Below are positions 1 through 56,487 of a DNA stretch of 56,487 bases, in pieces. A model generated the notes under the pieces. That model was not told where the DNA came from. It ran no database searches and saw only the letters and a program-made list of their open reading frames with translations. The stretch covers positions 1 through 56,487 of the forward strand of contig CAIMLR010000044.1 in NCBI GenBank assembly GCA_903842345.1, read 5' to 3'. A program made the position numbers and the translations under genes. Each line of letters begins with the position of its first letter. The stretch's first letter is position 1. The DNA comes from an uncultured Myxococcales bacterium (GTDB lineage: Bacteria; Myxococcota_A; UBA9042).

Positions 1-191
1 ACCGGACCTGCGCGGGCGTGCATGGCCGGGTCCGCGCCTCAGCGCGCCGGCCGCCTGCGCAAGCCACTCACCGCGCGGCCTTCCCCATACGGCCCCATGC
101 CGGGGCGAGGACCGCGCGCAGCGCGACCGCAGCCCACCCCACGCCCTTCCGCCTTCCCCACCAACAGGTGCCCGAGCCAAGGAAAGGGGAG

Positions 192-232
192 TCCGAGGGG
201 AAAACCTGCCGCAGGCTGGTTTTCCCCTCGGA
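192..232. repeat. Perfect 15-bp inverted repeat with 11-nt loop
   Basis: The left arm TCCGAGGGGAAAACC (192-206) is exactly complementary to the right arm at 218-232, around an 11-nt centre that contains a further GCC/GGC pair. It sits about 150 nt beyond the nfrA-like stop. No clear U-tract follows on either strand, so it could be a terminator, an mRNA-stabilising hairpin or a dispersed extragenic palindrome. Confidence 0.8.
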
Positions 233-283
233 TCGCGAAAGAAGAACCAGCTCTATCCATCCAAACAAGCGCGCGTATCTCAA

Positions 284-372
284 GCTCGCGCCGCAGGCGC
301 ATCGCCGGGGGCAACTCCATCGCACCCTCGCACGGGTCTGTGCCTCAACGCTCGCGCCGCAGGCGCATCGCC
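284..372. repeat. Two copies of a 23-nt direct repeat
   Basis: Positions 284-306 and 350-372 are identical over 23 nt (GCTCGCGCCGCAGGCGCATC and three more bases), spaced 66 nt apart. The unit is itself partly palindromic. Two copies are too few for a CRISPR array; a dispersed extragenic repeat family is the simplest reading. Confidence 0.75.
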
Positions 373-383
373 TCGCGCAGCCC

Positions 384-2006
384 TCAAAACGCCAGCGTCG
401 CACGCAAAGCCGGCCCGCGCCCGCGATCTGCATCCGCGAACCGATACTGCGCATTCACCTCAACCCACGCCGGCGGCGCATGATACCGATCCTCCCCAAA
501 CCAAGCCCGCAAGCTCAATCCCGGTCCAATCGCATCCACCAACGCGTCGCGCGCCGCGCTGTCATAATCCACCGCCATCAGAAAGTGCGGATACACCGTC
601 AACCGATTGTACCCCGGCATCGGTACCGCCAGCCCGTAGCGGACCTCCGTTCCCACCAGCAGCCGCCGCGCGTTCAAGTAGTACGCCGCTTCAGCATAGA
701 CCTGCCAGCTCTGCCAGCCCTTGCGGTCCACGCGCAAGTCGGTGCCGTCGCCCGTTGAATAGCCGATGCGAAACAACCAGTCGTTCTCAGCGTAGCGCCC
801 CACGGCGAAGAGGCGCTCAGCGGTCAGGGCGATGTTCTGCGTCGCCAAGGGCTTGAACCGGATGCCGAGGGTCTCTTGCGTGGTCTGGAGCCCGACCGGG
901 CCAGCGACGCCGTTGCGGAAATTGAGATAGCTGCGCACAAAGAACTGCACCGTCCTGCCGTCCCGGTAGCCGATGACCGGCGGCTGCCAGAAGGCCTCGA
1001 CGCCGCCCTGCCAGACGTTGAGCGCGCCCGCGTGATACGGCGTGCCGATGAGCATGCCCCAGCGGCGCTCCAGACCCTCGATTTCCCGGCGATAGCCGTA
1101 CATCCGCTGGTCGCTGAAGCTGTGCTCGAATTCCGCGAGGTCCAGGCAGAAGCGGAAATAGCGGCTCGCCTTGGCGTTGTCGTTCAGGCGTTTGGCGGCA
1201 TAGGCCGCGTCGGCAAAGTGGAATGCTTTGCCTGAGCCGTAGGCAAAACCGCGTTCAAAAGCCGCCAAGCCAGCCGCGTCGTCGTGTTGGCGCAGGTAGG
1301 CGTAGCCGAGGTTGAGCTGCTTGTCGCCCTTGGCGTCGGCGACGGCCTGCAGGGCATCGCCGAGGAGCTTTTCACCGGCCTTCTGGAATTCGTCATCAGC
1401 GGCTTCGCGGATCAGCCAACGCGCCGTCGCGACTGCGGCGATGCGGTCATGTGCCGCGAGTTGCGCGCGCCCCAAACGCAGGCGCACGGGTGCATCCTGA
1501 CCCGCGCCGAGCCGTTCAAGCGCGGCGACCGCACCGGGTGCATCACCGGCGGCCACGGCGCTGTCGGCTTCAGCAAAGGCGAGATTGCGCCGCTGATCGG
1601 GTTGCCACGCCGTGCCTTGCAGTGCGCGGCCAAAGGCTGCCTGCGCGGCCTTGAATTCCCGCAGCGAAAACATCAGGTAGCCGGTCTGCGCCCAGAGTTC
1701 AGCGTCGTCGGGAAAACGCTCCGCCAGTTCTGCGGCCAGCTGCTTGGCGTCCGCCGACTTGCCAGCGTGGACGAGCGCGTCCAGCAGCGTGCGTCCCAGC
1801 CAGGCATTGCCCGGATCGCGTTGGTACGCCGTGCGCGCCTGCGCCTCGGGCGACTCCACAGTCGCGGCGTCAGTCCTCGCATTTCCAGGAGCGGCGTTGT
1901 CCTCAGACCATGCGCGCGCCGGTGTCAGCAGAAGCGCAACGTGCAGGGCGACGCCCGCCAGGACACGCCGACATTGCGGCGTCGCGCAAAATGCTGGCAA
2001 GCTCAA
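384..2006 (-). CDS. nfrA: NfrA-like outer membrane exopolysaccharide protein (TPR + NfrA C-terminal domain)
   Basis: 540 residues. A hydrophobic export signal (about 1-33, ending near ARAWS) is followed by TPR-like helices (about 50-300) and a C-terminal region (about 315-540) with the pattern of the phage N4 adsorption protein A family: QNIALTAERLF, NDWLFRIGYS, GTDLRVDRKGW, FGEDRYHAPPAW. In E. coli NfrA is an outer membrane protein that exports the polymer made by NfrB and serves as the N4 receptor. The start is TTG, overlapping the stop of the nfrB-like gene by 4 nt (TTGA), which supports coupling. Family assignment is firm; the polymer exported here is inferred. Confidence 0.85.
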   Translation of the reverse strand: MSLPAFCATPQCRRVLAGVALHVALLLTPARAWSEDNAAPGNARTDAATVESPEAQARTAYQRDPGNAWLGRTLLDALVHAGKSADAKQLAAELAERFPDDAELWAQTGYLMFSLREFKAAQAAFGRALQGTAWQPDQRRNLAFAEADSAVAAGDAPGAVAALERLGAGQDAPVRLRLGRAQLAAHDRIAAVATARWLIREAADDEFQKAGEKLLGDALQAVADAKGDKQLNLGYAYLRQHDDAAGLAAFERGFAYGSGKAFHFADAAYAAKRLNDNAKASRYFRFCLDLAEFEHSFSDQRMYGYRREIEGLERRWGMLIGTPYHAGALNVWQGGVEAFWQPPVIGYRDGRTVQFFVRSYLNFRNGVAGPVGLQTTQETLGIRFKPLATQNIALTAERLFAVGRYAENDWLFRIGYSTGDGTDLRVDRKGWQSWQVYAEAAYYLNARRLLVGTEVRYGLAVPMPGYNRLTVYPHFLMAVDYDSAARDALVDAIGPGLSLRAWFGEDRYHAPPAWVEVNAQYRFADADRGRGPALRATLAF

Positions 2007-3910
2007 GGACGACCCGGTTCCAGACTATCCACCGGCGCTGCCGCCGCCACCCAGGCAGCGACTTCATGGTCACACGCGACAACGTACGCAACGTGCATTC
2101 CAGTCACCGCGCGGAGGCGTTGCGTGACGGTTGCATCCGGTCGGGACGCCACGGCGACCTGCAGCGTATCCCCCGGCGCGCGGGCAAACGGAACCACTTC
2201 ATGGCGCCGAATGAAGTCCGCCGGGATCGCACCCGCCAGCGACTTGACGGGGCCGGTATCGCGCGCCACCCGCGGCAGATCCGCCTGTTCAGCGATCGTG
2301 TCCGCCAGCAGTTCAGGCGTCAGCCGTCCATCCAGCAGGAGCGCTTGGCCCAGCCGCATACCCAGCGTGCGCTGCCGCTGCATCGCCGCCTCCAGCTCAA
2401 CCGCCGTAATCGCGCCGCGCTCCACCAGCATGTCGCCCAGGCGCCGGTGATGGCGCGCCAGCTCGGCGTTGGACGGAAACGTGTGCTTCGTCTTGTCCCA
2501 CGCGATCGGAACGCCGCTCACAAGGTGGCGAATGTACTGGTGCCACGCCCGCGACACAGCGGCAAAGTTGATGAAGTTGTTGAAGACCGTCCGCGGCAGG
2601 CTCATCAAGCCTTGCTGCAAACCATTCAAGCGGCTGACAAAATACACGCGCTCCAGCATCCGGTTGGTCAGCAGGGCGATGTTGACAATCAGGACGGGCT
2701 GAAGCCACGCGCTGAAAATGACAAGGCGCGACGCTGCGGGCCCGGCAAAGTGGCGGTCGTCCAGCAAGGTGACCGCCAGCGTGTTGGCCAGGACGAAGTA
2801 GGCGAGCACGGAGAACGGCGCCGTGACGATGCCTTTGCGGTCGCGGAAGAACATGTAGCGGGTGAGCAAGCCGCCCTGCCACTTCAGCTGCTCCCAGCCC
2901 AGGAACGCGATGCCGAGGATCCAGCGCGCGCGCTGCCGGTAGGCGGCCTGAAACTCGGAGGGAAAGTACTCGCACGTCGCCAGCAGGCCATTGGCCGTCG
3001 CGGACCGCTGCCACCACATGCCCGGCTGGCGGGTGCGCATGCGCCGGATGGGAAACCGCGCGAACGTCTGCCGCGTGAAGCCGTTGGCGGCCAAGCGGTA
3101 GCTGAAATCGTAGTCTTCCGTGAGCGTGCTGGTGTTGAAGACCCGGCCGTCATTGGCCTCCATCATCGCGCCGATGGCGTGGCGACCGTAGCAGAGCGCG
3201 ACGCCCGCGCCCGGGACGGTGCCCGTCAGTCGCTGGCGCACAACCAGATCCTTCTGGTGCGTCTCGCTGAAATCGTCCAGGTACGTGCCGCCGACCCACG
3301 CCGGGAACTTCAGCTCGAGCGACATCACGGGCAGCTGGATGAGGTCGAAGTCATCGATCTGGTCGTTGAAATACTTGAGCTCGAGCGGATGGATCACGTC
3401 TTCGCAGTCGTGCATCAGCACGCCGGCAAAGCGCATCCCGTGCTCAGTCTCGTGGGCGACGATCTCGCGCAGGATCCAGTTCAGGCAATCGGCTTTGCAC
3501 GTCGGACCGTCGGCGCCAACCGTCGCGCGCCGGATGTGCGCGGGATCGCGCGCGACCATCTTGTCGGCTTCAGCCGTCGTCGCCGCGTCATTGCGATACG
3601 TGCCGAGGAAGACGACGTAACGGTCGTAGTCCAGCGTAGCCAGCGTGTTTTCGACCATGTGGGCGATGACTTCCGCCTCCTGCCACGCCGGCACCATGAT
3701 GGCGAACCAGCGCTCCTCGCGCGCCCGGAGCGACTCCGCGGTGATATTCGGCGCGCGTTGGCGTTTGATGACGACGCGGTGGAACTCGCCCGCCCAAAAA
3801 CACGCGTCGATGAACAGGTCGTCCAGCCCGCTCAGCAAAATGACGAACGCGGTGACAACGATCAGCCCGTTCAGCACGTCAAAGTAGAGGGACCAGGGCA
3901 CGTGAGTCAT
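2003..3910 (-). CDS. nfrB: NfrB-like inner membrane glycosyltransferase with C-terminal MshEN c-di-GMP domain
   Basis: 635 residues from ATG 3910 (a TTG at 3922 is the alternative). An N-terminal membrane segment is followed by a family 2 glycosyltransferase core with DCED (DxD-type), TLTEDYDF (TED-type) and RQRARWILG (QxxRW-type) motifs, then further membrane helices. The C-terminal part carries two MshEN-type half motifs, RLGDMLVERG and RLGQALLLDG, each followed by a leucine/glutamine-spaced helix; this domain binds cyclic di-GMP in MshE and NfrB. Expected role: c-di-GMP-activated synthesis and inner membrane export of an exopolysaccharide, handed to NfrA. Lies 123 nt after the DUF2334 lipoprotein gene on the same strand. 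Confidence 0.9.
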   Translation of the reverse strand: MTHVPWSLYFDVLNGLIVVTAFVILLSGLDDLFIDACFWAGEFHRVVIKRQRAPNITAESLRAREERWFAIMVPAWQEAEVIAHMVENTLATLDYDRYVVFLGTYRNDAATTAEADKMVARDPAHIRRATVGADGPTCKADCLNWILREIVAHETEHGMRFAGVLMHDCEDVIHPLELKYFNDQIDDFDLIQLPVMSLELKFPAWVGGTYLDDFSETHQKDLVVRQRLTGTVPGAGVALCYGRHAIGAMMEANDGRVFNTSTLTEDYDFSYRLAANGFTRQTFARFPIRRMRTRQPGMWWQRSATANGLLATCEYFPSEFQAAYRQRARWILGIAFLGWEQLKWQGGLLTRYMFFRDRKGIVTAPFSVLAYFVLANTLAVTLLDDRHFAGPAASRLVIFSAWLQPVLIVNIALLTNRMLERVYFVSRLNGLQQGLMSLPRTVFNNFINFAAVSRAWHQYIRHLVSGVPIAWDKTKHTFPSNAELARHHRRLGDMLVERGAITAVELEAAMQRQRTLGMRLGQALLLDGRLTPELLADTIAEQADLPRVARDTGPVKSLAGAIPADFIRRHEVVPFARAPGDTLQVAVASRPDATVTQRLRAVTGMHVAYVVACDHEVAAWVAAAAPVDSLEPGRP

Positions 3911-4033
3911 CTCAATCTGCAAATCCTTGCACTGGCGTCGCGGAGTCGGAGCGGTCGGCTCCGTTGGGTGCGGTCGAGCCGGCTAGCCTGCCTCGGGGCA
4001 CGGCACGGCGAGACGCGGCGACGCGCGACCAAG

Positions 4034-5815
4034 CTACAGCGCGCTCGCGGCGACGAACTTGTAGCCCGCCGCCTTGATGCCCGTGACGATCGCCTGCAGC
4101 TGCGTCAGCGGGTAGTACGGATGGAAGAAGAAGCTGGCCACGCCGTCGCGAATCACCAGGTTGTTCTGCGCCGTCGCGACGATGTCGGCAGGCAAGCGCG
4201 GCGGGTGATTGTTGTAGGCCAAGGGCTCGTAATTGCCGAGGTTCTCCGGCTTGAGCTTCCAGCCGTACACATCCGTCACGGTGAACGGGTAGAAGAGGCC
4301 GATGCTGTGCTGCGCCGTCGGCGGGTTGATGCCGAGGTCGCCGCCAAAATAAAGGCCACGGTGGTAAGCCGTTGCGAGCACGCCGCGAATCGCCTTGGAG
4401 TCGACGGACGAGCCAGCGTAGTGCGGGTATTCAAAGATGGTCGGCGTCGTGAATCCGGCCGCCTTGAGCGCCGCGAGGCCGCTGTTCACGCGGCCGACGG
4501 CCCACGTCGCGGAGTCGCTCGGCACGGGACCGTCGTACACGACGTTGTTGGTTGTCGTGTCCACGTGGGCGATATAGAACTCAAAATCATCCGCGCTGAT
4601 GCCGGAATACGGATTCTTTTGCGTGCCATACTGGTGCGTATAGCCGTGCATCACGAGCGTACCGCCGTGGCTCGTCGCGTATTTAATCTGCGTGACCATT
4701 TTCGGCCGGTCGGTCCATTTCACGGTCGTCGGGACGCCGCCGTTGTCGATGCCGAGCGGATCGGTGTACAGCGGGATGATCGCGACGCTGAACGGCACAC
4801 TCTGGCTGTAGAGGTAATCGACGATGGCCTTGAACGCGACGGGATCCTCAACCGGGCTGACATCCTCCAGCCGCACGAGCGCGCGATGCTGCGCAACCGT
4901 GGTCGGCGCCAAGGTGTCAAAAAGCAGATCGCAGAACGCGAGATAGCGATCGTTGTGGTCGATGTAGGCGAACGGCACTTCGCCAAAATACGTCAGGTTC
5001 GACGAGCGCACGGCCCACGGCAGCGTCGTACCATCGGCGCGCGACGCGGTCGCCAGCGTCGTCACCTTGGTCGCGTCAAACGGGCTGAACTGCATGATGC
5101 CGGCGCCGTTGGTCGGATCGCGGGTCAATGCGGTGCTGCGGTAGGTCACTTTGCTGATGGAGGTCACGTCGAACGCCCACGGGTTGTAGCCGTATTTTGT
5201 GGCGAACGTCGGCGAGCGATTGGCGAGCTGCCAGATGTTGTCGTAAATCCAGATGACCGGAACCGTCGTCGTGAGGACGTCGTCCAGGAACGCGACCGGC
5301 AGCGGTTCGTCATACGTGGAGCCGATGTAGATGACCGCCTTGTACTTCGCGATGTCGCCGACGACGTAATTCACAACGGGCTTGCTGGCCGTGACGCCAA
5401 AATGGCTCGCGAGGTTGACCGCGGCGATGCCGTACAATTCGCCGAGCCAGCCATAGGCGCCCGTGCTGTCGTAGAGCACCAGCGTGCCAGCCGGCGTCGT
5501 GGCGAATTCCAGCGCGGTTTCCGCCGGACGCGTGTCGAGACCGCGATCCTGCGGCACCAGACGATGGCGGCCTTCATTGATCAGCGGCGCCTGGCCAAAA
5601 TCGACCGGAAACGGATTCAGGGTCGGCTGCGCGTGATTGCCGACGACGGACACGGCGATCGGCTGAGCCGCAGCGGCGGGGGCGGCAGGCGCGGGCGCCT
5701 CTTCCGTCGTCGCGAATTTGTGATTGTGATCGACATTGGGAATGTCGTAGGTCGCACAGCCCGAAAGCGCGACAACAAACGTGAAGACAGCAAAATTCGC
5801 GATGGCCCGTTGCAT
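4034..5815 (-). CDS. DUF2334 polysaccharide-deacetylase-like lipoprotein
   Basis: 593 residues from ATG 5815, preceded by AGGGGGA. The N-terminus has a short signal and a clear lipobox (ALSGC), so the protein is probably lipid-anchored outside the inner membrane. The C-terminal half matches DUF2334, a NodB-related fold: RLEDVSP holds the metal-site Asp type motif, and MHGYTHQYG a His-x3-His. DUF2334 proteins occur in c-di-GMP-controlled exopolysaccharide loci of Bacillus (YdaL) and Listeria. Placed directly upstream of the nfrB/nfrA-like pair on the same strand, so it probably modifies the polymer, for example by N-deacetylation. Enzymatic activity is inferred. Confidence 0.8.
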   Translation of the reverse strand: MQRAIANFAVFTFVVALSGCATYDIPNVDHNHKFATTEEAPAPAAPAAAAQPIAVSVVGNHAQPTLNPFPVDFGQAPLINEGRHRLVPQDRGLDTRPAETALEFATTPAGTLVLYDSTGAYGWLGELYGIAAVNLASHFGVTASKPVVNYVVGDIAKYKAVIYIGSTYDEPLPVAFLDDVLTTTVPVIWIYDNIWQLANRSPTFATKYGYNPWAFDVTSISKVTYRSTALTRDPTNGAGIMQFSPFDATKVTTLATASRADGTTLPWAVRSSNLTYFGEVPFAYIDHNDRYLAFCDLLFDTLAPTTVAQHRALVRLEDVSPVEDPVAFKAIVDYLYSQSVPFSVAIIPLYTDPLGIDNGGVPTTVKWTDRPKMVTQIKYATSHGGTLVMHGYTHQYGTQKNPYSGISADDFEFYIAHVDTTTNNVVYDGPVPSDSATWAVGRVNSGLAALKAAGFTTPTIFEYPHYAGSSVDSKAIRGVLATAYHRGLYFGGDLGINPPTAQHSIGLFYPFTVTDVYGWKLKPENLGNYEPLAYNNHPPRLPADIVATAQNNLVIRDGVASFFFHPYYPLTQLQAIVTGIKAAGYKFVAASAL

Positions 5816-5988
5816 ATTCCCCCTGATCTCAGACAGCTGATTGCCTTTGGGCAGACTTCCCAACCGGCGATGACGCTAACAGAATCAGAACATTGCGCAA
5901 CCCCAACTGGGCGGCGACGGCCTTGGCCATTGTAAAGTTTCATGCACGGCCAACCGGGTCAACATCCAGGTCCGCGAACGACGCGGTG

Positions 5989-7836
5989 CTAGAGCGAACG
6001 CGCGCACCGAAATCCGCTCGCCCCGTCACGGGAATTGGGCAATCGGCTGGCACGCGCCGCCGACCGCGTGGCCGTGCCCGTGTCGCTCCAGCCACCGCCG
6101 CGTACGACCTTGAGGCCATCCGGGCTGGCGATCGGCCCGACGGGATCGGTCGCGGTGACCGCCGAATAAAGGTCGTACCAGTCTGCGCACCATTCGTTGA
6201 CGTTGCCGGCGAGGTCGCACGCGCCCTGCCCCGTGTTGCCGGCGACCCGGGAGCACGGCGACAAGGGACCGCCGCCACCGCAGCCGCCGCCCGTGCCGTC
6301 GTCGAATACGGCCAATGTGCAATCGACCGCCGCGTCGCCCCACGGCCACGCCTGAACGAGCCCGGCGCTGCGGGCCGCGTATTCCCATTCGGCTTCCGTG
6401 GGGAGTCGCTTGCCGGCCCACGCGCAATAGGCTGCCGCCTGATACCAATCGACGCAATTGATTGGCTGCGTTTCCATGCCAATGACATTCCAATTACAGG
6501 AAGCGGAAGTGCTTGGCGCTGCGCAGGAAAACGCGCTCGTGTTGGCGGTGCTGCATTGCTGATCGGCGCTCAGGGTGGCGAAATAGACCGCGTATTGCTT
6601 CGCCGTCACTTCCATCTTGTCCAAAGCGAAAGCCGCGAGAAGGACGGCGTGTTGCGGATGTTCGTTGGCGTCCCCTTCGCCCGCCGACGCGCCCATCCAG
6701 TACGTTCCGGCGGGCAACGCCACCATCGCGACCGGGTCGTTCTCGACGCAGAATTGGCTTGCGTCGCAGACAGCGCCGGTGCCACAGGTCGCGCCGACTG
6801 GCAGCGCCACCGACGCGCATACGCCGGACGCGCACGCCTCGGAAGTGCACGGGTTGCCGTCGGACGGGCAGAGCATCGCGCCGCCGGCCACGCAACTCCC
6901 GCCGGCGCAAGCGTCGCCCAGTGTGCACGCATTGCCGTCGTCGCAGGCGCCCGGCGCGGGGCCATGGCTGCACCCGTTGGCGGGTAGGCATGCATCCAGC
7001 GTGCAGCTGTTGCCGTCGTCGCAGGAGGTCAGCGCGCCAGCGAGGCAGAGTGCGCCGCCGCACGCATCGCCCGTCGTGCACGCATTGCCGTCGTCGCAGG
7101 CACCCGGCTGGCCGACGTTTGTGCAGCCGACGATCGGGTCGCAGGCATCCGCCGTGCACGCATTGCCGTCGTCGCAATCCGCTGGCTGACAGGCACCGCC
7201 ATCGACTGCATCCGCGCCCGCGTCGTCGGCCGTCACATCCGCCGGCGGCTGCACCTCGCCATCGGCCACCGCGTCGACAGTCGCGGTGTCCACCGTTGCG
7301 TCATCGGCATCGGCCACCGCGTCGTCGGGCGTTGCCGCGTCGGCATCGGCCACCGCGTCGTCCGGCGTCACCGCATCGGCGTCCGCGACCGGCGCGTCCG
7401 CATCCGCCGCGCCGTCGGCCGTCACGTCCTCGGCATCCGCGACCGGCGCATCGCCCTCAGCATCCGCCGCCGTCGCGTCAGGAGGCAGCGCCGTGTCGGA
7501 GCCGCCATCGGCCAAATCAGCGACGGCGTCGAGCGTGTCGCCGGCATCGGCAGGACCGTCGTCAACCGCGTCCGTCGCCGTTTCGCCATCGGCCAGGACC
7601 GCATCGGCGCCATCGGGTTGCGCATCCTCGACCGGGCCGGCATCGCCATCCAAGCCATCGGGTAGCACGTCAGCAGCGTCCGCCAGCTGAGCGTTCTGCC
7701 GCTCTTCCGCGGTGGCGTACTGGAACAGATCGTCAGCGGGCATCCTGGTGCAAGCCGACGCCAGCAGCAGAAGGCCAAGCACCGCGGCGATGCCCATCCA
7801 GTCCATTGCGCGCCTCACGCGGCGGCGTCCCTGCAT
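5989..7836 (-). CDS. Lipoprotein with Asp/Ala-rich linker, Cys-rich CDDGNACT repeats and SUMF1/FGE-like domain
   Basis: 615 residues. The start is taken at ATG 7836 because it overlaps the upstream TGA by one base (TGATG). Order: lipobox (LLASAC), a long Asp/Ala-rich low-complexity stretch (about 40-210), several C-x-CDDGNACT-type repeats (about 215-350), then a formylglycine-generating-enzyme-like fold starting near VALPAGTYWMG with KRLPTEAEWEYAAR, GNVNEWCADWY and VVRGGGW. The usual pair of catalytic cysteines after RGG is missing (WSDTGTATR), so it is probably not a formylglycine-generating enzyme but one of the binding or structural members of the superfamily. Export is inferred from the lipobox. 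Confidence 0.85.
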   Translation of the reverse strand: MQGRRRVRRAMDWMGIAAVLGLLLLASACTRMPADDLFQYATAEERQNAQLADAADVLPDGLDGDAGPVEDAQPDGADAVLADGETATDAVDDGPADAGDTLDAVADLADGGSDTALPPDATAADAEGDAPVADAEDVTADGAADADAPVADADAVTPDDAVADADAATPDDAVADADDATVDTATVDAVADGEVQPPADVTADDAGADAVDGGACQPADCDDGNACTADACDPIVGCTNVGQPGACDDGNACTTGDACGGALCLAGALTSCDDGNSCTLDACLPANGCSHGPAPGACDDGNACTLGDACAGGSCVAGGAMLCPSDGNPCTSEACASGVCASVALPVGATCGTGAVCDASQFCVENDPVAMVALPAGTYWMGASAGEGDANEHPQHAVLLAAFALDKMEVTAKQYAVYFATLSADQQCSTANTSAFSCAAPSTSASCNWNVIGMETQPINCVDWYQAAAYCAWAGKRLPTEAEWEYAARSAGLVQAWPWGDAAVDCTLAVFDDGTGGGCGGGGPLSPCSRVAGNTGQGACDLAGNVNEWCADWYDLYSAVTATDPVGPIASPDGLKVVRGGGWSDTGTATRSAARASRLPNSRDGASGFRCARSL

Positions 7837-8954
7837 CAAAACTGCCATGCGACCGCCAATCCCACCGGAACGGGTCCGGGAACGAGTGCGACGTGTCCGG
7901 GCGACCGCAGGATCAGGAATGCGCCGACGCCCGCAGCAGCAACGCCGACACCGCCAAGAGCCAGCGCCGTGACCACGTGGCTGTTGACGATGTGCACCCG
8001 GTCCGCCGCTTCTGCGCGTGAAATGTCCTGGATTTTGCCGTTGGCACTGACGCGGAGCTGCACCTCCAAATCCGCCTGCTGGCTGTGCGTCCAGATGTAG
8101 GAGCCCAGGCCGACCAACGCCACCGCCCCGCCGATCTTGACGAGGGTCCAGCCAATTGCCGCTGGATCGTCGTCCTTGGGCACCTCCGCCACGGTCTCCG
8201 GCTTCGGCGCAGCTTTGGGCGACGGCGCTCCCGCAGCGGACGTGCCCAGCCGCCGTCGGAGCGCTTCCAAACGCGTGACCGCCTCCGAATACGACGGCGC
8301 CGCGGGCGAAGCGCGTTTGACGTAGTCCTCCAGATGCCCCGCCGCCGCCTGCCATTGGTGCGCTTCCTGTTCCGCCAGCGCGGCCTTGAACAGCAATTCG
8401 TCGTATCGATCGTGGCCCACCTGATAGGCCACCAGATAGAGCTTCGCCGCCTGCTTTGGGTCGCCCGCGCGCGCCGCCGCTTCAGCGTCCTGGATGCGCG
8501 TCATTTCCCGGACGCGCTCCACCGCGCGGAGCTGCGCGTCCTGAACCTGTCCGCGCTGGAAGGCGTCCAGGTAGACTTGTTGAACCTGCGCATCCAGCCG
8601 CTGACGCTCAATTTCGTTGACGAATGCCCGTGCGTCCGCCACGTGGTCGGTCGCTGAACCCGGGGCGGCGAGAAAAGCCCGATAGTGCAAAAGCGCCTGA
8701 TCCGTCTGGCCATCCTGCTGTTCAACGCGCGCCAGCGCCCAGACATACTCGGGACGCGGGTCCGTCTGGAGCGCCTCGCGGTAGCGTGCGATCGCCGTGC
8801 TGAGGTCGCCTGCAGCAGCCGCTTTTGCCGCCTCAGCCGCGACTTTGGCGACAGGGCTCTTGTTGGCCGCCTCCGCATCATGGGCGCACAAAAGCAGCGC
8901 CATGGCCAAGGCCAGGCAGCAAAGTTCAGCACAAAGAATGGGCAATCGAGTCAC
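7836..8954 (-). CDS. Exported TPR-like protein with two C-terminal membrane segments
   Basis: 372 residues from a GTG at 8954, with GGGGA upstream. The start gives a plausible signal sequence ending AHDAEA. Residues about 35-220 are Ala-rich helices with TPR character (AIARYREALQTDP; QALLHYRAFLAAP), followed by a Pro/Ala linker and two hydrophobic segments (WTLVKIGGAVALVGLGSYIW; VTALALGGVGVAAAGVGAFL). Proteins of this plan are common in Myxococcota, but I know no specific function. It is coupled to the SUMF1-like lipoprotein gene by a TGATG overlap, so the two probably act together at the envelope. Confidence 0.75.
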   Translation of the reverse strand: MTRLPILCAELCCLALAMALLLCAHDAEAANKSPVAKVAAEAAKAAAAGDLSTAIARYREALQTDPRPEYVWALARVEQQDGQTDQALLHYRAFLAAPGSATDHVADARAFVNEIERQRLDAQVQQVYLDAFQRGQVQDAQLRAVERVREMTRIQDAEAAARAGDPKQAAKLYLVAYQVGHDRYDELLFKAALAEQEAHQWQAAAGHLEDYVKRASPAAPSYSEAVTRLEALRRRLGTSAAGAPSPKAAPKPETVAEVPKDDDPAAIGWTLVKIGGAVALVGLGSYIWTHSQQADLEVQLRVSANGKIQDISRAEAADRVHIVNSHVVTALALGGVGVAAAGVGAFLILRSPGHVALVPGPVPVGLAVAWQF

Positions 8955-9068
8955 CTGACACGTCCCCGGAAAACGCGCGCACTTGCTCCTGGAGTCCCGC
9001 AGCGCCGGCGGGAGCAATAGCCGTTTCGCCGCGCGTGTCAAGGCCAGCGTCGCGCGACGCCGTCGGCG

Positions 9069-9097
9069 TTGACCCGTCCGGAGCGGACCGACATACT
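9069..9097 (+). promoter_or_regulatory. Sigma-70-like promoter for the 9123 lipoprotein
   Basis: TTGACC (9069-9074) and CATACT (9092-9097) are separated by 17 nt. They match the -35 consensus at 5 of 6 and the -10 at 4 of 6 positions. A GGGGG ribosome-binding site follows at 9113-9117, five bases before GTG 9123. Confidence 0.45.
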
Positions 9098-9122
9098 GGC
9101 GGCGTGATTCACGGGGGTTTGA

Positions 9123-10436
9123 GTGCGCGACAAGATGGACGGCGAGATGACACGGCACCAGTGGCCCACGACCGCGCGAATGGGCGCCTTCAGCGCGCTG
9201 CTTCTCTGCCTGCTGCAAGCCGCGTGCGGCGCGGATGCGACGATTGCCGGACCGTGCGATTTGGCCGCCTGCGACGATGGGCTGGCGTGCACGAATGACG
9301 GCTGCGCCAAGGATGGCAGCTGCATCCACACGGCGCGAACGGGCGCGTGCGACGACGGCAACGCGTGCACCAACGGCGACAGCTGCCAAGGCACCGTGTG
9401 CGCGGGCGCCACGACCGACTGCAACGACGCGTTTTCCTGCACCCAGGACGCGTGCGACAAGGCTAAAGGCTGCGTGCACATCGCCGGCGACGCCACCGCC
9501 TGCGAAGACGGCAACCTGTGCACGGACGACAAATGCGACCCTGCCGCCGGCTGCGTCCACGCCCCCAATGCCGCGACGTGCACCGACGGCAGCTTGTGCA
9601 CCTTGAACGATGCGTGCAGCGGCGGCACGTGTTTGCCCGGCGCGACAACGGTCGCGTGCGACGACAAGAATCCCTGCACGGACGACGCGTGCGCCCCAGC
9701 CACCGGCGCGTGCAGCCACCTCGCCAACAAAGCCGCGTGCGACGACGGCAACCCCTGCACCATCGGCGACGCCTGCGCGGCGGCGGCTTGCTCGGCGCCC
9801 TTGGACTGCACGTGCGCGGTCGCGGCCGGCCAGAAGCTCCCAGCGGAAGACTGTGACACGCCCGGCGACGACAACTGCAACGGCATCGTCAACGACGTCG
9901 CGGTCTGCGGCGCCAGCGTCTACAAGTTCAGCAGCGCGCCGGAATGCGGTGCGGTCTGCTACTACGACGAGGGCCACAACGTCGCCATCAACGGACCGGG
10001 CGGCGCTGCCAACAACGCTGGCTTTGACACGTTCGCCATCGGCGACCTGTTTGACGGCGTCCGCGGCGTCGACGATTGGGCCGCCAACCTCGGCAAGGGC
10101 GCCGGGGCGGAATGGGTCGCTTGGACCGCGCCGCTGCAAATCCTCACCGTGCAGTTCGCCAAGCCGCGCGACGTGGCGCTGGTGCACCTCGGACTGAACA
10201 ACAAGAAGGACGGCAGCGTCTCGCAGCCGCCGGAAGTGCAGATTCGCCTGAGCGTCGATGGCGTCAAGTGGTCGGCGCTGGCGTCGTTCAAGGTCGGCGA
10301 GACGCAACCGGCGATTCCCGCGGGCAAACGCGGCGACATCGCGCTGACGTTCCCGACGCAGACCGCGCGGTTCGTCGAGATTCGCTTCCTGACTCCGGGT
10401 TCGTGGACGTTCGTGGACGAAATCGACTTCGACTGA
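9123..10436 (+). CDS. Lipoprotein with Cys-rich CDDGNACT repeats and C-terminal discoidin-like domain
   Basis: 437 residues from GTG 9123, chosen for the GGGGG site at good spacing; ATG 9135 and 9147 are alternatives. The N-terminus contains a signal with lipobox (LLQAAC). Residues about 38-240 are a run of Cys-rich repeats of the form C-x-DGN-x-CT-x4-C, also seen in the 5989-7836 lipoprotein. The last 170 residues form a beta-rich module resembling F5/8 type C (discoidin) carbohydrate-binding domains: IGDLFDGVRG near the start and TARFVEIRFL near the end. Likely a surface protein that binds glycans or another envelope component. The specific ligand cannot be read from sequence. Confidence 0.8.
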   Translation: MRDKMDGEMTRHQWPTTARMGAFSALLLCLLQAACGADATIAGPCDLAACDDGLACTNDGCAKDGSCIHTARTGACDDGNACTNGDSCQGTVCAGATTDCNDAFSCTQDACDKAKGCVHIAGDATACEDGNLCTDDKCDPAAGCVHAPNAATCTDGSLCTLNDACSGGTCLPGATTVACDDKNPCTDDACAPATGACSHLANKAACDDGNPCTIGDACAAAACSAPLDCTCAVAAGQKLPAEDCDTPGDDNCNGIVNDVAVCGASVYKFSSAPECGAVCYYDEGHNVAINGPGGAANNAGFDTFAIGDLFDGVRGVDDWAANLGKGAGAEWVAWTAPLQILTVQFAKPRDVALVHLGLNNKKDGSVSQPPEVQIRLSVDGVKWSALASFKVGETQPAIPAGKRGDIALTFPTQTARFVEIRFLTPGSWTFVDEIDFD

Positions 10437-10441
10437 CCGCG

Positions 10442-11635
10442 TCACGCGCCGACGGGCGCCCGCAGGTCGCCCAGCATCCGCGCCACAATTCGCTCGGACG
10501 CATGGCCGTCGCCAAACGGATTCGGTCCCGCTTGGTACCATTCCGGCTGCGTTCCGGCGCGCGCGTGGGCGATCAAATCCGCCGCCGCGGCAAAAACCAC
10601 GTCCGGCTCCACGCCAACCAGCCGCCCCATGCGCGCCTCCACCACTTCTGGCCGCTCCGTCACGTCGCGCAACACCAGCAGCGGCTTGGCAAACGTGGGA
10701 AATTCCTCCTGCAGCCCACCGGAATCGCTCATGGCAAAATCCACCCGGCTCATCAGGTGCAGGAACGGCCGGTAGGACAGCGGCGCGACGAGGTGGATGT
10801 TCGGGACCTCCGCCATGAACTGGAACGCCTTGAGCTTGACCTCGGGATTCAGGTGATACGGGTAGATGAGGTGATGGTCCGGGTGCTGCGCCGCCAGCGT
10901 CCGCATCATGCCAAAGAAATCCGCAAGCTTCTGGCCGTGATTCTCCCGCCGGTGGATGGTCAGCAGCGCGAGCGTCTTGCCTTGACTGGCCTCGAACTTT
11001 GCCAGCGCTTGGGCCAACTCCGGCGCATCGTCGGGCAGCATGGCCGTCGCGTAATCCGTCGGCATCTTGCGGGCGCGCACGGACAGCAGCGTGTCGATGA
11101 TGGTGTTGCCCGTCAGCTCAATCGCCAATTCCGGCACGCGCTCATCGGTCAGGTTGCGATACGCAGCTTGCGTCGGCACGAAATTCCAGCGGGCAATCCG
11201 GCCGATCAGCTGGCGATTCAGCTCCTCCGGAAATGGCTCGTCCATATTGCCTGTGCGCAGCCCCGCCTCCACGTGCGCCACCGGGATCCGGTGGTAGAAC
11301 GCCGTCAGCGCCGCGCAGAACGCGGTCGTCGTGTCGCCCTGGACGATGACGGCGTCGTAGCTCTCCCGGCAAAACTCGCCGTCCAGCGCGTTGATCAGCG
11401 CGGACGTGAGACCCGGCAAATTCGGCCGCTGATTGTTGACCGCGAGCTGCCGGTGCTCGCCCAACTCAAACAGCTCTACGAGCCCGACGAGCAGCTCGCG
11501 ATGCTGCCCCGTGAACACGACTTCCGTCGTCACAACGTCCTGGAACTTGGCCAATTCGGCGACGACCGGGGCGAGTTTCAGGTACTCAGGCCGCGTCCCC
11601 AAAATGACGGCGACGCGCAGTTTCTTGGCATTCAT
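10442..11635 (-). CDS. wecB: UDP-N-acetylglucosamine 2-epimerase (non-hydrolysing)
   Basis: 397 residues, full length for the family. Interconverts UDP-GlcNAc and UDP-ManNAc in the cytoplasm. Family motifs are all present: GTRPE near the N-terminus, VQGDTTT, HVEAGLRTGN, PEELNR and TIHRREN, which together hold the UDP-sugar and the catalytic carboxylates and histidine, and the SDSGG/QEE segment near residue 300. It begins 33 nt after the GH113-like gene on the same strand, so the two probably share the promoter at 12859-12887. In E. coli WecB supplies UDP-ManNAc for the NfrAB polymer; the nearby nfr-like genes suggest the same job here. Enzyme assignment is firm. Confidence 0.95.
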   Translation of the reverse strand: MNAKKLRVAVILGTRPEYLKLAPVVAELAKFQDVVTTEVVFTGQHRELLVGLVELFELGEHRQLAVNNQRPNLPGLTSALINALDGEFCRESYDAVIVQGDTTTAFCAALTAFYHRIPVAHVEAGLRTGNMDEPFPEELNRQLIGRIARWNFVPTQAAYRNLTDERVPELAIELTGNTIIDTLLSVRARKMPTDYATAMLPDDAPELAQALAKFEASQGKTLALLTIHRRENHGQKLADFFGMMRTLAAQHPDHHLIYPYHLNPEVKLKAFQFMAEVPNIHLVAPLSYRPFLHLMSRVDFAMSDSGGLQEEFPTFAKPLLVLRDVTERPEVVEARMGRLVGVEPDVVFAAAADLIAHARAGTQPEWYQAGPNPFGDGHASERIVARMLGDLRAPVGA

Positions 11636-11668
11636 GTCGGAATTCCGGCTTGGGCGCGGGCGCCTGAA

Positions 11669-12799
11669 CTAGGGATGCTTGGGCTTGAACGCGCGGATGT
11701 ACTCCGCGGCGGATGGCGCCAATTCATACGTGGTGGCGGTCGGATGACCAATCGTGAACAGGGAAAAGCCCAAGAACTTGTTGGGATCCTGAACGAACGT
11801 CTCCAGATACGCGGTCAGATAATTCTTCTGGATATCCGCGTTGCGGTTGTCGCTCACCGCGGGATCCCACGGGTTCTGCGCGCCAAAATCGACCGAGGGG
11901 CAGCTCAATTCGCCAAAGAAAATCGGCTTGTGCCACTTGGTGTTCAAGGCCATGACTTCCGCGTAGACGTCCTGCTTGCGGTTGAATACCGTCGTGGAGC
12001 GCAGCGCGTTTTTCACGTCCGCGACCGTTGGCGCGATGGCCTCGCTCACTTCAAAATACGCGGCGATTGCGATGACGTCGACGGCGCCAAAGAGCGGATT
12101 TTCCAGCTTGGCGCGGTAGGCAGCCAGCGTCTCAGGCGCCCACGCGGCGGTCGCCCACCATTGCGTGCGGTAAATAATCTTGCCGTGGTAGACGCCGCGG
12201 AGATTCTTGACGAGCGCGATCCAGTTGGCGGATTGCGCCTCCAGCTTCACGAGATTGGACGCGACGTAGAGGCCCCACGTATTGGGGAATTCCTTGGCAA
12301 GCGCGGCGACGGCCTTGTTCCACGCGGCGAACCACGCGGCTTTGTCGGTCGGATTGAGATCGGTTTCGGGGACGTTGCCGTTGTCGATCCACGGATACGG
12401 CTCGATGATGTATTGGTACGCCGTGTTGGCGCTGACGACCTTCTTGGCGAATGCCAGGCTCGCGGCGTCGATTGTCACTTCGTGGCCGGTCGCGGCGGCC
12501 ATGTTCATGCGGACGGGCACGGTAATGGTGTCCAGGCCGAGGCGCTGTGCGTCGGCGAAGATGCGCGGCACATCGGTGACGTTCCAGGCGGAGACATTGC
12601 CGCCCTTGATGAAGCGGAGCGCGGCGGGCTGGGCTGCCGGCGCGGCGACCGCAGCGGCGGGCTTGGGCGGAACGGCCGCACCCTGGGCATGCGCGAGGGC
12701 CGACGGGAGACAGACGAGCAGCACGATCAGCGCCAGAGGGCGCCGGACGCGGCGATGGCGTGAAAAGTCGGGCCCTGCGAATTCAACAATCGGACTCAT
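11669..12799 (-). CDS. Exported GH113-like TIM-barrel protein, possibly lacking the acid/base Glu
   Basis: 376 residues from ATG 12799. A signal sequence (PLALIVLLVCLPSALAHAQG) and Pro/Ala linker precede a TIM-barrel domain with the pattern of GH113 (beta-mannanase family): MNMAAATG, a tryptophan-rich strand after VYHGKIIYRTQWW, and FFGELSCPSVDFGAQNPWD, which resembles the nucleophile strand (E-x-GY-S...PW). The segment where GH113 enzymes usually have GTEL reads VASNL, so the acid/base Glu seems replaced by Asn. It is the first gene of a two-gene unit with wecB and may trim, bind or release the polymer. Family call is good; activity is uncertain. Confidence 0.75.
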   Translation of the reverse strand: MSPIVEFAGPDFSRHRRVRRPLALIVLLVCLPSALAHAQGAAVPPKPAAAVAAPAAQPAALRFIKGGNVSAWNVTDVPRIFADAQRLGLDTITVPVRMNMAAATGHEVTIDAASLAFAKKVVSANTAYQYIIEPYPWIDNGNVPETDLNPTDKAAWFAAWNKAVAALAKEFPNTWGLYVASNLVKLEAQSANWIALVKNLRGVYHGKIIYRTQWWATAAWAPETLAAYRAKLENPLFGAVDVIAIAAYFEVSEAIAPTVADVKNALRSTTVFNRKQDVYAEVMALNTKWHKPIFFGELSCPSVDFGAQNPWDPAVSDNRNADIQKNYLTAYLETFVQDPNKFLGFSLFTIGHPTATTYELAPSAAEYIRAFKPKHP

Positions 12800-12858
12800 G
12801 GTGTACCTTTGTGCGCGGCGCGCAGTCCGACGTCCTGACCCAGTGCAACGTGCCAACA

Positions 12859-12887
12859 AGAATAGAAGCGCGTTGCCACTGCGTCAA
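12859..12887 (-). promoter_or_regulatory. Sigma-70-like promoter for GH113-like gene and wecB
   Basis: On the minus strand TTGACG (12887-12882) and TATTCT (12864-12859) are separated by exactly 17 nt, matching 5 of 6 and 4 of 6 consensus positions. Transcription would start near 12852, leaving a leader of about 50 nt before ATG 12799. Confidence 0.5.
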
Positions 12888-12945
12888 CGCAGCCAGCGAG
12901 CGGGCGATTCAAGCCACCGTCAATGAATGCGCTGCAGCAGGTCCG

Positions 12946-14508
12946 CTACGGCAACTTGCACACCGTGGTGCCGGCCTGGTTGTCCTGCTTGCAGGTGAAC
13001 AACGCCGGGCAGTCCTCGTCAATGCTGCACATCCGCTGGCACATCTTGATGCCCAGGTCCGTGCAGACGCTGCCAAACGGGCACGGCGTGTCGCTGCACG
13101 GCGAGGCGCAGTACCCGCCCGTGGTTTGCGCGTTGACGATGCAGTTGGTGCCCTTGGTGCAGTCCGCGTTGCTCGTGCAATTGGACCCGGCGCTGCCGGC
13201 CGGGCGCGGGCCGCACGCGTAGCCGGGCTGCGTGACGCCGGTGGGCGTGACGAGCGGTTGGCCGAACAGGCATTCCAGGCCGGGAACGCCGCCACACGAC
13301 GTGTCGTCGCCGGGGCCCATGCACTTGGCGGCGCAGCTGCCAGAGCCGCTCACGGGGTCGCCGACGCAGAAGCCGCCGGTCGGGCAGTTCTTGCTCGTGT
13401 CGCACAGCGCCGAGCAGGTGCCCTTGTCCAGCGAGCCGTCGGTCGGGATGTTGCACGGAGCCGCGGCGCCGCACTGGCCGTCCGTCAGGCAGGCTTGGCC
13501 GCCGGTGGCGCACGTGCCCTTGGCGAAGATCGTGCACTGCTTGGAGTCGCAATCCAGATCCGCGACGCACGGCGAGCCGACCGGCGCAGCCTTGATGGTG
13601 TCGAGGCAGACCTGCACGGTCTTCTTCTTCACGTCGGTCTTGGTGACGCACTTGCGGCTCTGCTTGGTCGCGATGGCGCACTCGGTGTCCGCCGTGCACG
13701 TCTTGAGGCAGGTGAACTTGCCGTTGCGCATGACGCACGAACTGTCCGCCTCGCACGCATCGGCCAAGCCGCAGCCGAGGCGGGCGCAATAACCGCCGGC
13801 CATGTCCGTGAGGCACGTGTTGTCGCCGGCGCAGTCGAGCGGCTTGGTGCAGCCCATGCCGACGCTGTTGGGGCCGGACGGCAGGCAGAGGTTGGCGTCA
13901 ATCGCGCCGAACGTCATGGACAGGCGCTTGCAGCCGTAGCCGTCCGCCTTGCGGCAGTCGTTGACGGAATCGCAGGTCTGGCTGCACACCTTGGGCATCA
14001 CGGCGTCGCCGGACCAGCACTGCGATGCGCCGGGGCAAGGTGTGCCGGTGTCCGCGCACGGGGTCATGGTGCAATAGCCCTTGGGCCACGAGAAGCACTG
14101 GAGGCCGCCCAGGCAGTCCAGGTCATCCGCGCACCCGGCGCCCACGACCTTCTTGCCGCCGCCGGTGTCCACCGGCACGTCGGGCTGGACGGGAATGTCC
14201 TGATCGGTCCCCTGCACGTCGGGCTGATCGGTCGCGGTGTCGTCAGTGCCGGGCAATTCGGCGTTCTGGATGTCAAGCCCGGTGTCGCTGATCGCGTCCT
14301 TGTCGCCGCCCGTGTCCGCCGGCGCCTCATTCTTGACGCACGTGCTGTCGATCTGCGTGAAGCCTTTTTCAACCGGGCAGACGCAAAGCGCGCCCTGGCT
14401 CTCAAAGTTCTCCGGACAGGAGTATTTGGTGCCGCAAGCCGCCAGCAACAGGCCGAGCAGGAGCGAACAACACAGCGAAACAGCAGATGAAGTCTTCACA
14501 GCGCGCAC
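12946..14508 (-). CDS. Cys-rich surface lipoprotein of unknown function
   Basis: 520 residues from GTG 14508, chosen because GGAGG lies five bases upstream and it leaves a normal-length signal; ATG 14553 would add 15 residues. The signal ends in a lipobox (LLLAACG). An Asp/Pro/Thr-rich linker (about 60-110) leads into roughly 400 residues dense in cysteine with repeated short modules (GAGCADDLDC, GMGCTKPLDC, GSPCVADLDC), each like C-x4-DC. The regular spacing suggests many small disulfide-bonded units outside the cell. I recognise no catalytic motif. Similar Cys-rich lipoproteins are abundant in Myxococcota. It reads towards the GH113-like gene and diverges from the GH57 gene. Confidence 0.8.
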   Translation of the reverse strand: MRAVKTSSAVSLCCSLLLGLLLAACGTKYSCPENFESQGALCVCPVEKGFTQIDSTCVKNEAPADTGGDKDAISDTGLDIQNAELPGTDDTATDQPDVQGTDQDIPVQPDVPVDTGGGKKVVGAGCADDLDCLGGLQCFSWPKGYCTMTPCADTGTPCPGASQCWSGDAVMPKVCSQTCDSVNDCRKADGYGCKRLSMTFGAIDANLCLPSGPNSVGMGCTKPLDCAGDNTCLTDMAGGYCARLGCGLADACEADSSCVMRNGKFTCLKTCTADTECAIATKQSRKCVTKTDVKKKTVQVCLDTIKAAPVGSPCVADLDCDSKQCTIFAKGTCATGGQACLTDGQCGAAAPCNIPTDGSLDKGTCSALCDTSKNCPTGGFCVGDPVSGSGSCAAKCMGPGDDTSCGGVPGLECLFGQPLVTPTGVTQPGYACGPRPAGSAGSNCTSNADCTKGTNCIVNAQTTGGYCASPCSDTPCPFGSVCTDLGIKMCQRMCSIDEDCPALFTCKQDNQAGTTVCKLP

Positions 14509-14658
14509 CAGAGCCTCCACCAGCGGCCGAAATGGCGGCCACCTTGGGATCATGATGCGTTTGCCGCGTGACAAAGGCAACCGCCACGGCATTCGGACGC
14601 TGGCGATCTGCCCCCGCAAACGGCTATGCTGCGGTTGGGAATGGCGCGGGAGGTTGCA

Positions 14659-17600
14659 GTGGTAAAGCGGATTTTGACGGCGGTGGTCCTGTCCTTGGGC
14701 GTGGCTTGCGCGCGCGCGCCTGAGCCCATGGATCGCCAGGCGCTGGACGACGCGTGGCAAGGTCCGGGCACTGCGTACAACCAGACGCTGGACGGCGCGG
14801 GCTTGGACCTGAGCGTGAAGCTCACGGACGCGGCGGATAAGCCGCTGACGGATGCCGCGATCGCGGATGATGCGCAGGCGTTGGATCTGCAGCAACTGGA
14901 CACGGCGGCGACGGACGCGGTGGCGGATGTGCCGCTGACCGATGGCCTCATCGATACCGCATCGCCTGACGTGCAGATCGCCGACACGCAGCCGGACACG
15001 CCGGTGGCGGATACGGGCGGCGATGCGTCGGCGTGGCCATCGGGCACCTTGACGGTGCAGAGCGCGTTCTCGCCCGACGGCAAGAACGTCAAGGTGCGCT
15101 TCAACAAGCCGGTCGATCCGACGACGGTGACGAGCCCCAAGAGCTTCTCCATCACGGACTCGGCGACGGGCACGCTGACGGTGCTGAAATCGGAAGTCGC
15201 CGCGGATCCGCAGTTCGTGACGCTGACGCTGGATCCGGCGCAGCCGGTCAACCCGAACCTGACCTACAAAGTGCTGGTCAAGACCATCAAGGCGTTTGAC
15301 GGCCAGAACATCAGCACGAGCCTGAACAAGGCGACAATCAAACGGACCGTGTACGTGTCCATCATGTGGCACCAGCACCAGCCGACGTACCTGGACCCGA
15401 TCGCCGACCAGCTGACCTCGCCGTGGGTGCGCAAGCACGCGACGAAGGACTACTACGACATGGCCGCGATTTTGCAGGGCTATCCGGACGTCCACGTGAC
15501 GATCAACATCACGCCGGTGATGCTGAATCAGATGATTCCGTACTACATCGACCGGCTGGCGCCGTTTGTCGACACCAAGAAGAACACCGTGGACGCGGCC
15601 GGCTTTTTGGCCAAGTGGAAGGGCCACACCGATCCGTGGATCGACCTGCTGCTGGAGCCAACGCCCGATCCCAAGACCGCGACGACCAAGCAGATTGGCC
15701 TGCTGTACGCGGATCCCTGGTCGTGCGTGTCGACGTCGCCGGTGCTGATGAACCGCTTTCCGGCGTATGCCGCGCTGCGCGACAAGAACCCGGCGACGCT
15801 GACGCAGGACGATTTTCTGGCGCTGAAGATCTGGTTTGAGATCGCGTGGTTTGACCCAGATTTCCTGCACGGTCCGGTGGCGCTGCCGACGGGCGACGTC
15901 GTGGATCTGACGGACATCATCGCCGCGTCGTCGCCAACCAACGCGACGTTCACGCTGAAAGTGCCGATGTCCGAGGCGCTGGCCAACCGGATCGTCGCGG
16001 AGGAAGTGAAGATCATCAAGGCGATCATTCCGATCCACAAGAAGCTCTTTTATGACGCGGCCTTGCACACGGGCCAGATCGAGATCGCCACGACGCCATT
16101 TTACCACCCGATCCTGCCGCTCGTGCATGACACGGAGCTGGAGGGCTACGGTCAGCCGTTTGATCCCAAGCCGGAGCCGCCGTTCCAGTTTCCGCAGGAC
16201 GCCGCGGCGCAGGTGGGCCGCGCGGTGGCGTTCTACACCAACATCTTTGGCCAGCCGCCGCGCGGGATGTGGCCGGGCGAAGGCTCGGTCGCGGAGCAAG
16301 TGATCCAGCATTTCCGCAAGTTCAACATCGACTGGGTCGCGACTGATCAGGCCGTGCTCGCGGCGTCCAAAGGCTATAAGCCGGGCGGCGCGACTGCGGA
16401 CGTCGGCGCAGCGCCGCAGGGACCGTGGCGGGTCGATACCGACAGCAATGTCGGCGCGATCGGCGATCCCGCGCAGGCGATGGCGATCTACTTCCGCAAC
16501 ACCAACATGTCCAACGACATTGGCTTCAAGTACCAGGGCATGGTCGGCACGGACGCCGCGGATGACCTGATCAAGAACGTCGCGTCCCAAGCGCCGAGCT
16601 TTGGCTCGCCGGACCGGGTGATCACGCTGGTCCTGGACGGCGAGAACGCGTGGGAGACGTTCAGCAAGGAGCACGACGGCAAGGGCTTCTTCATCGCGCT
16701 GTACAGCCGGCTGACGCAGAGCGCGGCCGCGGGTGAAATCATCTCCGTGACCGGCAGCGAGTATTTGCTGGGTAACCCGGCGCGCAATGTGCCGGCGCAT
16801 CCGCTCGCGGGCCTCAACGAGGTCGAACCGCTGTTCCCCGGCTCGTGGATCGGCGGTAATTTTGCCATCTGGATCGGCGAGACCGAGGAGAATACCGGCT
16901 GGGAGTACCTGCGCACCGCGCGGCTGGACCTGCAGGGTTCAGGCCTGGCGCAGCCCGATCCCAAGACGCCTGAGCCGGCGGATCAGACGAGCGCCGCGTG
17001 GCACGTCTGGAAGGCTTTTGACGAGATCTATGCGGCAGAAGGCTCTGACTGGTTCTGGTGGTACGGCAGCGACATGACCTCGCCGTCCAACGACGATTCA
17101 CCGTTTGACGCCGCTTTCCGCACGCACCTCGCGGGCATGTACGCGCAGATGAACGCGGCGCTGACGCTGGGCGGCAAGCCGACCGTGACGTTGCCGGACT
17201 TCAAGCCGATCATCCAGGCCAACCCGCAGGCGCCACAAGGGCCGCTGGATCCGCCGCCGACGATGGATGGCAACTTCACGCCCAACGAGTCGGAATGGTC
17301 GACAAAGGGCGGCTTCTTCTTTGACAGCGACACCGCCGGCGCGCTGGCCAATCCCGACGACTGGATCGCGACCGTCTACTACGGCTTTGGCACGTACGGC
17401 GGCAAGGACGGCCTGTTCATGGCCGTGCAGCACAACTTTGACCTGTCCAACGCGACGGGCGGACTCGCGGTCTACCTGTCCCAAAAGCACATCGTCAGTC
17501 TCACGACCGGGCAGGTCCAGGAGGATCCGGCGACGCTGCTCAGCCGCTTTGGCGATCAGATGACGTGGAAAGGCAAAGGCGCGGCGCGCGAGCTGTGGGT

Positions 17601-18318
17601 GCAATTGGCCGGCGGCGTCGCCACGCCGAGCTGGCGGAAGTCCGATGGCACCGGCGGCTGGGCGGCGATTGCGCCGACGGCGTTCAACGGCACCGTCGCG
17701 GGCCCAGTCAAGGGCGGCAAGCTGCTTGAAATCTTCATCCCGTACACGGACATCGGCATCGTCGCGGGCGATCCGCTGGAGGTGCAACTGTTGTTCTCGA
17801 CGGCCAACAAGACCGCAGATTTGGCGCCGTCGCTGGAGGCCAAGGTCTTCACGGACGACCCGACTTCCGCCGTCTTTGTCACGTTCACCTGCGATGTCTC
17901 TGAGAAGCAGATCGCCATCAACACGTTTGGCGACATCACGACGCCGACGCCGCCCAAGGGCAAGGGCATCGTCTACATCGCCGGCAACGACGCAAAATTG
18001 GGCATGAAGACCAAGTGGGTGCCCAACAAGATCGCGCTGCGCGACGACGGACTGGAAGGCGACGTGACGGCCAACGATCAGATCTGGACGATTGTCATGC
18101 CGTTTTCCAAGGGGACGGCGCTCAAGTACAAGTACACGATTGGCCTGCCGTCCAACGAAGGCCAGTGGGCCGGCACGGAGGAATTCCCGCTGACGGAGCG
18201 CGGCATCGCGATCTCCAAGGTACCGGCGACCAAGAAAGAGACGGTCGCGGATATCTTTGCCGACCGGCCGCAGCCGACGGGAACGCTGGGGCCAAAGACC
18301 GTGGTGACCGAGCAGTAG
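14659..18318 (+). CDS. GH57 family lipoprotein (alpha-glucan-active glycosidase)
   Basis: 1,219 residues from GTG 14659, which has GGGAGG at five bases; upstream ATGs at 14626 and 14641 lack a site. A signal with lipobox (LSLGVAC) and an Asp/Ala-rich linker (to about 125) precede an Ig-like module (about 130-230), then a GH57 catalytic domain: HQHQP near 238, MWPGEGSVAEQ with the nucleophile Glu near 541, LDGENAWE with the acid/base Asp near 659, and DWFWWYGSD near 795. The C-terminal 350 residues form beta-rich, DOMON or carbohydrate-binding-like modules. All catalytic motifs look intact. GH57 includes amylopullulanases and glucanotransferases; the exact substrate is not readable. Convergent with the MASE1 kinase gene. 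Confidence 0.9.
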   Translation: MVKRILTAVVLSLGVACARAPEPMDRQALDDAWQGPGTAYNQTLDGAGLDLSVKLTDAADKPLTDAAIADDAQALDLQQLDTAATDAVADVPLTDGLIDTASPDVQIADTQPDTPVADTGGDASAWPSGTLTVQSAFSPDGKNVKVRFNKPVDPTTVTSPKSFSITDSATGTLTVLKSEVAADPQFVTLTLDPAQPVNPNLTYKVLVKTIKAFDGQNISTSLNKATIKRTVYVSIMWHQHQPTYLDPIADQLTSPWVRKHATKDYYDMAAILQGYPDVHVTINITPVMLNQMIPYYIDRLAPFVDTKKNTVDAAGFLAKWKGHTDPWIDLLLEPTPDPKTATTKQIGLLYADPWSCVSTSPVLMNRFPAYAALRDKNPATLTQDDFLALKIWFEIAWFDPDFLHGPVALPTGDVVDLTDIIAASSPTNATFTLKVPMSEALANRIVAEEVKIIKAIIPIHKKLFYDAALHTGQIEIATTPFYHPILPLVHDTELEGYGQPFDPKPEPPFQFPQDAAAQVGRAVAFYTNIFGQPPRGMWPGEGSVAEQVIQHFRKFNIDWVATDQAVLAASKGYKPGGATADVGAAPQGPWRVDTDSNVGAIGDPAQAMAIYFRNTNMSNDIGFKYQGMVGTDAADDLIKNVASQAPSFGSPDRVITLVLDGENAWETFSKEHDGKGFFIALYSRLTQSAAAGEIISVTGSEYLLGNPARNVPAHPLAGLNEVEPLFPGSWIGGNFAIWIGETEENTGWEYLRTARLDLQGSGLAQPDPKTPEPADQTSAAWHVWKAFDEIYAAEGSDWFWWYGSDMTSPSNDDSPFDAAFRTHLAGMYAQMNAALTLGGKPTVTLPDFKPIIQANPQAPQGPLDPPPTMDGNFTPNESEWSTKGGFFFDSDTAGALANPDDWIATVYYGFGTYGGKDGLFMAVQHNFDLSNATGGLAVYLSQKHIVSLTTGQVQEDPATLLSRFGDQMTWKGKGAARELWVQLAGGVATPSWRKSDGTGGWAAIAPTAFNGTVAGPVKGGKLLEIFIPYTDIGIVAGDPLEVQLLFSTANKTADLAPSLEAKVFTDDPTSAVFVTFTCDVSEKQIAINTFGDITTPTPPKGKGIVYIAGNDAKLGMKTKWVPNKIALRDDGLEGDVTANDQIWTIVMPFSKGTALKYKYTIGLPSNEGQWAGTEEFPLTERGIAISKVPATKKETVADIFADRPQPTGTLGPKTVVTEQ

Positions 18319-18327
18319 CGCGTCGAT

Positions 18328-22187
<3,860 letters not shown>

Positions 22188-22191
<4 letters not shown>

Positions 22192-22613
22192 AGCAGCACG
22201 CCGGTGGCCAGGCACGCCGCGACGGTCGAATGCACGACCTGGGCGGCGAACGGCTTGCGGATCCAGGGCGCTTGCCCGATTCGCGCGTCGTCGCCCTCGC
22301 CGCAGGTAACGGCGTCAGCGGAAACGAAGACCACCGGAATCTGCTGCGTCGCCTCGTTGGCACGCAAACGCTGCCAGACTTCTCGGCCGTTCATGCCGGG
22401 CATTTCCAGATCCAGCAGGATCAAGGACGGCTGGCGCTTGATGGCCAGTTCCAAGCCCGTCGCGCCGTTTGTCGCAAAGATCACGTCGTATTTCTCGCTC
22501 AACAGCAGCGCCAGCAGCCGGACGACGTCGACCGAATCGTCGACAACAAGCACCAATGGCCGGTCCGCAGTCGATGACGTCTTGCTGGGTTTCGCGCGCA
22601 TACGTGCGGGCAT
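22188..22613 (-). CDS. Single-domain response regulator
   Basis: 141 residues from ATG 22613 (ATG 22601 is also possible). One receiver domain: VLVVDDS acidic pair, LILLDLEMPGMNG with the acceptor Asp, VVFVSAD, and IRKPF with the conserved Lys. No output domain, so it probably acts by protein contact or as a phosphate intermediate. Its stop overlaps the start of the MASE1 hybrid kinase by 4 nt, which points to a dedicated partner. It follows the ThiF-like gene by 101 nt. Confidence 0.9.
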
Positions 22614-22714
22614 TCTATCCCCATCCAAACCGGCCGCAACTGGCACAGGTGGATTTTGGTCACAACTACGCCACGGCGGGTGCGGTATCGGCTGGCGCAG
22701 CGAAGATTGCCGGT

Positions 22715-23368
22715 TCAGTGGCGGCAGCGACAGTCGCGCGCCGGCGCAACGGCCGTTCGCAACAAGCCTCGGGGTGAGAAGCGCATCAGCGCGCCGATTG
22801 CCCCATCGGGCCTGCCGGCGAGCACCTGGAGGAGCGACCGCCCCGCGTAGCCACCCACCTGCCCCGTCACGGGGCCCAGCACGCCGGCGATCGCGCACGT
22901 GGCCAAGCTCTCCGGCGGCGGCGGCGCTTCAAAGAGGCAGCGGTAGCAGCTCGAAGTCGGCGTGACGGCAAACCACTGTCCACGCCGGCCAATCGCAGCG
23001 GCAATGACCGCCATGCGGGTCCGCGGTTGCGCGACGCTCCAGTCATTCACCGCAAACTTGGCGAGCGCGTCGTCGCTCCCTTCCAGCACCGCGTCGCAGC
23101 CATCCAGGAGCGCCGACGCGTTGGTCTCATCCAGGCGATCGGCCGCGACCTGCACATCGGCACCAAACCGGTCGCGCAGGATTTCCGCCAGCCGTCCAGC
23201 CTTGGGCTGGCCGAGATCCGGCGTCGTGTACAGCACTTGCCGATGCAGGTTGGATTCTTCGACGACGTCGGCATCGATCAGCCGGAACTGGCGCTGTCCG
23301 CCCAGCGCGAGGGTCCATGCCGCCGGCACGCCCAAGCCGCCGCACCCAACAAGCGCCACGCGCGTCAT
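22715..23368 (-). CDS. ThiF/MoeB-like E1-type adenylyltransferase
   Basis: 217 residues from ATG 23368, which overlaps the preceding stop (ATGA). A Rossmann motif (VALVGCGGLGVPAA) opens the protein; RLIDADVVEESNLHRQ is the ATP/Mg region typical of ThiF, MoeB and HesA. CYRC near 160 and CRC at the very end could bind zinc, though the second pair is C-x-C rather than C-x2-C. TCAIAGVLGPVTG matches the active-site Cys segment of MoeB (C-x-EAGVLGP). No rhodanese domain. It probably adenylates a small ubiquitin-like carrier, but no ThiS/MoaD-like gene with a C-terminal Gly-Gly is visible next to it. Specific pathway unknown. Confidence 0.85.
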   Translation of the reverse strand: MTRVALVGCGGLGVPAAWTLALGGQRQFRLIDADVVEESNLHRQVLYTTPDLGQPKAGRLAEILRDRFGADVQVAADRLDETNASALLDGCDAVLEGSDDALAKFAVNDWSVAQPRTRMAVIAAAIGRRGQWFAVTPTSSCYRCLFEAPPPPESLATCAIAGVLGPVTGQVGGYAGRSLLQVLAGRPDGAIGALMRFSPRGLLRTAVAPARDCRCRH

Positions 23369-23889
23369 GACGCCCGCGCCAGCTCGTGCGCCCACGCCAG
23401 CGGATTGCGCGCGCACAGGTGTTCGGGATACTGCGCCGCGGCCAGCGTCCGCTGGATCTCCGCCGGGCCGATGATCCGGATCTCCGCGTTCAGGTATTTC
23501 GCCAGCGCGTCGACAAGCTTGTGGTCCGCCTCGTTGGCCTCCGCCTCCGGGTCTGCGAGTTCGAGCACGACGCGTTTGCCGTCCATCTGCGCGCCCCGCA
23601 TCAACTCCGCATACCGCCCCGCCTGCTGGGAAAACGCGCGCGGCCGACTGCGCAAATCCCGCAGCGCCGCCATCAGGTCCAGGCACACCCACGCATCCGC
23701 GCTGTTCAGCATGCACGGCGGCCGCGTCGCGCGGTGTCCGTGCAAATCCAGCTTCGCCGGCAGCCTGCCGTGCAACTGCCAGCCCAGCAGCTCCAGCAGC
23801 CAGCTCTCCTGCACTTGGTCCACCGGCGGCAGGCCCGTGTCGCGCCGTGGCTTGCCCAGCGCCCGTGGAATGCCGTGGTTGTCGCTCAT
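23365..23889 (-). CDS. Unknown protein coupled to the ThiF-like gene
   Basis: 174 residues, start overlapping the GH31 stop and stop overlapping the ThiF-like start, both as ATGA. No signal peptide and no membrane segment. The sequence is mixed alpha/beta, with SWLLELLGWQLHG near 30, a Cys at 60 and another near 158, and a C-terminal half that alternates helices and strands (KRVVLELADPE; AEIRIIGPAEIQRTL). I do not recognise a family. Tight coupling on both sides suggests that it works with the ThiF-like protein, perhaps as substrate or adaptor, but it has no C-terminal Gly-Gly. Function not assigned. Confidence 0.75.
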   Translation of the reverse strand: MSDNHGIPRALGKPRRDTGLPPVDQVQESWLLELLGWQLHGRLPAKLDLHGHRATRPPCMLNSADAWVCLDLMAALRDLRSRPRAFSQQAGRYAELMRGAQMDGKRVVLELADPEAEANEADHKLVDALAKYLNAEIRIIGPAEIQRTLAAAQYPEHLCARNPLAWAHELARAS

Positions 23890-26564
23890 AGGGTAAAAGC
23901 CTGGTTCAGGGTGATTCGGGTTTCCAGCATGTGCCGGGTGGCGTCCCAGCGCCAGCAGTTGTTGCAGCTGGCCCAGGTGACGTCGTCCAGACTCTCGGTG
24001 CCCGTCACGGCGCCGAACTTTGGCGCGGGCTTGGCCGCATCGGATGCAAGCCAGATCTGCCACTCCACGTCGGTCGTGAAGTCCTTGCCTGGCTTGGCGA
24101 AAAAGACGTTGGCGCTGTCAAAACCGGTGAGCGCGGTCGTGGCGATCGCCGTGCCGTCGTACAGCGTCCGCGCGCTCGGCTTGCCCACCGTCGCGGTGAT
24201 GTAGAGCCGCCCCGGTTTGCCGTCAAAGGAGTCGATACCCGCGTCGGTCGTCGGCGCGAGCGTATCAATCGACGGCCGCAGCATCGCGATCAGCGCGCCA
24301 GAACGCACGTACATCGGCGACTTGTCCAACGGCAGCGTCACCTCGATCACCGTCGCCGCATCCGCCAGCCCGACCGGCTGCTGCGTCCACCAATCGCGCC
24401 ATTGCCCCGCGGGCAGCAGGACCTTGCGCGTGCCGCCCGGCTGCGTGAACGGCGCCACCAGGATGTCCTCGCCAAACAGGTATTCCGTCGCCTCAAAGTC
24501 CGCGATGTCCGGCCGGTCGTTCAGCTCCGGAAACTGCAGCCCCAACGCCCGCGTGAGGCCCGGCTTGCCGTCGTGGGCGTCCTGCGCGTAGCTGTAGATG
24601 TACGGGAAGAGCCGCGTGTGGAGACGGATGAAATAGCGCGAAATATCAAGCACTTCCTGATCAAACTGGCTGAAACCTTCCAGATTGTAGGCGTTGCCCG
24701 TGTACTTGTTGAAATCCCACGGATTGTGCTGCTCACCGCCGCCGATCTGCAAAATGCCCGAGAACGCCGAGTGCTGCAGCCAGCGAAGGAACAGCTCCTT
24801 GCCGGCGCGGCCATGGCGATAGCCGCCCGTGTCCGGGCCAAACAGCGGATAGCCGCTCGCGGGCAGGGAAATCGATGCACTGACCGACGCGGGCAGCCCG
24901 CCGGCATGGCACGGGGCACCGCCCTTGTCGCATTCCTGATGGTGCGCCCAGTTCGCGCACAGGTCGCCCGGCCAGATGATGCTCGTGTAGATCTGGTCGC
25001 CATACGTGCCGCTGCGGTTGAGCAGCCAGCCGCCCGTCGCTGGCAAATTCGCCGCATACGCCTGGTGATAGAGCGGCTCATACCCGTGGTGCATCGTCCG
25101 CTCATCGCTGCCATCGTGAAACGCCGAGTGCAGCCGCGCGCTGCCCAGCCCGAGCTGGATATCCTCGCCGTAGTCCAGCTTCCAGCCTTCCACGCCCGCG
25201 TCCGCCGCCAGTTTGATTTGGCCTTTCCAGAACGCCATCACGTCCGGGTTCGTCAGATCCAGCGGCGGTCCCCACTTCAGGATCGCCTGGATCAGGTCCG
25301 CAACCTGCACGTACCAGCCATTCGCGACGACCTTGTCGTGTTCCCGCGCGCCCTTTTCCACGTACGGCGTCGACCATTCGCCCATGCGAAATCCCTGCGC
25401 GTGCAGCGTGTCGACAAGCAGCTTCGGGTCCGGAAATTTCGCCGGATCAAAGCCAAAATCGTTCACTTTCACATCAAACGGCCGGTCGAGCCACATGCCA
25501 GAGATCGCCAGATCGTTGTCGCGAATCGCCTTCATGTCGTCGAACACTTCTTGCGTGTTCTTGTTCTCGTTGCGCCAAATCAGCGAACCAAACGCCCACT
25601 TCGCCGGCAAAACCGGCGCGCCCGTTACCTGCGTGTAGAGCCCGGTAATCGCCAGCGGGCTCGGCGCGGCAAACAGCCAAAACGTCAGCGCGTGGGTCGC
25701 AAACAGCGCCTCCACTTCGTCGTCCTTCGTCGCCGCGACGTCAAACAGGCCCGGGTGGCGGTCCTGCACAAACAGCCCCCAACCTTGGGTGCCAATCAGC
25801 AGCGGAATCGGCACGTGGGCTTCATTGTTGCTGGAGTCGATACCCAACGTGATGAACTGCATCAGCCGCGTCTTCCCGCGGTGCTGCGGCGTGTCGAAAT
25901 ACTCGCCGAGGCCGTAGTACCGTTCGGTCTTGTGCACCTGCGCGCGCAGGCCCACGTACACGAGCGCGTCGGTGGGCACCTGATCGTGCGCGAGCTTGTC
26001 CGCCAGCGCCGCGTCCGCGGGCGCGATGTGGGCGCGGAAACTCGCGGCATCGACCTGCTCCACGCGCAGCACATAGTCCGGACCCGGCTTGGCCGCGTCG
26101 TCCTGGGTCGCCAGCAGCAGCGTCACGCCCGTCTGCCCCGGCCCTTCCAGCGCGTGCGGCTGCCAGGTCGCGCTGACCGGATGCAGCCACGTCAGCCCCG
26201 GCGGCGGGTCCTGCGCCAGGTTCTCCGGGCTGTAGTTGAAGTCCGGATCCCAGGTGGCCACGCGACCGATGCGGATCCGCGTCAGGTCCATCTGCTGGAT
26301 TGTCGGCGCGCTCGCCTGCTGGCTCGGATGCAGCGCGAGGTGCAGGTTCTTGCGGTCGATCACGAGCGCGGCATTGTTCGCCATCGCCAGAACGGCCACG
26401 TCCCCGGTCGGAATCGGCAAAAGCGTCTGCGTCGCGTCGCCCGCCACGTCCGCTGCGCCATCCGCAACGTCGGCCGCAACCGCAGCGTCGTCGGTCGCTG
26501 TCGTCTTCCCGCCACACGCGGCGGTCAGGCACAGGGCCGCCCACCATCCGAGTCGTCGTTTCAT
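23886..26564 (-). CDS. GH31 family lipoprotein (alpha-glycosidase)
   Basis: 892 residues; start overlaps the VTT gene stop (ATGA). A short signal with lipobox (LTAACG) and an Ala/Asp linker place it outside the inner membrane. The N-terminal beta-sandwich (about 60-330; YYGLGEYFD) leads to the GH31 barrel: SGMWLDRPFD, GWKLDYGED with the nucleophile Asp near 463, and IIWPGDLCANW with the acid/base Asp near 533. The remainder is beta-rich (FGEDILVAPF). KLDYGE is the variant seen in GH31 groups that include alpha-xylosidases and sulfoquinovosidases, so alpha-glucosidase is only one option. Second extracellular glycosidase in the window after GH57. Confidence 0.9.
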   Translation of the reverse strand: MKRRLGWWAALCLTAACGGKTTATDDAAVAADVADGAADVAGDATQTLLPIPTGDVAVLAMANNAALVIDRKNLHLALHPSQQASAPTIQQMDLTRIRIGRVATWDPDFNYSPENLAQDPPPGLTWLHPVSATWQPHALEGPGQTGVTLLLATQDDAAKPGPDYVLRVEQVDAASFRAHIAPADAALADKLAHDQVPTDALVYVGLRAQVHKTERYYGLGEYFDTPQHRGKTRLMQFITLGIDSSNNEAHVPIPLLIGTQGWGLFVQDRHPGLFDVAATKDDEVEALFATHALTFWLFAAPSPLAITGLYTQVTGAPVLPAKWAFGSLIWRNENKNTQEVFDDMKAIRDNDLAISGMWLDRPFDVKVNDFGFDPAKFPDPKLLVDTLHAQGFRMGEWSTPYVEKGAREHDKVVANGWYVQVADLIQAILKWGPPLDLTNPDVMAFWKGQIKLAADAGVEGWKLDYGEDIQLGLGSARLHSAFHDGSDERTMHHGYEPLYHQAYAANLPATGGWLLNRSGTYGDQIYTSIIWPGDLCANWAHHQECDKGGAPCHAGGLPASVSASISLPASGYPLFGPDTGGYRHGRAGKELFLRWLQHSAFSGILQIGGGEQHNPWDFNKYTGNAYNLEGFSQFDQEVLDISRYFIRLHTRLFPYIYSYAQDAHDGKPGLTRALGLQFPELNDRPDIADFEATEYLFGEDILVAPFTQPGGTRKVLLPAGQWRDWWTQQPVGLADAATVIEVTLPLDKSPMYVRSGALIAMLRPSIDTLAPTTDAGIDSFDGKPGRLYITATVGKPSARTLYDGTAIATTALTGFDSANVFFAKPGKDFTTDVEWQIWLASDAAKPAPKFGAVTGTESLDDVTWASCNNCWRWDATRHMLETRITLNQAFTL

Positions 26565-27421
26565 TGCCCCGCCTCTGCGGCCGCTTTGGCCAAATCCTTG
26601 CGCGCCAGACGGCCCACCCAAACCGCCAGGACGACGAGCACCACCAAGCCACCCCAGCGCATCGGCCACGCGTACGGATTGGTGTCCAGCGCGTTGAGCG
26701 TAATCGGTTTGAGCGCTTCATGCAGCATCTCGCCCACGCTCGCCCACACCGACGTCCACGGCACGCCGCCCACCGCCGCCGCGATCATGTACTGCCACCA
26801 GCGCATGGACGTCAGCCCAGACAGGAAACACAGCACGCCGTAGTGCATGATCGGCGTCAGTCGCAGCCCCAAAGCGATGCGCATCCCGCGGGCGTCAATC
26901 GTGCGGTAAAGCGACGCCGGGATGGGATTCTTGTCCAGCCACGCGTGCACGTGCGGCTCGAGGTACCAGCGCGCGATGTAGAAATTGATGAGGCCACCCA
27001 GGCTCGCCCCGGCGATCGCCAGCGCGGTCCCTTCCACCGCGCCGTACAGGTAGCCCGGCACCACCGCGAGCGGTCCTACCGGCAGGAACAGCGGACAGCC
27101 GATCGCCACGCCCGCGACGACCAGCCCCTTGCCCAACAGCCCGAGGCCCGCGAGCCACGTCGTCAATCGCCGCAGCAGATCGGGGCCAAACGGCTCAAAC
27201 AGCCACACCAGGAGCATGGACGCAACCGCCAGCAGGTACAGCTGCAGCGCCCACTTCGCCCACTTCGCCACGATCCGCGCGTCGCCCTTGCGCTGCGTCT
27301 TGACCCGCGCCGGCTCATCGCCGATCGGCGCATCGATGACTTCGTAGACGCGCACCTCCTCGTTGGGCGCCCGCCATTGCGGATCGGGTGGCAGAATCTC
27401 GACGTCGCGCGGCTCAGTCAT
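26561..27421 (-). CDS. VTT/SNARE-associated (TVP38/DedA-like) membrane protein
   Basis: 286 residues. A polar N-terminus of about 50 residues precedes several membrane helices. The VTT core is visible: PLFLPVGPLAVVPGYLYG, GASLGGLINFYIARW, and RLTPIMHYGVLCFLSGLT. Members of this superfamily move or scramble lipids in the inner membrane, including undecaprenyl phosphate in some DedA proteins. It begins 3 nt after the trpS stop and overlaps the GH31 start, so it belongs to the same transcript. A link between lipid carrier recycling and the neighbouring glycosidase is possible but not shown. Confidence 0.85.
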   Translation of the reverse strand: MTEPRDVEILPPDPQWRAPNEEVRVYEVIDAPIGDEPARVKTQRKGDARIVAKWAKWALQLYLLAVASMLLVWLFEPFGPDLLRRLTTWLAGLGLLGKGLVVAGVAIGCPLFLPVGPLAVVPGYLYGAVEGTALAIAGASLGGLINFYIARWYLEPHVHAWLDKNPIPASLYRTIDARGMRIALGLRLTPIMHYGVLCFLSGLTSMRWWQYMIAAAVGGVPWTSVWASVGEMLHEALKPITLNALDTNPYAWPMRWGGLVVLVVLAVWVGRLARKDLAKAAAEAGQ

Positions 27422-27424
27422 CGT

Positions 27425-28462
27425 TCACCACGTCCGCGCGGGCAGGCCCGTCGCTTCCCGCACCCGTTCAATCACCGGCCGCGCCACCGTCCGCGCCTTC
27501 TGCGCGCCGTGCGCCAGGATGTCCCGCAGGTCATCGGGCCGCGCCATCAGTTCGTCGTAGCGCGCGCGCTTGGGGCCAAAATGCGCCTCCGCCAGCGCCA
27601 ACAGCTCCAACTTCGCGTGGCCGTAGCCAAAATTGCCGCCGCGGTATTTCGCCGCCAGTTCTTCCTGCTGCGCCTTGGTGGAAAACAGCTTGTACAGCTG
27701 GAACACGTTGCACGTCTCCGGATCCTTCGGTTCTTCCAAGCCCTTGGAGTCCGTCTTGATCGCCATCACGCCCTTCTTCAGCTCTTTTTGGCTGGCGAAG
27801 ATCGCGATGTAGTTGTCGTAGGACTTGGACATCTTCTGCCCGTCCACGCCCGGCACAATCGCCGTGTGCGACTGCACCAACGCGTTTGGCTTCTTGAGCA
27901 TGCGGCCGTCCCACTTGACGTCCTCCACCGTGCCGCCCGCCGGCGCACCCATGAACGCCACGTTGAACCACGTCGCCATGTCCCGCGCCATCTCCAGATG
28001 CTGCACCTGATCCTTGCCCACCGGCACCACGTCCGAGTCGTACAGCAAGATGTCCGCCGCCATCAGCACCGGATAGGCAAACACGCCAAAGCTGATCTCC
28101 TTGCTCTTGGCCTTCGCGTCCTTGTAGCCGTGCGCGCGCTCCATCAGGCCCATGCCGGTCACGCAGCCCAGCAGCCACGTCAGCTCCAAGACTTCCGGCA
28201 CGTCCGATTGGCGCCACAGCGTGCTCGTGGCCGGATCCAAACCCGCAGCCAGCATCGTCGCGGCGATGCCCAGGCTATCGCGCTGCAGCGCCTCGCGGTC
28301 GCGCACGGTCGTGAGCGCGTGCAGGTCGGCGACAAAGTAGAACGCGTCGTGATCGTCGGCGAGGCGGACGGCGGGCTCGATCATGCCAAAGTAGTTGCCC
28401 CAATGCGGCTGGCCGGTCGGTTTGATGCCAGAAAGGGAGCGAAGGCGGGGCGTAGACGACAT
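27425..28462 (-). CDS. trpS: Tryptophan--tRNA ligase
   Basis: 345 residues from ATG 28462, normal for bacterial TrpRS. Charges tRNA(Trp) in the cytoplasm. SGIKPTGQPHWGNYFG contains the HIGH-type motif (HWGN), and GQKMSKSYDN contains KMSKS; GVFAYPVLMAADILLYD and VPVGKDQVQHLEMARD are typical of the family's active site. First gene of the run that continues into VTT, GH31, unknown and ThiF-like genes. It diverges from the DUF2786 gene over a 173-nt gap with a perfect 16-bp palindrome at 28483-28498. Confidence 0.96.
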   Translation of the reverse strand: MSSTPRLRSLSGIKPTGQPHWGNYFGMIEPAVRLADDHDAFYFVADLHALTTVRDREALQRDSLGIAATMLAAGLDPATSTLWRQSDVPEVLELTWLLGCVTGMGLMERAHGYKDAKAKSKEISFGVFAYPVLMAADILLYDSDVVPVGKDQVQHLEMARDMATWFNVAFMGAPAGGTVEDVKWDGRMLKKPNALVQSHTAIVPGVDGQKMSKSYDNYIAIFASQKELKKGVMAIKTDSKGLEEPKDPETCNVFQLYKLFSTKAQQEELAAKYRGGNFGYGHAKLELLALAEAHFGPKRARYDELMARPDDLRDILAHGAQKARTVARPVIERVREATGLPARTW

Positions 28463-28482
28463 GGAGGTCCCGAACGGCGGTG

Positions 28483-28498
28483 CTTCGCCGCGGCGAAG
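28483..28498. repeat. 16-bp palindrome in the trpS leader region
   Basis: CTTCGCCGCGGCGAAG is perfectly self-complementary and lies 21 nt upstream of the trpS start. It may be an operator or a leader hairpin; the sequence does not tell which. Confidence 0.5.
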
Positions 28499-28575
28499 GG
28501 AAGCACATTTGGCCGGATTTGCACAGGGAGCGCGCAGCAGGCCCGTCGCAGCACAGGCAGAAACGGCACACGGCG

Positions 28576-28604
28576 TTCGCACATCCGCGCCCGCGCGGTA
28601 CACT
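28576..28604 (+). promoter_or_regulatory. Possible promoter for the DUF2786 gene
   Basis: TTCGCA (28576-28581) and TACACT (28599-28604) are 17 nt apart, each matching the sigma-70 consensus at 4 of 6 positions. The start point would leave a leader of about 25 nt before ATG 28636. Confidence 0.25.
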
Positions 28605-28635
28605 CCGGCAGGGCCGCACGCGCCCGCAGGCAGCC

Positions 28636-29349
28636 ATGACCGTCGACGCCACTCTCCTCAGCCGGGTCCGCAAATTGCTGGCGCTTGCCGCCTCGCCCAA
28701 CGTCCATGAGGCCACGTCGGCGGCGGCGCTGGCGCAGACGCTGATTGCCCGGCACCGCCTCCAGGCTTGGCTCGACGCGGAAGAGGCGACGGTCGCTGAT
28801 CCCGATCCCATCGTGGACGCCCGCGACACGCCGCTCGACGCCTCCAAGCGTTTGCGCAAATGGAAGATCGTGCTCGCGAGCGCTCTGGCTGACGCCAATG
28901 GCTGCGTCGCCTATACGCTGGACCGCGGCAAGGATCAGGCCATCGTGCTCATCGGTCGGGCGCGCGACCGGGACGCGGTGCTGGAGCTGTGGGGCTGGCT
29001 GGTGACGCGCATCGAATGGCTGTCGGCGACGCACGGCGCCGGGCACGACCGGCAGTGGCACGAGGCGTTCCGCATCGGCTGCGTGGACACGGTCGCGGAA
29101 AAGCTGGCCGGCGTCGCGGCTGAAGTGCGCAGCGAGTTCAGCGAGGCGGCCCTTGTGCGCGTCGATCCAGCGGCGCAGGCGGAGCGGGACGCGCTGGAGC
29201 GGTTTGTCAGCGAGCGGATGAAATTCGCCAAAGGCCGCGGGATTCGCGTGGATGCCTGGGCCTGGGCGGCGGGGCGCGACGCGGCGGATGCGCTGGATTT
29301 GAATCCAAAGGCGCAGAAGACCGGCAGGCTGCGGGCACCCGCGCGATAG
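28636..29349 (+). CDS. DUF2786 domain protein
   Basis: 237 residues from ATG 28636. The N-terminal 40 residues (SRVRKLLALAASPNVHEATS, ending in an ARHRL helix) match DUF2786, a short helical domain found in bacterial and phage proteins of unknown role. The rest is mostly helical and charged, with no signal, membrane segment or catalytic motif. Transcribed away from trpS and convergent with the methyltransferase gene, only 3 nt apart. Function not assigned. Confidence 0.8.
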   Translation: MTVDATLLSRVRKLLALAASPNVHEATSAAALAQTLIARHRLQAWLDAEEATVADPDPIVDARDTPLDASKRLRKWKIVLASALADANGCVAYTLDRGKDQAIVLIGRARDRDAVLELWGWLVTRIEWLSATHGAGHDRQWHEAFRIGCVDTVAEKLAGVAAEVRSEFSEAALVRVDPAAQAERDALERFVSERMKFAKGRGIRVDAWAWAAGRDAADALDLNPKAQKTGRLRAPAR

Positions 29350-29352
29350 ACG

Positions 29353-30000
29353 CTAACGTTCGACCGGCTTGCGCCAAACGCTCGCCAGCCACGGCTGCTC
29401 CGCGCGCGGCAGACCCTCGGGCCGGTAGTAGTGCGCCACTTCCGCAAACCCGGCTTGGGTCAGGAGCGCCTGCCACGCCGGCCAGTCGTGCCAGCTCCCA
29501 TAACGCTCGCCTTTCCAGCCCTCGTCGTTCTGGCCGCGCGGGTTGGACGTGAACAGCGCGCCACCCGGCTGCAAGGCCGCGAACAGTTCGCGAAGCACGC
29601 GCGGCAGTTCCTGTTTGGGCACGTGGAACAGCACGGCGTTGGCGAAGATGCCGTCAAAATAGCCGTCCGGCAGCTGCAGATGCAGAAAATCCTGGTGCCA
29701 GACCTCGCAACCGCTGTCCGCCTTTGCCATCTCGACAAACCGCGGCGTCCCGTCCAGGCCAATCGCCCGGTGGCCCAGCTTGGTGAACGTCTGCAGGTCG
29801 CGCCCCGGACCGCAGCCGAGATCCAGGATCACCCGCGGCGGCGTCTCCCCGTCCGGCCCAGCCAGCGCCCGCAGCAGCGCCGCGATGTTCTGGCTGACGT
29901 CGTGGTCGCGCGTGCCCTCGCGGAAGATTTCCGCGCGCTCCTGGTAGTTGCCCAGCGTCCGGGTCGTGATGTGCTTCAAGTCGTCCGGTTTGAGCGTCAC
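29353..30000 (-). CDS. Class I SAM-dependent methyltransferase
   Basis: 215 residues from GTG 30000, which overlaps the GMC oxidoreductase stop (GTGA). VILDLGCGPGRDLQTF is motif I for SAM binding, AIGLDGTPRFVEMA the following acidic strand, and FDGIFANAVLFHVPK the post-motif region of a methyltransferase 11/25-type fold. The substrate cannot be read. Translational coupling to the GMC oxidoreductase and its small subunit suggests one pathway, perhaps modification of an oxidised alcohol or sterol-like product; this is inference. Confidence 0.85.
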   Translation of the reverse strand: MTLKPDDLKHITTRTLGNYQERAEIFREGTRDHDVSQNIAALLRALAGPDGETPPRVILDLGCGPGRDLQTFTKLGHRAIGLDGTPRFVEMAKADSGCEVWHQDFLHLQLPDGYFDGIFANAVLFHVPKQELPRVLRELFAALQPGGALFTSNPRGQNDEGWKGERYGSWHDWPAWQALLTQAGFAEVAHYYRPEGLPRAEQPWLASVWRKPVER

Positions 30001-31535
30001 GGTTGTTTGCTCCCGGCGCCGGTCTCCAGCATCCGCTCCGCGTTGCGCGTCGCCAACGCCATGATGGTCTCCATCGGATTGACGCCGATCGGCGACGGAA
30101 ACAGGCTCGCGTCGGCGACCCACAGGCCCTCGTAGCCGCGCACCTTGCCGTACGGATCGCACACGTGCCGCTGCGGATCGCCGCCCATCGCCGCGGTGCC
30201 CATCAGGTGCACGGTCACGACTTCCATCGCGGACTTGGGAATCGGCCGGGCGAACAGCCGCCGGACGTCGTCAGGACTGTGCAGGTCCGCGACGCCCTCA
30301 AACGGCAGCACGATCCGTCGGGCGCCCGCCGCAAACAGCAGCTCGCACAGCAGCGCGGTTCCCCGCACGAGGCGCAGCGCGTCAAAATCCGACATTTGGT
30401 AGAACGGCAGCGGCTGCCCGCCCGGACCCAGCCGGACGCGCCCAACCACGCTGTCTTCCAGCAGCATCCCCGCGGTCAGGATGTTGTTGTAATTCTCCAG
30501 CAAGTCCGCCATCGCGGCGCCGTACATCGGCGTGCCCATGGCCAGCACGGACGGCGGCAAGTTGACGGCGGCGAACAGGAAACCTTCATCCTGGAACTCG
30601 CGCACCTGATAGGCCTGATGGACGCCTTTCCAGCCTTCAACCGGATCGTCAAACTGGGCAATCACTTTGACGTTCGGGTGCATGGACAGGTTGTGACCCA
30701 GACGGCCAGACGGCGAGCGGATGCCCGAGCGCAGGAGCAGCGCCGGCGTGTGCATGGCGCCCGCGGAGGAGACGACCGCCCGCGCGCGGACGGTGAAGCG
30801 GTGGCTTGGACCGCCGTCGTCGCGCTTCACGCGCCCCGTGACGCCGCGCACGTGGCCGCGCTCGACGATGAGCTTGTCGACGCGGCAATCGGCATAGAGA
30901 CGCGCGCCAAAAGCCAGCGCGCGGGGCACGTACGTGACGAGCGTCGACTGCTTGGCGCCCGTTGGGCAGCCAAAAGCGCAGGTGTTGGAGCCGACGCAAT
31001 GCACCTGATTGCGAATGTTGTCGATGACTTCCCAGCCCTTCTTGTCCGCGCCCGCCTTGAGCAACTGGTTGTCGCGGCCAATGGTCGACGGATCTTGGTG
31101 GCGCGCGGAAATCCGTTTCTCCACGCGCTGGAACCGCGCATCCATGTCGCGCGGCAAGATGTCGTCCAGACCGTCCTCGCGGTACCAGCGTTCCAGGATG
31201 CGCTCGGGCGTGCGCCACGACATGCCGCCGTTGATGGCGGTCGACCCGCCGACGGTACAGCCTTCCTGATACGCGATCGCCGGGTTGCCGATGGAGACGG
31301 TGCCGCCGCCGTCGCGGTACAGCGTGCGGGCGGCGCGCAGGGCTTCAGGCTTGAAGCTCTCCGTCGGATTGTAGCCGCCTTCCTCGAGCAAGATGACGTC
31401 GAGGCCGGACTCGGCCAGTTCAGCCGCCGTCACCGCGCCGCCAGCGCCGGAGCCAATCACGACGACGTCGCAATCCAGCGTGCGGTCGCCCGTCCAATCC
31501 GCCCGCGTAAACAGCCGTTCAGGATGCGCTGACAT
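29997..31535 (-). CDS. GMC-family FAD oxidoreductase
   Basis: 512 residues from ATG 31535. The FAD-binding motif VVVIGSGAGGAVTAAELAESG and GCTVGGSTAINGGMSWRTP place it in the glucose-methanol-choline family; VVSSAGAMHTPALLLRSG is the second signature and VHLMGTAAMGGD with GLWVADASLFPSPIGVNP the C-terminal catalytic part. The build is closest to bacterial long-chain alcohol or sterol dehydrogenase-like members. No signal sequence. It overlaps the small-subunit gene by 17 nt and is coupled to a methyltransferase. Substrate unknown. Confidence 0.92.
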   Translation of the reverse strand: MSAHPERLFTRADWTGDRTLDCDVVVIGSGAGGAVTAAELAESGLDVILLEEGGYNPTESFKPEALRAARTLYRDGGGTVSIGNPAIAYQEGCTVGGSTAINGGMSWRTPERILERWYREDGLDDILPRDMDARFQRVEKRISARHQDPSTIGRDNQLLKAGADKKGWEVIDNIRNQVHCVGSNTCAFGCPTGAKQSTLVTYVPRALAFGARLYADCRVDKLIVERGHVRGVTGRVKRDDGGPSHRFTVRARAVVSSAGAMHTPALLLRSGIRSPSGRLGHNLSMHPNVKVIAQFDDPVEGWKGVHQAYQVREFQDEGFLFAAVNLPPSVLAMGTPMYGAAMADLLENYNNILTAGMLLEDSVVGRVRLGPGGQPLPFYQMSDFDALRLVRGTALLCELLFAAGARRIVLPFEGVADLHSPDDVRRLFARPIPKSAMEVVTVHLMGTAAMGGDPQRHVCDPYGKVRGYEGLWVADASLFPSPIGVNPMETIMALATRNAERMLETGAGSKQP

Positions 31536-32052
31536 CGTTTGACCTCCGACTCAACGCCGTCGCCGGCACCAGGCCATCGGGCGCCGTGACCAGCTTCTCG
31601 TGCTGGCGAATCTCATCGGCAAATTTCGCCAAGCGCATCGCCTTGACCTGCGCGATCCACGGCTCGGGCCGATAGCCAAGGCGCTCCTTGACCTCCGGCA
31701 GTTCGTAGTAGGCCATCGCGATGAGGCCCTTGATGCCCTTCATCGCCTGCCGGACCAGCACCCACGGGTGATGCCAGCACGCGGCAAAGTAGCGGTCCTG
31801 ACTGGCGCGCGGCAAGACGGAGAAGCGCCGACCGAACGACGCGGGCACGACGACGGCGAACCATTCGAAAATGACGAGCGAGGCAACGACGCCCAAGCGC
31901 ATGATGGGCGGAAAGCTGCCGAGCGACAGTTCGACCTCGCTGGCGATGTGCTCCTCACACCCAAGCGCGGCGACGTCGGGCGGGCATGCCACGTGGGTCA
32001 TGGCCCGCAATGTGCGTCGCTGGGCTGACGAAAAGCGGAAACTGTGGCTCAT
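31519..32052 (-). CDS. GMC-associated small subunit (gluconate 2-dehydrogenase subunit 3-like)
   Basis: 177 residues. FSSAQRRTLRAMTHVACPP near the N-terminus is the pattern of the gluconate 2-dehydrogenase subunit 3 family, small partners of GMC oxidoreductases. A hydrophobic stretch (VVASLVIFEWFAVVVP, about 53-70) may touch the membrane, and the C-terminal half (GRRFSVLPRASQDRYFAACW; AYYELPEVKERLGYRP) matches partners of long-chain alcohol-type GMC enzymes. No Tat signal is visible. Its stop overlaps the GMC start by 17 nt. Confidence 0.75.
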   Translation of the reverse strand: MSHSFRFSSAQRRTLRAMTHVACPPDVAALGCEEHIASEVELSLGSFPPIMRLGVVASLVIFEWFAVVVPASFGRRFSVLPRASQDRYFAACWHHPWVLVRQAMKGIKGLIAMAYYELPEVKERLGYRPEPWIAQVKAMRLAKFADEIRQHEKLVTAPDGLVPATALSRRSNDVSAS

Positions 32053-32069
32053 GGCAAAGAAACTCCATG

Positions 32070-32089
32070 CGCTGGCATGTTCGCCAGCG
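32070..32089 (-). other. Hairpin upstream of the GMC small-subunit gene
   Basis: CGCTGGC and GCCAGCG form a perfect 7-bp stem with a 6-nt loop, 17 nt before ATG 32052 and 33 nt after the lipoprotein stop on the same strand. A weak T-rich run follows after a gap, so it could be a poor terminator or a leader structure. Confidence 0.4.
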
Positions 32090-32122
32090 GTGCGACCGAC
32101 TGCGCAGCGCCCTGAACTTTGC

Positions 32123-32575
32123 CTACAGCGGGTCCACCTGACAATCCACCCACGGCAGATAGTCGAGGCGCGCCTTGTTGTAGTCCTCGCCCGCCGCCTT
32201 CACCGTGATCCGCACGTTGAACGCCACGCCGTCATCGCCCTGGTTCACGGAGATGTGGTGGCTCTCCGCGCCCTGCTGGACCATGAACTGCGCCGTCGCT
32301 TCCCGGTGCTCCTTGCCGCCGGGCGTCGTCATCGTCGCCCAATCGGACTTCACCAGCGTCAGGATCACGTTGGGGCCATCGACCGCCACCGGCTTGCCCT
32401 GCAGGCGAAAAACCTTGCCGGTCGGATGGTGATCGCCGCGGAATTCGTTGAAAAAGTCCGTCTCTTTTTGCGGCCGAGGCGCGTCAGGACCGCGCGGCAC
32501 GTAAGCTTCTTCCTTGACCGCTGGCGCACCGCACGCGGCAAGCAGCAGGACGACGAGCACGATGAGTCTGGACAT
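32123..32575 (-). CDS. Small lipoprotein of unknown function
   Basis: 150 residues from ATG 32575, with a strong GGGAGGTG ribosome-binding site. A short signal ends in a lipobox (LLLAACG). The mature part has a Pro/Arg-rich linker then a beta-rich domain (VFRLQGKPVAVDGPNVILTL; VAFNVRITVKAAGEDY) without a motif I recognise. Probably a lipid-anchored periplasmic or surface protein. A promoter-like element lies directly upstream. Confidence 0.8.
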   Translation of the reverse strand: MSRLIVLVVLLLAACGAPAVKEEAYVPRGPDAPRPQKETDFFNEFRGDHHPTGKVFRLQGKPVAVDGPNVILTLVKSDWATMTTPGGKEHREATAQFMVQQGAESHHISVNQGDDGVAFNVRITVKAAGEDYNKARLDYLPWVDCQVDPL

Positions 32576-32602
32576 GAGACACCTCCCGGTTGACTGGCGG
32601 GA

Positions 32603-32631
32603 ATTGTAGACCCGATGCGGGGTTGTAGCCA
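32603..32631 (-). promoter_or_regulatory. Promoter-like element for the 150-residue lipoprotein
   Basis: On the minus strand TACAAT (32608-32603) matches the -10 consensus at 5 of 6 positions, 17 nt from TGGCTA (32631-32626), a weak -35. The leader would be about 20 nt. Confidence 0.35.
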
Positions 32632-32698
32632 GACGCCGCACGTCGCGGTTTGTCACAGCTTTGCGCGGCCGCCGCCGTCGTGTACTCTCGGTCGTCAC

Positions 32699-33928
32699 AT
32701 GCCCCACCCGCACGCCAATCCGGAAGACGTCTCAGCCCGCGTGCAGCAATTCCTGTTGGCGCAGGGCGCGCGCTACGCCAGCAAGGTGACGGAAGAGAAC
32801 TGGAAGCACGCCGCCGTCGCGCTCGAGATGCCCGAGCACCCGCACCTGCCCGCGGGCGTGTGGGTGGTGCTGCCGTGGCTGGCGCCAACGCCGGAGCAGC
32901 TTGAGGCTTGGCTCCAGCAGGCCCAGCAGAGCCCGCTGCCGCCGCGCGTTGTGGTGATTGCGATGGACGTGCCGACCCTCCGCCCCGCGACGCTGCAGAC
33001 GATGGCGGCGGCGCACGGCATCGCGTTGATCGGCATCTCAGCGCTCGACCAGCAATGCTACGGTTCGCGTCTCGCGCCGATGCTGCAGGTGATCTTCGCG
33101 GCGAACGCGGACGCGGCGCTGGCGGCGACCAATCCGCTCAACCATCTGGCCGGGCTCGGCGATCCGCGCAATCCGGAGGTGTTCTTTGAGCGGCTGCGGC
33201 GCGCCCTGCCCCAGACTGCGGCGACGCCGTGGATCATGCGCGCCAACATTGCGATGTTCGTGCTGGCGATGGCGATGGCTTTTGGCCATGGCGTCGGTCC
33301 CGTGGCGGCGCTGCTGCAGGGCTTTGACAACGATACGCTCGTCACGCTGGGCGCCAATTCGATGGACTTGACCGTGACGCGCGGCGAGGCGTGGCGGCTC
33401 CTGGCGTGCACCTTTCTCCACGCGAACCTGCTGCACATCGGCATGAACCTGTACGTGCTCAAGTCGATGGGCGACCTCGCAGAGCGCCTTTTCGGCTCGG
33501 TCGCCTACGTCGGCGTCTACCTCGCCAGCGCGATCGGCGGCTCGATCCTGTCCTTGGCCTGGACGCTCAGCGCCAACCACAACTACTCCGTCGGCGCTTC
33601 CGGCGCGGTCTTCGGCGTCATGGGCGGCATGCTCGGCTTCGCGTTGGCGCGGCGCAAGTCCGTGCCGCTGCAGGTCTATCGCAGCATGTTGCGGAGCGCC
33701 GCGATGTTCACCGTCATCAACCTGGCGTTTGGGTTCAGCTTGAAAGTCGTCGACAACGGCGCGCACATCGGCGGCCTCATCGCGGGCACCGTGGCCGGCT
33801 TGGCGTTGTCCCGCGACCTTCCGCCCGCACCGCAGCCGACGCGCCAGCGCCTGATCCTGACGTTCGTCGCGCTCTTTGCCCTGCTGGGATTGGCGTACGG
33901 CGGCGTGCTGATGATGCTGGCGAAGTGA
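32699..33928 (+). CDS. Rhomboid-family intramembrane serine protease
   Basis: 409 residues from ATG 32699. The first 175 residues are soluble, without a motif I recognise. The rest is a rhomboid core: MRANIAMFVLAMAMAF, TRGEAWRLLACTFLHANLLH with GMNLY, SVGASGAVFGVMGG with the GxSG serine, and DNGAHIGGL with the catalytic His; a last helix follows. Serine and histidine are both present, so it should be active. Such proteases cut membrane proteins within the bilayer; in other bacteria one of this superfamily (rhombosortase) handles GlyGly-CTERM tails. Whether this one handles sorting tails is not known. Confidence 0.9.
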   Translation: MPHPHANPEDVSARVQQFLLAQGARYASKVTEENWKHAAVALEMPEHPHLPAGVWVVLPWLAPTPEQLEAWLQQAQQSPLPPRVVVIAMDVPTLRPATLQTMAAAHGIALIGISALDQQCYGSRLAPMLQVIFAANADAALAATNPLNHLAGLGDPRNPEVFFERLRRALPQTAATPWIMRANIAMFVLAMAMAFGHGVGPVAALLQGFDNDTLVTLGANSMDLTVTRGEAWRLLACTFLHANLLHIGMNLYVLKSMGDLAERLFGSVAYVGVYLASAIGGSILSLAWTLSANHNYSVGASGAVFGVMGGMLGFALARRKSVPLQVYRSMLRSAAMFTVINLAFGFSLKVVDNGAHIGGLIAGTVAGLALSRDLPPAPQPTRQRLILTFVALFALLGLAYGGVLMMLAK

Positions 33929-33952
33929 ACGCGGGCGTGTTCGGGCCGCTGC

Positions 33953-35038
33953 TCAACCGCCGATCGCGCTCATGGACTCCAGCGTCGGCACCGCGGCGTC
34001 GTAGTTGTGGCCTTCAACCTTGCCAGCCATGGCGTCGTGAATCGCCTCGGTCAGCGCCGCTTCCGTCGCGCCAGAACGCAGCAAATCGCGCAGGCTGAGC
34101 GATCCGCGCGCGGACAGGCATTCCCGCAGCGTGCCGGTTGGACTCAGCCGCACCCGGTTGCACGCCTCGCAGAACTTTTCACTGACTGCCGAGATGAAGC
34201 CGACGCGCAGCTCCTGTCCCGTCTGCCGATGCCGTCCCCGCCAATAGCGCGCCGGACCGCCGCCTGGAATCTCGCCCGACTCGTCCGGCTCAAGCGCGTA
34301 CGCCGCCATCACCTGCGCCCGCGTCTCCGCGACGGGCAGCCACGTCTCCGGCCCCCAGAACGCATCGACGCCGATCGGCATGTACTCGATCAGCCGCAGC
34401 ACCAGGTTCTCACGCGCGGCGAAATCGCACAGCGGCAGCAAGGCGTCGTCGTTCAGCCCCTTGAGCGTGACCGCATTGAGCTTGATGGACGGAAAGCCCA
34501 CGCGCTGCGCCGCCGCGATGCCATCCAGCACCGGCTGCAGCGCGCCGCCGCGACTGACTTCGGCAAATTTGCGCGGATCCAGCGTGTCGATGCTGATGTT
34601 CAAGCGCTGCAGTCCAGCCTCGCGCAGCGGTTCCGCCAGACTGGCCAGCAGGTGGCCGTTTGTCGTCATCGCCAAATCATCCACGCCGGGAATCGCCGCC
34701 AATTGCCGCACCAGGTCGACAATGCCGCGCCGCACGAGCGGTTCACCGCCGGTCAGCCGCACACGCCGCACGCCCAGTTGCACAAAGAGGCGCGTGAGCG
34801 TGACCATTTCAGCGAAGTCGAGCAGATCCGCGCGCGGGACCACGTCCACGCCTGCCGCCGGCATGCAGTAGCTGCAGCGGTAGTTGCAGCGATCGGTGAC
34901 GGACAGGCGCAGGTACTCGACCTGGCGGCGCTGCAAATCGACCAACTGGAACGGATTGCGCAGAATTTCGGGCCGTACCGCGCCGCCAATCGCGAGGCTG
35001 CTCGCGGGACGCTCGGCGCAGCGACTGGGCAGGCTCAT
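33953..35038 (-). CDS. moaA: GTP 3',8-cyclase MoaA
   Basis: 361 residues. Radical-SAM enzyme of molybdenum cofactor synthesis. SVTDRCNYRCSYCMP has the CxxxCxxC cluster site (near residue 50), RLTGGEP the SAM region, and CEACNRVRLSPTGTLREC the second iron-sulfur cluster site for GTP. The protein ends in Gly-Gly (SAIGG), as MoaA does. Start overlaps the stop of a small upstream gene (ATGA). No other mo-cofactor gene is near, unless the ThiF/MoeB-like protein at 22715-23368 counts. Confidence 0.95.
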   Translation of the reverse strand: MSLPSRCAERPASSLAIGGAVRPEILRNPFQLVDLQRRQVEYLRLSVTDRCNYRCSYCMPAAGVDVVPRADLLDFAEMVTLTRLFVQLGVRRVRLTGGEPLVRRGIVDLVRQLAAIPGVDDLAMTTNGHLLASLAEPLREAGLQRLNISIDTLDPRKFAEVSRGGALQPVLDGIAAAQRVGFPSIKLNAVTLKGLNDDALLPLCDFAARENLVLRLIEYMPIGVDAFWGPETWLPVAETRAQVMAAYALEPDESGEIPGGGPARYWRGRHRQTGQELRVGFISAVSEKFCEACNRVRLSPTGTLRECLSARGSLSLRDLLRSGATEAALTEAIHDAMAGKVEGHNYDAAVPTLESMSAIGG

Positions 35039-35283
35039 GCCGAAGGTGCGCCTTCATCGGCCATCGACGCAACCGCGCCGTGCTGCTTGTATTCCAGCAC
35101 CACGTTGTGGGCGACGTGCTCCTCCGCGTAGCGCGCCACAACCTGCGGCTGGCCGGCTTCCACCTTGGCGAGCAGCGCGTTGCGCTCCGGATACTCCAGC
35201 TTGCCGCTCGTATGCTTCTGGACGACGCGCTCCAGGCGGTGAAGTTTCTCATGCGGGAAGGATTGCAGCGTGACGGTGTACAT
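35035..35283 (-). CDS. Small protein of unknown function coupled to moaA
   Basis: 82 residues, ATG 35283, stop overlapping the moaA start (ATGA). Charged, probably helical, with no signal or membrane segment (YTVTLQSFPHEKLHRLERVV at the start). I do not recognise a family. Coupling suggests joint expression with MoaA, not necessarily a shared function. Confidence 0.65.
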   Translation of the reverse strand: MYTVTLQSFPHEKLHRLERVVQKHTSGKLEYPERNALLAKVEAGQPQVVARYAEEHVAHNVVLEYKQHGAVASMADEGAPSA

Positions 35284-35320
35284 GGGCGCTCCGCGGAAGG
35301 GACCAATCAGGCCCACCGGC

Positions 35321-35349
35321 AGGATCGCGCTACCGCGAAGTCGAGTCAA
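35321..35349 (-). promoter_or_regulatory. Possible promoter for the small gene and moaA
   Basis: TTGACT (35349-35344, minus strand) and GATCCT (35326-35321) are 17 nt apart. The -35 is a good match, the -10 weak. It lies back to back with the promoter-like element for the patatin gene. Confidence 0.3.
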
Positions 35350-35359
35350 TGGGGCTTTT

Positions 35360-35387
35360 TTGCCGCCCCACGCCGGACTGCTACATT
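35360..35387 (+). promoter_or_regulatory. Possible promoter for the patatin gene
   Basis: TTGCCG (35360-35365) and TACATT (35382-35387) are 16 nt apart, each matching consensus at 4 of 6 positions. The leader would be about 29 nt before ATG 35423. Confidence 0.3.
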
Positions 35388-35422
35388 GGCGCGTGCCGAC
35401 TTGGCGCAACGTGAGGAATCCC

Positions 35423-36577
35423 ATGCCACTTTCTCCTGATCCGCGGCGGCCGCTTGGGCTCGTGCTCTCGGGCGGCGGCGCGCGTGGCGCATTTCAGGTC
35501 GGCGTCTGGAAGACCCTGCGCGAGCATCCCAACGGCTTTCGCGGTGCGCCGGACGCGATCAGCGGCACGTCCGCCGGGGCATTGAACGGGGCGCTGATCG
35601 CCGCGGGGCTGGAGCCCGAGGAACTGCTGAAGTTCTGGCTGGACCTCGCCGACAATCCGCCGGTCGTCGCCAACGAGTCGTTTTTCCGCTCGCTGGGCGA
35701 CGAACTGCAGCGCCTGCTGCGCCAGGAACCGCTCCGGCCGTTGGGTCGGCGCGAACGCGAGCTGCGCATCTTCGGCGGGCTTCTGCGCAAGCACCGCTGG
35801 TACAGCGAGAGCGGCCGGCTGGCGATGCTCGTGGAATTCCTGCTGACTGCGCGCTTTGACAGCATCTCCAGCCTGCTCTCCACCATCCAGTCAACCTACG
35901 TGTTCTCCACCGAGCCCATGCGCGATCGGCTGGCCAACGCGATCGGCGCGCGCGAACTGCGCGGGTCCAAGGTCAAGCTGGCGATCAACACGGTGGACGC
36001 GCGCACGGGTTGCGTCGTGCGCATCGTCAATCACATGCCGGACAAGCTGCCGGCGGCGAGCAAGCATTACCGCTACGAGCCCGTCATCTCCCTGGACATG
36101 ATCCTCGCCAGCGCGTCCATTCCGATCCTGTTCAACCCGGTGCGCGTGGGCGAAATGGACCTGTGGGACGGCGGCCTGCTGGTCAATTCACCCATGGCGC
36201 CCGCGGTCGCGTTGGGCGCGCATCGCATCGTGCCGGTGCTTGTGACGCTGGGGCCGAGCGAGGCGGCCCAGCCGATGCGGACGCTCGGCAGCGCGGTGGA
36301 GCGTTTGGCCGATACGTTCCTGGAAAACGCCTACAACACCGACCGCAAGCTGCTGCTGGACCGCAACGCCCTTGCCGCGCAGCACGGCGATCCGGACCTG
36401 CGGCAGGTGGACCTATTCCGGGCGATCCGGCCGACGCCGTCGGGCCATTTTGACGCGGGTTCGTACCTGTATTTTGAGCGCAACGCGATGCTGGCAATGT
36501 ACGAGGAAGGCCGGCAAGCGGCGCGGGCGTGGCTGGCGCGCGGTCCGCAGCTGGACGGGCGCAATCTGGCGGAATAG
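35423..36577 (+). CDS. Patatin-like phospholipase
   Basis: 384 residues from ATG 35423, with AGGA upstream. LVLSGGGARGAFQVG is the oxyanion-hole Gly-rich motif, AISGTSAGALNG carries the catalytic Ser (GxSxG), and LWDGGLLVNSP the catalytic Asp (DGG). No signal sequence, so it acts in the cytoplasm or is exported by another route. Patatins hydrolyse acyl chains of phospholipids. All catalytic residues are present. Convergent with the next lipoprotein gene, 8 nt apart. Confidence 0.92.
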   Translation: MPLSPDPRRPLGLVLSGGGARGAFQVGVWKTLREHPNGFRGAPDAISGTSAGALNGALIAAGLEPEELLKFWLDLADNPPVVANESFFRSLGDELQRLLRQEPLRPLGRRERELRIFGGLLRKHRWYSESGRLAMLVEFLLTARFDSISSLLSTIQSTYVFSTEPMRDRLANAIGARELRGSKVKLAINTVDARTGCVVRIVNHMPDKLPAASKHYRYEPVISLDMILASASIPILFNPVRVGEMDLWDGGLLVNSPMAPAVALGAHRIVPVLVTLGPSEAAQPMRTLGSAVERLADTFLENAYNTDRKLLLDRNALAAQHGDPDLRQVDLFRAIRPTPSGHFDAGSYLYFERNAMLAMYEEGRQAARAWLARGPQLDGRNLAE

Positions 36578-36585
36578 CCGGGCGA

Positions 36586-37404
36586 CTACTTCGCGACGCA
36601 CTTGCCTTTGGCGCACACCGCGGGACCCGGCACGGCGCACTTGCAGAAGGACGCGCCGCACGCGACGGAATAGCCGCCGATGAGGCCCTGCAGCGTCTCC
36701 GCACTGGCAAAGCTGTTCACGTACAAGCCGCCGCACGGCAAATCGCCGACCGGGCACAAGCCCGTGCTCACCGTGGTGCACTCGCTGTCCGTGCTGCACC
36801 AGTTGGCGGCGTGGGCAGCGGAGAGGAGCGCGGCGGTGAGTTCATCGCACGTGCCGGCGCAGTCAGGCGGACATTGCTGACACTGGCCCTTCAAGCAGAA
36901 CGCCGGCTTGGGCTGGTCGCAGCCGCAATGGAAGCCGTCGCACCCGGCGCTGCTGGCTTGCTTGGCGAGGCTCTCCAGCGCGCTGCTGTCGGCGTCGCTG
37001 GCCATCGGCGTCTGGAAACAGCCAAAGGTGTTGCAGATCGGATATTCCAAGGTCTTGCAGCCCGTGGCAGGCGTGCAGCCGGTGAGCGTTGGCTTGAGCG
37101 CGGCGATTTGCCCCATGAGCGCGGCACAGACGGACCCGACATCCGCATCAGCAGCTGCATCGGGCGGCGGAACGTCCGCGGTTGGCGTGTCCGCACTGGT
37201 CACGTCCGCTGGGAGCGCATCGGCCACGGCGTCGGCCGCATCCGCCACATCGCCCGCCGCAGCGTCCGTTCCGGTTGTGTCCAGAGGCGCCGCGTCTTCC
37301 GTGTCGGTGATGGCAGCGTCCGCCGTCGTTGGGGAAGCGCCGCACGCCGCGAGCGCGGTCAGGCAAAGGAACGGCAGCAGGTTGGTGCGCAGGCAAAGCG
37401 TCAT
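36586..37404 (-). CDS. Cys-rich lipoprotein with Asp/Ala-rich linker
   Basis: 272 residues from ATG 37404 (GTGGAA upstream; GTG 37416 is possible). A signal with lipobox (TALAACG) is followed by an Asp/Ala/Thr-rich linker (about 22-85) and a C-terminal domain with about 20 cysteines (CTPATGCKTLEYPICNTFGC; CGCDQPKPAFCLKGQC; CSTDSECTTV; CAKGKC). Same plan as the other Cys-rich lipoproteins in this window. Likely surface-exposed; no catalytic motif seen. Confidence 0.8.
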   Translation of the reverse strand: MTLCLRTNLLPFLCLTALAACGASPTTADAAITDTEDAAPLDTTGTDAAAGDVADAADAVADALPADVTSADTPTADVPPPDAAADADVGSVCAALMGQIAALKPTLTGCTPATGCKTLEYPICNTFGCFQTPMASDADSSALESLAKQASSAGCDGFHCGCDQPKPAFCLKGQCQQCPPDCAGTCDELTAALLSAAHAANWCSTDSECTTVSTGLCPVGDLPCGGLYVNSFASAETLQGLIGGYSVACGASFCKCAVPGPAVCAKGKCVAK

Positions 37405-37441
37405 GGCGAATTCCACGGCGCCACATCAACGCGCCGGCGAC

Positions 37442-37447
37442 AGTATA
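37442..37447 (-). promoter_or_regulatory. -10-like element for the lipoprotein gene
   Basis: TATACT on the minus strand matches the -10 consensus at 5 of 6 positions and would place the start about 30 nt before ATG 37404. I see no good -35 at 16-18 nt. Confidence 0.25.
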
Positions 37448-37487
37448 GCGCAAAAGACGGCCGCACCGCTGCCAGGCCAACCGCCAG

Positions 37488-39378
37488 TCAGGGCGCCCAG
37501 CGCCGCAGCATGGCCGCCAACGCGCTCATCCAGACCGGCTTGGCCAGATGGTCGTCCATCCCCGCGGTCAGACAGCGCTCGCGGTCGCGTTGCATGGCGT
37601 GTGCCGTCATCGCGATGATCGGCCGATGCGCGCCGGTCGCCGCCTCGTCCTGACGCAGCCGCTCGGTTGCCTCAAAACCGCCCATGACCGGCATTTGCAC
37701 ATCCATCAGGATGAGCGCGATGTCCGGGTTGGCGTCAATCATCGCGAGCGCCTGCACGCCGTCGCTGGCGAGCAGGACCTCAAACCCGAGGCGGCGCAGC
37801 ATGGCGACCGCCACTGCCCGATTCACCATGTTGTCCTCGGCAAGCAGCACCTTGCGCTCGCGCCCGAACGGTTCCGACGAGCTGACGTGCAGCCCAGGTG
37901 GCGTCGTGCCGGAAGCGCGCCGCTTCCCAACCGGCAATTTCACCTCGAACGCGAAGCAGCTCCCTTCGCCCAGCGTGCTCTCGACCCAGATGTGGCCGTC
38001 CATCAACTGCACGAGGCTCTTGCAGATCGACAAGCCCAAACCCGTTCCGCCGAATTCGCGCGTCGTCGAGCCGTCGGCTTGGACAAACTGCTCAAAAATG
38101 TGCGCGTGCTTCCCGGACGCAATGCCCACGCCGGTGTCCGTCACGCGTACGCGGAGCACCACGTCGCGCTCCGTGCGGGACGCGAGATCCGCAGCCAGCG
38201 ACACCGAGCCGTGCGCGGTGAATTTGATCGCGTTGCCAACGAGGTTGACCAGGACTTGCCGAAACCGGTGCGGATCGCCGACAAGCAACGCCGGAATCGC
38301 CGGATCCACCGACACCCGGAGCGCGATCCCCTTCTTTTCCGCCTGAAGCGTCATCACGGACGCCACGTGCTGGACGATGCTGGCCACTTGCATGTCCATC
38401 TTCTCCATCACGACCTGACCAGCCTCGATCTTGGAGAAATCGAGGATCTCGTCCAGCAAGGTCAGCAGCGAAGCCGCCGAATTTTGGGCAATCTCAAGCT
38501 GGCCGCGCTGTTCCTCCAGCAGGTCCGTCGCCAGCACGAGTTCCAACATCCCGATCACGCCGTTCATCGGCGTGCGGATCTCGTGACTCATGTTGGCCAG
38601 GAACTGGCTCTTGGCCACGCTCGCAGTTTCCGCATATTCCTTGGCGCGCTCCAGCGCCCGCTCCGCGGCCTTGCGATCGGCGATGTCGCGCGCGTTCACC
38701 TGCACGAGCGCCTCACCGGTCACCGGGTCCAACACCGGGCGCGCATCCAGTCCGTGCCAGTGCGGGCCATCCGGCGTCGCAACTTCCAGTTCCGCGCTGA
38801 AAGTCTGACCCGCCGCCACGGACGCGCGTGCGGCGGCGGCCAGGTCGCGATCCACAAACATTGCGGTAAAATCATCGTCCTTGCCGTTCGCCACGACCGG
38901 GCCAAAGGCGCGCACGGCTGCCGGGTTGCGCAGGATTGCCGAACCATCGATGCGATGCAAAGCGACCCGCACCGACGTGTGCTGCAGCGCCTCCACCGAG
39001 CGCAATGCCGCCGGGTCAAAACCTTCCGGCATCGGATGCGCTTGGTACAGCACGCCAATGCGCCCGTCGGCGAGCCGGACCGAAGTGCTGTGCATCTTCG
39101 CCGTGATCGGCTTGCCCTTGGGGTACAACGTCCACTGCTCACGCACCGTCCGACCCGCGGCGTGCTCCGCCATGACCGCTTTGTTGCGCGTGACGGTCGA
39201 TTCGGACATCGAGGAGAAGTCACGCGCCAGAAAGTCGGCCAAGGACGCGGCGTTCCAGAAGGCAACGCCCGCTTCGTTCGCCCAAGCCATGCACCTTGTC
39301 GAGATCGAATACCCACGCCGGGGTATCGGACCACTCCAAGGCGACAAGCGCTTCGAATCGCAAGGGCTCTCCGGTCAC
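37488..39378 (-). CDS. PAS hybrid histidine kinase with an apparent frameshift
   Basis: The gene seems to start at GTG 39378, one base after the GST stop, and to change frame near 39291. The first frame gives [20 protein letters not shown] and a PAS start (AWVFDLDKV); the second continues it as [20 protein letters not shown], exactly where related PAS domains have WAN. Read from ATG 39290 the intact part is 600 residues: rest of PAS, second PAS, HisKA with [11 protein letters not shown] (His about 265 of the joined protein), ATPase domain with GGTGLGLSI, and one receiver with [11 protein letters not shown] (Asp about 560). No HPt. It is either a sequence error, a recent mutation or a gene that restarts at 39290. 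Confidence 0.8.
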
Positions 39379-39379
39379 G

Positions 39380-40015
39380 TCAGCCGCCCGCCAGTGCGAC
39401 CTTCGCCGCCTGCAGCACCGATGCGACCGACGGCCGCGCTGAAACCGCTTCAAACCAACGCGCCAGCTTGGGCATCTCAACCTCCGTCAACGGCCGACCA
39501 TGCGCCGCGCTCAGCGTGAGGATGAAATAGTAGGACAGCGCGTACGGCGCGTCAGCAAGCGTGAACTGACTTCCGAGGAAATACGGCCGCGGATCGACGA
39601 GCGCCTCCAACATCGCCACGAGCTCAACGAGTCGATCAACCTCCCGGGCAAATTCCGGCTTGCCGGCGCGCCCATCGGACAGCGCAAAATACAGCGTCGA
39701 GAGTTGCGGCCCGAGGTACATGTCGTGAAACCGGGACAGCCAACGACTCCGCGCACGCCCCTCGACGGTCGCGGGAAGCAGCGGCGGCTGCGGGTACCGG
39801 TCCTCGAGGTACTCGACGATGACCTCCGATTCACCGATCGCGAAGTCGCCATCCACAAGGAGCGGCACTTTGCCCAGCGGATTCATCGCCAGGAATTCCG
39901 GCGAGCGCAGGAGCGCGGCGTCAACGACCGGCGACTCAAACGCCAAGCCTTTCTCCATCAGGGCGATTTTGACCTTGGCGCAATTGTGACTGAACGGGAA
40001 TTGAAAGAGCTGCAT
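39380..40015 (-). CDS. Glutathione S-transferase-like protein
   Basis: 211 residues from ATG 40015. The N-terminal thioredoxin-like half is typical (QLFQFPFSHNCAKVKIALMEKG; NPLGKVPLLVDGDFAIGESE with the cis-Pro and the ESE/IxEYLE glutathione site), and the C-terminal half is helical (FLGSQFTLADAPYALSYYF). Members conjugate or reduce electrophiles with glutathione. It sits between two sensor kinase genes in the H-NOX operon, 76 nt after the large kinase and 1 nt before the next, so a role in nitrosative or oxidative stress is possible but inferred. Confidence 0.9.
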   Translation of the reverse strand: MQLFQFPFSHNCAKVKIALMEKGLAFESPVVDAALLRSPEFLAMNPLGKVPLLVDGDFAIGESEVIVEYLEDRYPQPPLLPATVEGRARSRWLSRFHDMYLGPQLSTLYFALSDGRAGKPEFAREVDRLVELVAMLEALVDPRPYFLGSQFTLADAPYALSYYFILTLSAAHGRPLTEVEMPKLARWFEAVSARPSVASVLQAAKVALAGG

Positions 40016-40060
40016 GGCGAAATCCAGATGTTGATGGCGGCGAGAGGGCCGCCTGTGAGT

Positions 40061-40080
40061 TGCGCCGAATCGGCGGCGCA
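40061..40080 (-). other. Intergenic hairpin between the large kinase and GST genes
   Basis: TGCGCCG and CGGCGCA form a perfect 7-bp stem with a 6-nt loop between the stop of the large hybrid kinase and the GST start. No U-tract follows; it may adjust expression of the downstream genes or protect the upstream mRNA. Confidence 0.4.
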
Positions 40081-40091
40081 CCAGTTGACCT

Positions 40092-43000
40092 TCAGGAAGC
40101 GGTTTGTTCGGACGCCGCGGTCAGCATGAATTCGATCTTGCGGAGCGAGCGGGCCACGGCGTGGTGCTCGCGCCGCGCGGCGGCCACCTCAAGATCCTCG
40201 GCGGTTTGCGCGAGCGCGGCGAACTCCAGGGCGCCGGAGACCTGGCGCAAGACCCGGCTCAGCTCCCCGATCCGTTGGTAGTCGCCACGCGCCAGCGCGT
40301 CGCGCATGTGCTGGGTATTTCGCGCCTGGCCGCGGACGAACTCCGGCAGCAGATCCGTGACACCTGGCGAGACGATCGTGCGGGACTTGGGCGGCGCCTC
40401 CGGGTCGGGCAGCGGTCGCGACGGCACCGTGACTTGCGTCGCGCGCACGCCGATCGCTGGCGCGCGGAAGTGGCTCGGATCCGTTGGCCGCGCCGCATGT
40501 TTCCGCAGCACCTGCAGCAGCGTCTCGCGCGAGAACGGCTTGGTCATATGGTCGGTGAACCCGGCGAGCCGGCAGCGGCTCTCCACTTCGGGGCCGACGT
40601 GCCCCGTCATGGCGATCATCGGCACGTTCTGACCGCCAGGCAGCCGCCGCAACTGCTGAACCGTCTTGAAGCCATCGAGCCCGGGCATCTCCAGATCCAG
40701 AACGACTACCGCGACCGGATACCGGCCGAACGCGTCCAGCACCTCCTGGCCATCGCCCACGACGATGTGCCGCCACTGTTTCTCCGGCTTGAGCCACGTG
40801 CGGACGATCAGGCGACTGCTCTGATCATCTTCCGCCACGAGGATCAGCGGGCGCCGGTCCAGCCAGTTCGCCGTCGTGTCCAAGACGCGTTTGCGCCGCA
40901 GCGGCTTGGACATGTAGTCATTCATGCCCGCCGCCATGCAGCGTTCGCGAATCTCGCTGATCGCGTGGGCCGTCACGGCGATGATCGGCGTGGGACGGCG
41001 CCCGTAGGTGCGCTCCCAATCCCGAATCCGCTGGGTCGCCGCGATGCCGTCCAACAAAGGCATTTCCACGTCCATCAGCACGAGGCTGAATTGACTGGCG
41101 ATCACGGCAGCGACCGCAGCCTCCCCGTCGGCGACCTCGTCCACCACGTAGCCCGCGCCGGTCAGCGTGTGGCGGAGCAGGATCGCGTTCTCGCGGTTGT
41201 CCTCGGCGACGAGAATTCGCCCGGAGAGCGCGCCCGCCTGTTCCGGCTGCGCCAGTGTCATGTCGAGCGTCTCGCTGATCCGCAAGCCCAGCGCCTGCGC
41301 GATCGCCAACCGCAGCCGCCCGCGGTGCATCGGCCGGGCAATCGCGATGACGCCGGGCATGTCGGCATCGTTGGACCGCAGCGACGTCGCCATCAGCACC
41401 GGCACGTGCGCGGACGCCTGGATCGAGCGCACCGCGGTCACAATCTCCGCGCTGTCCATTTCAAATTGCGCGTCGTCGATCACGACACAGCCGCAGTCCG
41501 GCGCCAGATCAGCCAGACAGTCCAGGGTCTCCCCGACGTCACCCGCCTCCACGACGCGCAGGCCCCAGCCTGCCAGGATCTGCACAATGGAAGCGCGCTG
41601 TTTGGATTGCGCGCAGATGACCAGCACGCTGCCGGTCGGCGGATTTGCACCGGGCCAGCTCCCCACGACACCGACGGCCGACGGCACCGCCAAATGCAGC
41701 TTGACGGCGACCGTTGTCCCAACGCCCGGCAGACTGATCATCTGCAGGTCGCCGTCCATCAGCGCGACCAAGGACCGGACGATCGACAGCCCCAAGCCCG
41801 TGCCGCCGAAACGCCGCGTGATACCCGAATCCGCTTGCTTGAAGCTCTCAAAGACGGTCTCCGTCCTCGCCGGGTCAATGCCGATGCCCGTGTCCGCAAC
41901 CGTGAACGCGATGTCGACCGACTCGCTTGTCGCGTTCAGGACCCGCAGCGTCATCGAGACTTCACCCACTTCTGTGAACTTGATCGCGTTGCTCAGCAGA
42001 TTTGACGCGATCTGGCGGACGCGGTTGGCATCGCCCACGACGCGCTGCGGCAGGAGCGGGTCGACCTCGCAGTGCAGCGTCAGCCCGCGGGCATGGGCGC
42101 GGACCCGCACGATGTCCAGGACATTCTCCAGCAGCGCAGCGAGGTCAAAAGAGCCCAGCTCCAGCTCCATCTGCCCTGCCTCGATCTTGGAGAAGTCGAG
42201 CAGGTCATTGATCAAGCTCAGCAGCACTTCCGAGCCATTTTGGACGATGGCCGCGAGCTCCCGCTGACTCCGCCGCAGTTCAGACGCGCCCAGCAGCTCG
42301 CTGGACCCCATGATCGCGTTGATTGGCGTCCGGATCTCGTGACTCATCACGGCGAGGAACCGGCTCTTTGCCGCGCTCGCAGCCTCAGCAGCGTCTTTTG
42401 CCGCGAGGAGAGCCGCCTGTTCCTGACGCTGCCCGGTCAGATCCCGCACGAACGCTTGGACCAGCCATTGTTCGTTGACGTGCATCGCGCTGCCGCTGAA
42501 CTCGGCCGGGAACACCGAGCCATCCGCGCGGCGGAAGGTGTCCTCAAAGTGCGCCGCGTCGCCTCGCAGCATCGGTTCCACCAGGTCGTCCCAAGCGCGG
42601 CCGGTCACGTGGAGCAAGTCCGAGACGCGCATGCCAATGAGCACGTCGCAGTCGATGTCAAAGAGCCGCTGTGCGCCCGCGTTGGCGTCCACCACCGCGC
42701 CGTCGCGCGAGAGGATCAGGATCGCGTCCGTTGCGGCGTGGAACAAGCTGGCGTACCGCGCCTGATTGGCCAACACTTCGGCCAAGGCCTGCCGCGTCGC
42801 GGTCACGTCGCGGTACTGCCAGAGGACCGCCGGCCCGCCGCTCATCTCCAACGGCACAAAATCGCGCTCCAGCCAGCGACCGTCAACCATCTCCAGCAGC
42901 TCGCCGCGCACAGCCTCGCGCTCCCCAGTGATCGCGTTCAGTCGCGGGACGAACCCATCTTTCTCGACGAACTGCTCTGCGGCCGCATTGGCCGCCAACC

Positions 43001-44180
43001 CGCACTCCAGGCCAACCAGCGACTCCGGCTGCGCGGGAATCTCAAACGTCTTGCAGAACTGCCCGTTGGCCAGCTTGATGCGGCCATTGCCGTCAGACAC
43101 GAGCAGCGCATCCGGGAGGTTTGCCGTGATGCCCTGGAGCCACTGGTACGCCGACGCGCGGCCTGCCTCCGCCGCCAACCGCAGCTCCGCGCTCGCCATC
43201 GCCGCCAAAAGACTGCCCGCGGCCTGCGCCAGCATTTCCATGGCGGCATCGGTCGTCACATCGGACTGCACCGGCACCGCCAGCCACGCCGCGCCAAGGA
43301 CGCGACGCCCCACCCGCAGCGGGACGAGCCACGTCTCCGCAAACGGGACCGTCAGCTTGAACGGCTGCGCGTCCGATGGCGTCCGCCGCGCGCCCAGATC
43401 GCCTTCCTGCCCGATTCGCTGCAATGCGAGGTCAATCCACGCAAGCAGCTCCGTCGCCAAGGGCTGGGCCTCGAGCGGCTCCGTCGTCGCCAGCACGCGG
43501 AGATCCACGCCGGTCGGCGCGCGCGCGACGAGCATGCCGGCCACGCCAGAGAACGCGTGAAGAATGTCGCCCAACATGCCCTGCGAGACGGCCGCCGTCG
43601 GCTCATTCTCGATGAAGCGCGCTTGGATCTGCGCGACGCACTCAATGAGCGACGCCTGCCGGTGGATCACCCGCAAGTCGTGATACGAGCGGATGGCACC
43701 GGTGACGGCGGAGCGCAGTCGGCGGGCGGTCAAATCGGACTTGGACAGGTAGCCGTTGATGTCGCGCTCGGTCATCACGGTGTCTTCGGGTGCGACACCC
43801 GGCTGGCCCGTGCTGAGCAGAATCCGCATCACATGGTTGTCGAGGTTGTGGCGCACATAGTTCACCAGTTGCAGCCCCGCATCATCGGTTTCCATGACGA
43901 CGTCCGCCAGCAAGAGCGCGATGTCCGTCCGGCGCGCAAGGATCGCGCGGGCGCCGGCGTCTGAATGCGCTTCCAGAATCTCAACGGTGCGGCCTTGAAT
44001 GACCAAGCCGCGCAAGGCCAAGCGCGTCGCGGAATGGACGGAGGCGTCGTCATCGACAACGAGCACGGGCCAACGCCGCTGCACCACGGTCGCAACCGTG
44101 TCGCCAAGGAAGATCGGCCCCGTGTGCGGATCGATGAACAGCGGGGTATTCGGCGTACGCCGGAGGTCAGTCGTAGTCAT
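40092..44180 (-). CDS. Large DUF3369-type hybrid histidine kinase with four receiver domains and a degenerate HPt
   Basis: 1,362 residues from ATG 44180 (ATGA overlap with the HNOBA kinase). Order: DUF3369-type receiver (VLVVDDDASVHSATRLALRG; LLADVVMETDDAG, Asp near 92), DUF3369 GAF-like region (about 160-360), two PAS domains, HisKA with [11 protein letters not shown] (His near 612), ATPase domain with GGTGLGLSI, a receiver-like domain lacking the acidic pair and Lys (about 850-965), receiver with LMDVEMPLLDG (Asp near 1036), receiver with LDLEMPGLDG (near 1162), and a C-terminal HPt-like bundle. In that bundle the H-x-LKG motif reads R-V-LRQ, so the phosphorylatable His is missing. Probably takes signal from the H-NOX/HNOBA pair and passes phosphate to a separate HPt. 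Confidence 0.9.
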   Translation of the reverse strand: MTTTDLRRTPNTPLFIDPHTGPIFLGDTVATVVQRRWPVLVVDDDASVHSATRLALRGLVIQGRTVEILEAHSDAGARAILARRTDIALLLADVVMETDDAGLQLVNYVRHNLDNHVMRILLSTGQPGVAPEDTVMTERDINGYLSKSDLTARRLRSAVTGAIRSYHDLRVIHRQASLIECVAQIQARFIENEPTAAVSQGMLGDILHAFSGVAGMLVARAPTGVDLRVLATTEPLEAQPLATELLAWIDLALQRIGQEGDLGARRTPSDAQPFKLTVPFAETWLVPLRVGRRVLGAAWLAVPVQSDVTTDAAMEMLAQAAGSLLAAMASAELRLAAEAGRASAYQWLQGITANLPDALLVSDGNGRIKLANGQFCKTFEIPAQPESLVGLECGLAANAAAEQFVEKDGFVPRLNAITGEREAVRGELLEMVDGRWLERDFVPLEMSGGPAVLWQYRDVTATRQALAEVLANQARYASLFHAATDAILILSRDGAVVDANAGAQRLFDIDCDVLIGMRVSDLLHVTGRAWDDLVEPMLRGDAAHFEDTFRRADGSVFPAEFSGSAMHVNEQWLVQAFVRDLTGQRQEQAALLAAKDAAEAASAAKSRFLAVMSHEIRTPINAIMGSSELLGASELRRSQRELAAIVQNGSEVLLSLINDLLDFSKIEAGQMELELGSFDLAALLENVLDIVRVRAHARGLTLHCEVDPLLPQRVVGDANRVRQIASNLLSNAIKFTEVGEVSMTLRVLNATSESVDIAFTVADTGIGIDPARTETVFESFKQADSGITRRFGGTGLGLSIVRSLVALMDGDLQMISLPGVGTTVAVKLHLAVPSAVGVVGSWPGANPPTGSVLVICAQSKQRASIVQILAGWGLRVVEAGDVGETLDCLADLAPDCGCVVIDDAQFEMDSAEIVTAVRSIQASAHVPVLMATSLRSNDADMPGVIAIARPMHRGRLRLAIAQALGLRISETLDMTLAQPEQAGALSGRILVAEDNRENAILLRHTLTGAGYVVDEVADGEAAVAAVIASQFSLVLMDVEMPLLDGIAATQRIRDWERTYGRRPTPIIAVTAHAISEIRERCMAAGMNDYMSKPLRRKRVLDTTANWLDRRPLILVAEDDQSSRLIVRTWLKPEKQWRHIVVGDGQEVLDAFGRYPVAVVVLDLEMPGLDGFKTVQQLRRLPGGQNVPMIAMTGHVGPEVESRCRLAGFTDHMTKPFSRETLLQVLRKHAARPTDPSHFRAPAIGVRATQVTVPSRPLPDPEAPPKSRTIVSPGVTDLLPEFVRGQARNTQHMRDALARGDYQRIGELSRVLRQVSGALEFAALAQTAEDLEVAAARREHHAVARSLRKIEFMLTAASEQTAS

Positions 44181-45436
44181 GGCGTAACGATCCTGTTGAC
44201 GGGCCACTCCGCAGTCATGCGGCAGCCGTGAGGGGAAACCGGTTCGGCGCGAATGCTGCCGCCCAGAAGGTCATGGACAATGTTGTGCGCCGCGTGCAGT
44301 CCAAGGCCCGCAGCGCCCGTCATCCGCCGGTTTGAGAAGAATGGCTCGAAGACGCGGTCGTGGCTGCCATCCTCGATGCCGATCCCGTTGTCCTCGCAGG
44401 TGAGGATGCAGGTGCCGCCATCGCTCGACACGCCGATGCGGAGTTGCGCGGCGGTCTCCGACGGCCAAGCATGGTCCAACGCATTCTGGATCAGCGCACG
44501 GGTCATGCGCGCGAACGCCGCCGGGTAGATCGCGTCGGCAAGTTGCCGGTCACCAACCACGGTCACGACGACCGCGCGCTGCTGCAACACCCGCCCCATA
44601 TCCTCCAGAAGTTCTTCAATATACGGCACGAGGCGCACAGACCGCCGCTCCTCCGCGCCCGGGTCCACGACGATTTGCCGAAAGCTGGCGACGAGCTCCG
44701 CAACGCGCCGCAGGTTCGCCGTGAGCATCTCCACGGCCTCGCCGGTATCATCCAGAAATTCCTGCAGTTGGCCGCGAGTCATCGCCCCAGCTTCAAATTG
44801 GTCCGCCAGCGTCATACGCCGCTCGTCAATCAAAGACGACGCGATCCGCGCGACGCCCAACGGCGTATTGATCTCGTGCGCCATCGACGCCACCAAGCGG
44901 CCCAGCGCGCCAATTCTCGCGTCCTTCGCCGGTGCGGCTTCAGCGCGTCCTTGGGTGACCTGGAGCTCTCGCTGCGCCTCCCGGAGTCGCGTGAGGAGAC
45001 GGTGGATGTCAGTCTTGAGAATCTCCTTGGAATGCTGGGTCGTCAGCAGCGCCAGAAGCATATCCCCCGACGCGAAGTCGGCCAGCGAGAGGCCGGCGTC
45101 GGCAATGTCCGCCAGTGAGGCCGTGAGCGGCGAACCGAGGAAGATCAATTGCTCCGCGGAGGGCTGCACAAAGCGGCCGTGGACGCGCAGCTTGGGCACG
45201 TCCTTGACGCGGAAGACGAAGTTCAGCGATTGATTCTCGGCGATCTCAGCGAACGTCTTGATCATCAAGGGCTTCTCAATGCACGCAACATCCAGGATGT
45301 GCGCCCCTTCGGCGATGCTGGGTGCCAACTGCTCGTACCGCGGTGCGACGTAGCGCAGCCGCAGCGCCTCATCGACGATGAAGAACAGCGGGTGCGAGTC
45401 CCGCAGGGCCGCCAATATCCCCGGAGTGGATGGCAT
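44177..45436 (-). CDS. Histidine kinase with N-terminal HNOBA domain
   Basis: 419 residues. Residues about 10-125 match the HNOBA domain, the partner module of H-NOX in soluble guanylate cyclase and bacterial kinases: HPLFFIVDEALRLRYVAP, RVHGRFVQPSAEQLIFLGSP, and SLADIADAGLSLADFASGDM. A coiled-coil (about 130-165) leads to HisKA with SMAHEINTPLGVAR (His near 187) and an ATPase domain with LIQNALDHA (N box), CEDNGIGIED and GAAGLGLHAAHNIV. It begins 2 nt after the H-NOX stop, so the H-NOX protein almost certainly controls this kinase by direct contact. No transmembrane segment. Receiver partners are encoded on both sides. Confidence 0.9.
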   Translation of the reverse strand: MPSTPGILAALRDSHPLFFIVDEALRLRYVAPRYEQLAPSIAEGAHILDVACIEKPLMIKTFAEIAENQSLNFVFRVKDVPKLRVHGRFVQPSAEQLIFLGSPLTASLADIADAGLSLADFASGDMLLALLTTQHSKEILKTDIHRLLTRLREAQRELQVTQGRAEAAPAKDARIGALGRLVASMAHEINTPLGVARIASSLIDERRMTLADQFEAGAMTRGQLQEFLDDTGEAVEMLTANLRRVAELVASFRQIVVDPGAEERRSVRLVPYIEELLEDMGRVLQQRAVVVTVVGDRQLADAIYPAAFARMTRALIQNALDHAWPSETAAQLRIGVSSDGGTCILTCEDNGIGIEDGSHDRVFEPFFSNRRMTGAAGLGLHAAHNIVHDLLGGSIRAEPVSPHGCRMTAEWPVNRIVTP

Positions 45437-45438
45437 GA

Positions 45439-45996
45439 TCAGGCCTGCCGCGGCGCGAAGCGGATCGCAAACTCGTCGTGATCCTGGCCATCACCGCGCG
45501 GCGCGAGGAGTTCAACGTGGATCTGAAGGTTGAAGCGATCGCCCAAGCTCTGCATGAGGCCGATGACCATCGGCGCGAGGCCTTCCCGGGTCGAGTAGTA
45601 GTGGAGTCGCAGGGTATCCTCCGTCACGTGCGAGACGTGGAACGATGGCGGCCGCAACTCCGGAAAGGCGTTGCCGAGTTGACTGTGCAGGCGGTCCAGA
45701 TTGTCGAGGAAGAGAGGGAACGAGCCACCCGCCGCGCGCATGAGGTCCTCGTAGCCGCGTGACGAGGCGTAGCCGGTAAAGAAGTGGCCGATGCCGATGA
45801 GCACGTCTGACGACGGCAGGCCAGTCTCGGCGCACGTCGCGCCGACGAGTGTGTAGGTGAGCGAGTCAGGATACGGCGCAGAGAGCACAAACGGGATCCC
45901 GTCCAACTGCGCCGCGATGGCGACGCGCGCCCAAACAGCCTCGCCGTGTCGTGCTGTTACATAATCCTGCACCATTTGATTGACTAGGCCGTACAT
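45439..45996 (-). CDS. H-NOX heme nitric oxide/oxygen-binding sensor
   Basis: 185 residues from ATG 45996, preceded by AGGGG at six bases; longer in-frame extensions upstream have no H-NOX similarity. MYGLVNQMVQDYVTARHGEA is the classical start. The proximal heme ligand is His104 in FLDNLDRLH, and the propionate-binding YxSxR motif is Tyr133-Ser135-Arg137 (HYYSTREGL). The position equivalent to the distal Tyr of oxygen-binding H-NOX proteins appears to be Met143, which suggests NO-selective binding as in soluble guanylate cyclase. A sigma-54-type promoter and an upstream palindrome precede it. Acts in the cytoplasm on the HNOBA kinase. Confidence 0.95.
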   Translation of the reverse strand: MYGLVNQMVQDYVTARHGEAVWARVAIAAQLDGIPFVLSAPYPDSLTYTLVGATCAETGLPSSDVLIGIGHFFTGYASSRGYEDLMRAAGGSFPLFLDNLDRLHSQLGNAFPELRPPSFHVSHVTEDTLRLHYYSTREGLAPMVIGLMQSLGDRFNLQIHVELLAPRGDGQDHDEFAIRFAPRQA

Positions 45997-46041
45997 CAGC
46001 ACCCCTGACGCGATCGAATCCCGCGTGGTGCCGACAGACAA

Positions 46042-46057
46042 AGCAAGAAACAGACCA
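46042..46057 (-). promoter_or_regulatory. Sigma-54 (-24/-12) promoter of the H-NOX operon
   Basis: On the minus strand TGGTCTGTTTCTTGCT has GG and GC exactly 10 nt apart, and a perfect TTGCT -12 element. Transcription would start near 46031, giving a leader of about 35 nt before ATG 45996. The neighbouring gene encodes a sigma-54 activator. Confidence 0.6.
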
Positions 46058-46169
46058 CATAACGTGTGAGAGTGTGAAGATCGCAACTGACTGAATTCAA
46101 ACAAAGCCGCGCATTTCGCGGCGGACAGGTCTGCGAATCCGCGCAGGAATCCCGCCTGAGGCATGTCAG

Positions 46170-46192
46170 AATGGGAATCAAAGTTTCCCATT
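46170..46192. promoter_or_regulatory. Palindrome, probable activator-binding site
   Basis: AATGGGAA-N7-TTCCCATT is a perfect 8-bp inverted repeat, centred about 150 bp upstream of the predicted start site at 46031. Position and symmetry fit an upstream activator sequence for a dimeric NtrC-family protein, most simply the one encoded at 46224-47603. Confidence 0.55.
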
Positions 46193-46223
46193 TCGGGACG
46201 AGACGGCGATGCAACGGCCTTGG

Positions 46224-47602
<1,379 letters not shown>

Positions 47603-47603
<1 letters not shown>

Positions 47604-48115
47604 CAAGCCGACCGGCCGTTGAGCTCGCCAAGCACCTGCGCCACGGCCGCGCGCAACTCCGCCAAGCCAATCTCCGCCTTGCCGATGACCGCGCTGACGT
47701 CGAGGTCGACGAGATCCGCCTGCAGCCTGCTCATGTCGCCGCCCGACCGCAGCAGCACGCGTGCCCAACGGCAGCCGAGACGGTTGCGCAATTCGCGCAA
47801 CAGCGCCATACCCGCGTCGGCCGTCTCCAACTGCATGTCCACGAGGAGGACGTCCGGCTCAGCATGGCCCTCCAACCACCGCACGGCCTCCGCACCCGAT
47901 TGCGCCGTCACCAGAGTCAGGTCCCGACCCTCCACGCGAACGCGCCGCAGCGCCATCCGCGAAATGGCCAGGACGCCAGGATCGTCGTCCACAACCAACA
48001 CGGTCCAAGGCGGCGTTTCCGGCAGCGGTTTGGCGTCATCGATGGCAAGTTCTTGAGGATCCACGGCGCGAGTTTCCACGAATTGCCGTCTTGCTTCAAG
48101 GGAAAAGTCTGCCAT
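47603..48115 (-). CDS. Single receiver domain protein of the DUF3369 type
   Basis: 170 residues from ATG 48115. An unstructured-looking N-terminus of about 40 residues precedes a receiver: TVLVVDDDPGVLAISRMALR, LLVDMQLETADAG (acceptor Asp), RVLLRSGG, and a Lys in VIGKAEIG. It closely resembles the first receiver of the large hybrid kinase (VVMETDDAG), so the two are probably related by duplication. No output domain. Coupled to the NtrC-family gene and divergent from the free HPt gene across 91 nt. Confidence 0.88.
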
Positions 48116-48206
48116 CCTCAGGCGACACGCAGGGCCGGACAGTCTGTGCCAGAACCGACTGCCGCGCCCGCCCGAGCGACGCAATGCGCAAGAACTGGAG
48201 AAAGTG

Positions 48207-48635
48207 ATGGAGGAGCGCGAGGACCACAGCCGCCGCGGATCGGTGCAAGCCGACGACGGTGAACAAAGTGACAGGCTCGATAGGGCGGCGCTGGACCGTC
48301 TGGGCGGGATCGACACACCGGAGGGCCGGGAGTTGATTGGTGAGTTGATCCAACTGTTCCGCGACGGCGGGAATGAAGCCCTCGAAGCGCTGCGGGAGAA
48401 CACCGCGCAAAACGCGTGGCAGAACCTGAGCATGACGGCGCACAACCTGAAGTCGAGCGCCGGCTACCTCGGGGCGACGCGGCTCTCCGAGCTGGCGGCG
48501 CAGCTGGAGCAGCAATGCACGGCGCGGACGAAAGACGTTCAGGCGCTGACGGCGACGGTGGACGCCGTGATGACCTCGCATGCACGGGTGCTGATCGCGC
48601 TGGCAGCGCTGGCGGACCAGCTGGCGGAACGCTGA
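48207..48635 (+). CDS. Free-standing HPt phosphotransfer protein
   Basis: 142 residues from ATG 48207, with GGAG at six bases. MTAHNLKSSAGYLGATRLSE holds the phosphorylatable His in the H-x-LKS form, followed by the usual helix (LAAQLEQQC). Residues 1-30 are polar. It shuttles phosphate between receivers. Divergent from the receiver and activator genes and near the large hybrid kinase that has lost its own HPt His, so it is the natural candidate to complete that relay in trans. Confidence 0.9.
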   Translation: MEEREDHSRRGSVQADDGEQSDRLDRAALDRLGGIDTPEGRELIGELIQLFRDGGNEALEALRENTAQNAWQNLSMTAHNLKSSAGYLGATRLSELAAQLEQQCTARTKDVQALTATVDAVMTSHARVLIALAALADQLAER

Positions 48636-48681
48636 CCGCGCCGCGCTGAACCACGACGCACGGGCCTTGGTGATCGCGATG

Positions 48682-51600
48682 CTACTTCGGAGGCGTCGCC
48701 GCTGGGGGCTTCGCGGGCACTGGCGGCTTGACCGGCGCTGGCGCGGGGGCCTTCTCGATCACCTTCGCGCTGGACATCACAAACTGCACGCGCCGGTTCT
48801 TTTGCTTGTTCTCCGGCGTGTCATTGGGCGCCACGGGCCGCGTTTCGCCATAGCCGGTCGACTTGAGCCGCGTACGATCCGCGCCCTTCTTCACCAGATA
48901 GTCGACAACCGCCGCCGCCCGCGCCGCGGAAAGTGCGAGGTTGGCCTGATCGTCGCCGTCCGCATCCGTGTGGCCTTGCACTTCAATCCGCGTCAGCTCC
49001 GGATGCGCCTGCAGGATGCTGACCACCACGTCGAGCACCGTGTAGCTCTCCGGCCGAATCACCGCCTTGTTCGTGGCGAACTCGACGCGCTCGTAAATGA
49101 CGATTTCGTCGCCGATCGCCGCCGCCATGCACTTGTCGGTCGGGTCATCGGGGCACTTGTCCGCGGCGTCCGGAATGCCGTCCTTGTCGCGATCCGGCAG
49201 CGTGTCAGGGCAACCGTCGGCATCCTCGTAGCCGTTGCGCGTCTCCGACTCGTTCGGGCACTTGTCGTCGACGTCGAGGATGCCGTCTTTGTCGTTGTCG
49301 GGATCCGGGCAGCCATCCGCGTCCTCAAAGCCGTCCTTGTCTTCGGGCGCGAGCGGACACTTGTCATCCGGATCCAGCAGACCATCGCCATCGGTATCCA
49401 GCACGACCGGCGTCGCCAGCGCGATGGCATGCGGCGCGTAACCGGCCTGCAGGACCACACGGAACGTCGGCGTGCCGACCGCGCTGTTGAGCCCGGGGCC
49501 CGCCGCGAGCGTCACGTCCCACGGATTGAGATCGGCGCGCACACCCAGCAGCGCCTCCAGCGGACTGTTCGTGCCGTCGTGCGCGCGCTGGGTCGCATCC
49601 AGCGGGTTGAGCTGCTTGGCGGATTGCAGGGAGCCGTACACCGTCGCCAGCCAGTCGACCGGTCCGGCGATCGGCCCGCGGCCAAAGACACCCCAAGTCA
49701 TCGCGTCATCGTTGACGACGTTGAAGACCTGCGAACGGGACCGCGCCATCCAGCCGACGTTGGCGCCAAACAGCCAGCGGCCATGCCGCCAGTCGCCGAC
49801 CACGCGCGGCTCCACGTGCACCGCGCCTTCACTCTGGAACGCCGTGGCGTTGCCGGTCGGCAGCCAGGTGGTCAAGCGCACGCCGAGGCCAAAGCCATCC
49901 GCGCCCGCCGCCTTCCAGCCAAAGAGCGCGGTCAAGTCCGCGCCAAGCGCCAGCCGGATGTCACCCAACGCCGCCGCTTTCAGTTCGCTGACGCTGCGCC
50001 CGCCGATCGTCGTATCCGGCGTGCCCAGCGTCGTGACAAAAGGGATCGCGGCGTCTACCTCCAGCCAGTCCAGAAGGCCAAGGCGCGCGAGCGCTTCCGC
50101 GTGCAAAAGCCCCGGGATGACGCTGCCCGTCGCGCGGCCATCGCCCGCTTGAATGGGCACGAGGCGCAGCGGTTGGTTGGCGTAGTGCGCGGAGATGCCC
50201 GCGCCCCACTGCAGGTGCCCCGGCGTGCCGCTCTGCCACTGGTTCAGCACGCCGCTGCCCACGGGCACCGCGTTGAACTGTTCCACGTCCACGTTACCCG
50301 CGGCGAACGCCGGCAGCGCGACAAAAACCAGGAGCACCGCCACCAAGCCGTGGGCCCGCACGCGTCGCAACAGCAGCGCCAGCGCCGCCAACAAGCCAAG
50401 CCACAGCGTCGCATTGCCGCCGCCCATCGGGCCTGCCGTGCAACCGCCGCGGAGTGCCATGCCGCCCGCGCCCACTTCTGCTGCCTCATTGCCGTCGTTG
50501 GTATCGCAGACGTCGCCAACGCCGTCGTGGTCGCTGTCCGTCTGGTTGGCGTTGGCGGTGTACGGGCAATTGTCCTTGGCGTCCGGGATGCCGTCCTGGT
50601 CGCTGTCCGTTCCCGGCTTGGGCACGTCGTCCGCCGCCACGTTGGGATCCCGTTCGCCCGCGTCGACCTTGCCGTTGTGATTCACGTCCTCCGCGCCATC
50701 GCCAACCGTCCCGCCGTCGGTATCTGCCTTGGCCGGATGCGTCTTGCTCGCCGGATCCGCGTCACCGGCAAACACGCCCGCCGTTCCGGCAAAGCTGATG
50801 CCGCCCGCGCTCTTGCCACCGGGGATCCCCGTCGTCACGCCCACTTCCAGACCGTCGCCCAGGCCATCGCCATCGGTGTCGGGATTCAGCGGATCCGTCT
50901 TGCCATAGCCCGCCAGCGGCCCCGTTCCCGCCTCTTCGTCGCCATCGTTGACGCCATCGTCGTCGCTGTCTGCATCCAGCGGGTTGGTATCCTTGCCGGC
51001 GTCGTAGCCTGCCGGATCGCCCGCCGCCAATTCCTGGCCATCGCTCAGGCCATCGCCATCGGTATCTTTCGCCAGCGGGTCAGTGCCCAGCTTGACCTCG
51101 GCACCGTCGCCCAAGCCATCGCCGTCGGTGTCGAACTTCTTGGGATCCGTACCGCGCTTGATCTCGTCGGCGTCCATCAACCCGTCGCCGTCTGAGTCTG
51201 TGACGCTCGCCACGTCGTCCGCGCCGTTGTTCGGATCCGTCTCGCTGCCGTCAATCTTGCCGTTGTGGTTCGCGTCTTCCGCGCCGTCGATGACGGTGCC
51301 CTTGTCGGTGTCCGCCTTCGTCGGATCGGTCGTCGTCTTGGGGTCCTGATCCGCCGGCAAGCCCGGCGCCGTGCCCAGCCACGTCACGCCGTTGCTGTCC
51401 TTGCCATCGGCCACGCCGGTGACGACGCCCACTTCCAAGCCGTCCCACAAGCCATCGCCGTCGGTGTCGCGCAGCAGCGGGTTCGTCGGTCCGTACGCCG
51501 CCAGTTTGCCCTTGCCCAGCACTTCGTCGCCGTCGTTCAGGCCGTCATCGTCGCTGTCCGCGTCCAGCGGATTCGTCTCCTTGCCTGGCTCATACGTTTC

Positions 51601-54600
51601 CGTGCCACCGCTGGCGATTTCCACGCCGTCGCTCAACCCGTCGCCGTCCGTGTCGGCAACAAGCGGGTCGGTGCCGAGCTTCAGCACTTCCACGCCGTCC
51701 CCCAAGCCGTCGCCGTCGCTGTCCGTGACGGTTGGCTGCGTGCCCAGCTTGATTTCCACCAAGTCGGACAAGCCGTCGCCGTCGGTGTCGATCGCCACGC
51801 ACACCTTGCCGTCGCCGCTGTAGCCGAACTGGCAGGTGCAACTGTGCGCGCCAATGGTATTGGTGCAGTCGGCGGCCAAATCGCAGCCGCCGTGGTTGGT
51901 GGCACATTCGTCGATGTCCGCGCAGCTCTGCCCGTCGCCGCTGAACCCGGCTTGGCAGCCGCACGTGACGGTGACGCCGCTGGGCAAGCACGCCGCGTAG
52001 ACGTCGCAACCGCCGTTGTTGGCGGCGCACGGGTCGAGTTTCTCGCAGAAGAAGCCATTGCCGCTGTAGCCGGGCTGGCAGACGCAGGCGTAGCTGCCCG
52101 CGGTGTTGCTGCACGCCGCGGCGAGGTCGCAGCCGGCGGTGCTCGGCGTCGCGCACTCGTTGAGGTCGACGCAGCCCGTACTGCCGTTGCCGCCGTAGCC
52201 ACCCGGGCAGACGCCGCACGTGAAGCTGCCTTGGGTGTTGCTGCACGTCGTCAGCGCGTCGCAGCCGCCGTGGTTGACGGCGCATTCGTCCACGTCCACG
52301 CAGCCGCTGCTGCCCGTGCCGATGTAGCCCGCGGGGCACGCGCCGCACGCGAAGCTGCCGACCGTGTTGGTGCACGTCGTCAATTCGGCACAGCCGCCGT
52401 TATTGACCGCGCATTCGTCGATGTCGGTGCAGCCCGTCGCGCCGCCGCCGGTGAAGCCGCTGGGGCAATTGCCGCAGGTGAAGCCGCCCGCGGTGTTGGA
52501 GCACGCCGTCGCGAGGTCGCAGCCGCCGTTGGCGGTGCCGCATTCGTCGATGTCCACGCAGCCGGCGCTGCCGCTTCCGGTGTAGCCGTTGGGGCATGCG
52601 CCGCAGAGGAAGCCGCCGACCGTGTTGAGGCACGCCGTCAGCGCGTCGCAGCCGCCGTTGGCCGTCGCGCACTCGTTGACGTCGACGCAGCCGACGCTGC
52701 CGTCCCCCGTGTAGCCCGCGGGGCATGCGCCGCACGCGAAGCCGCCGTCGGTGTTGGAGCATGCCGACGCCAGGTCGCAGCCGCCGTTGTTGACCGCGCA
52801 CTCGTTCACGTCAAAGCAGCCGGTCGCGCCGGAGCCCTGATAGCCGGCGGGGCACGCGCCGCAGGTGAAGCCGCCCGGCGTGTTGGCGCAGTTGCTCTTC
52901 AAGTCGCAGCCGCCGTGGTTTGTCGCGCATTCGTCGATGTCTGCGCAGCCGGTCGCGCCGCCGCCGGTGTACCCCGCCGGGCAGATGCCGCACGTGAAGC
53001 CGCCAGCCGTGTTGCTGCACGCGGTCAGCGCGTCACAGCCGCCGTCGCCCGTCGCGCACTCGTTGACGTCGACGCACGCCGTGTCCCCGCTGCCGGCGTA
53101 GCCGGGCGGGCATGCGCCGCAAATGTGACTGCCCGCGGTGTTCAGGCAGACCGTCAGCAAGTCGCAGCCGCCGTTGTTGGTCAGGCATTCATTGATGTCC
53201 GAGCACACCGTGGCGCCCGTGCCCGTGTACCCAGCGGGGCACGCGCCACAGGAGCGGCTGCCCGGCGTGTTGGTGCACGTCGTCAGCGCGTCGCACCCGC
53301 CGTTGTCCTGGGCGCATTCGTTGATGTCGGTGCACGTGAAGCCGTCGCCCGTGTAGCCGGGCTTGCAGGCGCACGCGTAGCTGCCAAGGGTGTTGGAACA
53401 GTCCGCGGCGAGGTCGCAGCCGTTGACGGTCGCACACTCATTGACGTCGGCGCAGTAGAAACCATCGCCCGCGAAGCCGGTCTTGCAGCTGCACGTGAAG
53501 GCGCCGAGGGTGTTGGCGCAATCGGCGGCCAAGTCGCAGCCGCCGTTGGCCGTCGCGCACTCGTTGATGTCCGTGCAGTTGGTGGCGCCGGTGCCGCTGT
53601 AGCCGCTGGGGCACGCGCCGCAGAGGTTGCTGCCGGGCGTGTTGATGCACGCCGCCAATGGATCGCAGCCGCCGTTGCTCGTCAGGCACTCGTTGACGTC
53701 GGTGCACGTGAAGCCGTCGCCCGCGTAGCCAGCCTTGCAGTTGCAGCCAAAGCTGCCGACGACGTTCGTGCAATCCGCGGCGATGTCGCAGCCGCCGTTA
53801 TTGGCGCCGCACTCGTTGATGTCGACACAGCCCGTCGCGCCGGTGCCGCTGTAGCCGCCTGGGCACGCGCCGCACGCGAAGCTGCCCGCCGTGTTGACGC
53901 ACGCCGTGAGCGCGTCGCAGCCGCCGTTGTTCGCCGCGCATTCGTTGATGTCGACGCAGCCGGCGGCGCCGGTGCCCAGGTAGCCCGCGGGGCAAGCGCC
54001 ACAGCTGAAGCTGCCAGGGCTGTTGCTGCACGCGGTGAGCAGGTCGCAGCCGCCGTTGTCGAGCGTGCACTCGTCGATGTCCAAACAGCCGCTGCCGCCG
54101 GTGCCGGTGTAGCCCGCCGGGCATGCGCCGCACGCGAAGCTGCCGGGCGTATTGGCGCATGCGGTCAGGCTGTCGCAGCCGCCGTTGTTGGCCGCGCATT
54201 CGTTCACGTCGACGCAGGTCGAATCGCCGCTGCCGGTGTAGCCCGCCGGGCACGCGCCGCAGATGCGGCCGCCGGCGGTGTTGATGCACGCCGTCAGCGC
54301 GTCGCAGCCACCGTTCGCGGTCGCGCATTCGTTGATGTCGACGCAGCCCGCCGCGCCGTTGCCGCTGTAGCCGTTCGGGCACGCGCCGCAGGTGAAACTG
54401 CCCGCGGTATTGGTGCAATCCGTCATCAGGTCGCAGCCGCCGTTGGCCGTCGCGCATTCGTTGACGTCGACGCAGCCGCTGCCGCCGGTGCCGAGATAGC
54501 CCGCGGGACAGCCGCCACAGCTGAAACTGCCGCTTGTGTTGGTGCAGGTCGTGAGCGCGTCGCAGCCGCCGTTGTGGGTCGCGCATTCGTTCACGTCCAG

Positions 54601-56487
54601 GCAGCCGCTTGCGCCGCCGCCCGTGAAGCCGATCGGGCAGCCGCCACACGTGTGCGCGCCCGGCGTGTTGGCGCAGGCGGAGAGCGGATCGCAGCCGCCG
54701 TTGTTGACGAGGCATTCGTTGATGTCCACGCACCCCGTTGCGCCCGTGCCGGTGTAGCCACTGGGGCAACCACCGCAGGTGAACGTGCCGGGTTCGTTCA
54801 AGCACGCGGTCAGGGTGTCGCAGCCGCCGTTGCCGACGAGGCATTCATCGACGTCGACGCAGCCCGTCGCGCCGCTGCCCGTGTAGCCTGCGGGGCATGC
54901 GCCGCACGCAAAGCTGCCGGCCGTATTGCTGCAGACGGCGAGCGGGTCGCAGCCGCCATTGGCGGTTGCACATTCATTGATGTCAAAGCAGCCCGCGCTG
55001 CCGTCGCCCACGTAGCCGCTGGGGCACGCGCCGCAGTGGAACGACCCGGCGGTGTTGGTGCAGGTCGTCAGGCTGTCGCAGCCGCCACTGTTTGTCGCGC
55101 ATTCGTTGATGTCCGCGCAGCCGGTGTCGCCGCTGCCCGTGTAGCCCGCGGGGCACGCGCTGCACGTGAAGCTCCCGGCGGTGTTGGTGCAGCTGGTCAA
55201 GGTATCGCAGCCGCCGTTCGCCGTGGCGCATTCGTTGACGTCGACGCACGCCGTGTCGCCGCTGCCGGTGTAGCCGGTCGGGCAGACGCCGCACGTGCGA
55301 CTGCCGGGGGTATTGATGCACGCGGTCAGCGGATCGCAGCCGCCGTTCGCGGTCAGGCATTCGTCGACGTCGGCGCAACCTGCCGCGCCTGTGCCGGTGT
55401 AGCCCGCGGGGCACGCGCCGCAGAAGAAGGAGCCCGCCGTGTTGCTGCACGTGGTCAGCATGTCGCAGCCGCCGTTGTGGGTCGCGCACTCATTGGCGTC
55501 CACGCAGCCCGCCTCGCCGTTGCCGAGATAGCCGCCAGGGCACGCGCCGCACGTCCGACTGCCAGCGGTGTTGGTGCAAACGGTGAGCGCATCGCAGCCG
55601 CCGTTATTGGTCAGGCATTCGTTGACGTCGACGCAGCCGGTCGCGCCGCCGCCCGTGTAGCCCGTTGGGCAGCTGCCGCACGTGTGGCTGCCGGCTGTGT
55701 TGGTGCAGGTGGTCAAGGCGTCGCAGCCGCCATTGCCGGTCGCGCATTCGTTGATGTCAACGCACGCCGTGTCGCCCGTCCCGGTGTAGCCGCTCGGGCA
55801 GGTGCCGCACGTGCGGGAACCCGCCGTGTTGATGCAGGCAGTCAGCGCGTCGCAGCCACCGTTGCCGCTCAGGCATTCATTGACGTCGACGCATGCTGAA
55901 TTGCCGGTGCCTGTGTACCCACTGGGACACGCGCCGCACGCGAAGCTGCCGGTCGTGTTGGTGCAAATCGTCAGCGGATCGCAGCCGCCGTTGGCCGTGG
56001 CGCATTCGTTGACGTCCGTGCACGCGAAGCCGTCGCCGCTATAACCGGGCTTGCAGGCGCACTGGAAACTGCCAAACGTGTTGGTGCACGTTGCCGCGGC
56101 GTTGCAGCCGCCGTTGTTGGTGAGGCACTCGTTGACGTCAGCGCAGCTCACGCCGTTGCCGCTGAAGCCGGTCTTGCACACGCAGGCAAAGCTGCCGACG
56201 GTGTTGGTGCAGTCCGCCTGGCCGCTGCACCCGCCGTTGTTTGTCGCGCATTCGTTCACGTCGACGCACGCGGTCGCGCCGGTGCCCGTGTAGCCGCTCG
56301 GGCACGCGCTGCACGTCCGCGAGCCGGCGGTGTTGGTGCACGTCGTCAGCGCGTCGCAGCCGCCGTTGTTGGTGAGGCATTCGTTCACGTCGACGCACGC
56401 GGTCGCGCCGGTGCCCGTGTAGCCGCTCGGGCACGCGCTGCACGTCCGCGAGCCGGCGGTGTTGGTGCACGTCGTCAGCGCGTTGCA
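48682..56487 (-). CDS. Giant EGF-repeat / TSP3 / OmpA surface protein (5' end cut by window edge)
   Basis: 2,601 residues are in the window; the frame is open to the edge, so the start is outside. From the N-terminal side: 36 complete and one partial EGF-like repeats of about 43 residues (D-x-NEC ... NGGC ... C-x-N-x-x-GSF); Asp-rich thrombospondin type 3 calcium repeats (DTDGDGLSD); a MYXO-CTERM-like tail (GGCTAGPMGGG, hydrophobic helix, LRR); then in frame a second export-like segment (LVAVLLVFVALPAFA), a beta-rich barrel-like region of about 270 residues, three more Asp-rich repeats, and an OmpA-type peptidoglycan-binding domain (VQGHTDADGDDQANLALSAARA; NRRVQF). Likely an outer surface adhesin. 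The middle looks like two genes fused in frame. Confidence 0.85.
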   Translation of the reverse strand, partial: CNALTTCTNTAGSRTCSACPSGYTGTGATACVDVNECLTNNGGCDALTTCTNTAGSRTCSACPSGYTGTGATACVDVNECATNNGGCSGQADCTNTVGSFACVCKTGFSGNGVSCADVNECLTNNGGCNAAATCTNTFGSFQCACKPGYSGDGFACTDVNECATANGGCDPLTICTNTTGSFACGACPSGYTGTGNSACVDVNECLSGNGGCDALTACINTAGSRTCGTCPSGYTGTGDTACVDINECATGNGGCDALTTCTNTAGSHTCGSCPTGYTGGGATGCVDVNECLTNNGGCDALTVCTNTAGSRTCGACPGGYLGNGEAGCVDANECATHNGGCDMLTTCSNTAGSFFCGACPAGYTGTGAAGCADVDECLTANGGCDPLTACINTPGSRTCGVCPTGYTGSGDTACVDVNECATANGGCDTLTSCTNTAGSFTCSACPAGYTGSGDTGCADINECATNSGGCDSLTTCTNTAGSFHCGACPSGYVGDGSAGCFDINECATANGGCDPLAVCSNTAGSFACGACPAGYTGSGATGCVDVDECLVGNGGCDTLTACLNEPGTFTCGGCPSGYTGTGATGCVDINECLVNNGGCDPLSACANTPGAHTCGGCPIGFTGGGASGCLDVNECATHNGGCDALTTCTNTSGSFSCGGCPAGYLGTGGSGCVDVNECATANGGCDLMTDCTNTAGSFTCGACPNGYSGNGAAGCVDINECATANGGCDALTACINTAGGRICGACPAGYTGSGDSTCVDVNECAANNGGCDSLTACANTPGSFACGACPAGYTGTGGSGCLDIDECTLDNGGCDLLTACSNSPGSFSCGACPAGYLGTGAAGCVDINECAANNGGCDALTACVNTAGSFACGACPGGYSGTGATGCVDINECGANNGGCDIAADCTNVVGSFGCNCKAGYAGDGFTCTDVNECLTSNGGCDPLAACINTPGSNLCGACPSGYSGTGATNCTDINECATANGGCDLAADCANTLGAFTCSCKTGFAGDGFYCADVNECATVNGCDLAADCSNTLGSYACACKPGYTGDGFTCTDINECAQDNGGCDALTTCTNTPGSRSCGACPAGYTGTGATVCSDINECLTNNGGCDLLTVCLNTAGSHICGACPPGYAGSGDTACVDVNECATGDGGCDALTACSNTAGGFTCGICPAGYTGGGATGCADIDECATNHGGCDLKSNCANTPGGFTCGACPAGYQGSGATGCFDVNECAVNNGGCDLASACSNTDGGFACGACPAGYTGDGSVGCVDVNECATANGGCDALTACLNTVGGFLCGACPNGYTGSGSAGCVDIDECGTANGGCDLATACSNTAGGFTCGNCPSGFTGGGATGCTDIDECAVNNGGCAELTTCTNTVGSFACGACPAGYIGTGSSGCVDVDECAVNHGGCDALTTCSNTQGSFTCGVCPGGYGGNGSTGCVDLNECATPSTAGCDLAAACSNTAGSYACVCQPGYSGNGFFCEKLDPCAANNGGCDVYAACLPSGVTVTCGCQAGFSGDGQSCADIDECATNHGGCDLAADCTNTIGAHSCTCQFGYSGDGKVCVAIDTDGDGLSDLVEIKLGTQPTVTDSDGDGLGDGVEVLKLGTDPLVADTDGDGLSDGVEIASGGTETYEPGKETNPLDADSDDDGLNDGDEVLGKGKLAAYGPTNPLLRDTDGDGLWDGLEVGVVTGVADGKDSNGVTWLGTAPGLPADQDPKTTTDPTKADTDKGTVIDGAEDANHNGKIDGSETDPNNGADDVASVTDSDGDGLMDADEIKRGTDPKKFDTDGDGLGDGAEVKLGTDPLAKDTDGDGLSDGQELAAGDPAGYDAGKDTNPLDADSDDDGVNDGDEEAGTGPLAGYGKTDPLNPDTDGDGLGDGLEVGVTTGIPGGKSAGGISFAGTAGVFAGDADPASKTHPAKADTDGGTVGDGAEDVNHNGKVDAGERDPNVAADDVPKPGTDSDQDGIPDAKDNCPYTANANQTDSDHDGVGDVCDTNDGNEAAEVGAGGMALRGGCTAGPMGGGNATLWLGLLAALALLLRRVRAHGLVAVLLVFVALPAFAAGNVDVEQFNAVPVGSGVLNQWQSGTPGHLQWGAGISAHYANQPLRLVPIQAGDGRATGSVIPGLLHAEALARLGLLDWLEVDAAIPFVTTLGTPDTTIGGRSVSELKAAALGDIRLALGADLTALFGWKAAGADGFGLGVRLTTWLPTGNATAFQSEGAVHVEPRVVGDWRHGRWLFGANVGWMARSRSQVFNVVNDDAMTWGVFGRGPIAGPVDWLATVYGSLQSAKQLNPLDATQRAHDGTNSPLEALLGVRADLNPWDVTLAAGPGLNSAVGTPTFRVVLQAGYAPHAIALATPVVLDTDGDGLLDPDDKCPLAPEDKDGFEDADGCPDPDNDKDGILDVDDKCPNESETRNGYEDADGCPDTLPDRDKDGIPDAADKCPDDPTDKCMAAAIGDEIVIYERVEFATNKAVIRPESYTVLDVVVSILQAHPELTRIEVQGHTDADGDDQANLALSAARAAAVVDYLVKKGADRTRLKSTGYGETRPVAPNDTPENKQKNRRVQFVMSSAKVIEKAPAPAPVKPPVPAKPPAATPPK
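50362..50460 (-). other. MYXO-CTERM-like sorting tail inside the giant protein
   Basis: The segment GGCTAGPMGGG, then WLGLLAALALLL, then RR has the Gly-Cys, hydrophobic helix and Arg cluster of MYXO-CTERM tails, which normally end a protein. Here the frame continues without a stop. A GTG at 50361 could start a separate 559-residue OmpA-family protein, but it has no clear ribosome-binding site. Confidence 0.6.
50480..51790 (-). repeat. Thrombospondin type 3 / calcium-binding Asp-rich repeats
   Basis: This part of the giant gene encodes many DTDGDGLxDxxE-type calcium loops, interspersed with longer blocks ending in NHNGKIDGSE- or NHNGKVDAGE-type segments. Two large units of similar order repeat (DEVLGKGKLAAYGPTNPLLR and DEEAGTGPLAGYGKTDPLNP), showing internal duplication. 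Confidence 0.85.
51790..56487 (-). repeat. Array of 36 complete EGF-like repeats plus one partial
   Basis: Units are about 129 nt (43 codons). Each has six cysteines with the calcium-binding DxNEC start. By my count 28 complete repeats have the fourth and fifth cysteines as CxxC (CGACP form) and 8 have the canonical CxC. Two of the CxC repeats lie near the N-terminal side, three in the middle and three next to the TSP3 block. Confidence 0.9.
56251..56487 (-). repeat. Near-identical tandem copies of one 129-nt EGF unit
   Basis: The unit from 56251 and the next copy from 56380 align at a 129-nt offset with one visible mismatch (56356 versus 56485) before the window ends. Other neighbouring repeats differ much more, so this is a recent duplication. 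Confidence 0.8.

Follow-up and report, generated by a model that had tools for sequence, protein, structure and literature searches.

An NfrAB-type exopolysaccharide locus of a Myxococcales bacterium linked to DUF2334, WecB, and GH113-like genes, with a partly de-N-acetylated ManNAc polymer as its probable product

The function of NfrB in Escherichia coli requires WecB and c-di-GMP (PMC8669469; PMC8669472), and the mutants D169A, D267A, W330A, L490A, L490/537A, and G491L of the E. coli protein have identified the six residues concerned as important (Junkermeier and Hengge; PMC8669469). The use of UDP-ManNAc by E. coli NfrB has been deduced genetically, the chemistry of the Nfr polymer (NGR, the phage N4 receptor) is still inferred, and YbcH is dispensable for N4 infection (PMC8669469). 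One passage of the same paper presents linkage between nfr and wecB as general and describes clusters in which wecB, diguanylate cyclase genes, or acetyltransferase genes accompany nfr, with DUF2334 and GH113 absent from that passage (PMC8669469). In C. difficile 630, GH113, WecB, and a CE4-like deacetylase accompany a BcsA/B-like pair, and the product of that locus has independently been proposed to be rich in ManNAc and partly deacetylated (Scott et al., 2020; PMC7710045); the c-di-GMP-controlled polymer of Listeria is a β-1,4-ManNAc chain with galactose (PMC5422440). A search of the available literature for DUF2334 together with exopolysaccharide, or for NfrB in Myxococcota, returned no papers.

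The DNA analyzed here is contig C44 of a 5.85-Mb Myxococcales MAG that is 96% complete; the whole contig stretch of 56,487 nt is referred to as the window, and the features of interest are collected in Table 1. The end of nfrA lies 384 bp from the contig edge, where the view of the locus stops. An initial annotation had described NfrA-like and NfrB-like genes with a 4-nt overlap, an MshEN domain at the NfrB C-terminus, a DUF2334 lipoprotein upstream of the nfr genes, and a GH113-like/wecB pair about 5 kb away, and each of these features was recovered, with Pfam matches of the five named genes that all exceed the curated cut-offs. The overlap reads TTGA on the minus strand, where nfrA starts from a TTG at 2006 and the TGA stop of nfrB ends at 2003; the nfrB reading frame is open from a TTG at 3922, and the ATG at 3910 is its likely start. 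The DUF2334 protein matches PF10096 with 171 bits and has the lipobox VVALSGC, and wecB matches Epimerase_2 with 305 bits (Pfam) and TIGR00236 with 346.5 bits (NCBIfam, cut-off 210). The wecB and GH113-like genes are spaced by 33 bp, and the pair lies ∼4.6 kb past the DUF2334 gene with one opposite-strand gene in between. The FGE-like, TPR, and discoidin genes (PF21114, 30.8 bits, Pfam cut-off 27, in the last of these) had been left unlisted, as had a second full copy on contig C34; with these three genes included, the set of eight genes forms one block. No Rfam RNAs, including riboswitches, were found in the window.

Table 1. Genes of the block in the window and two codons of the GH113-like gene. 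Residues of the DUF2334 protein are counted from position 5863 and those of the GH113-like protein from position 12859.
Feature	Position	Strand	Domains and predicted role	Family match
nfrA-like	384..2006	-	Sec signal, TPR, C-terminal NfrA beta-barrel domain; predicted outer-membrane export porin	PF13283
nfrB-like	2003..3910	-	GT2 polysaccharide synthase with C-terminal MshEN c-di-GMP domain	PF13641/PF13632/PF05157, PRK15489
DUF2334 lipoprotein	4034..5815	-	GATase-like N-terminal domain and CE4-like deacetylase domain	PF10096
FGE-like lipoprotein	5989..7797	-	Cys-rich CTDC repeats and FGE-sulfatase (SUMF1-like) domain	PF03781 (167 bits)
Exported TPR protein	7836..8960	-		weak TPR matches (Pfam)
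Discoidin lipoprotein	9123..10436	+	CTDC repeats and C-terminal discoidin/F5-8C-like (carbohydrate-binding type) domain	PF21114
wecB/nfrC	10442..11635	-	non-hydrolysing UDP-GlcNAc 2-epimerase, predicted UDP-ManNAc maker	TIGR00236
GH113-like gene	11669..12799	-	exported TIM barrel	PF22612 (63 bits)
Asn202 codon of GH113-like gene	12254..12256	-	end of barrel strand beta-4, acid/base position	
Glu317 codon of GH113-like gene	11909..11911	-	end of barrel strand beta-7, nucleophile position	

The NfrB-like protein matches GT2 in Pfam with ∼100 bits, MshEN (PF05157) with 39 bits (cut-off 23), and PRK15489 with 839 bits (NCBIfam, cut-off 537), and it contains the MshE-related c-di-GMP motif NF053729 (49.9 bits, NCBIfam cut-off 38); by sequence match, its MshEN domain resembles the solved N-terminal domains of MshE and PilB. 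Identity to E. coli NfrB is 38% over 616 residues, and the DxD (D172/D175), TED (T268-E269-D270), and QxxRW (Q330-R333-W334) motifs are invariant between the two proteins. Residues D172, D270, W334, L495, and G496 match E. coli D169, D267, W330, L490, and G491, and the sixth residue tested in E. coli, L537, is Ile in the myxobacterial protein. This retention of catalytic and c-di-GMP residues at five of six tested positions is consistent with the c-di-GMP-controlled synthase design that had been proposed for the locus. The NfrA-like protein (NfrA_C, PF13283, 141 bits) is shorter, at 540 aa vs. 990 aa in E. coli, and its C-terminal part shares 22% identity with E. coli NfrA. GGDEF has 10 matches in the genome, none of them on contig C44 or C34, so that neither nfr contig carries a diguanylate cyclase gene.

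The model of the GH113-like protein is a TIM barrel (mean pLDDT 66.8), and its best 12 Foldseek matches are all GH113 mannanases (E ∼1e-10). With the GH113 β-1,4-mannanases AaManA and BaMan113A it shares the fold and the nucleophile Glu on β-7 (Glu317, invariant in the nfr-linked GH113-like proteins), whereas the acid/base position on β-4 is occupied by Asn (Asn202) in 9/9 nfr-linked proteins, compared with Glu in 14/14 unlinked myxococcal relatives examined and in solved wild-type GH113 structures (some deposited BaMan113A entries have Ala). This replacement of Glu by Asn in the nfr-linked subfamily is new here, and because of it the classical double-displacement mechanism looks crippled. The protein may therefore have the polymer as a ligand and not as a substrate for cleavage, and chain binding or guiding is the simplest reading. 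A working hydrolase that shortens the polymer or sets it free in the manner of BcsZ or PgaB, with another acid or a substrate group replacing the Glu, is an unlikely alternative: the division between Asn in the nfr-linked proteins and Glu elsewhere weighs against it, as does general sugar chemistry, in which the acetamido group of β-ManNAc stands cis to the leaving group, where it cannot assist at C1. What such a hydrolase has in its favor is that Glu317 and the aromatic residues of the barrel are invariant and that exopolysaccharide operons commonly carry hydrolases (PMC7710045). E270 was considered as a relocated acid and rejected, since Glu is found there in some unlinked GH113 proteins too. 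The third nfr gene of E. coli, ybcH, encodes a DUF4434 protein, and DUF4434 is also a TIM-barrel family; kinship of the GH113-like protein with YbcH was rejected, as there is no profile similarity, so that a functional equivalence of the two proteins is only a suggestion. No YbcH (DUF4434) homolog was detected in the nfr loci by tblastn.

DUF2334, still a family of "unknown function," presumably includes YdaL of Bacillus and PssB of Listeria, and B. subtilis matched PF10096 in a control search. A sequence search found no solved relatives, and none of the papers found establishes an activity for the family. In a low-confidence model of the myxobacterial lipoprotein (mean pLDDT 63.7), the N-terminal domain resembles class-I glutamine amidotransferases, and the C-terminal domain resembles the CE4 deacetylases 4m1b, 2w3z, and 2cc0 (Foldseek E 2e-4 to 1e-3). 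The residues R331-L-E-D334, H406-G-x-T-H410, and H581 (FxFH) are invariant in 11/11 aligned proteins and are kept in G332, a distant relative, and D334/H406/H410 form a putative CE4-like D-H-H triad. These motifs fit a metal-dependent deacetylase, short of proof. A pure scaffold would need no such triad, and its invariance even in G332 makes it rather doubtful that the protein is a non-catalytic, chain-handling lipoprotein for export, as YdaL would be in B. subtilis exopolysaccharide production; that reading draws on the description of YdaLMN as all essential for production (PMC13274460), on the large GATase-like N-terminal domain, which has no catalytic role assigned, and on the lack of an established activity in the literature found. 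The earlier proposal that the polymer is modified outside the cell is supported by a DUF2334 protein that is exported and deacetylase-like by prediction, with the amendment that such modification would rest on DUF2334 and not on a hydrolase, because the GH113-like protein is without the acid/base residue. DUF2334 also occurs without neighboring nfr genes, once in G000 (C24) and in G032 (C131), and its substrate therefore need not be the Nfr polymer. With the deacetylase reading preferred here, the family gains a testable role.

A dedicated wecB is linked to the nfr genes, in agreement with its earlier assignment to the locus and as in other nfr loci described in the passage cited above (PMC8669469). 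Both nfr copies of the genome have their own wecB next to the GH113-like gene, 74% identical to each other, and the GH113-wecB pair outlasts rearrangement in other genera. Together with the generality of nfr-wecB linkage stated in that passage (PMC8669469), these observations make it improbable that the polymer is not ManNAc-based, with WecB serving another pathway and NfrB using a different UDP-sugar, even though the substrate of NfrB is unproven and a third, more distant WecB (35% identity) is encoded elsewhere in the genome, on contig C5.

The second complete copy of the eight-gene block, on contig C34 of the same genome, keeps the order GH113, wecB, discoidin lipoprotein (opposite strand), TPR, FGE-like lipoprotein, DUF2334, nfrB, nfrA, with gene-by-gene identities between the copies of ∼54–77%, and the identical order is also present in G035:C57 and G036:C92. 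The FGE-like and TPR genes belong to the block in genus g1 only; both are found at the matching position in loci L005, L021, and L023, where the TPR gene is 59–69% identical. Full-length orthologues of the discoidin lipoprotein occur in these three loci and in L024, L027, and L044. The block is rearranged in gene order and strand in the related genus g9 and in G032, where the FGE-like and TPR genes no longer belong to it; even so, DUF2334-nfrB-nfrA and GH113-wecB are kept together for the most part, frequently along with the discoidin gene. Among individual loci, G035:C33 retains DUF2334-nfrB only, G043 is without nfrA and wecB within the available stretch, and in G044 the GH113-wecB pair sits on a separate contig. 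A contig scan with NfrB as query returned three loci, all from Myxococcales MAGs that match the genomes surveyed as G035 and G036.

The survey of nfrB homologues for DUF2334 and GH113-like neighbors that the initial annotation had called for was carried out on related Myxococcota, with most of the loci compared belonging to a single family of MAGs. In all nine loci of this family whose NfrB is ≥54% identical, nfrB has the long DUF2334 gene as its immediate neighbor. The nfr-type GH113-like subfamily (E <1e-100) and the long DUF2334 subfamily (E <1e-200) have an identical distribution, being present in the same 8 of 379 Myxococcota genomes. NfrB is found in seven of these eight; in the remaining one, G032 (L044), the contig ends inside nfrA, and nfrB may be in the gap. 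Over the 22 genomes of the family, and with shared ancestry ignored, Fisher P values are 3e-6 for the association of the GH113-like protein with DUF2334 and 5e-5 for that of NfrB with DUF2334. Distant NfrBs of Myxococcota (37–40% identity) are mostly without DUF2334, and in G055, G261, G214, and G332, NfrB is paired with an adjacent BcsB. In G332, DUF2334, a TPR porin, NfrB, and BcsB stand in a row, so that the mixing of two known designs claimed for the present locus is visible there as well. The nfr, DUF2334, and GH113/wecB genes are thus one co-conserved locus, as had been claimed, and the absence of co-conservation in related genomes, named earlier as a refuting outcome, was not observed. 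That they are unrelated chance neighbors, as the ∼4.6 kb and the opposite-strand gene between DUF2334 and GH113/wecB might suggest, can be dismissed within the family, since the whole block is duplicated, the adjacency holds in 9/9 loci, the phyletic distribution is identical, and the association is retained through rearrangement.

The locus is probably a synthase-dependent exopolysaccharide system for a c-di-GMP-activated, partly de-N-acetylated ManNAc polymer. We infer a pathway in which WecB would convert UDP-GlcNAc to UDP-ManNAc, NfrB in the inner membrane would polymerize UDP-ManNAc upon binding of c-di-GMP to MshEN, and NfrA would conduct the chain across the periplasm and outer membrane. 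Outside the cytoplasm, the DUF2334 lipoprotein would de-N-acetylate the chain in part as it grows and leave a partly cationic ManNAc/ManN polymer, and the exported GH113-like protein would bind or guide the chain instead of cleaving it the way GH113 enzymes normally do. Anchoring of the chain at the surface may fall to the discoidin-type lipoprotein. A bolder proposal, put forward tentatively, is that the block represents a distinct class of synthase-dependent machine, in which an MshEN-gated ManNAc polymerase has its own extracytoplasmic DUF2334 deacetylase and a GH113 mannanase fold that, with its acid/base residue lost, has turned into a dedicated polymer-binding chaperone or length gauge, giving a cationic poly-mannosamine matrix in myxobacteria. 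For the E. coli Nfr polymer, the linkage of nfrB to wecB, deacetylase, and mannanase-fold genes provides independent genomic support for ManNAc as well as enzymes with which the linkage can be probed. The recurrence of the same accessory set around NfrB, around the BcsA/B-like pair of C. difficile, and with DUF2334 in Bacillus and Listeria points to a wider occurrence of partly deacetylated ManNAc polymers than has been assumed.

With E. coli NfrBA-YbcH and WecB, the myxobacterial locus shares the GT2 synthase with MshEN, the NfrA porin, the nfrB/nfrA overlap, and WecB as the predicted UDP-ManNAc supply, and it differs by the addition of DUF2334, the GH113-like protein, the discoidin lipoprotein, and a linked wecB of its own. 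The ydaJKLMN genes of Bacillus and pssA-E of Listeria have a DUF2334-type protein, a GT2 synthase, and c-di-GMP control in common with it; those systems use a degenerate-GGDEF receptor and BcsB, whereas in the myxobacterium MshEN is fused to the synthase and BcsB is absent, PF03170 having no match anywhere in the genome. PgaABCD and PelA-B, which combine a TPR-barrel porin, a glycosyltransferase, and a periplasmic deacetylase with a GH-like partner, offer a functional analogy, but PgaB joins CE4 and GH153 in one protein, and the myxobacterium has two separate proteins of different families. C. difficile 630 is a closer precedent than Listeria, as it is described with the same accessory set of GH113, WecB, and CE4-like deacetylase beside a GT2 synthase and with the same proposed product (PMC7710045); its machinery is Gram-positive and of BcsA/BcsB type with no outer-membrane porin, in contrast to the NfrB with MshEN and the missing BcsB of the myxobacterium, whose locus can be regarded by analogy as a Gram-negative, NfrAB-driven counterpart. 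The block thus brings together components that had been described one by one in E. coli, Bacillus/Listeria, and C. difficile.

The genome of the window's bacterium carries a second complete copy of the eight-gene block on contig C34, and this copy shares a purF-like flanking gene with the block copies of two related Myxococcota genomes (G035:C57 and G036:C92). The NfrB of the window copy is nevertheless closer to those of G035:C57 and G036:C92 (76% identity) than is that of the C34 copy (67%), and this discordance between flanks and sequence indicates that the block has relocated or recombined as one unit.

Additional long DUF2334 paralogues (57–65% identity) occur in this genome and in G032, where Cys-rich/PA-domain proteins adjoin them and nfr, wecB, and GH113 genes are absent from their neighborhoods. 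This genome encodes several exported Cys-rich proteins, of which the two inside the locus carry Dictyostelium-type CTDC repeats (CDDGNACT...). The GH57-type and GH31 proteins of the window lie beyond the exopolysaccharide locus.

Features of the window and compared loci
Feature	Location	Coordinates
Second block copy, compared with window 384-12799	L005 (G000 contig C34)	14000-33000
Exported Cys-rich proteins	Window	5989-7797, 9123-10436, 48685-56388
GH57-type protein containing Big_5 and starch-binding-like regions	Window	14626-18315
GH31 protein	Window	23889-26669
Long DUF2334 paralogue	L016 (G000 contig C24)	11056-12885
Long DUF2334 paralogue	L029 (G032:C131)	9122-10930
nfrB	L027 (G043)	4110-6230
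ybcH	L043 (E. coli)	2092-2982

The nfrB match in G043 is split into two pieces within a single open frame, and nfrA and wecB are absent from the stretch compared; the copy may be degenerating, or the assembly may be faulty here. Other Myxococcota (L034, L035, L033, and L038) have a larger NfrB subfamily of about 920–956 aa with an additional MshEN stretch; its partners are BcsB and a TPR porin lacking any NfrA profile match, and this combination is a second type of NfrB machine.

YbcH, encoded by the third nfr gene of E. coli, is a confident DUF4434 match (235 bits), an identity left undiscussed in the passages of the Nfr paper that were consulted, and could bind or trim the polymer.
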